In this document: positions 1 through 64,000 of the stretch, in pieces
Position numbering within the stretch: position 1 is the stretch's first letter
How the letters are laid out: every line of letters begins with the position of its first letter
DNA from: Ischnura elegans
Lineage: Eukaryota > Arthropoda > Insecta > Odonata > Coenagrionidae
Assembly (NCBI RefSeq): GCF_921293095.1
Contig: NC_060257.1
Coordinates: forward strand, 59,060,968-59,124,967
Direction of reading: 5' to 3'
Length of the DNA: 64,000 nt
Program-made: the position numbers and the translations under genes
Notes under the pieces: generated by a model
What the model was told of the DNA's origin: nothing
Seen by the model: the letters and a program-made list of their open reading frames with translations, nothing else
Database searches by the model: none

Positions 1-534
1 GAGTGAGTCAGTCACCACGAGGGCTGTATATAGATAGGATTCTCAAAAATGTGATGCGATGAGTCTAAGAGACTCGCCTTGCCCGCATTAGGGTTAAAAT
101 CCTATCTTAATTAACCACCGAAAACGTTAAACAAGGCCACTAAAGACAGAAAAAGGGCGGTGGGAACAAAAGAAAATTGATTGAAAGCTGCCAGGTTGAG
201 GAAGTGGGGGTAGCAGTAGCGGATGCAGACAAAACTCAAGGGGGGGGGGGGGGCGCAAAAGACATCTGAGTCACCTTTACATTTATCGAAATAAACAATT
301 ATCAAGTCACATGCAAAGCTTCAGAAATTTTTACTTAAAGTGATTATACACATATTCAATAGACAATGCCATCTTATGATATAAAAAAGTTACAATTGTG
401 GTTCTGCAATGTTTGGCAATACGGGTGGCCTCGCAAGGGGGGACGCCCCCTGGGCCCCCCAACTGTATCCGCCACTGAGTGGGGGCAGGATAAAGAGAGA
501 GAGGGTTGGGTAAAGGGCCGTCAGCCATGCCTGA
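1..534. other. Gene-free left edge
   Basis: I see no convincing gene. The stretch holds a run of 14 G at 240-253 and a G/C-tract segment near 430-460. The short open frames have no recognisable protein features. Confidence 0.5.
400..477 (-). mobile_element. Terminal fragment of a hAT-type nonautonomous element
   Basis: The segment ends in CGCCACTG (470-477), the reverse complement of the CAGTGGCG terminus of the complete elements at 1522 and 3652. It also has their G/C homopolymer tracts just inside the end. The other terminus is not found, so this is a fragment or a diverged copy. Confidence 0.35.
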
Positions 535-1179
535 AGGCCGTTTTACACGGGGCACGTACTTGCACAATCTGACGTGTGTACGAAGGCGCAATCAAAATTG
601 CGTCGTGTAAAGCGATAAATTGCTAGAACACATGCGAGTATGCGTGGACGTGGGATGGAAAAATTGTCCCTGTTCTAACTTCCTTCATGAATTCGCGCAA
701 TTCCACGCCATTCTATAAATTAATGCAGCTCTAACTTGCGCGATTCCGTGCCCCGTATAAAGGCCGTTTTACACGGGGCACGGAATTGCGCAGGTTAGAA
801 CTGCATTAATTTCTAAAATGGTCTGGAATTGCGCGAATTCATGGACGAAATTAGAACGGGCAATTTCGTCCATGAATTCGCGCAATTCCAGACCAGTTTA
901 GAAATTAATGCAGCTCTAACCGGCGCAATTCCGTACCCCGTGTAAAACGGCCTTTATACGGGGCACGGAATCGCGCAAGTTAGAGCTGCATAAAATTCTG
1001 AAATGGCGTGGAATTGCGCGAATTCATGAAGGAAGTTAGAACAGCGACAATTTTTCCATCTCACGTCCACGCATTCTCACATGTGTTCTAGAAATTCACC
1101 GCTTCACACGACGTAATTTTGATTGCGCCTTCGCACGTACATCAGATTGCGCAATTCCGTGGACCGTGTGAAACGGCCT
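535..1179. mobile_element. Foldback MITE with a second foldback in its centre
   Basis: The left arm (535-757) and right arm (957-1179) are inverted copies over about 220 bases, starting AGGCCGTTTTACACGG and ending in its complement. The flanks read TGA on both sides (532-534 and 1180-1182), which fits the 3-bp target duplication of PIF/Harbinger-type elements. The centre is occupied by another palindrome with the same terminus, so the 645-bp locus is one nested palindrome. No coding capacity is seen. Assignment to a superfamily is inference from the short target duplication. Confidence 0.7.
761..953. mobile_element. Inner foldback element
   Basis: This 193-bp segment starts AGGCCGTTTTACACGG and ends CCGTGTAAAACGGCCT. 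It is palindromic through its middle (near 847-867), so it is nearly all arm. It has the same terminus as the outer element and sits at the outer element's axis, flanked by TAA and TTA. Confidence 0.65.
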
Positions 1180-1521
1180 TGAGACTACGTTTGGGGACCG
1201 TGTTTTTTTTTACGACGCAGTCAAGCACCGTCACCGGAGAGAGGTGGGAAATGCTAGGGAAGGGAAGAAATGGAGGGTGTTTTGGGATGCGTAAGTTGGG
1301 TGTCAGGAAGATCAGCAAAAGGCTGTAGGAGAGAGTAAACGAAGGCATTGGAAAGAAAGATTACTCAGAATGGGGGAACGGGTAGGAGTCCTACAAGAAA
1401 GTTCATTGCTAGAGTAGGAAGTGCCTCTTCATTACGAAAAGCCTGCAAAATAAATTGGTGGTAAATACAGCCCAATATTTAAGATACTCGGTTTCACTTT
1501 CATCTTCGTCGCCGCTGCTGT

Positions 1522-1781
1522 CAGTGGCGTAACTATGGGGGGATGAGGGGATAGATCCCCCTTCCAAAGCCTCTGAGAAATAAAAAATTTATTTAAAACT
1601 ATTGTCTAGTTTTGAACTTTAATAACTGCATCTGCTTAAAGTTAAATTTTTAGAGCCAAAATGATGAAAATTGTATATCCAGGCATGTCATTTTTCAAAA
1701 ATTTTCCCGAAAAAATTGCCGGGCGGGGGGGAGTCGCCACCCCATCCCCCCCCCCAAAGCATATTCATTGTTACGCCACTG
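1522..1781. mobile_element. hAT-type MITE, 260 bp
   Basis: The ends are CAGTGGCGTAAC and GTTACGCCACTG, a perfect 12-bp inverted repeat. The 8-base flanks are GCTGCTGT (1514-1521) and ACTGCTGT (1782-1789), a 7/8 target duplication of the length typical for hAT elements. The inside is A/T rich with G and C runs near the ends. It has no coding capacity. Confidence 0.75.
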
Positions 1782-1789
1782 ACTGCTGT

Positions 1790-3057
1790 CATGTCTAGTA
1801 CCGGCCGCTGCTTCTTCTCCACTGTTTGCAGCTTAGAAACACGCTAGGCACCGATTGAAGCCCTTCGCACATTCTCTGAGGAATTCAGTTCGAGCCCCTA
1901 CCTTACGATACAGCGCTTCCAGGACGAAAGACAGCCAGACACCGCACCTCTTGTGGATATATAGCAACGTAATTACGCGAAAACTTATTGCATAGAATCG
2001 TCATATTCCCGTTCAAATTGACAATAGAGGAGCCATTTCGCCCTCAATATGGATTCTTGTGTAAAATGTTATATCATCTATGATATCCCAACACTTGTTT
2101 TATCATTTATCAACATATTTAGGTGAAGCATTGGTTCACTTTAGTGGATTCCAAAAAAATACCCCAAAACGTGTGATTTAACCTCATTTAGTTTTCGTGT
2201 TTCTTTCTCTATCGTATAGAAAATTATGCAAAGTATCAATTAAGCAATCCATGTTAGCACTAAAAATAAGTCGCGCCATAAGCGTAAAATAAATAGCAGC
2301 GTGGAAAGGACAAACAAAATAACTAATTTCTGATGAAAGTCTGCAGAGAACCCAGAGACTCCTTTAAATATCAGAATCATAAATTTTAATTACATCAGGA
2401 GTTACAAAAAAACGAGGGTAGCCTATCAGGTGAGGTGGAAATTTACTAATTTTACGTGATCCGCAGATCGACAATGAGTCTGATGGGATGACATCGGACG
2501 ACGATTCTTTTAAAATTCGTTTTTTATGATACATGAGAGCGATTTTATTGCAAATCGAACATTATTTTCCTCAATGTTCTTAATATCAGTCATTTTATTT
2601 CATCTAATGTGACTTATCAAATGCATGTAAGCCAAAAATGAGTGAGAGTGAGTATTTTTTCCGATTTTGGTATCTCACCGACTATGCTGATGGTCGCGGG
2701 TTCGAATCTCACCAATTTCATGTCGTAAATTCTACAATGGGTTTTAACTACAATTCATACATCTTTTACCTTAAAATTATACGATTTTAAGCTCTCCATG
2801 AACACCAAATCATCGCCATTCGCAATGACATCTATATCGAGATTTTCTAAAAATTGTTAAAATAATAACAGCTCATAAAATTCTAAAATGAAGAGATATC
2901 GTAAAAATAATGCCAAAATCATATTCAGACGATCAAAATCACTATGGGACATCCACATTTGTTGCTATTTTATGTAAAATTACAACGTTATTAATTTTGG
3001 CCAGCTTTTTTCGATTTGGGACCACTGTGCGCCGCTGCGATAGGAGCCCGACGACGC
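1790..3057. other. Gene-free stretch with a possible SINE relic
   Basis: I see no gene. At 2694-2711 the bases CGCGGGTTCGAATCTCAC resemble an RNA polymerase III B box of a tRNA-derived SINE. No matching A box or tRNA fold is convincing. Confidence 0.4.
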
Positions 3058-3640
3058 GCGCCGGTTTGTTTAATACCGACGAGACATCAAGGTACGAGGT
3101 ACAAGTCGTCTCAATACGCCTTCTTTTTTACCTTCAACCATCCGCCGATTTATATTATCAAATATGAGCGCCCTCGTAGCAGTACACGCGGGATGAATTT
3201 TGCTGTATTCGGGGCGTGGGAGGGGGAGAGGCGAGCGGGGAGGGGACATATGCGTCCACCCCTGTGAAGTAGCATAATAGAAGACAGGACGAACTATAGT
3301 CAAGCATAGGCAATTTCTATGATTTCTTTTGTATGTGCTATTTTTATTTAAGGCTAATCCTATGAAATTTACTGCCTAGCATCGCCTAATATTCATGGAA
3401 TGGCAACCCGGCCATAAGATTATTGCTTCAAGAGTGACTAATTTCACTGGTTTGCCTACATTTTTCCTGAATTCAGAGTATAATTTATAACAGCGGAATC
3501 AATATCCTTGTTTGAGATACTTCTGTATACTGCTATACCTGTTACCGAAAGGAGATTTGACCAATTCATAAATGTATTACGTGATCAATTACTTCGTTGC
3601 TAATTCTAAATGCGTAAATTCTCTGACTGAAATTTACGGA

Positions 3641-4196
3641 ATGCTGACCACCAGTGGCGGAGCTAGGAATATGCTTATAAGAGGGGGGGGATGGGATGGC
3701 CTGGGTGGCGACCCCCCCCCCCTCCCCTTACCAGTCAACTTTTTCGGGAAAATTTTTGAAAAATTGCACGCCTGGATATACATTTTACATAATTTTGGCA
3801 ATAAATATTTAACTTTAGGCAGATGCAGTTATTTAAGTACAAAACTAGGCAATAGTTTCAAATAATTTTTTATTTATCGGTGGCTTTCGGAGGGGGGGGG
3901 ATCTATCCCCTCATCGCCCCATATTCACGCCACTGCTGACCACGGATTACGATGGATGTTTTCTAACCTCTGAGAGCGAAGAAGATCGCAGAACTGCCCA
4001 TACAGCAACTGTCTCAGCATCTTTTTCTCGACGAGCAATTGATAAACGTCGGTCGCGCCGACCCCCACCACCACTACCAAGAAACCAACCGTCTTATCTC
4101 CAGAATACGGAGAAGCGAAGGGTTTCGTACCCAGCTCCCAGACGATTAGCATCTCGTGCCCCGGATGGACGGCAGCAGACAGTCATCCGATCGTGA
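3641..4196 (+). other. Exon-like reading frame split by a MITE
   Basis: An ATG at 3641 leads straight into CTGACCAC, the target site of the MITE at 3652. After the MITE the duplicated CTGACCAC (3936-3943) opens a frame that continues 85 codons to a stop at 4194. The predicted peptide is rich in Arg, Ser and Pro. The frame ends at a good donor (GTGAGT at 4193). In unit B the equivalent frame has lost one base and is closed. I recognise no domain. It may be the first exon of a decayed transposon protein or chance. Confidence 0.25.
3652..3935. mobile_element. hAT-type MITE with perfect 8-bp target duplication (unit A)
   Basis: It begins CAGTGGCGG, ends CGCCACTG, and is flanked by CTGACCAC on both sides (3644-3651 and 3936-3943). 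Runs of G and C lie near the ends. It is the same family as the element at 1522. The unit B copy is at 34721, so it inserted before the duplication. Confidence 0.8.
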
Positions 4197-6274
4197 GTAA
4201 TGAATTGTTAATATTATTTTAAAACGGACGAAGGAGTCGTATAGTCTGTCCAATTCCGGAAGGCGGGTAATGCCTGTTCTATACGCAATGCTCAGCGGCT
4301 GGGATCATCCGTCCCAGCGGCTGATCTTGCCGTGTGGATTATCACGGCTCAGCCGAGCAGACGGGAACCCTACGTCTGCTCGGCTGTGGAGCAGACGTAC
4401 GATTTTCTTCTAAGTGTGGATCTTCTCACTGAGCTCACAAATGATAAATTTAGTGACTCGTGCTAAAATGGGGTTGTGGATGACACCAATGCCCTTGCTA
4501 GAATATTATAATACGTGCATTGTGAACAAGACATTTGAAAGCCTTTACCGTCGCACAGTGGGTTTTGAATCGAAAAAAAGCTGGCCAAAACCTCAAAAAC
4601 GAGTTTTTTGAGATAGGAAGTCGAAACTTCGCATGCGTATTTTCAAATAAATTGAGCACAACTATCCATATTATTTCTTTCCTCTGTCTTCACGTTAACA
4701 ATATATGTGAGGTCAAAGTTGAACAAATTTAGCGAAAAACGACCACCCTCGATTTTTTCTGAAAATTGCCAACTTTATCCTCGTGCAGTGGTTTCATGAA
4801 TAGTTTTATCGACAAAAATGTTATACCATCTTAATTGACACTTCATTGTCTTCCATTTGAAGGGTTTTAAAAGATTTTGTTTCATCAATAACCATAGATA
4901 TATAACAAAATGGCGCAGCCTGTTTTCAGCCCTTTTTTTACATAAACGTAGAGAAAAAGTACATATTAACACGGACTTTCTCTAAGCGACTTATAACACG
5001 TCGTTTTATGAAGCTTCTACATTGTGGATCTAAAGTAAAACCTTCCACCTACTTGCAACCCCGAATTTTAAATCGTTTTTTCGAGCGTGCGGTCTTCTCC
5101 GGTTCTGGCCGGCGGCGGCGGAGAGTACGGCGACGCGGCGAGCGTGTGGATGCGATATGGTCTCATTCACTTTTATAGGCGGATAATAGATATAATAGTC
5201 ATAGAAAATAATCACCAGAAAGTAAAATTAATAAATATTGCTATGAATTACTCTGATTATGCAATCGCTGGGCACTGCAAGAGGTACACTGAAAGGTTTC
5301 TTTCTTTGAGTGCATTCCATATACTACTACGGAGAATGGACTTAAATCGTGTGAACTTAAATCACCAGGAACTTGTATAATTTAGGGATAGAGTTATTTA
5401 TGTTTTTAAGGATCTTGGCTATTAGTAACATGAGGTTATTAAGACGGTATTCATTAGAGGCAAGACTTTGTGACAAATCTGCATATGTACGGGAAAGTTT
5501 AAATCCATGATAAAATAAGAAACGTATTTGCGAAAAAAACTGCCTGAACCAGGCAAGGCGGCTGGAAATCTCTGGTACCAGCATCGCAAAACGAAAACCA
5601 CTGCAGCGGCTTCGCCAAAATTACGCTAATATATTTAGTTTTCCGGCTTTGCAGTAATACCTTTTAACCCATCCGTGATTGTGCGGAGTACCTCAGTTAC
5701 CCCAAATTATGTTAATGTTACATAATTTTTTAAAATTTTGTTCTTTTGTTATTTTTTTGTATTTGAGCTCAACCTCTTTGCCGTTATTTAGGCGACGAAT
5801 GATTTTTTTTTCATTTAAATTGTTTATGAAAACTTCAATTTTTATTAGTGGGGTAACTAAGTTACCCCGCCCCGCTGTTGGCGGGAAGAAAAAAATCTTG
5901 TTTGCTAAATGAGTGCGGGGATAAAAGTTGAAGGAAATAAAATTCTTTATATTATGTAGAACTTCAATAATCCTAATGTTCTACCTGATGGCACCTTTTC
6001 TACACTTTTTTCATAGCATGTTAGTCAATGTACAGTTATAATAGCAAAATATGAAAGATTTCTGCCATTTCGCACAAAATCAATGTACAAATCTAAATGT
6101 GGCCTACAATGTATTCATAAACTATCCAAAGAAGATATTATATCATTAAAAAAGAGCCATGGTTTTGAATTACAGTAAATACTAACGAAGTACAACATAA
6201 AATATATGAATTATAAACGATAAGAGGCATATATAGAGGTCTATACGAGTATTATCGTCTGCCCAATAGGTTGG
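4197..6274. other. Shared intergenic sequence without a recognised gene
   Basis: It is nearly identical to 35230-37307 in unit B. It contains a GC-rich hairpin: CAGCCGAGCAGACG at 4350-4363 pairs perfectly with 4373-4386. Short open frames on both strands show no domain and are not better conserved than their surroundings. Confidence 0.5.
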
Positions 6275-6955
6275 TTTCCTATTTTTTTCAATTGCCTAAA
6301 TCGAAATATTATTACTCCTGGAGTACGTATTTCTCGCTTTTAGATTTTTAAATGACGATATCTATTTTTCGCGATTGAATAAAAAGTAAAAAATTTCAAG
6401 CGGGCGAAAACGCGACGGCTAAGTAGGAATGCTGGGAAAAATCCGCGTGACGTCATTCTGGTTCCGGTTGCGGCTGTGTAATGCCACCTTGGTGCGAGGG
6501 TATGAGCGCCGCTAGGATGCAGGCTTCTAGCAGGTATCAGAGTACCCTGCTAGCAGGTATCAGAGTACCCTGTTAGCAGGTAGCGTTTGGCTTAAATAAG
6601 GATTACTAATACCCTATCAAACGAAGGAAACATTCTGCCCGTAGGCAGTTTTACAGGTGATTATTAAGATATGTTTCCCTGAGCTCTGTGCCTCATGAAT
6701 GCATTGGTAATCTCAGACGATGTAGAACTCCTATCTACTCGTATAGAAACTAGGCTCCTGTGACGTCACGTGGAATGGCATAGCATGGGCGCCAATCTGG
6801 ACTTTTTCAAATGCGGTTAAAATTGACCATTGCCATTCGTCTGAACTGAACTAAAACCAAAAATTTGTATATTATGAATACACTATTGGTGGGTGACAAA
6901 TCTCAATCAATACCTTTCGTTTTCTTTGATGAAGGAATCTACTGTATTGCTCAAG
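6275..6955 (+). mobile_element. Single arm of a large foldback element (unit A)
   Basis: This segment matches either arm of the complete foldback at 32152-33836, from TTTCCTATT to the region around CTTTGATGAAGGA. No second arm lies nearby. Near 6530-6580 a 21-bp unit containing AGCAGGTATCAGAGTACCCT is repeated in tandem. Confidence 0.65.
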
Positions 6956-6959
6956 ATAC

Positions 6960-7267
6960 CTAAATCTAGACCCTACCCTCCGAGTCTCTTGCGATAACCA
7001 GCCCAATTCGTTTAGCTTTTATGTAACGCTTTCAGAACGCCAGTAGCAGTTCACGATGAACCACGCAGCTTTTTTTAGTATTTTATTAAGTTCGCGGTTC
7101 AAGTCTTCATGCACCGAATCCCATATGCTCGCTGCATATTCAAGGTTCGGCCGGATTGGTCCGAAATAGCAAATGTACTATTTCATACAAAAATGTTCTC
7201 ACAACATGCTTGACAAACCCCGACTTCTTCACGACCATCTTCAGGTACTCAGGTCTCATAACATATA
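6960..7267 (-). mobile_element. CR1/jockey-like LINE reverse transcriptase remnant
   Basis: Read on the minus strand, the frame contains RPNLEYAASIWDS and, after about 40 residues, KLNELGWLSQETRR. These match the C-terminal part of non-LTR reverse transcriptases (RP.LEYA..WD ... L..LGW..LE.RR). One stop codon interrupts the frame. The hAT MITE at 7276 was inserted directly next to it. Confidence 0.6.
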
Positions 7268-7275
7268 GATGCAAG

Positions 7276-7767
7276 CAAGGCCGTAGCCAGGGGGGGGGGG
7301 ATCAAGGGGGATTGATCCCCCCCGAAATGAAAAAAATTACATACGTACTTTATGCTTGCTTGATGCTCACGCGACGATATTATATAACGGCGCAGGGTCA
7401 TCTAGTAGTCCAATGCGACTTAAGTCAATAATTATCCAAGCGAATTCGTAGGTGCAGTGTGTGTAGTTGTAGTGCAGTGTGTGAAATAATAGTGCTGTGA
7501 ATTAGTAGAGAGGTGATGACTTATGAGCCTCCTGAGGGACCGCAGAGTTCACATCGACACCGAGGAGTTTATTCGTTTGGTCGCTGCAAAAAAAGCTAAA
7601 AGGCTAAATTCAATTTTATAATAATATTTTTATATTTTCCTTAAAGGGTTTATAATAAATATGTGTATTTAACCGTAAACGCTATTTTATTTAGCTTATA
7701 AAAATAACTTTATTTTTGTCTACTATTCCATAAACCCCCCCGAAAATATTTTCTGGCTGCGGCCTTG
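7276..7767. mobile_element. hAT-type MITE, 492 bp, perfect 8-bp target duplication
   Basis: The ends CAAGGCCGTAGCCAG and CTGGCTGCGGCCTTG are inverted repeats with one mismatch. GATGCAAG flanks both sides (7268-7275 and 7768-7775). G and C runs lie inside each end. A truncated inverted copy lies at 53907. Unit B lacks this locus because a 1.9-kb segment (A 6702-8610) is missing there. Confidence 0.85.
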
Positions 7768-7775
7768 GATGCAAG

Positions 7776-8867
7776 ACATATCCTACAAAGGGTTCCCTCA
7801 GCAGCTCTTCGATTAATTTTTAATGAATAGGGTACACGATATATGGCTAGATTTGCGCCAAGCATTACCTCAGACGAATATTCCGACCGTCATTTGCTGT
7901 GCATATAAAGTAGTATTCAGGATAATTTATATGCAATTCCACACTACCCCACAAGCCGCCTAAAAAGGCGTGTGGCAGGGAGTGTTAGGACACCAGCCGT
8001 TAAAAGCAAACACCCTCAAAAGTAATTTACGCCCAGCATTATTTTAGATAGCCATCTATTATTAAATTTTAACCATTTTTGTAAACCCATAATATATTAA
8101 CTTTCATTGAAGAGCCATCTGAATGATTACAATCTTTTTAGTTTTTGAGAATTTGCTTGCGGGGATAACTACTCCATTAATCCGCCAATGCACCATGCTT
8201 TCCTAATCTAATTTTATCTCTTATTGGTATGGATGGGGTGCGGCTGCCTTGGTAATGAATCATCTTCTAGTCATTCGACTGAGATATCGTGCTGTTTACT
8301 CAACGCAGCAGCAGTCGCAAGAGCAAATTTCGTAAATAATGCCTTAAATCGGTATATTCTTCATAATTCAGTACTATTCCAATCGATCGATATGATAGTA
8401 TTTACTATTACAACATCTCACTATGTAAGGCTTATCAAATTTATTTTGTAACTGTTTATTCATAGTTAACGATGTAAATGATGGTATTCCTCAGTGTACA
8501 TCATTATTTGAAGTGAATTAAAGAAGCCATATATATTTTCGTGATGCGGGTCCTATGACAACGAGCTGTGATATCGGAAATGATGCGAAAAGCGACGGCG
8601 GTAGGGACCGTGTGATTCTGAAAAATGATCACTCGAGCGATCACTTTTCCGGTCGCGGAAAATTTGAATGATCACTAAGAGGGACGGAAAAAATGATGGT
8701 GTATTTCAGGCTTAATATTGTTCAATATCTACGAGTGACCGGATACGTCGGGTGAATCTTCAAGCCAAGCATATTTTTAGATGAAGGAGAATAGAAATAC
8801 TATTTCTCATAAACCTCATAACTAAACGCATTCCCTTCCCAGATTCAAAAAAATAAACATCTTACCT
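7776..8867. other. Gene-free stretch
   Basis: No convincing gene is seen. Part of it (to 8610) is absent from unit B. 8611-8867 matches B from about 37725. Confidence 0.45.
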
Positions 8868-9074
8868 TTGAGATATTTATTTGTTCATAAGGTCCTTGGG
8901 GTATTTTATATTAGAAGTGGTGAAAAGAACTTACCAAGATTAAATAATCTCCATTATTGTAATAATGCTCACATGCCCAGACCAAGAACAGAATTATTTA
9001 AACAAAGCTTCCAATTTTTGGGACCGCAAATTTACGGTGAGTTACCAAAATACATAACTGACGAAAAGAATTAA
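8868..9074 (+). mobile_element. LINE reverse transcriptase C-terminal scrap (unit A)
   Basis: The 68-residue frame contains PRPRTELFKQSFQFLGPQIY then GELPKYI, the usual end of CR1/jockey-type reverse transcriptases (RT..F..SF...G..LWN.LP..I). The rest of the element is not recognisable. The copy at 37982 in unit B shows that it predates the duplication. Confidence 0.5.
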
Positions 9075-10211
9075 TACAGATATTGCAAAAGGGTCATGAT
9101 ATGGTTTTCTGTTCAATATTTTGTTTCAAATGGCCAGTGGCCATTCTTAATTTAGGTTACTTTTCTTGCTCTCTGTCACAGCTTCGGTTAGTTTCTGCCG
9201 TCCTCTTAAGAGAAGGAATTAATAATTTACCGTTGCCACGTTAACGTTTGTTAATTTTATTAATAATATTTTCGTATACAACTCAACAAAAGGAGTTTCA
9301 AGTGAATTATTGGTGCTTGCCTCCGTATGTTTCAGCAATAGTTAGGTTCGTTTGTCCCCCATGACAAGCAGCGACCTCGGTGCCGCTTCCCTGGTGTGAT
9401 CTGGTGGCCGATATAGATTCTCTATTCCAGGAAGATAAATATTTTGAAAATAGAATACAAGTTTGGGGCATAAAGGCCGCCACACGCCTAAGCCATTGTC
9501 CACTGTACATTTTTAAGTTAACAATTTATGTCGAAAACAGTAAAAGGGTTCATTATTAAATTAAACCTGAGGGTATATTACTAAAATACTGACTCGCTAT
9601 TGTAAAAAAATGTACTTTTTGGGTCTGAGGTAACTCGGGCTTCACATCGTGTGTTGGATGGATTTGCCATTTTACTCCTGCATTAGAGCAAATGAACTAC
9701 TTCATGCATGTACAACGTTTACACTTGAAACAAATATTTAATACATATAACCTTAATGCTAAATCAATTTAGTAAGTAATAAAATAGTAATGCATTTAAT
9801 GCTGGAAATAATTATCAATATTTACAGCTTGAATGAATGAAGTTTGAATGAGATTCTCATTGCCAGCGGATAAATCTGAGAAATATTCCTAGCGGCCCAG
9901 TTTTGCTCTGAAGCAACATGCAGTAAAATCTACGTGTGAGGGAATGTTGAAAATATTATAATAACGTATTCTGATGGTTTTTATTTACGCAACCTGACGA
10001 AAAAAAATTAAATAAAATCATGGCAAAACATATTCGATTTTAAAGGTTTAAGTGTTTACTATTTCATCAAAGCCGAGGATATGTTACTAAAATACTAATT
10101 CACCATTGTGAAGAAAAATACTTTTTGGGCCTGAGGGAACTCGGGTGTGTCGGATAGCATTTCTGATAATATAATAGCTGTTGACTACGTTTCTGGTTTT
10201 CCATTTTTTCC
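9075..10211. other. Upstream region of PGRP-like gene A
   Basis: It is shared with 40855-42097 in unit B at high identity, apart from small changes and the palindromic insertion at 41568 in B. No protein is recognised. A possible TATA-like sequence (ATATAATAG) lies near 10168-10176, but no transcription start can be proven. Confidence 0.4.
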
Positions 10212-10235
10212 AGGATGAGAATCGAAAGAGCTTAA
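10212..10235 (+). promoter_or_regulatory. Leader splice acceptor and short upstream frame (gene A)
   Basis: A pyrimidine tract ending CCAG (AG at 10212-10213) precedes the leader and suggests an acceptor of a 5' untranslated exon. Right after it, ATG at 10215 opens a six-codon frame closed by TAA at 10233-10235. Both features are kept in unit B (AG at 42098-42099, ATG at 42101). They could lower translation of the main frame. Confidence 0.35.
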
Positions 10236-10312
10236 ACCCAAGGTTTGGCGACGCGAGGAGGTGGTTTCTCCATCAGTGTAACCGAGGTTTAACCTCCGCT
10301 TTTGGAAGGATT

Positions 10313-10342
10313 GGGAAGTATGGAGTGGGGAAGTATGGAGTG
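10313..10342 (+). repeat. 15-bp tandem repeat at the start codon of gene A
   Basis: GGGAAGTATGGAGTG occurs twice back to back. It places a second in-frame ATG at 10320, five codons upstream of the ATG at 10335. Unit B has one copy and only the ATG at 42195, so I take 10335 as the ancestral start. Confidence 0.85.
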
Positions 10343-13300
10343 GATTTCCCGCTTCCTGATACTGTTGGCGCTGAGTGCATCACTTAGCGGCAAGGCCGTG
10401 GTGAAACCCGATCATCCACTCATTTTCAATGAAGATCAGTCCGACAGATACGTGCCTTCAAGTAAGTATACGCGATGTGTTTAGATATTAGCGGGGATTT
10501 TTTTTAAAATTTCGCTCTTGGAATTGGAATGTTTGGAGTGTCCGACTGATAAAATATTTAAAATAAGTTTAAGGAAGTTTAAATAAATAAAAGATCGTAG
10601 CAATTTTCCACAAACCGTTTACTGCGTACAACGCGTTTCGGCTCACTGAGCCATCTTCTAGTAAAAGACACTGCAAAACATTTGAAAATCACCTTTATAC
10701 CCTTGAGAAAGGGGGTTACGGAGGATTTGACATCTTTGAAGAAGGGAGTGGGAACATTCGTACAGAGTAGAGGCAGTGGGAAACGACCTACCCCTTTTTT
10801 TAACTCTTCTCAACCCCCCTCCCCTTTTTCTGTGGTTCTTCCCACGTGTCGTTATTTTATAGTTATGACTAGACTCCTCCTTCCAACGTGGGTTCCCCAC
10901 ATCCCGTAGTTGTATCTTTTCCCACTGTCTCTACTCTGTACGCCTGTTCCCACCCCCTTCTTCAAAGATATGAAATCCTTCCCAACCAAAGTACAAAATA
11001 TTTTTCACTTATACTTAGAATAAAAACATTAAATTCACCATGGAATCAGTATATAAATCAATCAATTACTAAGATGATCACTTACGTTAAAACCGAGTTG
11101 TTATTCCCTACACGGTCAAGTCTATTTCCTGATAACTCCTTCCATGCTAACTCATTCACAAAAAATGAAAAGAATTACTCAAAATTTATACCCTTTTTTA
11201 GATGCGCTGGAAGCAGAGGAAAAGAGTGATAACACAGCAGTCCTCATTGGGGATAAATTCATCAGTTTAACGGAGCAATGTTACGAAGGTAAGTTTTCTT
11301 TCATCCTTAAGAGGAAATAACGAAGGTAGATAACGACAATCATCATCATCACTGGTCCAAAATCTTAAGTTTGGTTTGCAGCAGCTCCCCAACTCAACTC
11401 TCCTATCAGCTAATCATTTCACACCAACATATTTCTTCTCTATCACATCCTTCTTTTACCTGTTCCATATATTTTGTTCGAGGTCTTCCTTTCATATCCT
11501 TGTCATGTATGATCCCCTCAACATTTCTCTTCATCAAGCAATTACGTCTCAAAATATGGCCGATAAGGTTTATGCCAATACATAGGAAATATGATTCGGG
11601 CGCAATAATCATGTACTAGTCCCATAACACTATCCCTCCCTTTATGCTGGATTTTACCGGGGATTTCTTATAGGATGAATGATCCGGATTCCCATACACA
11701 ACTGAGTTTGCTAGTCGGCTGACTCGGCTTAAAGATACCGGGCCGTCGCCTAACGAGTGATGCCCCTGGGATCAGACTTTTAATTGAATCAAAAGGTCAT
11801 GGATAGGGTTGACCCGAGTTCCGCGATAATCGCGATGAGGTCTTGAGTAATGCGCTCGAAGGATGGGAAATTAAGGATGTTAGCCTTTGAATCACGAAAA
11901 TTCTTGTGATTTCTGCGATAACAGTTAATAAACTCCAATACTTATGAGCCAACGTCGGCACCTACAACACTCACTTTACACACACACACGGCTTCTCCTC
12001 AAATACCCTCAAAATCACACGTCTCCTTATCAAGGATTTCACGAGGCTTCTCTTCTCACCTACTTTTCCTGGGACTTCCTCATTATTTACTCGGAAGATC
12101 CATCAGATCCTCATTCTTTCAGAATCACATTTCGAAGCCTCTATCCTTTATTTCTCCGCTGCTGTCTTTGTCCAGGCCTCACTTCCTTGGCGAAGTATAC
12201 TCCAAATATAAATAATACCAAAGTTTTTGCTAAATTCTATGTTTAAATTTCCCGCAGTAAGTAGATCTTTCCTAGATGATAATAACAGTTTTTAAGCATG
12301 AAAATTCCAAATGGGAAAATAGCAGGATGGGAGGATGTCCAGGGATAAAAAAATCGTGGATACTCGAACATTTTCACTTTTTCAATGACTTCAGTGATTC
12401 ATCATCCTCATCTACTGTATTTATTCGCTATTGCAAGTTTTTGCCACATTAGTTTTCGTTACTGAAGTATCAGTAAATGTGGTACATAAATTGATTCCAA
12501 CGATGTGAATTCTAACTAATCTCTATATTATCACTTAATTTGTTCCTGTAGAGCCAATGAAGTACGACATCATATACCAGACGGCCTGGAAGCCAGCCCA
12601 AAACAACGAAGCCATTCGGATGTTTGAACCCGCCAATTTCGTCGTGGTACTTGACGGAGAAGTAGGTTGCTACTCGAAGGCTGACTGCATTTACGATGTT
12701 CAACAACAAGCGACACCCAATCTGCCAGATGGATGCAAACTCCGGGAAAATTTCTACATTGGCGGAGACGGAAACGTCTACGAAGGAAGAGGATGGAAGA
12801 TATCACCTTACTGGTACCTGAGCGGACTCAGGAATCAGTCCCTCGCGGTCAAATTCATGGGTAACCACGATTCGAAACTACCCTCCCACAAAGCCCTACA
12901 AGCATTCAAATCTTTGCTTGTCGCGGGAGTTTGGCTGGGAACCCTGTCTCCCCGTTACCAGATCGTCTCCATCAGGCAGCTCGCGGAAACCGAAGCAACC
13001 GTGGGCGAAATGCTACACGAAAACGTTCAGGAGTGGGCAGGTTGGGTCAATGACGAGGTTCCCATGTCGAGGTGGGAGTATCAGCCCCAAGGCTTCCTCA
13101 ACCTCGTATTTCGTCGAGAATGGAACGCCACGGAACCGTTGAGGCAACCAGAGGACACAATACAACCAGTCTTGTACGTGCTCCTCAACAACGTCGGCCA
13201 GCGTTGTCATTCTCGCAAGGAATGCATCTCACTGATGAAATCCTTGCAACAGTCACACCGCGAAGATTACGGGGACCTCCTGGATAATTTTTACATCGGA

Positions 13301-15697
13301 GAAGACGGGAACGTCTACGAAGGCAGGGGTTGGGATTACCTACCTCAATGGTACGTAAAAGGCATGCAAAGGAGTTATGTCAGCGTCAGTTTCCTGGGAG
13401 CGTTCGATTCCGAGATACCGGCGTACCGAGCGATAACCTCTTTCAAGGAGCTCATCAACACCGGCATTAGACTGGGAAAACTATCCACACTATACAAATT
13501 GACATCCCTCCGCGTGATATATGATGACCAGGTTCTGCTAGGGGACGCGCTACACACTTACGTCCAGAAATGGACACCTTGGGCACACATTTACGATGAG
13601 CTGACGACCGAAGGACGCATGGAAGCCAATTTAGTTCCCCTGATAGGGCGTTCTGGATGGATATATGAAAGTCCACCCGCACCTACATTTAAAAATATCG
13701 AACCCAGTTTTCCTGTCGAATTCATCGTAATACAGGATGGTGGAGAAGCCTGTTTTTATGTAACGGATTGCAGGGATAATATGAATTTAGAGAAGAATGA
13801 CCTTCTTTATAACTTTTACGTCGGAGGAGACGGTATAGTGTATGAAGGCCGCGGGTGGGAATACTCCCCACCATTATACCTAAAACATTTCCATCATTCC
13901 TACATTACCATCAAGTTCTTTGGGACTTACAACGATACCGTGCCCAATAACATGACAATGCTAGCATTCAGGTCTTTCATCAAACTTGGGATCGATACGG
14001 GAAAGATATCTCCCTCCTACCAATTATACTCCCTACGGCACATCTACAATGACTCCACCTTCTTGGGGAGCGCTCTCAGTGAGTATGCCGAAGGATTGCC
14101 TCAGTGGTCGAGCGAAATGGAGGTTGACGATGACAAGGAGCGCAAATCAAGGGGCATGCTGCCGCTAGTCTCCCGCGATGACTGGAACGCTACTTCTCTA
14201 GGTGAAAAATTCCTCGAGATCAAAGGTCATGTTCATTACGTGCTGGTCGGAGCGACAGGAGGAGAAAAATGCTACTCTTGGTCCGAATGTATTCTACGGA
14301 TCCAAGAACAACAGCGACGGGGAAAAGATCTGTGCGATTCCGTCACAGATCATTTCTACATCGGCGACGACGGTAACTTTCACGAAGCCTTGGGCTGGGC
14401 AGAATATTCCGGCGATATCAGCGAACAGTCTCAGGAGAGGGCCATATCAGTGCGATTTTTCGGCAGTTTCCAGTATGACATCCCATCTCGCTTGGCGATG
14501 TCAGCCTTTCGGAGGTTTTTGGAATATGGAATAAGTACCGGAAAGCTTTCGGAAGACTATGTGGTCAAAACTTATCGACAGTTGAGTAATTGCTCGAACG
14601 AATTGGGAGACAGATTCCAGGGCGTGATTGAAAGTTTGGATCGTTTCTCTAACGAGACCATTTCGTCAAATGTTTCAGAGTCCCTCCCTTACAATCCATT
14701 CCTCATCGTTCCCAACGCGAATAAGAAATCCTACTATGCCACTTCCCGGCGTAGCAACAGTGTTTCTCGCCCGGCTACATACGTTGTTATATCCGACGGA
14801 GGAGAACGTTGTTTTGATCAAGACCAATGCCTCACCCAGGTGAAGACCCTTCCTTCCGGAAAGGACGATTACGAGAACTTCTTCATAGGCGAAGATGGTC
14901 GTTCGTACGAAGGATCAGGTTGGAGCACAAACTTTTACGGACGACGTTTCTGCCCAGACTGCGAAATGATTTTCATAGGTTTCCTGGGAAAATTCAATTA
15001 CGATTTACCGTCGTCGACTGCACTTAATGCCATGAACTATCTCATAAAGCGCGGAATCCGCTGGGGAAAGGTACATCCCGACTATACATTAGTCTCCATC
15101 CGTCAGCTATGCAGTAACTGCTCACTGGTGGGAGATTCCCTGAACATCGCCATTCGCACCTGGAGCAAATGGAATGAACAGGTAAACATCACCGCGGAAT
15201 GCAAACCATTTGAGAGTGAAATAGTGCCAAGAAATGTCTGGAGAAATTATCATCAAGATTTTTCCTCTGACAGCAATTATCGCCACACATGGGATTTCTA
15301 CAGAAACATTCAAGTTACAAATTATCACGATGAATGCTACACCAAGGAAGAATGCATCACTTCGTTACGTAATCATGACGGCAATTCCCCAGATATAAAT
15401 TTCTACATTACTGGCGATGGAGAAGTTTACCAGTGCCTTGGTTGGGAATATGGAAGAATATACTACAATTATAATCGCAATTATGGGTATCGAGAAAGCC
15501 AAATCGATACCCTCAAGGTCGCATTTGTTGGCGACTTTGACAACGAAGTTTCTTCAAATGCTATGGCCCATGCGTTCAGAAAATTCATTGTTAAAAAAGG
15601 AATTGAAAATGGAAGGCTTCAATCATCATACACACTGAGCGGCAGTTTAAGTGGCACATACGGTGACGAAGTTTACGATATGCTTCGTCAACGCTAA
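10335..15697 (+). CDS. Secreted protein with six tandem amidase-dead PGRP-like domains (copy A)
   Basis: Three exons (10335-10461, 11202-11288, 12552-15697) with GT/AG junctions, both introns in phase 1, give 1,119 residues. Residues 1-20 are a signal peptide (hydrophobic FLILLALSA). Six repeats start near residues 75, 254, 432, 607, 788 and 960. Each has the PGRP CX5C pair (111/117, 290/296, 472/478, 645/651, 825/831, 1000/1006) and the core like NFYIGGDGNVYEGRGW (end residues 153, 332, 507, 687, 862, 1036). Domains 2, 4 and 6 start with the family's RxxW motif (REW, DDW, NVW). The zinc His after the first strand, the His of GHRD and the zinc Cys of ECPG are all replaced, and the catalytic Tyr survives only in domain 3, so amidase activity is not expected. 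Likely an extracellular binding or decoy protein. Several N-glycosylation sequons; no membrane anchor. AATAAA follows the stop. Confidence 0.88.
10720..10984. repeat. Foldback repeat in intron 1 (unit A)
   Basis: The arm at 10721-10784 and its inverted copy at 10919-10982 share motifs such as CTTTGAAGAAGGG, GTACAGAGTAGAG and GCAGTGGGAAA. The loop is about 130 bases. The transcript of intron 1 could fold into a long hairpin. It is also present in unit B. Confidence 0.7.
11380..11640 (-). mobile_element. LINE ORF2 tail fragment in intron 2 (unit A)
   Basis: The minus-strand frame (11406-11612) reads LIGHILRRNCLMKR followed by KGRPRTKYMEQVK. This is the typical end of many arthropod LINE ORF2 proteins (IGHVLR...L...EG...GRGRPR). 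The upstream part of the same type of ORF lies at 12030-12210, separated by unrelated sequence. Confidence 0.65.
11700..12200 (-). mobile_element. LINE ORF2 fragment present only in unit A
   Basis: On the minus strand 12030-12210 encodes QGSEAWTKTAAEK, then RIEASK, and later NNEEVPGKVGEKRSLVKSL with stops between. This matches the segment that normally precedes the GHILR/RGRPR tail of LINE ORF2. Unit B jumps from 43554 to AAGTATACTCC with about 500 bases less, so B has a deletion or A an insertion here. Confidence 0.5.
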
Positions 15698-15700
15698 AAA

Positions 15701-15706
15701 AATAAA
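15701..15706 (+). promoter_or_regulatory. Polyadenylation signal of PGRP-like gene A
   Basis: AATAAA starts four bases after the TAA stop (15695-15697). Unit B has the same hexamer at a matching place. The very short distance implies a short 3' untranslated region. Confidence 0.55.
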
Positions 15707-17435
15707 AGTTGTGGAAATATATGTGGAAATCTCATATTGAGCTTGATTTTAAAATAAAATTAAGATCGCAAGTTTCCGAAGCTTGTATAGAAAAAGTCTT
15801 AATTTCAGATAGAACCCAATGACATAATTAACTTACTGATAATATTCATCGTAAGGTATTTTCTCTGTCATATACATATTCTTAACGCAAGGACAAAAAA
15901 ACTATAAATATGAAGAAACCACCATGCGATGTTACCGTATGAACGATTGATTATTTTCATTCCATATATTTTAGTATCCACTGGTTAAAATTATACTACG
16001 AAGTTGAAGTGTTGGCTGGTGATGGCTACTTTGGCTGTTGAGGTAGTACTGTGGGCATAGATTTATCCATATTTTAAGGATTTCATGCTATGAGTTGTTT
16101 GTGGTTACTTGATATTATTAGAAGGATAACAATATAGCATGCTTAGGCACATCTAATATCACTGTGAGCAATATCTGGATATACTCGATGGAAGAAAGAA
16201 GATTCACAGAATAATTTAAAATAAATATATATTCATTAGTTTGCGAGCTAATTTAAGAAACCTTCCACATGCATATCCACACAATAATTTTATTGCAACC
16301 CGTTTGAACAGCTGAGTGCAAGAACCAGGTAATAACCAGGCAAATACGAAATTTTCACAAACAAATAAAGCTACAGCTCCTCACTACCAGCAGAAATTGT
16401 TAGTCCGGTAGTAGTACACTTTAGTTCATCCGATATCGATAAAATCTTTATATCTACTCTCCGAGTGCAAAAGCCATTATTTTTTCCTCGAAAATTCCCC
16501 TTTGGATGTTATCTTGCTTTTGCAAAAAATTCACCAATTCCACTTACCGATTCGCCGCTCCATGATGTTGTATAACAATTCACCACGAATAAATGAGTAG
16601 TATAACTAGAGAGAAAAGTTTCAGGGTTACTCTGGTGGAATTGCAACAAAATAGCAAATAAAAAAGTTACTGAAAATTTTCCACAAATACAAATAATTAT
16701 GGAAAATAACCAGTAACTTTTCATTAAATAAAATGTGACGAATGTTACTTCCTCATCGTACCAGTGCCTAACCATGCAGACATTCACAGAAACTGCTCTT
16801 CAATTTCACTTCCGTCAGTATCATGCATCGGGATCACGTTTCAGTCGATATCCAGACTATAGTGATATATACTGATGAGTTGTTTCTTTACAACTCTTAT
16901 TCCTATTTTTTTAAATGGTTTTAATGTAATAAAATCAATAAAGAAAAGATCACAATGACTTTACACAACTGTCCATTTACATTTAAATTTTATTTCATGC
17001 CATTTCAAAAGCAGAATAGCATAGTTGCAATACGCTAAAGTTAATTACGAGATGTTAGAGCGGACGAATCTAGGAAAGTATCTAGTAGATGTCAATTTAT
17101 TGTGAGAGTTACGGGCGATGTAGGCACACAACATTGCGGAAATAGAAACATTTAATATTTAATATTGATGATATTTTATTACCATTCCAGATTCATGTAT
17201 ATATCTGGAATGGTAATTAAATATCACCTTCCACCCTTGCTTGTATCACGGTAGAGCTAATTTTTAAGCAGAAATGGGCGAAAAAAAGTTATTTATGTGG
17301 ATGAAAAGGCTTTTATTTATTTTAAATGATACATTATTACCATTCCAGAATATAACTTATCTTTGTGAGTACCTTAAGAATTTGGCCAGTTTTTTTAAGT
17401 CTAAATTGTTTAAGATAGGAATCATGCTTAACAGT
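15707..17435. other. Downstream region of gene A
   Basis: It is similar to 47055-48610 in unit B but more diverged than the gene itself. No gene is recognised. A short inverted repeat (next entry) is the only clear structure. Confidence 0.45.
17169..17225. repeat. Small inverted repeat (unit A)
   Basis: TTTATTACCATTCCAG and CTGGAATGGTAATTAAA form a near-perfect stem with a loop of about 13 bases. The unit B copy is at 48328-48386, and ATTACCATTCCAG recurs at about 17335. It is probably a short MITE terminus. Confidence 0.5.
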
Positions 17436-17897
17436 TAGTTATGAGTAGAGCGCGGAAAAAAAGTCTCCAATTTTTCAAAAAAAAGTCGCCTAAAAAGTCG
17501 TCAATATTTTTGAAAAAAGTCTCTTTAAAAGTCTGAGTTATTTCCATGAGAAAGTGGCTGGATTTAACTGAATTGATGGAGAAAAGAGGGTAGAGATGCG
17601 GATTATTGGGTTTACGTGTTATTTTATGGTCTCTTAAGACAGGAGATCACCATAATTTTACAAAATATATTTTTTAATTCTGAATAACACTTTCTTTGAT
17701 GATCAGCAATTGTTTAAGAATATAGTTGACCCCTGTAATTTTTTTAGCTGATCAATGTCTATTTTTATTTTGAAATAGGGAAATTAAAGTCAAATTACAG
17801 GTTATGGATAACAGATTTTATTTATTAATTGCATGATATAAAATAAAGGAAAAAAACGTATATTCATTCACTTCGAGTTGTATTGCTAAAAACTTTT

Positions 17898-20473
17898 TTA
17901 ATGAAATAGTGACAGATAAGGTATTTTTCTGTTTTCCATGGTAAATGTTGTGCGACGTTCGGTCAAAATAAGTTTATACGTCGAAAACGATCGCTCAACT
18001 TCACGTGTTGTAATAGGAGCATATCGCAGCGTAGCCACTTCACTTAAGGTGAGTTTTTGAAAACATTAGATGTCTGCCCCTTGACCTCTCCGTTGAGAAT
18101 CTGAGCTATATCAGTCATTAACTTGAAGCCTTCGTTTTTATCCAAAACATTGCACAATTTGCCATAAACACTTGCGGCTTGTTCACCCTTTACACATACA
18201 AGTTTCTTCTTCACATCCATTATTGTAGACACCGAGTCACTGAGGCTCAGGATGGAAGATTCAAGATATTTGATTTTTTCTACCAAAAACCCAAAGGATG
18301 CTGAAATACATATCATTTCCAGTGGGAGTGTGCTATCTTCTAAGAGTTCTCGAGCATTTTCTATACATTCTGCATCGTCTTCAGGGTCAATATTCTGTAT
18401 AACCTGAAGTAAAAAATTAAAATACAGTTTTCCTCTTTAATTTAGAACGTGCAGTTGTAGTTATTTTTAATTGAGCAAAATTGCAGGTATTCTATTTCAT
18501 ATAATGAAATTGATTTATCAGTCACAATCATAACTACAAATAATTACTTACATTCTTAATTTTCTCGAAGTGTTGGGCATTGAACACGCAAGCTTCCAGC
18601 CATGTTCCAAATCTCGTGAGGACTGGATCCGGAGGCAATGGCAGATCGCAGCAAAATGTTTTGTATATTTCCACGCGCGATGGTGCTTTCAAAAATACCT
18701 ACGAAAATATTAGTTCTGCAGTAATATATTGGAAAATTTATTTTTATTTTTATTAACGGCAAGTACCTACCTTCTTAATGGTAGAGACCCACTTATTTGC
18801 AGTGGGAAATCTTTTGCGAATTTCTTCGCATACTCTGTGAAGAGTATGCACTTTGCAAGTGATGTGAATCATTTTAGGGTAGAAAAACACCAAAACTTTG
18901 GCGGCTTTAACCATGTAGGCCGCTCCATCGGTTAGGAGAAGAAGCAAATTCTCTCTAGCACTATTAACTCCAAACAAGGAAGCTGTAAAAAAATGAATAC
19001 ATTACGATAAGCAAGGTAAATATGCGGCAAAAACTCATCAACATAAGTTATACCGTTAATTAATTTCAGTTCTAATTTGAATATGCTAGCCTTTTCAGCA
19101 AAAATTTCACAATACCAAATTAGGTATCATCACTTACTCAAAGATTCGTCAATGCAACGAGCGACCGTTTCATTATTTACTCTTTCAAGTTCCTTGGATA
19201 CTATGAGGTAGGGTTCATTGGGCTCATCTGGTGTCAATTTTCCGACCAATATGTTGCACACATATCGACCCTTAACATCAGTCGTTTCATCAACAATGGC
19301 ATATAACTTGCTTACTTTCAGGTCATCCTTGATACTTTTCGTTATCTAAAACACAAGAGAATTTTTTTTAATATTAAGGCAAACACTTAAAGAGCAATAA
19401 AAATTGGCCAGGGCACATAATTACTTTCTTAGTAAATAGTTAATACTTTTTCGTTCTTAATCTTATTCCATTTTGATTACGACCAGGAAATAGTAAAAGT
19501 ATTTCAATAGATAATACTATTTCCGACGCAAACTATGCATCTTGAAAGGCAGGCAGAAAATAGGTCTTTATATTTTATGAAGAATTATAATTAAAAACAC
19601 ACGCAATGTATATTTAAAGATGTATCGAACAATGTTGACTTATTCGGGAATGCCCATTCATCATATATGTTATATTTTAGTGAACTATTTATGCAATACA
19701 ATGATTGATACAGCCGAATATTTCTTTGAAATCGTATCAAACCAAAGTTTCAAACGCTTATATCCAAAGAGCAGGCATGCAAAAGATTTTTACAGCATTT
19801 ACTACGTAAAAGTATTTAGAAACTCATACCTTTTCATGGAGTCTCGGCAAGTAAGTTTTCCGAAGAGAACTCTCAGATGGAACTGTCCTTCTTAAATATT
19901 TTTCCATAAACGATGTGAATAGAGGGTGTTTTGATTTGTAGGAATGTTCAATGCCACAAATAGCTCGCACAAGTCTAAAGCAAACTCATCGCCGGTGGCT
20001 GCAAACGATAGTTGGCTCTGTCGTAAACTCTGCAAGCTCACGGTTTCCTTTAATTTCACTTGAGATAGATGCGATGAGCTGTCAATGTGCTGTTTTACAT
20101 GTGACTTTTTGTCTGATGATATCTTGAAAAATAATGAGAAAGATAAATTATTATTAGAATTACTTTTAATGTTAATTTTTCAGCATAGCTCAAAATAGGT
20201 CTTTGTATTTTTATAAAGAATTATAATAAAAAACACACACAATGTACAGTTAAAGATTTATCTCACAATTTTGACTTATTCGGGAATGTCAAAAAATTCT
20301 TAGTAATAGTTATTATTATTATAGTCGTCAGATTCAAAAATTGCATTGATACTCACGGTTTTTTCACAAGCATTGCAGTAAATACTGTTGCTCATAACTT
20401 GCAGGAACTTGCATAGTGAAGCATACGCAGTCAGCTTGGCTTCTGAAGACGCCTGTCCTTTCACCTTGTACAT
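17898..20473 (-). pseudogene. Intron-containing hAT-like transposase gene, frameshifted
   Basis: Six exons with canonical junctions can be traced on the minus strand: 20473-20357, 20122-19830, 19345-19138, 18982-18771, 18698-18552, 18403-18044. The N-terminus has a BED-like zinc finger (CNACEKT then SHVKQH). Later come AIVDETTDVKGRYVCN (19285 region), LLLTDGAAYMVKAAKV, KMIHITCKVHTLHRV, VFLKAPSRV, and the hAT dimerisation-like end YAPITTREVERSFS. The exons join in frame except exon 2, whose 293 bases imply a one-base loss, and the last exon, where the YAPIT segment lies in another frame than the stop at 18044. The family matches CGGBP1-like/hAT proteins common in insects. The gene is missing from unit B, where A from about 20860 joins B 48645. 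Confidence 0.65.
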
Positions 20474-21456
20474 TTTCTTGGGCTGGGCTGCACAAACGAG
20501 CGGACGATGGTCTTGCGACGCTTGGGGACCTCAGCAAATGACTGAAACTTTACGCGTCTCACTCGAATATATAGAATTGTGTTCATACAATGTGTATAGA
20601 TTCACCAGTCCTTGTTGAGCCTTCATATTCCCTCTTCGACCGAGTGCCAAGAGCGCATAGTTTGCCTCTCTACAATGTAGGCTCATTTTGTAACCATCTA
20701 CACTCAACGTGAGACATTCACTTCGTCGGAAATTCTAGATAAAATTTCATATATTTGTATCATTTTTCCACTAATCTCCTGCAAAAAGCAGAGTGCTAGC
20801 TTACAGTGTAGCGCTGTCCCCTTGTCAGCAGACCACCCGGGTTCAAATAAGTTCACATCCTCAGTTACTGTACAAAACAACCCTATCATTTCATTTCAGT
20901 TACATTTATTATTTAAAAATTATGGGATCACGTTTGAGTCGTTCCTCAAGTATTTGACGGTCTTGATGATTTGTTTATATTATTTACATGTCAAATATAA
21001 TTTTTTGCATTGGCGATGTCGTGAAATAGATAAAGAATATATTACAACTAATCTGCATTTAAGTTACCATTCATAGCAATGGTATCATGATATTTCAATT
21101 AAAGAATTAACACGAATAAAGAAGTTACAATTCGCAACAGCACAAGTAATTACTGGAGAGAATAATAACGGACGGCCCTCGGAAAGAACTTCATAGATCT
21201 AAATTTACCGAGGCAGTGAAATACTTAGGAGTGAAAATAATGATATTGATCAATTTTACTTCTACGTCTACATTCATTAAAAAAAAGCCGTTAATGGTTT
21301 TCTTGTGACCCATTTCCACAAAAAAAAATCGCTTCACCTTAGCGTGACTTTCATTCCTGTGACAGCAAATAAAATCCGTACCTAAAAATATTTTTACGGT
21401 GGCGCTATGGCAATGAGAACGAAGGTAAGTTGAGAAACCATTTCTTGAGAGTAAGT
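20474..21456. other. Gene-free stretch
   Basis: No gene is recognised. From about 20860 it matches unit B from 48645. The segment 20474-20860 belongs to the A-only insertion that carries the hAT-like gene, but no terminal repeat could be fixed. Confidence 0.4.
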
Positions 21457-22054
21457 ATGGCCTCGTCTTGTCCCTTCACAAATGACAAAATGGAAGAATT
21501 GGCGAATGTAATCATTGAGGAAATAAAATACAATGCGAATTGTTTACTCCGTGCAAGTCTATCTGCTTGCATAGAAGTTTGGAAAACTGTCATAAAGTAT
21601 GGCATTTAAGAGTTCATGGAATGAACAAATAAATAAACACCGGAATAGAAACCATTTAACTGTGAAATATTGCCAAGAATTGTCTGAAGAAATTACCATC
21701 AACAATTTTCCTCCGACATCCATTACCGTATGGAGAATTTCTTCACAATTATTGAAATTAAAAATTCTTACGCAAACTGCAACACTAAGGAGGAATACAT
21801 CACCTGGTTGCGTAATCATAACAGCCATTCTCCAGAGATAAATTTCTACATTTGCGGCGATCGAGAAGTTTACCAGTGCCTTGGCTGGGAGTACATCAGA
21901 AGAAGCTATTATGGCTATCATGAAAGCCAAATAGACCCCCTCAAAGTTTCATTAAATTCTATGACCTATGCGTTTAAAAAAACTCATTGTAAAAAGAGGA
22001 TATTGAAAATGGAAGGCTTCATTCATCGTACAGTGGCAGTTATAGTGATTTAAT
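21457..22054 (+). pseudogene. Decayed PGRP-like domain 5/6 relic (unit A)
   Basis: The frame at 21730-22053 contains TKEEYITWLRNHNSHSPE, INFYICGDREVYQCLGWEY and ESQIDPLKV, close to domain 6 of the gene at 10335. Upstream, 21604-21720 is still alignable to the end of domain 5 (WNEQ) and the start of domain 6 at the DNA level, and 21540-21590 resembles the end of domain 5. The second Cys of CX5C is changed to Tyr. Part of the GDFD segment is lost, and stops and shifts break the frame. No signal peptide or first exons lie nearby. Confidence 0.75.
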
Positions 22055-22344
22055 TATCACAAAGTCAAGATTACTGGCGAATATAATTTTTATACCAATT
22101 AATGATAATAAATTTGCCCCACAAGAACGACGAAACACCCCTTGACCGCCAGCAGAAAACAAGCCTACTGTTGACTCACTGTTATGACATAACGGATGCG
22201 GTATGTCCAGGGCGACGCTAGTGGTCATATAAGGACCATGGTATTGGTATTGGTTTCATCGGGCGCCTAGAAAACTGAGCACCACACCTTCTACTGACTG
22301 CTTTTTATCTAGAGGTAAAGATTTACATAGCATAATTCAAACTA

Positions 22345-22800
22345 CTGTCAGCTTGAAAACGATGTTCCGCTGTATTTTGCAAATTTATATCTAGACTTCA
22401 GTGCATGCCATAATAATAAATAATACGTCATTTTAAAGGAAATTTTATTCTCAATTCTGATTTATTTTTTGTTTTTTGAAAAATTCCAAAATGAAGACAC
22501 GCGAGTGAAATAAATGACTTCGATCACCATGATATTAGCAGTTTTGTCAACTTCATGAGCTTTGTAACTCTACCTAGGGAAAACTACAACGTCTACAACA
22601 TTAATATTCCACAATAAGTAGCAAAAATTAATTTAGATTAATAAAATGGCTTATTTGTATTTTTAGAACGCATATTTCATTGTAAAATGGCGAATATGTT
22701 TAAACACTATCTAGTCCTACAGTTTACCCCAAAAGAAAAAAGAAAATTCATATAAAACCTTATTTATTTGCATTTTTTCTATGATCCATAATCCAGCCTA
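22345..22800. mobile_element. Terminal-inverted-repeat element (unit A), inner part inverted relative to B
   Basis: The left arm (22345-22585) matches 50208-50446 of unit B. The following 22590-22795 matches 50447-50659 in the reverse orientation (for example GATCCATAATCC here against GGATTATGGATC in B). The right arm seen in B is missing here beyond CAGCCTAGTTT. Confidence 0.55.
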
Positions 22801-24030
22801 GTTTACTGCGAGTAGATTTTTACCGGTCTACCCATATGATCAATTTTGAGTATTTCAAGTTCTAAACGTCGCTTTTGCTCTTCTTTCTGATCATTTGTTG
22901 CTGTCCATTAGTCTATTTTTAACTTGGCCATGCCAGGATGTGCCCTATTGGCATAATTAATGTTGCTTAATAACTTCTGCCGCAAGTAATTTGCTGCCAA
23001 GAACCTATTCAAGCAAATTCGATATACCGAAGATATTGAGCTCGATGTTAGAGAGCCAAAACTCTGAGTGTAATAGGATTTTGGAAAGGAAGAAAGATAT
23101 TTTGTCCTTGACAATTTAATAGTTGAAGGGCTGGACGAATAGGACGAAGTTTTATATAACACGTAATAACCTGCGCTGGACGTTGAAGTTCCGTCTTTAT
23201 TTTTAGACGGAATGTTAAAAGTCTCCAAAAAGCCATTTTTGGCCACCCTGCCGTCCTCTTTCTCTAACCGATGGGCGAGGTAAGCTTTTCTCCCCATAAC
23301 TCACCCTCCTCTCATTGTCATTCTCCTTCTTCAGGGGCCAAGAGCTTTCAAACAACCCGTATAAACTGGGGAAAGAATTATCGATACTCATTAACAATAC
23401 TACTTGGCCAACTTAACATGGGTTCACGGCCCGTACCGCTTGAAATCGATGCCCATATGATCTCACCGTTTTAGGTTTGGCTTGTCAGTTCGTCCCAACG
23501 ATCATATACCCCACGGAAAGATTCGGCACTCCACGTTTAAAATCGCGTCGTAAGTTCGACTTCAGCGGTGCCAGCCGATCCTGCGGCGAATATGGAACTA
23601 CTGTGATCGGGAGTGGGCGAATCCATAAAAAATCTGTTGATTCGTCATTTATTGTGTTCACCTTTAAACGAATCTGTACCTATCCTCTCATTTCTTGACA
23701 TTCTCATTTATCTTCTGTCTCCAAAATGTAAATTCCACATTTTTCCTCGGTGTTTTGAAACATATTAATTTAAAGTTGTTTTATCGTAGCAAATTTAAGT
23801 TAATGGGAGCGCGTTCACCATGTAAAATGTACTTTAAACTATTACAGATTAGAAATGTGATATAATAATTTTTATTACACGGATTAAAATAAATTGTTTT
23901 ACATAAGTGACCGTATGCCATTTACAAAAATGTTTACAAAAAAATTACAGCTAGCAGGAAAGAAAGAATATAAGTTTGAAAAAAAATACAAAATACCGCC
24001 GAGAATAATTAAGTATAACCTTGTCATTAT
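22801..24030. other. Stretch without a recognised gene, different from unit B
   Basis: This 1.2 kb has no counterpart in unit B. The longest frame (22908-23297, minus, 129 residues, Ser rich) has no domain I recognise. G/C-tract MITE ends and long repeats are not seen. Confidence 0.35.
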
Positions 24031-24032
24031 GG

Positions 24033-24957
24033 CTATTGGTGAACCAGAATCTTAAATTTTCTTTTAGCAGCCATTTTCATAGGTGATGCAGAGATCTCCC
24101 TATTTTTTTCTTCTGCACCACAAAGGTAAGTAATTTTTATCAATGCATTGTTCATTGTAACCTCAATAGTATAAAAATGCTCCGAAAAGCCGTCTTGAAT
24201 CCATTTATTATCAATGTTTTCTTTTGAAAATGATAGGAGGAGGCTCTTTATATGACCCTTACGGGTAAAAATTGATAAATATTCATCAATTAAAATGGCA
24301 GCTTGGCTCACTGCTTATGTTAGGCCATTACATGGATAAATACGGTCTTCTTTTTCAATTACTTAAAAATTATACCCCTATGCTGGAAATAATCAGGAGC
24401 TGGTGCCACTATACATGTCCTACAATTAATACACTCATTTCCAACTAACAGTTTTCGGACTACATAGCCACTTAAATACGCAGCAATGCAGCTGTCATTT
24501 TCTGCTTCATATTCTTGAATTTGTCATGGAAATGAGGATGCTGCGATGGATCATAGGCATCTCTCGCCTTGATCACGTCATGAATGAAGACACCCGGAAA
24601 AGAATGGGAGTTGCACCAATCGCGGGCAAGATGCGGTAGGCTCTACTGCGTTGGTATGGGCATGTGGTACGTAGCGACGAGAACTCCGCGGCGAGAACAG
24701 CAACGCGGCTGAGCCCTGAAGGACGTCGACCACGAGGACGGCCTAAGATGTGCTGGCTCGACAGAATCAAGGCAGATATGAAAACCGTCAACGCCACGCC
24801 AGTATCACGCTCGGATCGAGCCAAGTGAAGAAGACGAAGCAAAACAGCTGACCCTGCAATAGCGCGGGACAAACGCTAGGATGAAGAAGAATATTCTTGA
24901 CTTTTTTCACTGTGAAAATTTTCTGCACAGTTTGTGTCTGTTTATTTTAGGAGTTGC
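24033..24957 (-). pseudogene. THAP9/P-element-like transposase C-terminus, split by a LINE (unit A)
   Basis: On the minus strand, the frame from about 24957 joins across the LINE (24519-24890) to read SQEYEAENDSCIAAYLSGYV then VRKLLVGNECINCRTCIVAP. This AYLSGYVVRKL...C..C pattern is typical of the C-terminal region of P-element/THAP9 transposases. It continues, after a frame change near 24360, to LTxAVSQAAILIDEYLSIF and the stop at 24033. The catalytic core is not found. A Ser/Pro-rich segment further upstream on the same strand (25842-26312) may belong to it. Confidence 0.45.
24519..24890 (+). mobile_element. RTE-like LINE 3' end with 10-bp target duplication (unit A)
   Basis: The frame reads MEMRMLRWIIGISRLDHVMN, RKRMGVAPIAGKMR, then LLRWYGHVVRSDEN and RRPRGRPKMCWLDRI, the classic tail of RTE-type ORF2. 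Two stops interrupt it. It ends GATGAAGAAGA. ATATTCTTGA flanks it on both sides (24509-24518 and 24891-24900). It is shared with unit B, so the insertion is older than the duplication. Confidence 0.8.
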
Positions 24958-25102
24958 TCACATACAGCATTTCTGCCAAATTATAATGACGCAGTAACAA
25001 ATAGAGATTTCAACATAAAAAATCCGAACAAAGAGTACAGACATAAGATAGTACAGAACGAAATAGAAGGCACGAGGAAAGGGAGGTGGAGAGGTAGGTT
25101 TA

Positions 25103-25715
25103 TTAATTAGCCGAGGAATGGGACATGGCGACTTTGAAAAATGAGTTGAAGGGTAGAAGAAACGGATCAATATTGTCCGGTAATGAATAGAGAAGGGAGC
25201 AAAGGCGGTGTTGGAGTGAGCGCTTAACGAGGGATAGTCTAGGGATAGGCGTGTGGAGTAAGGAATGAGTACGAGTGGATCGGCAAGGCGCTCTGAAATT
25301 AATGGATGAAAGCAAATCAGGACAATCAATGTGTGAATTTAGAATATTGTGAATAATTTTAAAGTCTGCTTTAATCCCTTGTTGTGAGAGATCAGTCATT
25401 AATAGGGAAGATAAGAGTGAGATGGTGCACATTTCACGTAAGTGGGGAACTCTGCGTCTTACGATTCTGGCGAAGAAGCTGGCTATACTGTCAAGAGAGG
25501 GAGCTGCGATGGACCATATCGGAGAGCAATATCCGGTGACTGGAAGGATAAATCTGAGAAGTATGATTTTAGAGCTGTGGGTTCGGTTATTTCTGTGTAG
25601 TGGTAGAGGAGACCTAAAAGTGACATAGCTTGCTCTTGATTATATGAATGTGTTCCGAGAAGTTATGTTTAGGGTCAGTCATGACGTCTAACACCTTCAC
25701 AGCCGAAACACGTTA
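25103..25715 (-). mobile_element. Jockey/CR1-like LINE reverse transcriptase C-terminus, A only
   Basis: The open frame from about 25620 to 25103 encodes RTHSSKIILLRFILPVTGYC then SPIWSIAAPSLDSIASFFAR, HNILNSHIDCPDLLSSINFR and CRSTRTHSLLHTPIPR, a good match to LINE reverse transcriptase ends. Further upstream (25715-25640, shifted frame) VKVLDVMTDPKHNFSEHI fits the preceding segment. There is one frameshift but a long clean frame, so this is one of the younger LINE copies. Unit B has different sequence here. Confidence 0.65.
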
Positions 25716-25841
25716 ATGAGGATCGGAATTAATTGAATATTAAAAAGTAATAAGGGATTATTTAAAGGGAAATCGAAAGGGAATGGAATTTACTGAAATT
25801 TAACGGTAGGTTCCAAGTATTGCACCATTTTTCCGTCAAGT

Positions 25842-26312
25842 TCACAGTTGCCACCAGTTCGCAGTTGTCATCTCCTGCACATCCCAATGTTGCAATTTTG
25901 CCTTCAAATCCCTTAAAGCTCTTTGTTTTTTGGGCAAGTGGCATATAAAAACCTTTCTCGAGGGGCAAGCTGACTTATCCGTCCACAATTCATTTGATGC
26001 ATCCTGAATGTTGATTTTTTGGGAAATATCCGGTGGTTTCGAATCATAAGATGTTGATGGAGCATCTATGGTTTGGGATTTCGCACTTCCCACCTGATTT
26101 ACTTCATCACTTGACAGTACTTCGCGTGACATGTTTGGGGGGGAGATTGAGGAGGCAGATTTGAATGTTCACTCTGGATCTCATCTTTATCTTCACATGA
26201 ATAATTGGTACAGTCAACTTGAGCGGCAGAATTCAATTCTGCACAATTTGACGGTAAAGGATAATTAGATGAGGAAGGTAAAGTCCGGGTCAAGTACTGA
26301 AGGTGTTGCTCC
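25842..26312 (-). pseudogene. Ser/Pro-rich exon pair of an unrecognised transposon protein (unit A)
   Basis: Two overlapping minus-strand frames (26293-26099 and 26132-25842) look like one exon with a shift in a C-run near 26140. An acceptor (TTACAG) precedes GAGCAACACC at about 26312. The C-terminal part has KKQRALRDLKAKL. I recognise no domain. Its position and strand suggest a linker of the THAP9-like gene whose C-terminus lies at 24033-24957. Unit B has the matching frames. Confidence 0.35.
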
Positions 26313-27724
26313 TGTAATCAAATAACATTAGTAAGGGTCCTTAACTTGATTACCATTAAAATGCCGTGAGCACAGTGTTTTTGGCTTCTCGGGATTCAAA
26401 TTAGGGATTTCAGCAAAAGAAGCCTATTCTTGGTACCTAATTAAACCAAATTTGTTTCATTTAATAACGATACCAATTACATTTAAATACTTGAATTTAT
26501 GATTATGGTAATCCATTTCTCTTATCATAAATTTTTACTGTTTAAGAATTAGTTACAGCTTAAGGGACACAGAGATTTCAATTCATTTATTAGTTCAGTG
26601 ACATAACTTAGCCGGTGGGTCATTCCATTTCAAATCATCCAGGTAAGGTTACTCGACATTTTTATTTTCCTGATTTTTTTTTCATTTGTTGCCTACAAGT
26701 AGACAATCACAAAACGCTATTCGAAAAAAAAATTACAAGCCATACTTTTTTTGGGCATGTATTTTTAAAAGGGCGGCCGGGCAAATTTTGATGGAAAACG
26801 TGGTTTGCGTAAATTTTAATTTCGAATCTATTTTAAAAGATATCAGAATAATTTAAAAACCAATGTGTTCACCAGGAAAGGAACGTAAGGAAACCATTTT
26901 TATAAATTGTCCATCATAAAAACTTTACAAACAAAACACTAACAAAAAAATGGAATGCCGAATCTTTCCGTAAGGGTATGTGACCGTTGGTAGTGAATTT
27001 ATGACATCCAAATACAATCCACAGCTTGTTCAATAAATTAAATAACCGCAAACAATCCCAAAAGGCAATGAGGCCAGAGCAACATTTGTAGTAAAATTGA
27101 GAATTACGAAGAAAGAACGGGAGGGAAAAATAAAAGAAATGGTGGCGCAAAGTGAAGGTGTAACGCACATACCGAAGCGGAAGGACACATCAACCTACCC
27201 AATGTGGTGTTCTTAAATAGGAATAATATTTGTAACAACAGAAATGATTGAAATAACTGAAGGTGCCGACTTGAACGAAGAAAAAGAAATGAATCAAGAT
27301 CAGAAACGTAAATGAAATGCGAGAAATTCCCAAGTCCCAACATCATATAGTCTCTACAATAGAGATCCGTGGTCCACCATGTAATGTGCTGTGAAACAGT
27401 AGTACCTAGACAAGTAGAAAGACGAAGAATAGGAAAGTGAAGAAAAAAAACCACTGTGGTTGGAGGTGTGCAAGGAGTTTGTAGAAAATTGGATGGACCT
27501 AGGAGATAATTAAAAGGATGAAAAAGGTAAGTGGCTTTTTCTCTTTCTTTAAATTGTAAAATGTATTGATAGTAGTCGTTTTGCATCCACTGATTAGTGG
27601 TAATAATTAAATAGGCAATAGGTGAGGGAGGGTACAATAAACCAATAGTCCTGTTAGATTCAGAATTCTTTGATAACATCTCAGAACATTCCAATTTCAT
27701 TTATTTATTAATAATACATTTTAA
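26313..27724. other. Shared stretch without a recognised gene
   Basis: It matches about 54700-56340 in unit B, except a 250-bp segment present only in B (55526-55785). A 198-residue minus frame (27104-27700) is not preserved in B and shows no domain. Confidence 0.45.
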
Positions 27725-28686
27725 TTTTATCATAATGCCAAGGAACACAACCCTGGGGCAAAATGAAATAATTTGCAATATTATCCCTACTCGCGGTACC
27801 TTGCTAGTCACCCCTTGTCCCAATATTTTCAATTCGTTCCAATGCACATTCAAAAAATGTATTCTCGAAACGAATGTCATCATGTCTTCTAACGTAATTA
27901 TGAAGGATGCAAAACGCTTTTTCAATACTGTCAGAAAATTCGACTTCTGTGTCCAGATGCCTATGGAATATGCGCCATTTTTGCTAATATGCCTAATGAT
28001 AATATAGATAATATAATGTTAATACCAAATAATAATAATAATATATGAAATAAAAGACACTCCGTCCTCTTGTTAGTCTGTGGTTTGCATGTCTGTTCTA
28101 GTTAGTATGTTCATTGTTTTACTGATATATTTTTGTTAGGATAATTAATTCAATACATTCTCTGAAAGAGCAAAGGCCTCATCCCTTATAAGTAGAAATG
28201 GCATTGCTTCTCCATTTCTATCATTAGGAAGATGTTTAGATCCGGGAACATTTAATGCATTCCTTTCTATTAATTTTGAACAAGTAGATTTTTTTAATCG
28301 TTAGAATCGCTTGAAGATCCGAAAGACGCTCCCTCTACGTATGTAAAATTATAATTGGAATCTGCAATAGCTAAAAGTACTATGGGAAAAATTTTTGTAA
28401 TTAAAATACTCCGACCCACTTGAATTAGGCTTTTTTTATTCTTATGTGCTACCCATCCACTGCTCCGATACAATTTGGGAAGTTGGGTGTTTTCGTAAAA
28501 TTCCTTAGAGGTCTTCTGCCAAGAATCTTGATTCATTTCAGGCGTATAATCCCGCAGCAAGCATTCCCACATTGCATCACATGTACCCCTTACAATCTCC
28601 CCGATTGATGTTTCTCCTAGTAAATACTCGTAATGTAGGGATAAAACGCTTTTACCAGTTCCTAAATATCTGGGAATAAAATACAA
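27725..28686 (-). pseudogene. PIF/Harbinger DDE transposase remnant (unit A)
   Basis: Read on the minus strand: PRYLGTGKSVLSLHYEYLLG, ETSIGEIVRGTCDAMWECL, FPIVLLAIADSNYNFTYVE (the first catalytic-Asp region of DDE_Tnp_4), GSKHLPNDRNGEAMPFLLI with RDEAFAL, and at 28000-27725 a C-terminal segment with FSDSIEKAFCILHNYVRRHD. The first Asp is present, in AIADSNY. The GAIDG segment upstream of it is altered (SSGWVA here). About 130 bases around 28010-28140 do not align to the family and frames change, so it is nonfunctional. Confidence 0.7.
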
Positions 28687-28772
28687 AATGTGAGCAAATA
28701 TTATAATATACAGGAAGTAGCAAATATTGACTAAATGGAAAAAAGTGAAATTTGTATATCTCTTATTTCCAG

Positions 28773-28955
28773 GTCAGGAATTGCAAAAAAATGGAAGAAT
28801 TAAAGAACCTGCTTCAAATGGGAAATGATGCCCAAAAAAATCAGCCTTCAGGATTAGCAGCAAAGAGGCGTAAATATCTGTATTTTGGGCAGTTATTATT
28901 TCTTTGATACTCGCTTGAATGCAGGAAGACATCTAGCAGTCTCGAACAGAATAAC
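28773..28955 (+). pseudogene. MADF-domain exon of a Harbinger-associated gene (unit A)
   Basis: An acceptor (TTTCCAG, AG at 28771-28772) opens a frame with NLLQMGNDAQKNQPSGLAAK and RRKYLYFGQLLFL, the end of a MADF domain, then CRKTSSSLEQNN. A TGA stop after LLFL is shared with unit B, so the gene was already defective before duplication or is spliced differently. The exon is cut at 28956 by a 2.4-kb insertion. Its continuation (31399-31408) is cut again by piggyBac at TTAA. The best continuation is in unit B, which ends in a BESS motif. Confidence 0.5.
28948..28955. repeat. 8-bp target duplication, left (AGAATAAC)
   Basis: AGAATAAC here and at 31391-31398 flanks the 2,435-bp insertion. Unit B carries it once at 57553-57560. 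Confidence 0.85.
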
Positions 28956-29213
28956 CATAGAGTTTACATTACTAAGGAGGCCCCACTAGGTGGCAGTAGC
29001 AGTCATAATTTGAACACGGGTCCCGCGCATTAATTCAAGCTCCAACTTTTGCCACTTGTGGCCCGACCGACAATACTATTCCTATCATTTGGCTTGTTGT
29101 CAGTGGCGGCTTATGAGTGAGCGGCTGTTATCATCCTCTGTGAGCCGAGAATTTCACCGATTTTGGTGTTTTTTTTTAGTATTTCTCCACCAGTAAGATA
29201 TTTACGAAATATC

Positions 29214-29298
29214 ATGGGTAAATCTCGGTGTTTTGTGCCCGGATGCAGCTCCGGCTACGATTGGGAGCTGAGGGAAAATAAGCGGTTGGGGATACAGG
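29214..29298 (+). pseudogene. THAP-domain N-terminal exon fragment
   Basis: The frame begins MGKSRCFVPGCSSGYDWEL, which fits the THAP zinc-finger start (C-x4-C after a short basic lead). It then reads RENKRLG and is cut after about 28 residues by the inverted-repeat element at 29296. The later THAP residues (C..H and AVPYF-like box) are missing. Confidence 0.5.
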
Positions 29299-29507
29299 AC
29301 CATAGCAAGAATTTTTATCATACAGACTGTCCCAAGGGTCGTGTGTCATTTTTGACCTGTAATTTTAGTAACTTTGCATGGAAATTTATGAAAATTGTCA
29401 CACTTATGGGGAAAGGTCCTAAGTTTTGTTGAGTGTAAGCAAAATTTTACAATTTTGACCTTTTGACCTCACAAAGCGGGTCCAAACCAAAAATTTGAAT
29501 TTGCCTT

Positions 29508-29601
29508 ATAGAGGTATGTTTTGAAATAATAGGAAAACTAATGTCCCCAACCAAAGGTTGTTTTGTTGCTTGTTTCCTATTATTTCAAAACATACCTCTA
29601 T
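29508..29601. repeat. Perfect 29-bp hairpin
   Basis: Positions 29508-29536 (ATAGAGGTATGTTTTGAAAT...) and 29573-29601 are exact reverse complements with a 36-base loop. It lies just inside the left long arm. Confidence 0.85.
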
Positions 29602-30030
29602 GACCTCTGACCCCATTGTGACCCTCGCTGGTAATAAAAAGTCGACAATATGGATTTAAAAACAGCAAAACTGACTTGGGCACCCTTTAAAACACATTGT
29701 TACACTCTTTTGCTGTCATGGTGGGCCGATTTAACTCTATGACCCTTGACCCCCATTATGACCTTCGGAGGTCAAAATATCAACAATACGGATCTACGAA
29801 CAGCCTAATCGACTTTGGCACCCTTCAAAACCTATGGTTTGACCCCTTGGTTGTTATGATTGCCCCACTTTTAACTCTATGACCTTTGACCCCCGTGGAG
29901 ACCCTCGGAGGTCAATTAGTGAATAATACGGGTATTTGGACAATACCAATGACTTGGGCACCCTACAAAACCCATGGATCGACACCTTTGTTGGTATGCT
30001 ATTCCTTTTGCCACCCTTATGACCTTGACG
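29599..30030. repeat. Three diverged tandem repeats of about 140 bp
   Basis: Units starting near 29599, 29739 and 29879 each open with TATGACC(T/C)(C/T)TGACCCC, continue with AATA(C/T)GG and TTGGCACCCT or TGGGCACCCT, and end near TTTAACTCTA. They form the core of the inverted-repeat element. Confidence 0.65.
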
Positions 30031-30369
30031 GTGGCCTTACTGGGTCAACGGTTGAATATTCGTAAATAAAAGTGTTATTTTCGGTTTTCTCGTGTCCGAA
30101 AACCTAAGAATTGACATATTGGTCAATGAAATTCACACTTTTGTCTATCTCGATTTTTTTAACATTGAAACCCCATAAGGAAAATTCAAATTTTTGGTTT
30201 GGACCCACTTTGTGAGGTCAAAAGGTCAAAATTGTAAAATTTTGCTTACACTCAACAAAACTTAGGACCTTTCCCCATAAGTGTGACAATTTTCATGAAT
30301 TTCCATGCAAAGTTACTAAAATTACAGGTCAAAAATGACACACGACCCTTGGGACAGTCTGTATGATAA

Positions 30370-30725
30370 CGGGATCAAAATTCTGGAATTCTCTCCCTGA
30401 GGATCTTAGACAGAGGGGCTCCATCCATGCTTTTAAAATTAAATTGTACATGGATTTACTCAGTGGAGAGCTAAAATAAACTCCCACGAAAATACAGCCT
30501 ATTATGTATCATTATTATGTATTATGTACTATATTCCGTCTGCCTATGATGTCAAATTTCAATCCTTGTTACGTGTTATTTCTTTTTTATAGGTGCGTAT
30601 CAAACAACTTTACTTGACATTTTTCATGAACTTTTTGCTTTGATGAGCCATTATTTTTGTAAATTGTGTTTTTTGCTCCAAGGGTTTTTTCCCAGAGCAT
30701 AATAAATATCTATTCTATTCTATTC
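30370..30725 (+). mobile_element. 5'-truncated LINE with pentanucleotide tail
   Basis: The frame reads KFWNSLPEDLRQRGSIHAFK then IKLYMDLLSGEL and stop, the extreme C-terminus of CR1/L2-like ORF2. The 3' end is a CTATT repeat. TATGATAA flanks both sides (30362-30369 and 30726-30733). Removing it with one flank restores the right arm of the surrounding element. Confidence 0.75.
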
Positions 30726-30752
30726 TATGATAAAAATTCTTGCTATGGTCCT

Positions 30753-31390
30753 AATACCGGATCTGACCCGTCCCCAAGTGTGCCTAGGTGGTCTGGTAAT
30801 GATGTCAACGAGTGCTCTTCTTTATGAGCTGCGCAGGAATCATTCTTAATTCTCTAAAACATAGGTGCCGGAAGTTTAAAGACATGGTTGATATCTAGGG
30901 GCCCTCAAACTTAATTCGGGCTAGGGAAAGTTAACAGCGTTTCCTTACCCACTTATTCTTCCCTACTCTCAACGTGAATTAGCGTACCGATTTTGTGATT
31001 ACTTACATTTTCACCTCCAGGAAACTACATAAACTCACGGTGATAGTTATATTTTCGTGGGCAGATGACACGAACTTTATTGTTTAGCAATGAACGATTG
31101 AGACATGGATTCAAATTCGCCGCAAAGCGTGCCTCTCGCGGCCATATTAGGGTGCCTTCACAGCTCCGCGTTGCGTCGACGCCACGAGAGCTCCCGCTCC
31201 GCCAGCAAATTTTGCCCTTCACAGCTCTGCGTTGCGAAACGTGGATTCAAATTCGCCGCGTAGTGTGCCTCTTGTAGGCGTGTATTGCTTGGGAACAACC
31301 GGGGCTCGCTACATCAGCGCCGCTATTTGATGCGATCGGTGGGAATCACAGGAACCAAGGGAGTGGAGAATCCTGTGTAGAGTATTTATG
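30753..31390. other. Right part of the P/THAP-type insertion
   Basis: No coding frame is recognised. 31095-31280 contains two diverged direct repeats (GGATTCAAATTCGCCGC near 31103 and 31242; CCTTCACAGCTC near 31153 and 31213), which may be subterminal transposase-binding repeats. Confidence 0.4.
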
Positions 31391-31398
31391 AGAATAAC
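31391..31398. repeat. 8-bp target duplication, right (AGAATAAC)
   Basis: This is the right partner of 28948-28955. Confidence 0.85.
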
Positions 31399-31408
31399 AT
31401 TGATTTAA

Positions 31409-31815
31409 CACTAGAACGTCCGAGGGGATCATTTTGATCCTTTTTCGATTTGCAATGTATTTATTTTGGAAACCACAATAGGTAGAATGATTTCCTCTCG
31501 TGACTTTTACACATTTTTAAGTTACTTTAGAGACCAAGAAGAAGAACCACCAGATCTGTTTACTTTGTAAGATAATGTCATTTTCACCTTAAACGTCCGC
31601 GGGGATCAATTTGATCCCTAAGCGAGAAAAATTGTATTTCGTAGGGTGATAGCCTTTGAACTTTCTGCGACAGCATTAATTTTGTTGCAACTTAACATTC
31701 AAACCTTTTCACCGCCTTTTCATGTATGCAAGTTGATATCCCTCATTTGCATGACCTATTTCGCATCCATTCCAACTGCCTTAGGTCGGACAATTTGTCA
31801 TCGCCAGGGTGCGGA
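31409..31815 (+). mobile_element. piggyBac left end, truncated (unit A)
   Basis: TTAA at 31405-31408 is followed by the terminus CACTAGAACGTCCG, the same as the right end of the element in unit B. Two blocks of ACGTCCG(A/C)GGGGATCA with an imperfect GATCA/TGATC palindrome lie at 31415 and 31597. The match to unit B stops at 31815 (GGTGCGGAT), before the transposase frame. Confidence 0.8.
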
Positions 31816-32151
31816 TAAGTAAGTAAGCAGGGTGCGAAGTTAGCCATATCTTACGGACGCCAACATACTACGCAAGATCATATCATATAAAAAAATAAGA
31901 GAGATAGACTGTAGAACTGACAGATTCGGAATGTCTTTCTTTCCACGATCAATAAGAGATTATAACGGCAGCGAAAAAACTCATAAATAGATTAGATGAC
32001 TTGTAGTGTAGCCTACTAACCTATGTAAAACTTAATACATGTTTCTTAATTTTGTTATTATTTCTAACAGCATATGGTAGTATAATTTGTTATTATGAGT
32101 GACGTTTTCTTTTGTACTGTGTGGCGTGCATGTGGGAGTCCAATAGGGTGG
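31816..32151. other. Short gene-free stretch
   Basis: No recognised feature lies between the broken piggyBac end and the large foldback. Confidence 0.4.
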
Positions 32152-33836
32152 TTTCCTATTATTTTTTTATTGCCTTAATCGAAAGATTATTACTCCTGGA
32201 GTACGTATTTCGCGCTTTTAGATTTTTAAATGACAACATCTATTTTTCGCGATTAAATGAAAAGTGAAAATTTTCAAGCGCGCGAAAACGCGACGCTTAA
32301 GTATGAATGTCGGGAAATATCTCCGTACGTCGTATTTCTGGTTCCCCCTCCCGCCCGGTGAGATGACCTTGAGGCGAGGCTTAGCTCTGATACGTCGCAG
32401 GATGCTAGCGGATAGCTGAGTACCTTGCTGAACGGTAGCGCTTGGCTTAAAAAAGGTTTATTAATACCTTATCAAACGAAGAAAACTTTCCGACATTAGC
32501 CAGTTTTAATAGGTGATTATTAAGACATGTTTCCCTGAGCTCTGTGCCTCATGCTTGCATTGGTAACCTCAGACGATGCATAACTCCTATCCTCTCGTGT
32601 AGAAACTAGGTCCCTGTGACGTCATGCGGAGTGGAATCGCATGGGCGCCAATCTGGCCTTTTTCAAATGAGGATAAAATTTGACCCTTGCCATTCGTCTA
32701 AACCGGTATTTCAAAAACCAAATAATTTGTGTATTATGAATACACTAATGGTGGGTAACGAATCGCAATCAATGCCTTTCGTTTTCTTTGATGAAGGAAA
32801 CTACCCTATTGCATGCTGGTGATTGATCACCCCCTGCCAACACCCTAGAGGTGGCTAGCAGGTTATTATGTAGATGTAGATGTTCTTATAAAATTTCCCG
32901 GGGCAATGTCCCCGGTCTGCACCCCCCCCAATATTTTTTGTAAGTCCGCATCCCTGTATTGAGGTATAATACTCGAAGGTAAACCAACATTGCAAAATTT
33001 TAAATCTACATATCTTGCTAATAGCACGATATTTAGAAAATAACGGGCTCAAAATGCGACGTATTTCTAGCATCATTTAAGTTTGTTACATTTCGTCCGC
33101 AGATCTCTCAAAATACTTCTTCATTGGAGGGAAACTTATGCTCCTTCTTGCATTTACACGCACAAATATCGCAGAATAGGGTAGTCTTCTTCATCAAAGA
33201 AAACGAATGGCATTGATTACGATTCGTTGCCCACCATTAGTGTATTCATAATATACAAATTATTTGGTTTTAGAAATTTAGAGTTCCCAGTTTAGACGAA
33301 TGGCGATGGTCAATTTTAACCGCATTTGAAAAAGGCCAGATTCGCGCCCATGCGATGCCCCCCCCGTAACGTCACAAGGACCTAGTTTACGAGTAGATAG
33401 GAGTTTTACATCGTCTGAGATTACCAATGCATGCATGAGGCACAGAGCTCAGGGAAATATCTCTTAATAATCACCTGTTAAAACTGCCTATGGTCGGAAA
33501 GTTTCCTTCGCTTGACAAGGTATTAATAATCTTTATTTAAGCCAAGCGCAAACCTGCTAAAAGGGTACTCTGCCACCTGCCAGCAGCCTGCATCGCAGCG
33601 GAGCACACATCCTCGCCACAAGGTCACCTCACACGGCGGCAGAGGGAACCAGAATGACGTCATACGGGCTTTTCCTAGCATTCAAACTAAGCCGTCGCGT
33701 TTTCGCGCGCTTGAAATTTTTCACTTTTCATTTAATCGTGAAAAATAGATATTGTAATTGAAAAATCGTGAAAGCGTGAAACGCGTACTTTAAGAGTAAT
33801 AATCTTTCGATTTAGGCAATTAAAAACAATAGGAAT
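32152..33836. mobile_element. Large foldback element, 1.7 kb
   Basis: The left arm 32152-32813 and the inverted right arm 33179-33836 share TTTCCTATT, AATCGAAAGATTATTACTC, GAGCTCTGTGCCTCATG and TTTTCTTTGATGAAG over about 660 bases. The 365-base centre has no gene. Solo arms lie at 6275 (A) and 37308 (B). No target duplication is clear. Confidence 0.8.
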
Positions 33837-34114
33837 AATGTGTCTACAAAAGTGTTTGAGTTTTGTTTTTCAATAAAACCCCTCTTTGTCCTACTCGCAT
33901 TTTTCCGTAAGTTTTAGTACTTCCTACGGTACCGCAAAATCTATTTAGTCACAGACATTGAGAAAGAGAAGCGCGTCTCCAAAGTTCGCTTACCTTTCTA
34001 GCCACTCATGAGACCTCTTCATAGGCCGTAGGCTCATTGGCTGCGTTCTCGGTTCTAAAAATATCGCGAACAATACAAAAATATTTCATCACTTCTTTTA
34101 AGGTTGGAAACGCC
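33837..34114. other. Spacer before the unit A/B junction
   Basis: No gene is seen. It ends in GCCGCGCCGG at the breakpoint where unit B begins. Confidence 0.4.
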
Positions 34115-34720
34115 GCGCCGGTTTGTTTAATACCGACGAGACATCAAGGTACGAGGTACAAGTCGTCTCGATACGCCTTCTTTTTCACCTTCAACCATCC
34201 GCCGATTTATATTATCAAAGATGAGCGCCCTCGTAGCAGTACACGCGGGATGAATTTTGCTGTATTTTGGGGCGTGGGAGGGAGAGAGGCGAGCGGGCAG
34301 GGTGCGGTAGCGGCCACCCCTGTGAAGTAGCATAATAGAAGACAGGACGAAGTACGAACTATAGCCAAGCATAGGCCATTTCTACGTTTTCTTTTGTATG
34401 TGCTATTTTTATTTAAGGCTAATCTCATGAAATTTACGGCCTAGCATCGCCTAATATTCACTGAATGGCAACCCCGCCGTAAGATGATCGCTTCTAGAGT
34501 GCCTAATTTCACTGGTTTGCCTACATTTTTCCTGAACTCAGAGTGTAATTTATAGTAGCGGAATCAATATCCTTGTTTGAGATACTTCTATATACTGCTA
34601 TACCTGTCACCGAAAGGAAATTTGACCGATTCATAAAAGTATTGCGTGATCAATTACTTCGTTGCTAATTCTAAATGCGAATATTCTCTATCTGACTGAA
34701 ATTTACGGAATGCTGACCAC

Positions 34721-35000
34721 CAGTGGCGGAGCTAGAAATATGCTTATAAGGGGGGGGGATGGGATGGCCTGGGTGGCGACCCCCCCCCCCCTCCCCTAAC
34801 CAGTCAACTTTTTCGGGAAAATTTTTGAAAAATAGCACGCCTGGATATACATTTTACATAATTTTGGCAATAAATATTTAACTTTAGGCAGATGTAGTTA
34901 CTAAACCTCAAAACTAGACAATAGTTCCAAATAATTTTTAATATATCAGAGGCTTTGGGGGGGATCTATCCCCTCATCCCCCCTCATACTTACGCCACGG
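34721..35000. mobile_element. hAT-type MITE (unit B)
   Basis: This is the counterpart of 3652-3935. The left end CAGTGGCGG and left flank CTGACCAC are intact. The right end has decayed to CGCCACGG, with the flank altered to TTGGCTAC. Confidence 0.7.
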
Positions 35001-37307
35001 TTGGCTACGAATTACGAAGGATGTTTTCTAACCTTTGAGAGCGAAGAAGATCGCAGAACCGCCCAAACAGCAACTGTCTCAGTATTTTTCTCGACGAGCA
35101 ATTGATAAACGTCGGTCGCGCCGACCCCCACCACCACTACCACGAAACCAACCGTCTTATCTCAAGAATACGGAGAAGCGAAGGAATTTATACCCAGCTC
35201 CCAGACGATTAGCATCTCGTGCCCCGGATAGACGGCAGCAGACAGTCCGACCGTGAGTAATGAATTGTTAATATTATTTTAAAACGGACGAAGGAGTCGT
35301 ATAGTCTGTCCAATTCCGGAAGGCGGGTAATGCCTGTTCTAAACGCAATGCTCAGCGGCTGATCTTGCCGTGTGGATTACCACGGCTCAGCCGTGCAGAC
35401 GGATCGTCTGCTCGGCTGTGGAGCAGACGTACGGTTTTCTTCTAAGTGCGGATCTTCTCACTGAGCTCACAAATGATAAATTTAGTGACTCGTGCTAAAA
35501 TGGGGTTGTGGATGAGACCAATACCCTTGCTAGAATATTATAATAAGTTCATTGTGAACAAGAAATTTGAAAGCCTTTACCGTCGCACAGTGGGTTTTGA
35601 ATCGAAAAAAAGCTGGCCAAAACCTCAAAAACGAGTTTTTTGAGCTAGGAAGTTGAAACTTCGCATACATATTCTCAAATAAATTGAGCATAACTTTCCG
35701 TATTATTTCTTTCCTCTGTCTTCACGTTAATAATATATGTGAGGCCAAAGTTGAACAAATTTAGCGAAAAACGACCACCTTCGATTTTTTCTGAAAATTG
35801 CCAACTTTATCCTCGTGCAGTGGTTTCATGAATAGTTTTATCGGCAAAAATGTTATACCATCTTAATTGACACTTCTTTTTCTTCCATTTGAAGGGTTTT
35901 TAAAGATTTTGTTTCATTAATAACCATAGATATGTAACAAAATGGCGCAGCCTGTTTTCAGCCCTTTTTTTACATAAACGTAGAGAAAAAGTACATATTT
36001 ACACGGACTTTCGCTAAGCGACTTATACCACGTCGTTCTTTGAATCTTTTAAATTGTGGATCTAAAGTAAAACCTTGCACCAACTCGCAACCCCGAATTT
36101 AAATCGTTTTTTTTCGAGTGTGTGGTCTACTCCGGTTCTGGCCGGCGGCGGCGCAGAGTACGGCGACGCGGCAAGCGTGTGGATGCAATATGGTCTCATT
36201 CACTTTTATAAGTGGATAATAGATATAATAGTGATAGAAAATAATGAATGAAAGTAAAATTAATAAATATTGCTACGAATGACGCTTATTATGCAATCGC
36301 TGGGCACTGCAAGATGTACACTGAAAGGTTTCTTTCTTTGAGTGCATTCCACATACTACTACAGAGGATGGACTTAAATCGTGTGAACTTAAATCACCAG
36401 GAACTTGTATAATTTAGGCATAGAGTTATTTATGTTTTTAAGGACCTTGGCTATTAGTAACATGAGGTTATTAAGACGGTATTCATTAGAGGCAAGACTT
36501 TGTGGCAAATCTGCATATGTACGGGAAAGTTTAAATCCATGATAAAATAAGAAACGTATTCGCGAAAAAAACTGCCTGAACCAGGCAAGGCGGCTAGAAA
36601 TCTCTGGTACCAGCATCGCAAAACGAAAACCACTGCAGCGGCTTCGCCAAAATTACGCTAATATATTTAGTTTTCCGGCTTTGCAGTAATACCTTTTAAC
36701 CCATCCGTGATTGTGCGGAGTACCTCAGTTACCCCAAATTATGTTAATGTTACATAATTTTTTTAAATTTTGTTCTTTTGTTATTTTTTTGTATTTGAGC
36801 TCAACCTCTTTGCCGTTATTTAGGCGACGAATGATTTTTTTTTTCATTTAAATTGTTTATGAAAACTTCAATTTTTATTAGTGGGGTAACTAAGTTACCC
36901 CGCCCCGCTGTTGGCGGGAAGAAAAAAATCTTGTTTGCTAAATGAGTGCGGGGATAAAAGTTGAATGCAATAAATTTCTTTATATTATGTAGAACTTCAA
37001 TAATCCTAATGTTCTACCTGATGGCACCTTTTCTACACTTTTTTCATAGCATGTTAGTCAATGTACAGTTATAATAGCAAAATATGAAAGATTTCTGCCA
37101 TTTCGCACAAAATCAATGTACAAATCTAAATGTGGCCTACAATGTATTCATAAACTATCCAAAGAAGATATTATATCATTAAAAAAGAGCCATGGTTTTG
37201 AATTACAGTAAATACTAACGAAGTACAACATAAAATATATGAATTATAAACGATAAGAGGCATATATAGAGGTCTATACGAGTATTATCGTCTGCCCAAT
37301 AGGTTGG
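35001..37307. other. Shared intergenic sequence of unit B
   Basis: It matches 3936-6274. The exon-like frame of A is closed here by a one-base loss near 35085. No gene is recognised. Confidence 0.45.
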
Positions 37308-37722
37308 TTTCCTATTTTTTTCAATTGCCTAAATCGAAATATTATTACTCCTGGAGTACGTATTTCTCGCTTATAGATTTTTAAATGACGATATCTATTT
37401 TTCGCGATTAAATGAAAAGTGAAAAATTTCAAGCGGGCAAAAACGCGACGGCTAAGTAGGAACGCAGGGAAAAGCACATGTGATGTCATTCTGGTTCCAG
37501 CTTCCGCCGTGTGAAGCCACCTTGGTGCGAGGCGATGAGCGCCGCGGCGCGCCGCTGCGATTCAGGCTGCTAGCAGAGAGCAGAGTACCCTGCTAGCAGG
37601 TTATAGCGCTTGGTTTAAATAAGTATTATTAATTCCCTATCAAACGAAGGAAACTTTCCGACCATAGGAAATTTTAATAGGTGATTATTAAGAGATGTTT
37701 GCCTGAGCTCTGTGCCACATGC
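37308..37722 (+). mobile_element. Truncated foldback arm (unit B)
   Basis: This is the same arm as 6275-6955, but it stops at TGTGCCACATGCATG, where 1.9 kb of unit A sequence is missing and the sequence resumes at the equivalent of A 8611. Confidence 0.6.
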
Positions 37723-37981
37723 ATGTGATTCTGAAAAATGATGACTCGAGCGATCACTTTTCCGGTCGCGGCAAGTTTGAATGATCACTAAGAGGGACGG
37801 AAAAAATGATGGTGTACTTCAGGCTTAATATTGTTCAATATCTACGAGTGACCTAGATACGTCGGTTGAATCTTCAAGCCAAGCATATTTTTAGATGAAG
37901 GAGAATAGAAATACTATTTCTCATACACCTTAAAACTAAACGCATTCCCTTCCCCGATTCAAAAAAATAAAAATCTTACCT

Positions 37982-38188
37982 TTGAGATATTTATTTGTTC
38001 ATAAGGTCCTTAGGGTATTTTATATTAGAAGTGGTGAAAATAACTTACCAAGAATACATAATCTCCATCATTGTAATAATGCTCACATACCCAGACCAAG
38101 AACAGAATTGTTTAAACAAAGCTTCCAATTTTTGGAACCGAAAATTTACGGTGAGTTACCAAAATACATAATTGACGAAAATAATTAA
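37982..38188 (+). mobile_element. LINE reverse transcriptase C-terminal scrap (unit B)
   Basis: This is the counterpart of 8868-9074, with PRPRTELFKQSFQFL preserved. Confidence 0.5.
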
Positions 38189-38459
38189 TACAGATATTGC
38201 AAAAGGGTCATGATATGGTTTTCTACTCATAATTATGTTTCAAATTTGCTTAGATGAATGAGGTATGGTGATCAATGGAATGAGATGCAATGATTGTCTT
38301 AATTAGTGATTTCATATTTTATATGCACTTCCAGCATGATAACCCGAAAACGGAGTACTAACTCCAAAGGGGTACCTATGTTCCTACAGCAATGTATCAC
38401 TTACAATTTATATTTATGTAGAACAATATACATTATTATTATTTAGAAAGTTGAAATAG

Positions 38460-38694
38460 GAGGGGAGTTCATTAAGTAATGTAACACATTTTTTTCTGAA
38501 ACAGGGGTTGTTTAATTCAGCATTCAAATACATAATTTTATTCCTCAATCTTTTAGCTACACAAAGCTATTTTCCAACGTTATCTCCATTAAATATTACG
38601 GCTTGACGCCACCTTGAATAGAGGGTCTGTATTCCAGTACGGTACCATTCCACTGGTCGACGTCGGAGCCAACATCGTACTGCATCACTAACTT
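38460..38694 (-). mobile_element. Mariner 3' end with transposase C-terminus
   Basis: On the minus strand, 38694-38567 encodes EVSDAVRCWLRRRPVEWYRT then GIQTLYSRWRQAVI and FNGDNVGK before a stop, the standard end of mariner transposases (wL..Gi..L..RW..ci...GdYvek). The terminus at 38460 (AGGGGAGTTCATTAAGTAAT) resembles mariner inverted repeats. The remainder is missing. Confidence 0.75.
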
Positions 38695-39002
38695 CATAAA
38701 ATTAAGTGAACCCAAGGGATTTTGTGTTCTTATATAGGTAAACGGCTGGAGTCCTAACTCCGCCTGCATATTTTGGTTGCTATGTGGTTAGTTTGTAGAT
38801 ATGTAAATAAAGAAAAATTGCCAGTAGTAAAAAGAAAAAAGTATAGGCGGGAAATGTTATTAATTTTACGGAAACCAATTCATAAATATTAAGAACTTCC
38901 ATGCCTTTAAATACAATACATTTAATACCTTTGAATACGTCCATTTTTTCAAATTTATCGCCTGAAATAAACCATGCAATAAAATTATATTATTTACAAT
39001 GA

Positions 39003-39490
39003 GGTACGGGGAGAGTCCAATAATTAATGCAACACATTTTTTCGTGTAACAGGTGTTGTTTTATTCAAAATTCAAATACATCATGTTATTCCCCATTTTT
39101 TTTGTATGAAGATTTTCACAGCTTCTTTTATCAATGTTGGTGGTTGCTTTCGGGAAATGCTACGTAGGTAACATAATCTGCTCGACGTTTCACTCCTCGT
39201 ACTGGGGGCGTTTTCAAGAGAATGGGAGGGAAACCGTACGCAAACTTGGACATTACGCCTCCAGCCCTGGGCATAAAATAATGTTTAACGCTACATGGGT
39301 ATTGGCGAAGACGGAAGAATACCATCCGCGTCTTATACGTGAATCCGTCGAGATAGCGAAAAGGCCAAACAGTTTCAAAAGGGAGGATGGATATAACCTC
39401 AGCCGTATATGGAGAGGGTTCCTGGCCCAATATAATGACCAACGGCTATCGCCTTCCGTGAAAATTCATATCGGGTCAACAATGGGTTAA
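39003..39490 (+). mobile_element. Penelope-like GIY-YIG endonuclease fragment inside mariner sequence
   Basis: The frame 39134-39490 contains GHKIMFNATWVLAKTEEYHP, RLIRESVEIAKRPNSF and REDGYNLSRIW. This matches the C-terminal GIY-YIG region of Penelope-like retroelements (G..I......LA....Y..RLIREA.EI.K.P..FNR..GY.LSR.W). The left flank (39003-39120) is a mariner terminus like 38460, and related mariner sequence resumes near 39536, so the fragment lies within a mariner copy. The first GIY and YIG motifs are not visible, so the protein is truncated. Confidence 0.55.
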
Positions 39491-39676
39491 CGAAACCTAT
39501 ATAAGCTCGGGACGAGAACGGAACCAACATTCCTTCCCCAATCTTTTAGCTACAAAACACTATTTTTCAACGTAATCTCAATTCAAAGTCCTTCGCCATT
39601 CTGCTCCTCGACCTGATGACTGGTACTCCTTACTTCGACTTCAAGCTCCTGTGACATAAAAACAATGATTATATTA

Positions 39677-40660
39677 TTATGATCCTTGGCTGTGACCTCC
39701 AATTAGTATCAAATGTTTGTCCCACAAGCACATTATAAGTTTACTTACAGGAATGGCCTGAAATGGTAGTGAGGGCCCCGCTTCATCTAAAGAGGAGTTC
39801 CCCTCCACTGTGAGTGATAGCACTTTTTCTTCTATTGCAGTTAATTGGGTGCAGGGAGGTCCACCACCAGTTCCTACGGCATGCCGCTTAGCCTTGCTGT
39901 ATTGTTTTTGTGTAGCACTTAAGGTCTGCCCACGTCTAGGATAAGAATTAGGGGATGTCAATGATTTTTTCCTTATGAAACTTTAATTATACGAGCGTGA
40001 TGCGCCCTCTCCCAGCGGGCTTCCCCCGCTCTTTTCAATGCAGATCAACGGAGGGATAGGCGCGTTTCTAATTTTAAAATGCAGAAAAAAAGGCAGGGTC
40101 TTATGAACAAATTTAATTGGAATGTTCATGTACAAATTGAGGTCAGAGGACCTCTTTAAACACAACATTGGAAGTAATTACACTATCCTCTGTTAAACGC
40201 ACATGATGACTCATACTACGTATCAACAGGAGAGTTGAATGTGGTATCAGCCGCATTTTGATGGAAGTTATTTAAAGAATGCGAGATATTGTTGCAGATG
40301 AACAAATGTATCAGTTTGTGCCCCGTTAACGTCAGGAATATTTACCGTTTTTTTATTATTAAAAAATCTCTTTTATAGGAAACAATAGCAATATTTAGGA
40401 AGTAAGATATGCCGTCGCATGTTCTCTGATAAATTATGTGCATTTTGGTACCTCATTTGTAGAGTTTGGTTCCGTATAAGTCGAGAAAAAGGTATCTATA
40501 CAGTAGAAAAAATATAGAAGACTAGTTTGACCATCATCGAACATTACCTTTTGCCATTTATGTGCGAGCTTAGTAGGCCCGCTCCCATCTGCTTTTAGCA
40601 GGTCAAGTTCTTCTCACATTTTATTTTTTTTAAAGTCGGCCTGTGGGCCCTATAAATCCT
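39677..40660 (-). pseudogene. Myb/SANT-like Harbinger accessory protein exons
   Basis: On the minus strand, 40650-40560 encodes ELDLLKADGSGPTKLAHKWQ, like a Myb/SANT-type helix. The frame 39961-39677 has GTGGGPPCTQLTAIEEKVLS, the TGGGPP...LE..VL signature found in the DNA-binding partner proteins of PIF/Harbinger transposons. The exons lie on the same strand in the right order. There is no complete gene and no transposase next to them. Confidence 0.5.
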
Positions 40661-41567
40661 CCAAGAGCAAACTGCTCATTCTCTTCCATACATTTTATCA
40701 TTAAAGATATTTGCCCGAGAGACGCCTTTGTATCCCTTGAAAATTAAATAAGATGTACAGATTTTGATATACTTATCCAATCTCCAGACATTTATTACAA
40801 CTTAGAGCTATTATAAAATTTACCTTCTTTATGGCATTTATTATGTTAACGTACCTGGCCATTCTTAATTTAGGTCACTTTTCTTGCTCTCTGTCACAGC
40901 TTCGGTTAGTTTCTGCCGTCCTCTTAAGCGAAGGAATTAATAATTTACCGTTGCCACGTTAACGTTTGTTAATTTTATAAAGAATTTTTTCGTAAACAAC
41001 TCAACAACAGGAGTTTCAAGTGAATTATTGGTGCTTGCCTCCGTATGCTTCAACAGTAGTTAGGTTCGTTTGTCCCCCATGAGAAGCAGCGACCTCGGTG
41101 CCGCTACCCTGGTGTGATCTGGTGGCCGATGTAGATTCTCTATTCCAGGAAGATAAATATTTTGAAAATAGAATATAAGTTTGGGGCATAAAGGCCGCCA
41201 CATGCCTAAGCCATTGTCCACTGTACATTTTTAAGTTAACAATTTATGTCGAAAACAGTAAAAGGGTTCATTATTAAATTAAACCTGAGGGTATATTACT
41301 AAAATACTGACTCGCTATTGTAAAAAAATGTACTTTTTGGGTCTGAAGTAACTCGGGCTTCACATCGTGTGTTGGATGGATTTGCCATTTTACTCCTGCA
41401 TTAGAGCAAATGAACCACTTCATGCATGTACAAAGTTTACACTTGAAACAAATATTTAATACATATAACCTTCATGCTAAATTAATTAAGCACGTAATAA
41501 AATAGTAATGCATTTAATGCTGGAAATAATTATCAGTATTTACAGCTTGAATGAATGAAGTTTGAAT

Positions 41568-41717
41568 TTAAGTATACCGGGACTAGCCACGGTGATAACT
41601 TTTACGGGAGTCACCCGCAATGCACAATTGTGCGAAAAATCCACAGAGAAAAAATCATTCGCCTTGACCGGGATCCCGGTCAAGGCGAATGATTTTTTCT
41701 CTGTGGATTTTTCGCAA
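41568..41717 (-). mobile_element. Young 150-bp retroposed insertion containing an 86-bp perfect palindrome
   Basis: GAATGAAGTTTGAAT occurs on both sides (41553-41567 and 41718-41732) and only once in unit A (9835-9849). Positions 41631-41716 are an exact palindrome of 43+43 bases centred on GGGATCCC. Read on the minus strand, the segment starts with an inverted copy of its own body and continues past the palindrome to GGTATACTTAA. A 15-bp target duplication points to LINE-type priming. A SINE with a 5' inverted duplication is my best reading. Confidence 0.7.
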
Positions 41718-42097
41718 GAATGAAGTTTGAATGAGATTCTCATTGCCAGCGGATAAATCTGAGAAAGATTCCTAGCGGCCCAGTTTTGCTCTGAAGCAAC
41801 ATGCAGTAAAATCTACGTGTGAGGAAATGTTGAAAAAAGATTGTATTAACGTATTCTGATGGTTTTATTTACGCAACCAGACCACAAATTTTAACAAAAA
41901 ATTCATGGCAAAACACATTGGATTTTAAAGGCTTTAAGTGTTTACTATTTCATCAAAGCCGAGGATATGTTACTAAAATACTAATTCACCATTGTGAAGA
42001 AAAATACTTTTTGGGCCTGAGGGAACTCGGGTGTGTCGGACAGCATTGCTGATTATATAATAGCTGTTGACTACGTTTCTGGTTTTCCATTTTTTCT

Positions 42098-42121
42098 AGG
42101 ATGAGAATCGAAAGAGCTTAA
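42098..42121 (+). promoter_or_regulatory. Leader splice acceptor and short upstream frame (gene B)
   Basis: TTTTTCTAG (AG at 42098-42099) is followed by ATG at 42101 and a six-codon frame ending in TAA, as in gene A. Confidence 0.35.
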
Positions 42122-42194
42122 ACCCAAGGTTTGGCGACGCGAGGAGGTGGTTTCTCCATCAGTTTAACCTCCGCATTAGGAAGGATTGGGAAGT

Positions 42195-45100
42195 ATGGAG
42201 TGGGTTTCCCGCTTCCTAATACTGTTGGCGCTGAGTGCAACACTTAGCGGCAAGGCCGTGGTGAAACCCGATCATCCACTCATTTTCAATGAAGATCAGT
42301 CCGACAGATACGTACCTTCAAGTAAGTATACGCGGTGTGTTTAGTTATTAACGGGCGTTTTTTAAATTTCGCTCTTGGAATTGAAGTGTTTGAAGTTTAG
42401 AGAGTCCGATTGATAAAATATTTTTACACTTTAAATAAATAAAAGATCGTAGCACTTTTCAACAAACCTTTTACTGCGTACAAAGCGTTTCGGCTCACTG
42501 AGCCATCATCTGGTACAGGACACTGCAAAACATTTGAAAATCACCTTTATACCCTTGAGAAAGGGGGTTGCGGAGGATTTGACACCTTTGAAGAAGGGAG
42601 TGGGAACAGGCGTACAGAGTAGAGACAGTGGGAAAAGACCTACCCCTTTTTTTAATTCTTCTCAACCCCCCTCCCCTTTTTCTGTGGTTCTTCCCACGTG
42701 TCGTTATTTTATAGTTATGACTAGAGTCCTCCTTCCAACGTGGGTTCCCCACATCCCGTAGTTGTATCTTTTCCCACTGTCTCTACTCTGTACGCCTGTT
42801 CCCACCCCCTTCTTCAAAGATATGAAATCCTTCCCAACCAAAGTACAAAATATTTTTCACTTACACTAAGAATAACAACATTAAATTCACCATGGAATCA
42901 GTATATAAATCAATCAATTACTAAGACTATTGCTTACGGTAAAACCGAGTTGTTATTTCCTACACGGTCAAGTCTATTTCCTGTTAATTCCTTCCATGCT
43001 AACTCATGCACAAAAAATGAAAAGAATGACTCAAAATGTATACCTTTTTTTAGATGTGCTGGAAGCAGAGGAAAATAGTCATAACACAACAGTCCTCATT
43101 GGGGATAAATTCATCAGTTTAACGGAGCAATGTTACGAAGGTAAGTTTTCTTTCATCCTTAAGAGGAAATAACGAAGGTAGATAACGACAATCATCATCA
43201 TCACTGGACCAAAATCTTAAGTATGGTTTGAAGCAGCTCCCCCACTATACTCTCCTATCAGCTAATCATTTCACACCAACATATTTCTTCTCTATCACAT
43301 CCTTCTTTTACCTGTTCCATGTATTTTGTTCGAGGTCTTCCTTTCATATCTTTGTCATGTACGATCCCCTCAACATTTTTCTTCATAAAGCAATTACGTC
43401 TCAAAATATGGCCGATAAGGTTTATGCCAATACATAGGAAATATGATTCGGGCGCAATAATCATGTACTAGTCCCATAACACTATCCCTCCCTTTATGCT
43501 GGATTTTACCGGGGATTTCTTATAGGATAAATGATCCGGATTCCCATACACAACAAAGTATACTCCAAATATAAATTATACCAAAGTTTTTGCTAAATTC
43601 TATGCTTAAAATTCCCAAAAGAAGTGGATCTTTCTTTGATGATAATAACTGTTTTTAAGCTTGAAAATTCCAAATGGGAAAATAGCAGGATGGGAGGATA
43701 TCCAGGGATAAAAAATCGTGGATACTGGAACATTTTCAGTTTTTCAACGACTTCAGTGATTCATCATCCTCATCTACTGTATTTATTCGCTATTGCAAGT
43801 TTTTGCCACGCTAGTTTTCGTTACTGAAGTATCAGTAAATGTGGTACATAAATTGATTCCAACGATGTGAATTCCAACTAATCTCTATATTATCACTTTA
43901 CTTTCTCCTTATAGAGCCAATGAAGTACGACATCATATACCAGACGGCCTGGAAGCCAGCTCAAAACAACGAAGCCATTCGGATGTTTGAACCCGCCAAT
44001 TTCGTCGTGGTACTTGACGGAGAAGAAGGTTGCTACTCGAAGGCTGACTGCATTTACGATGTTCAACAACAAGCGACACCCAATCTGCCCGATGGATGCA
44101 AACTCCGGGAAAATTTCTACATTGGCGGAGACGGAAACATCTACGAAGGAAGAGGATGGAAGATATCACCTTACTGGTACCTGAGCGGACTCAGGAATCA
44201 GTCCCTCGCGGTCAAATTCACGGGTAACCACGAATCAAAACTACCCTCCCACAAAGCCCTACAAGCATTCAAATCTTTGCTTGTCGCGGGAGTTTGGCTG
44301 GGAACCCTCTCTCCCCGTTACCAGATCGTCTCCATCAGGCAGCTCGCGGAAACCGAAGCAACCGTGGGCGAAATCCTACACGAAAACGTTCAGGAGTGGT
44401 CAGGTTGGGTCAATGACGAGGTTCCCATGTCGAGGTGGGAGTATCAGCCCCAAGGCTTCCTCAACCTCGTATTCCGTCGAGAATGGAACGCCACGGAACC
44501 GTTGAGGGAACCAGAGGGCGCAACACAACCAGTCTCGTACGTGCTCCTCAACAACGTCGGCCAGCGTTGTCATTCTCGCAAGGAATGCATCTCACTGATG
44601 AAATCCTTGCAACAGTCACACCGCGAAGATTACGGGGACCTCCTGGATAATTTTTACATCGGAGAGGACGGGAACGTCTACGAAGGCAGGGGTTGGGATT
44701 ACCTCCCTCAATGGTACGTAAAAGGCATGCGATGGAGTTATGTCAGCGTCAGTTTCCTGGGAGCGTTCGATTCCGAGATACCGGCGTACCGAGCGATAAC
44801 ATCTTTCAAGGAGCTCATCAGCACTGGCTTGCGACTGGGAAAACTATCCACACTATACAAATTGACATCTCTCCGCATGATATATGATGACCAGGTTCTG
44901 CTAGGGGACGCGCTACACACTTATGTCCAGAAATGGACACCATGGGCACACATTTACGATGAGCTGACGATCGAAGGACGTATGGAAGCCGATTTAGTTC
45001 CTCTGATACGGCGTTCTGGATGGATATATGAAATGCCACCCGCACCTACATTTAAAAAAATCGAACCCAGTTTTCCCGTCGAATTCATCTTAATTCAGGA

Positions 45101-47045
45101 TGGTGGAGAAGCCTGTTTTTATTTAACGGATTGCATGGATAACATGAATTCAGAGAGGAATGACCTTCTTTATAATTTTTACGTCGGAGGAGACGGTATA
45201 GTGTATGAAGGCCGCGGGTGGGAAGACTCCCCACCATTATACCTAAAACATTTCCATCATTCCTACATTACCATCAAGTTCTTTGGTACTTACAACGATA
45301 CCGTACCCAATAACATGACAATGCAAGCATTCAGGTCTTTCATCAAACTTGGGATCGATACGGGAAAGATATCTCCCTCCTACCAATTATACTCCCTAAG
45401 GCACATCTACAATGACTCCACCTTCTTGGGGAGCGCTCTCAGTGAGTATGCCGAAGGATTGCCTCAGTGGTCGAGCGAAATGGAGATTAACGATGACCAG
45501 GAGCGCTTATCAAGGGGCATGCTGCCGCTAGTCTCCCGCGATGACTGGAACGCTACTTCTCTAGGTGAAAAATTCCTCGAGATCAAAGGTCAGGTTCATT
45601 ACGTGCTGGTCGGAGCGACAGGAGGAGAAAAATGCTACTCTTGGTCCGAATGTATTCTACGGATCCAAGAACAACAGCGACGGGGAAAAGATCTGTGCGA
45701 TTCCGTCACAGATCATTTCTACATCGGCGACGACGGTAACTTTTACGAAGCCTTGGGCTGGGCGGAATATTCCGGCGATATCAGCGAACAGTCTCAGGAG
45801 AGGGCCATATCAGTGCGATTTTTCGGCAGTTTCCAGCATGACATCCCATCTCGCTTGGCGATGTCAGCCTTGGGGAGGTTTTTGGAGTACGGAATAAGTA
45901 CCGGAAAGCTTTCGGAAGACTATGAGGTCAAAACCTATCGACAGTTGTGTAACTGCTCGAGCGAATTGGGAGACAGATTCCAGCGCGTGATTGAAAGTTT
46001 GGATCGTTTCTCTAACGAGACCATTTCGTTAAATGTTTCAGGATCCCTCCCTTACAATCCATTCCTCATCGTTCCCAACACGAATAATAAATCCTACTCT
46101 GCCACTTCCCGGCGTACCAACAGTGTTTCTCGCCCGGCTACATACATAGTTATATCCGACGGAGGAGAACGTTGTTTTGATCAAGACCAATGCCTCACCC
46201 AGGTGAAGGCCCTTCCTTCCGGAAGGGACGATTACGAGAACTTCTTCATAGGCGAAGATGGTCGTTCGTATGAAGGATCAGGTTGGAGCACAAACGTTTA
46301 CGGACGACGTTTCTGCCCAGACTGCGAAACAATTTTCATAGGTTTTCTGGGGAAATTCAATTACGATTTACCGTCGTCGACTGCACTTAATGCCATGAAC
46401 TATCTCATAAAGGGCGGAATCCGCTGGGGAAAGGTACATCCCGACTATACATTAGTCTCCATCCGTCAGCTATGCAGTAACTGCTCACTGGTGGGAGATT
46501 CCCTGAACATCGCCATTCGCACCTGGAGCAATTGGAATGAACAGATAAACATCACAGCGGAATGCGAACTATTTGAGAGTGAAATAGTGCCAAGAAATGT
46601 CTGGAGAAATTATCATCAAGATTTTTCCTCAAACAGGAATTATCGCCGGTCGAATGTTTACGGAACGATTGTAGTTTCAAATTCTTACGCCCACTGCAAC
46701 AATAAGGAAGAATGCATCGCCTGGTTGCGCAATCATGATAGTAATTCCCCAGAGACGAATTTCTACATTTCTGGCAATGGTAATGTTTACCAGTGCCTTG
46801 GCTGGGATTACATCAGGGGAATTACTAACAGCAGGCACCGTTGGGATCCTCCAGAACCAGATACCCTCAAAGTGGAATTCATTGGCGATTTTGACAGTCG
46901 AGTTTCAGCAGATGCTATGACCCAGGCGTTCAGAAAGCTCATTGTAAACAAAGGAATTGAAAATGGAAATCTTCGTTCATCATACACACTGAGCGGCGTT
47001 TTAATTGGCATATACGGTGATGAAACTTACGACATGCTTGGCTAA
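42195..47045 (+). CDS. Secreted protein with six tandem amidase-dead PGRP-like domains (copy B)
   Basis: The exons are 42195-42321, 43054-43140 and 43915-47045, with the same GT/AG junctions and phases as copy A, giving 1,114 residues. The signal peptide (VSRFLILLALSATLSG) and the six CX5C/GDG-core repeats are kept, and the frame is fully open. By direct comparison I count about 57 substitutions from A over the first 900 or so residues of the long exon, but about 58 plus gaps over the last 145 (domain 6), where the region after CLGW is rebuilt. The zinc-binding and catalytic positions are lost here too. Domain 6 has CNNKEEC instead of CYTKEEC, closer to the nearby relics. Two intact frames after duplication suggest both copies are under selection. 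AATAAA lies four bases after the stop. Confidence 0.88.
42572..42834. repeat. Foldback repeat in intron 1 (unit B)
   Basis: This is the counterpart of 10720-10984. The arms match better here: GTGGGAACAGGCGTACAGAG on the left pairs fully with the right arm, whereas A reads CATTC in place of CAGGC. Confidence 0.7.
43258..43470 (-). mobile_element. LINE ORF2 tail fragment in intron 2 (unit B)
   Basis: It has the same LIGHILRRNC...KGRPRTKYMEQVK frame as 11406-11612. The upstream portion kept in unit A is missing here. Confidence 0.6.
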
Positions 47046-47048
47046 AGA

Positions 47049-47054
47049 AATAAA
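47049..47054 (+). promoter_or_regulatory. Polyadenylation signal of PGRP-like gene B
   Basis: AATAAA begins four bases after the TAA (47043-47045). Confidence 0.55.
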
Positions 47055-49238
47055 AGGTGTGCGAATTATACGTGGAAATTTGAGCTTGATTTTAGTAAAA
47101 AATTATACTCGCAACTTTTCGAAGCATAAATAGAAATCGTCAGGTCGTCGTGTTAGCGCAAGGCCGAAAAACTAAAAAAAAAAAAACAAAACAGGAAGAA
47201 TCGACCATGCAATGGTAACCATGTGAGCGATTGGTTATTTTCATCCCAGATATTTTAGTATGCATTCATTTTAAATTGCACTACGAAGTTGACGTGTTGG
47301 CTGGTGATGGCTACTTTGGCTGTTGAGGTAATACTGTGGGCATAAGTATATCCTCATTAGTTTGCGAACTAACTTTAGGGAACCTTCTACCAGTATTTCC
47401 ACACAATTGTTTTATTGCAACCCATTTGAACACCTGAGTGCAAGAACCAGATAATAACCAGTTAGGCAAATACGAGATTTCCACAAAGAAAGGAAGCCGC
47501 AGCTCCCCTTACCATCAGAAATTGTTATTTTAAACAATAAGCCTCACTTTAGTAGATCCAATATCGGTGAAATCCTGCTATCTACTCTTCAGGTGCAAAA
47601 GCCATTATGTTTTCCTCGAAAATACACCTTTGGATATTATATAATTCTTGCGAACAATTCTCCAACTCCATTTACACAAGTACCGCACCATGACTATGCA
47701 CTACAATTGCACCACAAGCAACAGTGTAGGATGACTAGAGAGAGAAGTTTCAGGGTTACTCTGGTGGAATTGCAACAGAGTAGCAAATAAAAAAGTTACA
47801 GAAAATTTTCCACACATACAAATAACTGTGAAAAACAACCAGAAACTTTTCATTAAATGAAATGTGACGGATGTTATTTCCTCATCGTACCAGTGCCTAA
47901 CCATACAGTCATTCACAGAAACTGCACTTTTCGAAGCAAGAAGGATAAGGAAAGCATCTCATTGATTCAACTTCCTTCATTATCATGCATCGGGATCACG
48001 TTTCAGTCGATATCCAGAGATTATATGATCCTGATGACTGTACTTTACATCTCATATTCACATTTTTAAAAATTATAATATATAATGTACTGAAAACAAT
48101 AAAGAAAAGATCTCAATGATTTTTAACAACGGTCAACTAACATTTTACATTAATTTCATGCAATTTCAATAAGAGAATAGCATAGTTGCAATACGCTAAC
48201 GTTATTTACGTGAGGTTATAGCGGATCGATATAGGAAAGAATTTAAGAGATGTCATTTCATCGTGAGAGTTACGGGCGATGTTGGCACACATTACTGCGG
48301 GAATATAAAGATGTAATATTTTATATTGATATTATTTTATTACCATTCCAGATTCATGCATATATGTGGAATGGTAATAAAATATCACCTTCACCCTCGC
48401 TTGTACTTGCTTCTCGTATCACGATAGAGCGAATTTTGAGCAGAAATGGGCGACAAAGTTATTTACGTAGATGTACAGGCTTTAATTTATTTCGAATGAT
48501 ACTTTATTACCATCCCAGAGAAAAGTCTATCTTGATAAGTATCTATAATAGTAGGCCAAAATTGTTGGATGAATTGTCTACGATAGGAATCAATATAATG
48601 CTCAAAAGTTAGTAGTAAGACTGCCTTTCTATTTCACTTCCTCTGTTACTGTACAAAACTGCACTATCTTCTCATTTCAGTTACATTTATTATTCGCAAA
48701 TAATGGGATCGGGTTTAAGTCGTTCCCCAATTAATTGACGATCTTGATGATTTGTTTCTGTTATTTACATGTCAAATATAATTTTTTGCATTTGCGATGT
48801 TGTGGAATCGATAAGGAATATATTACCACGAATCTGCTTTTCAGTTATCATACATAGCAATGGTATCATGATATTTCTATTTACACGAAGAAAGAAGTTA
48901 CATTTCGCGACAGCACAAGTAATTACAAGAGAGAAATATTAAGGACGGCCCTTGGAAAGAACTTCAGAGATCTAACTTGACCGAGACAGTGAAATAATTA
49001 GGAGTAAAAATAATGATATTGACCGATTTAATTTCTAAGTCTACTTTCATTTAAAATTTTAAAACCCGTTAATGACTTATCTGTAACCCATTTTCACAAA
49101 AAAACTCGCTTCACCTTGGCGTGACTTTCATTCCTTTGACAAAAAATAAAATCCGTAGCTAAAAAATATTCTTATGCTGGAGCTATGGAGATGAGAACGA
49201 AGGCAAGTTGAGAAACTCTTTCCTGAAAGTAAGTATGA
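47055..49238. other. Downstream region of gene B
   Basis: It is collinear with A 15707-17435 and then directly with A 20860 onwards. No gene is recognised. It contains the small inverted repeat at 48328-48386. Confidence 0.45.
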
Positions 49239-49917
49239 CCTCTTCTTGTTCCTTCAAATAAGACGAAATGGAAGAATGAGCGAATTTAATCATAGAGGAA
49301 ATAAAATACAATGAGAACTGCTTACTCCGAGCAAGTCTATCTGCTTGCATAGAAGTTTGGAAAACTTTCACGAAGTATGACATTTAAGAGTTAATGGAAT
49401 GAACAGATAAAAAAACAGCGGAATAGAAACCATTTGAGTGTCTTTGAGTGTTTGAGTTTGCCAAAAAATGTCTGGAGTAATTACCATCAACAATTTTCCT
49501 CCGATAGCCATAAACGCATGGAGAATCCCTTCAAAATCATTGAAATTAAAATTTTTTACGCCGATCGCAACATTAAGGAAGAATACATCACGTGGTTGCG
49601 TAATCATAACAGCCATTCCCCACGGATACATTTCTACATTTATGGCGATCGAGAAGTTTACCAGTGCCTTGGCTGGGAGTACTTCAGGAGAAGCTATTAT
49701 GGCTATCATGAAAGCCAAATAGATACCCTCAAAGTCGAATTCATTGGCGATTTTGACAGTGAATTTTCATTAAATTCTATGACCTATGCGTTAAAAAAGA
49801 ACTAATTGTAAAAAGAAGAAAAATGAAATGGAAGTCCTCATTCATCATACACACCTAGTGGCAGTTACGATGATGAAGTTTACAACTTTCTCCATCAATT
49901 ATTTAAAAAAATAAAAG
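49239..49917 (+). pseudogene. Decayed PGRP-like domain 5/6 relic (unit B)
   Basis: The frame 49434-49805 reads LPKNVWSNYHQQFSSDS, KEEYITWLRNHNSHSP, IHFYIYGDREVYQCLGWEYF, YHESQIDTLKVEFIGDFD and MTYALKK. It keeps more of domain 6 than the unit A relic, including GDFD. Both Cys of CX5C are lost (RNIKEEY). A frame break after ALKK is followed by still alignable sequence to AATAAAAGG at 49910, like the end of the real genes. It originated before the duplication. Confidence 0.8.
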
Positions 49918-50207
49918 GTTGCAAAAGGAATGATTTAATTAACACAAGGTCAAGATTACTGGCGCATAGAAAAATTTTACCAATTAATCATAACTTATTT
50001 GCCCCACAAGAACGACGAAACACCCCTTGACCGCCACCAGAAAACAAGTCTACAGTTGACTCATTTTTATTACATAACGGATATGGTAAGTCCAGGGCGA
50101 GGGTATGGTATTGGTTTCATCGGGCGCATAGAAAACTGAGCACCGCACCTTCTACTGACTGCTTTTTATCAAGGGGTAAAGATTTACATAGCATAATTCA
50201 AACAACC

Positions 50208-50782
50208 GTCGGCGTCAAACGATGTGCGGCTGTACTTTGCAAATTTATATCTAGACTTCAGCGCATGCCATAATAATGGATAATGCGTCTTATTAAAGAA
50301 AATTTTATCTTAATTCCGATTAATTTTTTGTTTAGTGAAAATTTCAAAAATCAAGGAACGCGAGTGCAATAAATGAGACTCCGCGCACCATAAAATTAGC
50401 CGCTTTGTCATCTTCACGAACTTAGTAACTCAACCAGGGGAAAACTAGGTTGGATTATGGATCATAGAAAAATTGCACAAATAAATTAGGAAGGTTTTAT
50501 ATCAATTTTATTTTTGTTGGGGTAAACTGTAGGACTAGATAGTGTTTAATTATTTTCGTTATTCTACAATAAAATATGCGTTCCAAAAATACAAAAAAGC
50601 ATTTTATTAATGTACATTATTGCTTGCAACTTATTGTGGAAGATGAATATTGTAGACTTAGTAGTTTTCCCTAGGTTGAGTTACAAAATTCACTAAGTTG
50701 ACAAAACGGTTATTATTATGGCATGCAATGAAGTCCAGGTATAAATTTGCAAAGTACAGCGGCGCATCATTTTGACGCCGAC
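50208..50782. mobile_element. Terminal-inverted-repeat element (unit B)
   Basis: The left arm (50208-50446, GTCGGCGTCAAA...) and the shorter right arm (50660-50782, ending TTTGACGCCGAC) are inverted copies, sharing GTACTTTGCAAATTTATA and GCATGCCATAATAAT. The right arm lacks about 120 internal bases. The centre 50447-50659 is inverted relative to unit A. No coding frame. Confidence 0.7.
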
Positions 50783-50798
50783 AGTATATATATTAAAT

Positions 50799-51574
50799 GA
50801 GGACGGTTTTTTTTCAACCACCAACATGAACAGAAGACGAAGCGATAGATAAAAATTACTTATTTCAAAGCTAAATATTGGTACATTTCCTTTCGACATA
50901 ATCGCCTCGGCGTTTGAGGAATTGGTCGTTTACTATTCCGTCTCGCTTTACTATTCCTTCTTCATAGGATGTTGCCGCCAATGACTTCAAATAAATTTTG
51001 CCTTTGCCCTGAAGCCCATCGCCCGTTTGAAAACGCTTTCCTCCTCGCAAAATCTTCATTTCAGTGCAAGGATGGAAGTCACACGGAACTAGGTCGGCAT
51101 CACACGGCGAATGATCGAAAATGTCCGATTGGAATTGCTCAAGGAACACTTGGGCTGCATCAGCGCTGAGATGACGGGCGTTGTCATGGATCAGAATACT
51201 TCCAGAAGTCGGCGAGTCGACTCTTTTGTGTAGAATGGAAGTAATGTTTCACACTGTCTCACGACCTAGCCACAGTGCATTCAAAAAATTCTCTTTTATC
51301 GCCATAAGGGTCAAGAAGGGTCAATGCTGAAGCCACTCGGCGAGTTTTTTTGGCTGTTGCTACGCAGTTAACACTCGGCGAGAGAATTGATCGAGACAGT
51401 GAAATTAATGGGTTTGCTACTAACCTTGAACAAACAACTTCGGCCGACTTGAGCGTGTGTGGGGGGGGGGGGGGGGGGGGAGGACGCGCAATTTCCCTAT
51501 CCGTAAATTTACCCGCCTGTCGCTTGTATGGTGTTTTTCCTGAGCGATCGGAGGGTGACAAAAACACCGTCCTC
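50799..51574 (-). mobile_element. Internally deleted mariner, B only
   Basis: The left end GAGGACGGTTTTTTTTCAACC and right end GGTGACAAAAACACCGTCCTC are inverted repeats (17 of 21 match). Between them, on the minus strand, 51210-50871 encodes SILIHDNARHLSADAAQVFL, FDHSPCDADLVPCDFHP, YEEGIVKRD and RRGDYVERKC. This is the second half of a mariner transposase, including the HDNAR and DLxPCDFH aspartates. The first half is gone. The internal G20 tract lies at 51461-51480. Confidence 0.75.
51461..51480. repeat. Run of 20 G
   Basis: This uninterrupted G homopolymer lies within the mariner remnant. It is prone to length error in sequencing and could form a quadruplex. Confidence 0.9.
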
Positions 51575-52679
51575 GTATATAAAAAGTACATACTCAACAA
51601 GAGTTGCAGGCTAGCATTTTTTCCTATTATATGTGGAGATGGGTAAGTCAAGATCTCCACGTTTATCTAATTAATTTACTAGTGCTTACAAAGGAACTCC
51701 CTTCAAAATCGCAGTCTCTGATTTACATGGAGACTTGGCGTAAGTGATGTTAAGAACTAAGATGAAACATTTTATGCTTGATAGTAGACACTTAGATATA
51801 AATGTGGTTGTAGGGTTTTGTCCATATACGCCCGGGTTCGAGAGAAACAAGCATTTAAAATGTTAAAAATACGCTCCCGATGAATTTCATTAAAAAATTT
51901 CGCCCATTTTTTCACGGGGTATTTAGCCTACTCATAACATAACGCTTTCTCGTTTTGAAAGACCAGGTTTCGAGACTCGGAGAAAGTGAATATTTCCCAG
52001 TCCGCCACTTCGTCCATATTTTGTAATCTGTTCCATGTTCGTTAGGTTTGTTGATTTCAGGGGTTTCACATTTTTTTACTCGACCGCTTGTTGAGAATAA
52101 GCCCTAAATTGACATTCATGTCGCTATCTAGCCCTTGCTTCGAATAATTTTTTCCGTAGCCAAGATTCATCCAATCAAGAGTGATAAAACTAGTGCTGGC
52201 GTCGATGTGAAGAGAGCTCATTTCCAAAGCAAAAGGTTTTAAACAAGCCATTTCTTTTCCAGACATATTGAGAATGGTTTTTCAAACTTTTTATGAAAAA
52301 ATGAAAAGGTATGTTAAACTTTAATTAACATGCAAATGCAAAAACATCTGTGGATTGAACCTAGGGACCTACTTGTGCAATATTCCCGGATATCACAGTG
52401 GACTTAATATTTTTGAGACAAATTGAAAAGAAATTTCGAAATAATTCAAAATCTGATTTTTCTGAGAAGTTTGGAGAATTAAACATTAAAACTATAGACC
52501 GCGTGAGCCTGAAATAGATGTTAAAAGAGTCAATACGAAACAAACTGCACGTAATACATCATGATGATATACTTGCAAATGAAATGATTAAGTAACAGCA
52601 ACCTTGATTCAGAGCCGTAATTAAAATTATATTGAGGAAATGAAATAAGACATTTAGATGATGATTCTGGGCTATTGGT
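51575..52679. other. Stretch without a recognised gene, different from unit A
   Basis: It is not alignable to unit A. A 66-residue minus frame (52066-52266) has no known domain. Confidence 0.35.
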
Positions 52680-53158
52680 GAGACAGAATCTTAAATTTTC
52701 TTTTAGCATCCATTATATTAGGTGATGCAGAGATCTCCCTATTTTTTCTTTTGCATCACCAAGGTAAGTAATTTTTTATCACTGCCTTGTTCAGTGTAAC
52801 CTCATTAGTAGAAAAATGCTCCGAAAAGCCGTCTTCAATCCACTTATTATCAATGTTTTCCTTTAAAAATGATAGGAGGAGGCTCTTTATATGACCCTTA
52901 CGGGTAAAAATTGATAAATATTCATCAATTAAAATGGCAGCTTGGCTGACTGCTTCTGTTAGGCCATTACATGGATAAATACGGTCTTCTTTTTAAATTA
53001 TTTAAAAGTTCTTTAAAAGTTATACCCCAATGCTGGAAATAATCAGGAGCTGGTGCCACTATACATGTCCTACAATTGATGCACTTATTTCCAACTAACA
53101 GTTCTCGGACTAAATAGCCACTTAAATACACAGCAGTGAAGCTGTCATTTTCTGCATC
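52680..53158 (-). pseudogene. THAP9/P-element-like transposase C-terminus (unit B)
   Basis: The minus strand reads YLVRELLVGNKCINCRTC, IVAPAPDYFQHWGITFKELL and then a segment parallel to the unit A relic at 24033. The LINE tail at 53169 sits at the same point as in unit A. Confidence 0.45.
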
Positions 53159-53168
53159 ATATTCTTGA

Positions 53169-53470
53169 ATTTGCCATGGAAATGAGGATACTGCGATGGA
53201 TCCTGGGCGTCTCCCGCCTTGATCACGTCATGAATGACGACACCCGGAAAAGAATGGGAGTTGCACCAATCGCGGACTAGATGCGGTAGGCTCGACTGCG
53301 TTGGTATGGGCATGTGGTACGTAGCGACGAGAACTCCGCGGCGAGAACAGCAACGCGGCTGAGCCCTGAAGGACGCCGACCTAAGATGCGCTAGCTCGAC
53401 AGAATAAAGGCAGATATGAAAACCGTCAACGCCATGCCAGTATCACTTTCGGATTGAGCCAAGTGGAGAA
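53169..53470 (+). mobile_element. RTE-like LINE 3' end (unit B)
   Basis: It is the same insertion as 24519-24890 with left flank ATATTCTTGA (53159-53168). It has lost a short internal piece (the RPRGRPK region) and is cut off at 53470, where different sequence begins. Confidence 0.7.
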
Positions 53471-53906
53471 GACCCAACTACCGTTGCAAACCAGTTGCGT
53501 CTGAAACCAGTTTGCAACTGAAACAAAACTTCTGTCCGCACACGTGTGTACACGCAATGGGCTTATTGTAAATAAGTCGCGTCTATTGAGCAATCAGTGG
53601 AGTGTAATAATTTGGTGCAGTACGAGTTGTTTTTAAGGCCTTGGCTTAGCCGTGTGGCAAAATTAAATATATAATATCTTTGTTTACCTGGCAAACCCAA
53701 TTCAACAAACACCTCTTTCCATGCCTTCTCCGTCAAATCTTTCCTTGAATATCCTAGTAGTTGTACACAACTTTATGCTTCTCCAACGAGATACATGTTG
53801 AGTTCTTGATCATTCATTTTGAGATCGGCACTACACGGCCGTCAAAACACCACGTGGTCTCGTGCAACTGAAGTCTGCAACGCAACTGCAACCACGGGCC
53901 CACGGT
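53471..53906. other. B-only insertion with imperfect terminal repeats
   Basis: The ends contain GTTGCAAACCAGTTGCGTCT and, inverted, GCAACGCAACTGCAAC. These may be diverged terminal repeats of a nonautonomous element. No coding frame. Confidence 0.3.
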
Positions 53907-54180
53907 CAAGGCCGTAGCCAGAAAATATTTTCGGGGGGGGGGAGGGGGGTTTATGGAATAGGAGACAAACATAAAATTATTTTTATAAGATAGATAAAAT
54001 AGCGTACTCGGTTAAATATTCATATTTATTATAAACCCTTTATGGAAAATATAAAAATATTATTATAAAATTGAATTTCCTTCTAGCTTTTTTTGCAGCG
54101 ACCAAATTAATTAACTCCTCGGTGTCGCGGTCAATTCTGCGGTCTCTCAGGAGGCTCATAAGTCATCACCTCTCTACTAA
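53907..54180 (-). mobile_element. Truncated copy of the 492-bp hAT-type MITE
   Basis: CAAGGCCGTAGCCAGAAAAT is the inverted right end of the element at 7276-7767. The match continues inwards (GGAGGCTCATAAGTCATCAC) and stops at about 54180 where the shared unit sequence resumes. Confidence 0.7.
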
Positions 54181-54700
54181 GTTAGGTTCCAAGTATTGCA
54201 CCATTTTGCCGTCAAGTTCACAGTTGCCATTAGTTCGCAGTTTTCATCATCAGTTGTCATCTCTTGCACATCCCAATGTTGCAGTTTTGCCTTTAAATCC
54301 CTTAAAGCTCTTTGCTTTTTGGGCAAATGGCATATAAAATCTTTCTCGAGGGGCAAGCTGACTTTTCCGTCCACAATTCATATGATGTATCAATGAATGT
54401 TTATTTTTTGGGGAAATTTCCGGTGGTTTCGAATCATAAGATGTTGATGGAGCATCTATGGCTTGGGATTGCGCAATTCCCACCTGATTTCCTTCATCAC
54501 TTGACAGTACTTCGCGTGACATGTTTGGGGAGGAGATTGAGGAAGCAGATTTGCATTTTCACTCTGGATCTCATCTTTATCTTCACATGAATAATTGGTA
54601 CAGTCAACTTGAGCGGCAGAATTCAATTCTGCACAATTTGACGTTAAAGGATAATTAGATGAGGAAGGTAAAGTCCGGGTCAAGTACTGAAGGTGTTGCT
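54181..54700 (-). pseudogene. Ser/Pro-rich exon pair of an unrecognised transposon protein (unit B)
   Basis: This is the counterpart of 25842-26312, with the frames LTRTLPSSSNYPL, MSREVLSSDEGNQVG and KKQRALRDLKAKLQHWD. The reading frame is broken near 54390 by a two-base-class change (SPKNKHSLIHH instead of SQKINIQDASN). Confidence 0.35.
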
Positions 54701-56344
54701 CCTGTAATCAAATAACATTAGTAAGGGTCCTTAACTTGATTACCATTAAAATGCCATGATCACAGTGTTTTTGGCTTCTCGAGATTCAAATTAGGGATTT
54801 CAGCAAAAGAAGCCCATTCTTGGTAACTAATTAAACCATATTTCTTTAATTTAATTATGATACCAATTAAATTTAAATACTTGAATTTATGATTATGGTA
54901 ATCCATTACTGTTGTCATACCGTTTTACTGTTTAAGAATTAGTTACAGCTCAAGGGACACAGACATTTCAAATCATTTATTAGTTCTGTGACATATTTTA
55001 GCCGGTGGGTCAATCCATTTCAATTCATCCAGGTAAGGTTGCTCGTTATTTTTGATTTTCCTGATTTTTTATCATTTTTGCCTACAAGTAGACAATCACA
55101 AAACGCTATTTGAAAAAAAATTACAAGCCATACTTTTTTTTGGTAGCCATCGTTAAAAGGGCGGCCGGGCAAATTTCGATCAAAAACGTGGTTTGCGTAA
55201 AGTTTAGTTTCGAATCTATTTTAAAAGATATCAGAATAATTTAATAATCAATGTGTTTAGCAGGAAATGAACTTTAGGAAATCATTTTTATAAATTGTCT
55301 ATGATAAAAAACTTTACAAACAAAACACTAACAAAAAATGGATTGCCGAATCTTTCCGTAAGGGTATATGACCGTTGGTAGTGAATTTATGACATCCAAA
55401 TACAATCCACAGCTTGTTCAATAAATTAAATAACCGCTATCAATCCCAAAAGGCAATGAGGCCAGAGCAACATTTGTAGTAAAATTGAGTATTACGAAGA
55501 AAGAACGGGAGGGAAAAAATAAAAGAGATAATTTGTAGCGCGGGGATGATTACGCACGTGGTTAATGATGCAATCACCAATTATGCATAATAGGGTTTAT
55601 TTCGCTTTGTTTCCGTAGCACAGACAAGCTCTACAATATCGACACCTAAACCCGTCTCGTCCGGACTGTCATGGCGTCGCTCTCTCTAGGCGTCCTCCTT
55701 ACCCAACGCTCTCTTGTGGCCGTTGGTGGAAAAACAATTGCAACGCCTTCTGCTTGTCCGCCACAACACCCTGTGGCGTAGAGTGAAGGTGTAACGCACA
55801 TACCGAAGCGGAAGGACACATCAACCTACCCAATGTGGTGTTTTTAAATAGGAATAATATTTGGAACAACAGAAATGATTGAAATAATTGAAGGTGACGA
55901 CTTGAACGAAGAAAAAGAAATGAATCAAGATCAGAAACGCAAATGGAATGCGAGAAATTCCAATTCCCAACATTATATAGTCTCTACAATAGAGATCCGT
56001 GGTCCACCATGCTGTGAAACAGTAGTACCTAGACAAGTAGAAAGACGAAGTATAGGAAAGTGAAGAAAATAATTTAAAAAAACATTGTGCGTGTGCGAGG
56101 AGTTTGTAGAAAATTGGATGGACCTAGGAGATAATGAAAAGGATGAAAAAGGTAAGTGGCTTTTTCTCTTTCTTTAAATTGTAAAATGTATTGATAGTAG
56201 TCGGTTTGCATCCACTGATTAGTGGTAATAATTAAATAGGCAATAGGTGAGGGAGGGTACAATAAACCTAATAGTCCTGTTAGATTCAGAATTCTTTAAT
56301 AACATCTCAGAACATTCCAATTTCATTTATTTATTAATAATACA
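54701..56344. other. Shared stretch without a recognised gene (unit B)
   Basis: It matches A 26313-27724. It contains the B-only segment at 55526-55785. Confidence 0.4.
55526..55785. mobile_element. B-only insertion, possible solo LTR
   Basis: Unit A passes directly from AAAAGAAAT to GGTGGCGCA. B has about 255 extra bases beginning near TGTAGCGCGGGG and ending near CCGCCACA. The TG...CA ends and short inverted repeat would fit a small LTR, but no target duplication is clear. Confidence 0.3.
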
Positions 56345-57293
56345 TTTTAATTTTATCATATTGCCCAGGAACACAACCCTGGGGCAAAATGAAATAATTT
56401 GCAATATAATCCCTACTCGCAGTACCTTGCTAGTTACCCCTTCTCCCAATATTTTCAATTCGTTCCAATGCAAATTCAAAAAATGTATTCTCGAAACGAA
56501 TATCAGGTCTTCTAACGTAATTATGAAGGATGCAAAACGCTTTTTCAATAGTGTCAGAAAATTCGACATTTGTGTCCAGAGGCCTACGGAATATGCGCCA
56601 TTTGTTTGCTAATATACTTAAAGATAATATATATATAATATAATGTTAATACCAAATAATAATAATAATATATGAAATAAAAGACACTCCGTCCTTTTGT
56701 TAGTCTGTAGTTGAATGTTCTTTGCTTTACTGAAAGATTTTTGTTAGGATAATTAATTCAATACATGCTCTGTAAGAGCAAAGGCCTCATCCCTTACAAG
56801 TAAAAATGGCATTGCTTCTCCATTTCCATCATTGGGAAGATGTTAAGATCCAGGAACATTTAATGCATTCCTTTCTATTAATTTTGAAAAAGTAGATTTT
56901 TTAAAACCATTAGAATCGCTTGAATATCCATAAGACCCTCCCTCTACGTATATAAAATTATAATTGGAATCTGCAATAGCTAAAAGTACCATGGGAAAAA
57001 TTTTTGTAATTAAAATACTCCGACCCGCTTGAATTAGGCTTTTTTATTCTTATGTGCTACCCATCGACTGCTCCGATACAATTTGGGAAGTTAGTGTTTT
57101 CGTAAAATTCCTTAGAGGGCTTCTGCCAAGAATCTCGATTCATTTCAGGCGTATAATCCCGAAGCAAGCATTCCCAAATTGCATCACATGTACCCCTTAC
57201 AATCTCCCTGATTGATGTTTCTCCTAGTAAATACTCGTAATGTAGGGATACAACGCTATTACCAGTTGCTAAATATCTGGAAATAAAATACAA
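56345..57293 (-). pseudogene. PIF/Harbinger DDE transposase remnant (unit B)
   Basis: The minus strand reads SRYLATGNSVVSLHYEYLLG, ETSIREIVRGTCDAIWECLL, EFYENTNFPNCIGAVDG (the GAVDG segment is intact here, unlike in A) and, after a shift, IADSNYNFIYVEG. The C-terminal segment at 56600-56345 has SFQ-like and ILHNYVR motifs. A frame break right after GAVDG inactivates it. Confidence 0.7.
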
Positions 57294-57570
57294 AATGTTA
57301 GCAAATATTATGATATACAGGAAGTAGCAAATATTGACATAATGGAAAAAGTGAAATTTGTATATCTCTTATTTCCAGGTCAGGCATTGAAAAAATGAAA
57401 GATTTAAAAAACCGGCTTAAAATGGGAATATGATGCCCAATAAAATCAGCCTTCAGGATTAGCAGCAAAGAGGCGTAAATATGTGTATTTTGAGCAGTTA
57501 TTGTTTCTTTGATACTCGCTTGAATGCAGGAAGACGTCTCGCAGTCTCGAACAGAATAACATCGATTTAA

Positions 57571-60187
57571 CACTTGAACGTCCGCGGGGATTTGATCCCT
57601 AAACGAGAAAAATTGTATTTCGTAGGGTGATAGCCTTTGGACTTTCTGCGAGAGCATTAATTTTGTTGCAACTTAACATTCAAACCTTTTCACCGCCTTT
57701 TCATGTATGCAAGTTGATATCCCTCATTTGCATGACCTATTTCGCATCCATTCCAACTGCCTTAGGTCGGACAAGTTGTCATCGCCAGGGTGCGGATTTT
57801 ATTGAGGTTCTAAATTGGAACGAAGACTTCATCTGCGTCTTCAATACTACATTATAGAGCTAGCTAATATCCACTATGGGGAATCTGATAGTAGTGAATT
57901 GTCCTCAGAGGATGAAGAGTGTATAGTAGGCAGTGATTCAGAGTCGAGTGAATCAGGGGTAGAAATGGAAGTGCCCGAGACCCAAGGAAGGAATTCCGAA
58001 AATATCAGTGATATTAATGGTGAGATTTACTTCATATTTCTTTTTTACCAACTATATTTCAAGCACTTTTGCCCATCATTCATGATGCAATGGCATAATG
58101 CTCTAAATACAGATTCTGTTGACGAGCCTCTCAGCATACTTCGACGCCAAGATATATTCCTGAACGAGTGTCGAAGTTTTGACAAAACTAGTAGTCCTTG
58201 CACTAAGGAAGCTCAAGGGGTTTCACAGGAAAACTTTGCCGCCAGCAATAAGCAAAACGGTAGGTGTATTATATGCATTTCACTAGTATTATCTATCCTT
58301 ATCCTTTTTGCCGTTTCATGCTTATATTGGATACCAGGTGAAACAAAAGAGAACCAACACACTACCCCCGATGGCACGGTGTGGTCGAATGCGGACACAG
58401 GCACTTTTCTTCCTGGGCGTAAACCTCAGCATAATGTCCTGAGGGAAAAAGCTGGACCAACCTATGCAAAAAGTCACTTGAGCGGTGAAAGAGTTACTAG
58501 CGACTGGCGTATGTTAATTGATAATTCCATACTACTCCACATACGTAAGTCCACCGAATCAGAGGCTTATCGTGTTTTTCAAGGAAATTCCTGGTACATA
58601 TCAATACCTGAACTGGAGGCATTCATCGCAATTCTCTATGCAAGGGGTGTTAGTGTATCAAGAAATATTGAACTGCAAGCGCTTTGGTCCTAACCTCTGG
58701 GTCTACCATTTTGAAGTGAAATTATGTTACGAAATCGTTTTCGTGAAATTATGTGTTTTCTCAGGTTTGATGAGAAGACGACTCGCTCTTTTCGTTTGAA
58801 AACAGATAAATTTGCCTTAATTTCCGAAGTTTGGAATAAGTTTGCAAAGAATTGTTTTAGCTATTATAGACTAGGAGAAAATAGCACTGTAACGAGAAGT
58901 TATTTCCAGCCAGGCCAGCAAAGCCAGGTGTCCGTTCACGCAATTCATAGCTTCAAAACCTGACAAGTACGGGAAAAAGTTCTGGCTTACCGTGGATACG
59001 GATTCAAAATATGTGCAGAATGGCTTTCCCTATCTCGGCAAGGATTATTTACGACAGTCAGCGTCTACCGGATTATGTGGTGATGCGTCTGATGCGGCCA
59101 TATCTAAATAAAGGCAGAAATGTTACCGTGGATAACTATTTTTCATCTCTAAAATTGGAAAAAATGCGAAAAGAAAGAGCTCTAGTTGGAACGTGAATAG
59201 GGTAAGAAAAGAAATATCCGTATCTGTGAAAACATCAAAAACGGCGATTCACAGTACTCAGGTTATGACACATGATGGAATTTTAATTACAAAGTATCAG
59301 GGCAAGAAAAATAAGAATGTTATCTTACTTAGTAGCCAACATTCTAGCGTAAACAATCTTACAAAAAAGAAGAAGACACCGGAAACAATGAAGTATTACA
59401 ACCACACAAAATATGGTGTCGATATAGTCGACCATGGCAAGACACCTATCGGTAAAAGCTTCATCAAGAAGGTGGCCCGTGAATAGATTCTACAATATTC
59501 TTGACCTCGCTGCAGTAAACACTGTCGTGATATATAATGCTGTCACGGGAAAAAAGCTGTCAAGGAAAGTATTTCTTAAAAAATTATCAGAAGAGTTGAG
59601 ATACGACAACTTAAAAACAAAAAGTGATGGAATTGAGCCAGTACCTGAACTTTATGAAAAAAAATTACAACTGAGCACCAAAAGACATAATTGCCAAGTG
59701 CAGAAAAACTGCAATAGTAATAAAACAAGGGAGAAGTGCATGGAGTGCAGGAAAATTGTTTGCGAACAATTCACTGATAGAGTGAATTACTTTTGTGTTG
59801 ACTGCACGGAGTCTTAATTAGTAAACAAAAATCTTTAAAGTGATGTAAAATTTTAAATCTATTTATATAAGTATTTAGCATGTAAAATTATTCGAAATCC
59901 TTGCAATATCTTCTCAAACTTCATTTTTCTAAAACAAATGGAATAAAAAATTCAAAAAGAATATTTGTCAAAAAATGAGTTTTTTGTTGTTTTTTTTTGA
60001 CGCCCTGCCCCGCGTCTGATTGACCTTATACTAGTAAAACGAAATAAATGGACCAGTAAAAACAATAATATTTATGTTATAATTTCATTACCCACACCTA
60101 TTTGTATATATATTCGAATAAGTCGAAGGGGATCAATTTGATCCCCTCGGCCGTTGAAGGTGAAGTGGAAGTCCGGACGTTCTAGTG
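57571..60187 (+). mobile_element. piggyBac element, 2,617 bp, near complete
   Basis: TTAA flanks both ends (57567-57570 and 60188-60191). The left end is CACTTGAACGTCCG and the right end, inverted, is CACTAGAACGTCCG. A palindrome GGGGATCAAATTGATCCCC lies about 50 bases inside the right end. The left end is about 183 bp shorter than the unit A copy, with the outer and inner GGGGATC blocks fused. Confidence 0.9.
57815..59817 (+). pseudogene. piggyBac transposase, multiply broken
   Basis: The N-terminus is acidic (SDSSELSSEDEECIVGSDSE). DDE_Tnp_1_7 motifs follow: SIPELEAFIAILYARGV, NRFREIMCFLRFDEKTTRSF, KPDKYGKKFWLTVDTDSKYV (first Asp), KGRNVTVDNYFSSLKLE (second Asp), MKYYNHTKYGVDIVD (third Asp), VKASSRRWPVNRFYNILDL. 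The C-terminal cysteine-rich domain is at 59690-59815 (CQVQKNC, CMECRK, CVDC). Stops near 58693 and 58713 and at least three frame changes (near 58960, 59070, 59440) disable it. Two GT...AG pairs (one 58260-58337, in frame) may be introns. Confidence 0.85.
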
Positions 60188-60637
60188 TTAAACGTAAGCG
60201 CAAGTGAAGATACTGACGTAAAGCCTTCACATAAAGCCGTCTGCACTCCTAAACCTAGTTCGATGTCGAATAGTCGAAAGCATTCTACAATCCGAAGAGT
60301 CTTTGCTGCAAATTCTTAAGAGAAGAGGGACGAAGATAAAGACATTGACGAAGACAAGTATTTTCTGTTGTCACTGATTCCAGCTTTCAAAAGATTTAAT
60401 GACGACCACAAATTTTACGCACGGACAGAAATCATGAACATTATGAGGAAAGTCCGACAATCAGGGAGCCAAAATCAAATGCAGACCCCGTATGTATTAG
60501 AGCAGCCCAATTCTCAGGCAACAAAATCTCAGTATTTTTCAACATTTGTACCAAGAGAGCTTCAAGAGCTTCTGTCACCAGCTGCAATCACTATTCAAGA
60601 TGGATGGGAAAATACGTCGAAGTGTCCTCAATTTTGA

Positions 60638-63373
60638 ACTTAAATTAATTAGTTTAATTCCGAAACTACCATCAAAGATCAATAAAAACGTTCTATTTCC
60701 ATTTCATGGACAATAAAATATTTAAACTGTTTATTATTTTTTAATTTAAAAATTTCTTTACCTAAGAGTCACCGCCAATCTTTCTTGAGGTGGTAGAGCC
60801 AGTCGTAATGATGTATTTTAGTAAGGTATTCGAGATCCAAGGGTAACCAGCAGTCGATCAAAAGTTTCTATGCTCATTCTAAAATATAATTAAACTTATT
60901 TGGGTGTTCTCTCAATCTATCAAACAGATAATAAAATCGCCCATCAAAAAGTCTGAAACTAATTATTGGATGTACCCAAAACCTTTTGTTCCTTCGCTTA
61001 TTTTTTCGCTGTCTCAGAATGAGCGCAACAACACAACTAGCTTCCACGAGATCCATTGTAAACTGAGCTGAGAGACAACTATTAAATCGCCAGTGCGCAA
61101 CTCTTTGGTGAGTTAATTGTTTAGTTGCCGGGGGTTTAAGTTGCCAGTGCGCCCTAAGCAGAAATTTCTTCTAATTTAATTGACAGCAGTCCAAGATTTC
61201 CTGTGCTTGGACGTATGTAAATTATTTTCATTCTATTGCTTGGCGAAGTCTTAGAGTATCAATTTAGTTTTGCTTGCCAATTATTCAAGTAATTACATAA
61301 TTAATGATACATTAAAGAAGCACAGCCGTGGTTACATTTAAACAAATATCAAATGCTCCAGTTGGTTAGTGTACCAATTATTATTCGCTCTTTTTTATTG
61401 GAAGGCATATGGAATTGATTGCAGCGAGTGAAAAGTCATTGCCTACTAGTTAACAAGTTGGGTATTCCTCAGATTTTATTTAGTCATGACTCCTATTTGG
61501 TGAATCGATTCTTATTAATGCCTGTAAGTCTTAATTCTCAATAATTCATATTCAAACAATTATTGTTGTAATCGGTGCCTCTGCACACAAGTTTTCTCAA
61601 GCCTAAGAATGGAAGGCATAAGGAGTAAAATAGCAAAATAGAGTAGACCAGAGCAATTAAAAATGCTTTAAAATATATTATTAGTCGTCCAAAATGTCCT
61701 GTGATAGAAAGTGAGCGATTTAATTTTTAATATGAGCGTAAATATGAAAACTATAAAATTTTATTGTTGTACTGAGACCTAAATAGTGAATTGCATTACT
61801 TTTACAGGTGTGTGTGCGAAGAGCATGTCGCTCCTCGTGAAATAATCCGTGAAGTAGAGAAGTATGTTGAGAGGATATAGATATTATTTTCCACGACATT
61901 GAAATGGTCACGACTGAGACATGGAGCTGTGCCATCCTTATATTCCCAATTGTCTGTCTTCCCCGGCAAGCTTACGGGAGAGACCAGGCAAACGAAGGAA
62001 GGTGAAGGAATTTTCTGCATTGGAAGAGGCAGTGGAGGAAAGTGTTAGGGAGAAGGAGATAAAATAATTTCTTCCTCAGTGAATCTTGGAGAAAAGATTA
62101 GGTTTATTGCTTTGTGAAATATTTGTACAGTTTTTCATAAGCATGACTTCATTGTTCCGAACATTATTCTCAACCCCATACCTTGAATTCAGCGTTTTGT
62201 TGTGGTAAACGAGGCACGCCATTAAATATGTTATGGAATTATTATGTTAATTTGGAAAAGGTTTAAATTTTAAGACTGGGGAAGTTTAGGTTGCCCGTTA
62301 AAGTTGAAAATGTTAGAATCTTGGATGAGATTTTGTCCAAAATGTCTTGAAGTGCCTCTTCTGGTAGACATAGCAGTGACTTCTTAGTCCTTGCCACTGA
62401 TTTCTGTAAGTCTGTCACGCCAGACAATGATCCCTCTTATTACTTTACTGGGGAACAGCTGTCCTTGAAATGTGCCAATAAACCTGACTATTCCTCAGAT
62501 ATGTAGATATTTAGTGCAATTCTACTCTCTCTCACCTTCTGCTTATATCTTTATTAGGCAAACAGGGAAATGTGTACAGCCCCATTCGAGAATGTCCTCT
62601 GCTATGAATACGATTACACTCTTGTTTTCATGATAATAATAAACATCTCCATACGCAACTCTTAAGACATCCTTATTTACGCATCACCTCCACTCTCCTG
62701 TGATAAACAGGTCCTGATTTTTAAACAGGTCCATGGTATCCAGATAATCAATTTCGGAGAGGAACTATTCACGTAAGTGTGCTGTTTAACGTTCCTTTTA
62801 CATTAAAAAAACATCGTATTAAACCTACACTGCATTGTGTGCCATATATGGCACATCTTATTTAATTGCTTGAACTGTGGGTATTATACTAGATACCGGC
62901 TTGAAATTGCATAGTCCTATTTCCTGTTGTCTGCTGAAAACAATGAAGGCCAATGGCTACCGCTACTGCGCAGCACCGTTATTTCATGTGAATGCGTTAA
63001 AAATTGGTTTCCCCAATATTTAAATTTTAACTTTCTTATAAATTGTAGTTCTAGCAAACACAGGCAGCTAAAATAATTTACTAATTGATGAATTATGTGT
63101 AATGTGTATACTATGTTTCTGGTAGTTTGAATAACACAAAAGTATTTGTTTGGTGCGTAAAATTTTTTATAAGTACAAATTTTTGTTGCCATTTAATGTG
63201 GCCAATTTTTCGGATAGGCGAGGCCTACATGGACCTACCAAAGTTGTTTTTTTCATGGTATCAGTGGGCTATACCTATATTATGTTACTCTTCAAACTCC
63301 TTTGTTCATAACAGTACTAATTTTTCCTATCCTACCCCTCCAATGTTTGTACGCTGCCTCTACAAATGAAATT
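60638..63373. other. Single-copy stretch without a recognised gene
   Basis: Both strands were read for protein motifs, and only short frames without domains were found. No strong repeat or terminal inverted repeat was found. It may be an intron or intergenic DNA. Confidence 0.4.
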
Positions 63374-63639
63374 TTCAGTTCAGATATCCTTGAACGTCAT
63401 TCCCATTACGTCGATGACCCCTGTGACGTCACCAGGGGGGGTGTGCTTGAATCGCTCGAGATTAATTCCGATACGTAACCAAGGACTCGCCCGGAAAATC
63501 TCGATACGGAATGTGATTTGGAGTGCTTGAAACCTTCGAGATGTGTTTTTGCCCGGGATCTGCTGATTCCGTGCCGGAATGAAAGCCGAGTGGTCGTAGT
63601 TAGGTGAGATTATGATTCCGAGTCGAAATCTTGAACAAT
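63374..63639. other. Leader of the Harbinger-like fragment
   Basis: It is unusually rich in CG dinucleotides and direct motifs (TGACGTCA-like near 63430; CGAGAT repeated). It is probably the 5' part of the transposon, though no terminal repeat is identified. Confidence 0.35.
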
Positions 63640-63897
63640 ATGGCGGATGTTATGGTTTATTTGCGGTTAATGAGAGAATTAGAATAGGAAGACGATGAAG
63701 TTTTTGGAAGAAGGAAATACTTCAGGGAAACAGAGGATTCCTTCAATGTGAGCGACGGCGAATTCAAGAGCCTTTTCTGTCTCTCAAAGGTATTGACAAG
63801 AGATTTGATTGAATCTCTCACAGATCTCACACATTCCTCATCGCTTTCGGTAGATACTAAGGCGAGTAACATTTTTTGCTGAAATCGTATCAGGGTA
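63640..63897 (+). pseudogene. PIF/Harbinger transposase N-terminal exon
   Basis: ATG at 63640 opens MADVMVYLRLMRELE, then a TAG (63685-63687), then EDDEVFGRRKYFRETEDSFN, VSDGEFKSLFCLSKVLTRDL, IESL and SSSLSVDTKASN. The F.LSK...R.L...L and ALSV.TK patterns are those of Harbinger transposase N-termini. A donor-like CAGGGTAAC follows at 63891-63899, so the gene may continue beyond the window. The in-frame stop suggests decay. Confidence 0.6.
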
Positions 63898-64000
63898 ACG
63901 TGCCTATGAGTAAATTTTATTAACGTAATTAAGTCCCTTCATCTTGAATTCTTTGAGTTTCCTAAATTTTAAAAGCATATTCATTGCCATAACTTCAGGT

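What the first reader, a model, noticed from the sequence alone, without database searches (positions are those of the whole stretch)
10335..15697. Six-domain, amidase-dead PGRP-like secreted protein encoded mostly by one exon
Seen: a signal-peptide exon, a linker exon and a 3.1-kb exon with six repeats of about 175 residues, each with the CX5C pair and a GDG...GW core. Known: PGRPs normally have one to four domains, and amidase types need two His, one Cys and a Tyr. Here the His and Cys positions are replaced in all six repeats (for example IVIQDGG instead of the VIHHTA-type strand; SIRQLAETEATVG instead of GHRD..ECPG). Inferred: a multivalent extracellular sensor, decoy or structural protein rather than an enzyme, possibly binding polymeric glycans or bacteria through six low-affinity sites. 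I know of no described six-domain PGRP of this type.
Basis: partly seen in the sequence, partly recalled or inferred. Interest (0 to 1): 0.88.

Follow-up and report, generated by a model that had tools for sequence, protein, structure and literature searches.

The report
Damselfly six-domain, non-enzymatic peptidoglycan-recognition-like protein
This damselfly gene makes a secreted-type protein of six linked bacterial-wall-sensor-like modules that lack the cutting enzyme's key residues; six-module proteins of this kind were already reported from another damselfly in 2017, but what they bind is still unknown.

Summary
At 10335-15697 lies a three-exon gene for a 1,119-residue, secreted-type protein with six PGRP (Amidase_2) domains in the last exon. 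Every domain matches solved PGRPs; none has the amidase His, His, Cys set. The host is the damselfly Ischnura elegans. The novelty claim fails: PMC5381652 (2017) describes single-exon six-domain PGRPs in the damselfly Calopteryx splendens. Added here: at least 19 I. elegans loci with 92 such domains. First His kept in 0 of 92, second His 0, Tyr 10, Cys 1. Core residues are kept while loops carrying canonical His and Trp are replaced, often alike. Domains group by array position, imperfectly: non-equivalent modules rather than six equal weak sites. A second intact copy lies at 42195-47045. Best reading: a non-enzymatic multivalent recognition or scaffold protein; the ligand is unproven, classical peptidoglycan binding doubtful.

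The parts
10335..10461 (+). Exon 1: start codon and signal-peptide-like stretch (MEWISRFLILLALSASLSGKA...); donor GTAAGT at 10462
   Evidence: same exon in copy b at 42195-42321
11202..11288 (+). Exon 2: linker ending ...LTEQCYE; borders AG / GTAAGT
   Evidence: copy b 43054-43140; end, donor and phase kept in paralog L011
12552..15697 (+). Exon 3: six PGRP domains and stop codon
12557..13087 (+). Domain D1 (PGRP by sequence, no amidase residue set)
13088..13633 (+). Domain D2
13634..14149 (+). Domain D3 (keeps only the Tyr of the amidase set)
14150..14686 (+). Domain D4
14687..15202 (+). Domain D5 (extra CPDC and CSNC cysteines)
15203..15694 (+). Domain D6, weakest match of the six
42195..47045 (+). 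Second intact gene copy (exons 42195-42321, 43054-43140, 43915-47045; 1,114 aa; exon-3 protein 89% identical)
21616..22055 (+). Broken orphan D6 fragment downstream of copy a (stops, frameshift, one CX5C Cys lost)
49393..49917 (+). Broken orphan D6 fragment downstream of copy b (stops, frameshift, both CX5C Cys lost)

Best explanation
The gene is an Ischnura elegans member of the multi-domain PGRP kind described from damselflies. It encodes a secreted-type, glycosylatable, non-enzymatic protein of six PGRP-like modules in tandem. Shown from sequence: gene structure, six PGRP domains, absence of the amidase residue set, replacement of loops that carry canonical His and Trp, position-specific conservation, an intact tandem paralog. 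Inferred: the mature protein circulates in haemolymph or sits at a body surface and uses its array of non-equivalent grooves to bind a repeating or mixed glycan surface, most likely microbial. It would then act by clustering or bridging (opsonin, or scaffold for the melanization or Toll serine-protease cascades) rather than by cutting peptidoglycan. Identity and loss of enzyme activity are about 95% sure; the immune multivalent-recognition role is about 45% likely.
For: Signal-like start; the best 19-residue hydropathy is 1.49 there, the next best elsewhere 1.27 at residue 186; 11 N-glycosylation sequons. All six domains match solved PGRPs. Catalytic residues across 92 family domains: first His 0, second His 0, Tyr 10, Cys 1. 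Core positions kept: Cys of CX5C 84 and 89 of 92, G of DG 91, GW 92 and 84, FxG 89. Loop positions replaced: Phe-His loop 0 and 6 of 92, S/W loop 1 and 0, VGAH loop 3, 0 and 2, with Trp in 49 of 92 at that last His. Domains group by array position. The four older paralog pairs compared show dN/dS 0.18-0.26, though at dS of 1.0-2.9, so long-term constraint is likely. The Calopteryx authors proposed clustering in peptidoglycan sensing or melanization.
Against: Loss of the canonical His and loops argues against ordinary peptidoglycan binding. The core/loop split is not clean: some canonical-invariant columns outside those loops are lost too (G102 0, P115 3, Q118 2, E128 0 of 92). His lies within two residues of the second-His column in 10 of 92 domains and Cys within two of the Cys column in 9 of 92. 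No enrichment of Rel/kappaB-like sites in the window (3 found, 1.79 expected; 3 found, 1.44 expected). The window pair shows dN/dS 0.61 in exon 3 and 0.057/0.093 over the whole CDS, so constraint on the two copies is loose or they are diverging.
Confidence: 0.5

Rival explanations
1. A structural or adhesive extracellular protein (for example egg coat, cuticle, peritrophic matrix or gill surface) that has reused the PGRP fold as a stable building block and binds self glycans or proteins, with no role in sensing microbes.
For: Canonical loop residues are replaced in most domains while the core is kept; the modules are large, carry a conserved Cys pair and stand in tandem; 11 sequons.
Against: Each position keeps its own conserved motifs, more than a mere spacer needs; the nearest solved relatives are PGRPs, most of them known as immune proteins (their role recalled).
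Confidence: 0.25
2. A decoy or negative regulator: a non-enzymatic PGRP that titrates peptidoglycan fragments or pairs with canonical PGRP receptors, as Drosophila PGRP-LF is held to do (recalled).
For: Non-catalytic; PGRP-LF domains are among the PDB matches (2xz4 at 2.2e-23, 2xz8 at 8.3e-13); canonical PGRPs without the catalytic Cys exist in the same genome.
Against: No clear membrane anchor; best matches are not specifically PGRP-LF; canonical loops replaced, so titration of the ordinary ligand is doubtful.
Confidence: 0.15
3. A decaying or relaxed gene family without a distinct function, kept by recent duplication.
For: dN/dS of 0.52-0.91 in the five youngest pairs compared; orphan broken D6 pieces next to both window genes; L022 is split into two frames.
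Against: Eight open frames of 1,052 to 1,076 codons, stop to stop; dN/dS 0.18-0.26 in the four older pairs compared, at high dS; six-domain genes reported also in Calopteryx.
Confidence: 0.1

Closest known systems
Calopteryx splendens multi-domain PGRPs (Ioannidis et al. 2017, PMC5381652)
   Same: Six PGRP domains in a single exon, several neighbouring genes, also genes with fewer domains, domains falling into positional groups, set apart from canonical PGRPs.
   Different: I. elegans has more genes found (8 six-domain against 4); four-domain genes here, a three-domain gene there. Two short 5' exons precede the long exon in both window genes. A catalytic-residue census is not in the section that I read whole; the supplement was not read.
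Insect non-catalytic PGRPs such as PGRP-SA, PGRP-LC and PGRP-LF
   Same: Match by sequence to solved PGRPs; CX5C pair; no catalytic Cys (recalled for these proteins).
   Different: One PGRP domain per protein in SA (recalled) and per LC isoform, two in LF (from PMC5381652). The His-Thr strand end is kept in 5 of 5 canonical Ischnura PGRPs but lost here.
Amidase PGRPs (PGRP-LB, SB, SC type)
   Same: Shared Amidase_2 profile; PGRP-LB chains match the domain profile.
   Different: The His, His, Cys set is absent here; a catalytic-type C-terminal segment (HRQ...ECPG) exists elsewhere in the same genome (L008).
Mammalian PGLYRP3 and PGLYRP4
   Same: Tandem PGRP domains.
   Different: Two domains, from a separate domain duplication (as told in PMC5381652).

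Membership tests
PGRP domain family (Amidase_2 superfamily) | Significant match to the family profile | tested here: met
   PF01510 3.8e-33 for the exon; one by one, D1 and D3 pass the cut-off and D2, D4, D5, D6 hit below it; PDB PGRPs match every domain
PGRP domain family (Amidase_2 superfamily) | PGRP three-dimensional fold | not tested
Amidase-type PGRP (zinc amidase) | Two zinc His, a Cys and a Tyr (set recalled; columns located on canonical relatives) | tested here: not met
   Window gene: 0 of 6 for first His, second His and Cys, Tyr 1 of 6; family 0, 0, 1 and 10 of 92; near misses
Damselfly multi-domain PGRP family of PMC5381652 | Six PGRP domains in one exon | tested here: met
Damselfly multi-domain PGRP family of PMC5381652 | Domains group by array position and apart from canonical PGRPs | tested here: met
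   10 changes against 63.2 shuffled; the 5 canonical rows on one side of a branch with support 99/94. Not perfect: each position needs 2-3 changes, and the bootstrap had not settled
Damselfly multi-domain PGRP family of PMC5381652 | Direct sequence orthology with the Calopteryx genes | not testable with these tools
   I had no Calopteryx sequences: the collections offered are of prokaryotes, metagenomes, viruses, phages, plasmids and E. coli, and supplements could not be opened
Transmembrane long PGRP (PGRP-LC type) | Membrane-spanning segment and cytoplasmic tail | tested here: not met
   Plain hydropathy scan only: 1.49 at the signal-like start, next 1.27 at residue 186, inside D1; no membrane predictor was run
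Peptidoglycan-binding PGRP | Conserved ligand groove | tested here: inconclusive
   Canonical loop residues replaced, but position-specific motifs are conserved; no binding test

The most novel reading that the evidence does not exclude
The family has turned the peptidoglycan groove into a new kind of binding site. The His-Thr strand end became an acidic motif, often D/E-G-G (D or E in 68 of 92 at or next to the first His), the active-site Tyr became mostly D or E (59 of 92), and the GAH loop often became P-x-W (Pro 45 and Trp 49 of 92). Acidic plus aromatic residues could make a cation-assisted or stacking glycan site, so each six-domain damselfly protein would be a rod of up to six different lectin-like sites evolved from an enzyme fold.
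Probability: 0.3. Interest if true: 0.65.

Novelty: new member of a known kind. Interest (0 to 1): 0.42.

Why it matters
It shows that six-domain PGRPs are not a Calopteryx oddity. In a second damselfly genus they form a larger set of genes, without the amidase residue set in any of the 92 domains examined and with positional conservation. That makes a concrete question testable: what does a non-enzymatic six-module PGRP array recognise, and does it contribute to the melanization response that is used as an immune measure in odonates (as told in PMC5381652)?

Tried and rejected
Chance or misread frame: rejected. Six-domain architecture as unprecedented: rejected by PMC5381652. Papers on multi-domain or odonate PGRPs were searched; one search listed one further paper, on Anopheles PGRP-LC, that holds the phrase 'three PGRP domains' (listing only), on PGRP-SA clustering, was seen as a listing only. 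Amidase activity: rejected on residues. Immune-type kappaB control: patterns not above chance in the window. Reading the D/E residue as exactly replacing the first His: left open, because MAFFT and HMMER place a one-residue gap differently; His within two residues of that column occurs in 3 of 92 domains. Open-frame lengths over 1,400 reported (near L015, L016, L017 and L019): my frames there are 1,071, 1,062, 922 and 906 residues, and the ORF listing agrees for the two that I checked, L016 and L017; I did not find out why differs. NCBIfam gave only one sub-threshold, unrelated hit. A search of PF17275, an ill-chosen accession, did not complete and was not repeated. My first ORF scripts missed the minus-strand loci; corrected.

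Left out of the counts: L032 (same gene as L007), fragments L008, L033, L037, locus L006 (no domain hit), and places without a locus (for example C8:10098122 and C3:98664664), so 19 loci and 92 domains are a lower bound. The two halves of L022 are counted as one locus with four domains.
Full report
Source of the window. The window lies on contig C12 of a 1,722,721,009-base genome in 110 contigs. The seven contig lengths that I saw (C1 170,575,982; C3 139,038,753; C5 137,531,555; C7 118,302,689; C8 118,119,564; C11 103,413,653; C12 94,743,817) agree, rounded to 0.01 Mb, with chromosomes 1, 3, 5, 7, 8, 11 and 12 of the damselfly Ischnura elegans assembly ioIscEleg1.1, as do the 110 scaffolds and 1,723 Mb (PMC9975421, passages seen). 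I take the window to be I. elegans chromosome 12.

Observation. Exons 10335-10461, 11202-11288 and 12552-15697 join in frame at GT-AG borders to a 1,119-residue protein. It begins with a signal-peptide-like stretch (my reading; no predictor run). In a plain hydropathy scan the best 19-residue window is 1.49 there and the next best elsewhere 1.27, inside D1; there are 11 N-glycosylation sequons. The last exon holds six PGRP domains: PF01510 at 3.8e-33 with six stretches. Five domains searched alone against PDB sequences have a PGRP as best match, at 4.4e-19 (D1), 6e-15 (D3), 3.4e-12 (D4), 2.7e-14 (D5) and 1.6e-9 (D6); D2 is the best stretch of the whole-exon match to PGRP-LCx, 2.4e-22. Against Pfam one by one, six of six hit Amidase_2 but only D1 and D3 pass the curated cut-off. 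CX5C pairs are present in all six. The gene model is supported by comparison: the second window copy has exons 1 and 2 of 127 and 87 nt with the same phases, and the 59%-identical paralog L011 on C7 keeps the end of exon 2 (QCYE, then the donor) and an exon 3 acceptor in the same phase (read by eye from its output). There is no transcript evidence.

Family in the genome. A search of the own genome with the exon-3 protein gave 48 matches. After ORF extraction and a profile search, the fetched loci hold 19 multi-domain loci: eight with six domains (L009 and L010 in this window; L011-L014 on C7; L015 and L016 on C8), four with five (L007, L017, L019, L026), four with four (L018, L020, L023, L025), two with two (L027, L028), and L022 split into two frames of two. 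That is 92 domains, a lower bound. Five single-domain canonical PGRP loci (L001-L005, L005 partial) served as a yardstick.

Catalysis. On the joint alignment the first catalytic His is kept in 5 of 5 canonical rows and 0 of 92 family domains; the second His in 3 of 5 and 0 of 92; the Tyr in 5 of 5 and 10 of 92; Cys at the catalytic place in 0 of 5 (one a gap) and 1 of 92. So the canonical single-exon rows themselves lack the catalytic Cys. Allowing two residues either way, a His is near the first-His column in 3 of 92, near the second-His column in 10 of 92 (both window D3 among them), and a Cys near the Cys column in 9 of 92 (both window D4 and D5 among them). A catalytic-type segment (GHRQTKATECPG) does occur elsewhere in the genome, in L008. 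The naming of these residues as the amidase set is recalled.

What is kept and what is replaced. The CX5C cysteines are kept in 84 and 89 of 92. Of 61 columns invariant in four canonical PGRPs, many core columns are kept (N and F of YNF 83 and 83 of 92; G of DG 91; G and W of RGW 92 and 84; G of FxG 89), while loops that hold canonical His and Trp residues are replaced (F and H of the FH loop 0 and 6; S and W of the next loop 1 and 0; V, G and H of VGAH 3, 0 and 2). The split is not clean: some canonical-invariant columns outside those loops are lost as well (G102 0, P115 3, Q118 2, E128 0). The replacements recur: D or E in 68 of 92 at the first His column, D or E in 59 of 92 at the Tyr, Pro in 45 and Trp in 49 of 92 in the old VGAH loop. 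HMMER puts a one-residue gap on the other side of the first His, so that acidic residue is at, or next to, the old His. That these loops line the ligand groove is recalled knowledge of PGRP structures, not tested here.

Modules are not interchangeable. A tree of 97 domains groups them by array position with 10 label changes, against 63.2 for shuffled labels; the five canonical rows sit on one side of a branch (99/94). The grouping is not perfect: every position needs two or three changes, the deepest forks are weak, the bootstrap had not settled, and D6 of the window genes and L011 is apart from the other D6 domains on a long branch. Among the eight six-domain genes, invariant columns fall from 32 and 34 in D1 and D2 through 27 and 21 to 16 and 15 in D5 and D6. 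So the array is probably older than most of the gene duplications, and the positions have kept separate characters.

Local history. Matching pieces between 8611-22804 and 37724-50786 show a duplicated block, with unmatched stretches and some inverted pieces. The two genes differ by dS 0.03-0.08 in D1-D5 but 0.385 in D6, and the main downstream pieces are 78-85% identical against 93-97% in gene and upstream, which points to a recombination or conversion edge near the start of D6. Each gene is followed by a broken, orphan D6 piece. dN/dS is 0.61 for the window pair (exon 3), 0.52-0.91 for the four other young pairs compared and 0.18-0.26 for the four older pairs compared, whose dS of 1.0-2.9 is near or past saturation.

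Comparison with what is known. Ioannidis et al. 2017 (PMC5381652; abstract and passages, the immune section whole) reported in Calopteryx splendens four genes with six PGRP domains in single exons, plus five-, three- and two-domain genes, domain groups A-F, a clear split from canonical PGRPs, and no protein with more than four such domains in their UniProt search. They found no multi-domain PGRP gene in the two other Palaeoptera then available. They suggested clustering-type sensing and melanization. The finding is therefore a further member of a published kind. The 2016 I. elegans transcriptome paper (PMC5131402, passages) lists 27 PGRP transcripts and reports two kinds as up-regulated in females, without saying in the passages seen which are multi-domain. 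Searches of the paper library for multi-domain or odonate PGRPs gave no further description of six-domain proteins in their listings; most subscription papers are not held.

How it most likely works. Shown by sequence: a secreted-type, six-module PGRP array without the amidase residue set, likely under long-term constraint in its older members. Inferred: multivalent, non-enzymatic recognition or bridging at microbial or other glycan surfaces, perhaps feeding melanization. The loss of canonical loop residues makes ordinary peptidoglycan binding doubtful; a structural role is the main rival.

Noticed in passing
window 42195-47045: Second intact six-domain gene, exon-3 protein 89% identical to the first.
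   Followed up: yes
window 21616-22055 and 49393-49917: Broken orphan copies of domain D6, one downstream of each gene.
   Followed up: partly
window 15203-15694 against 46566-47042: Sharp jump of divergence at D6 (dS 0.385 against 0.03-0.08 in D1-D5), a likely gene-conversion or crossover edge.
   Followed up: partly
L018, L020, L022, L023, L025, L027, L028 (chromosomes 3 and 8): Young four- and two-domain copies scattered over two chromosomes. The four-domain copies compared share flanks at about 85-96% identity, the two two-domain copies share flanks with each other; dN/dS 0.52-0.91 in four pairs compared. What spread them is unknown.
   Followed up: partly
window 14687-15202 (D5): Extra CPDC and CSNC cysteines; a CxxC pair, a third Cys and a last Cys recur in D5 of all four C7 paralogs.
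   Followed up: no
L001-L004 (C1 and C11): Canonical single-domain PGRPs each in one open frame, keeping the His-Thr strand end but with Ser at the catalytic Cys place.
   Followed up: no
window 57806-58693: Open frame of 295 residues; 291 of them scanned gave no significant Pfam match. Its look recalls a transposase, untested.
   Followed up: no
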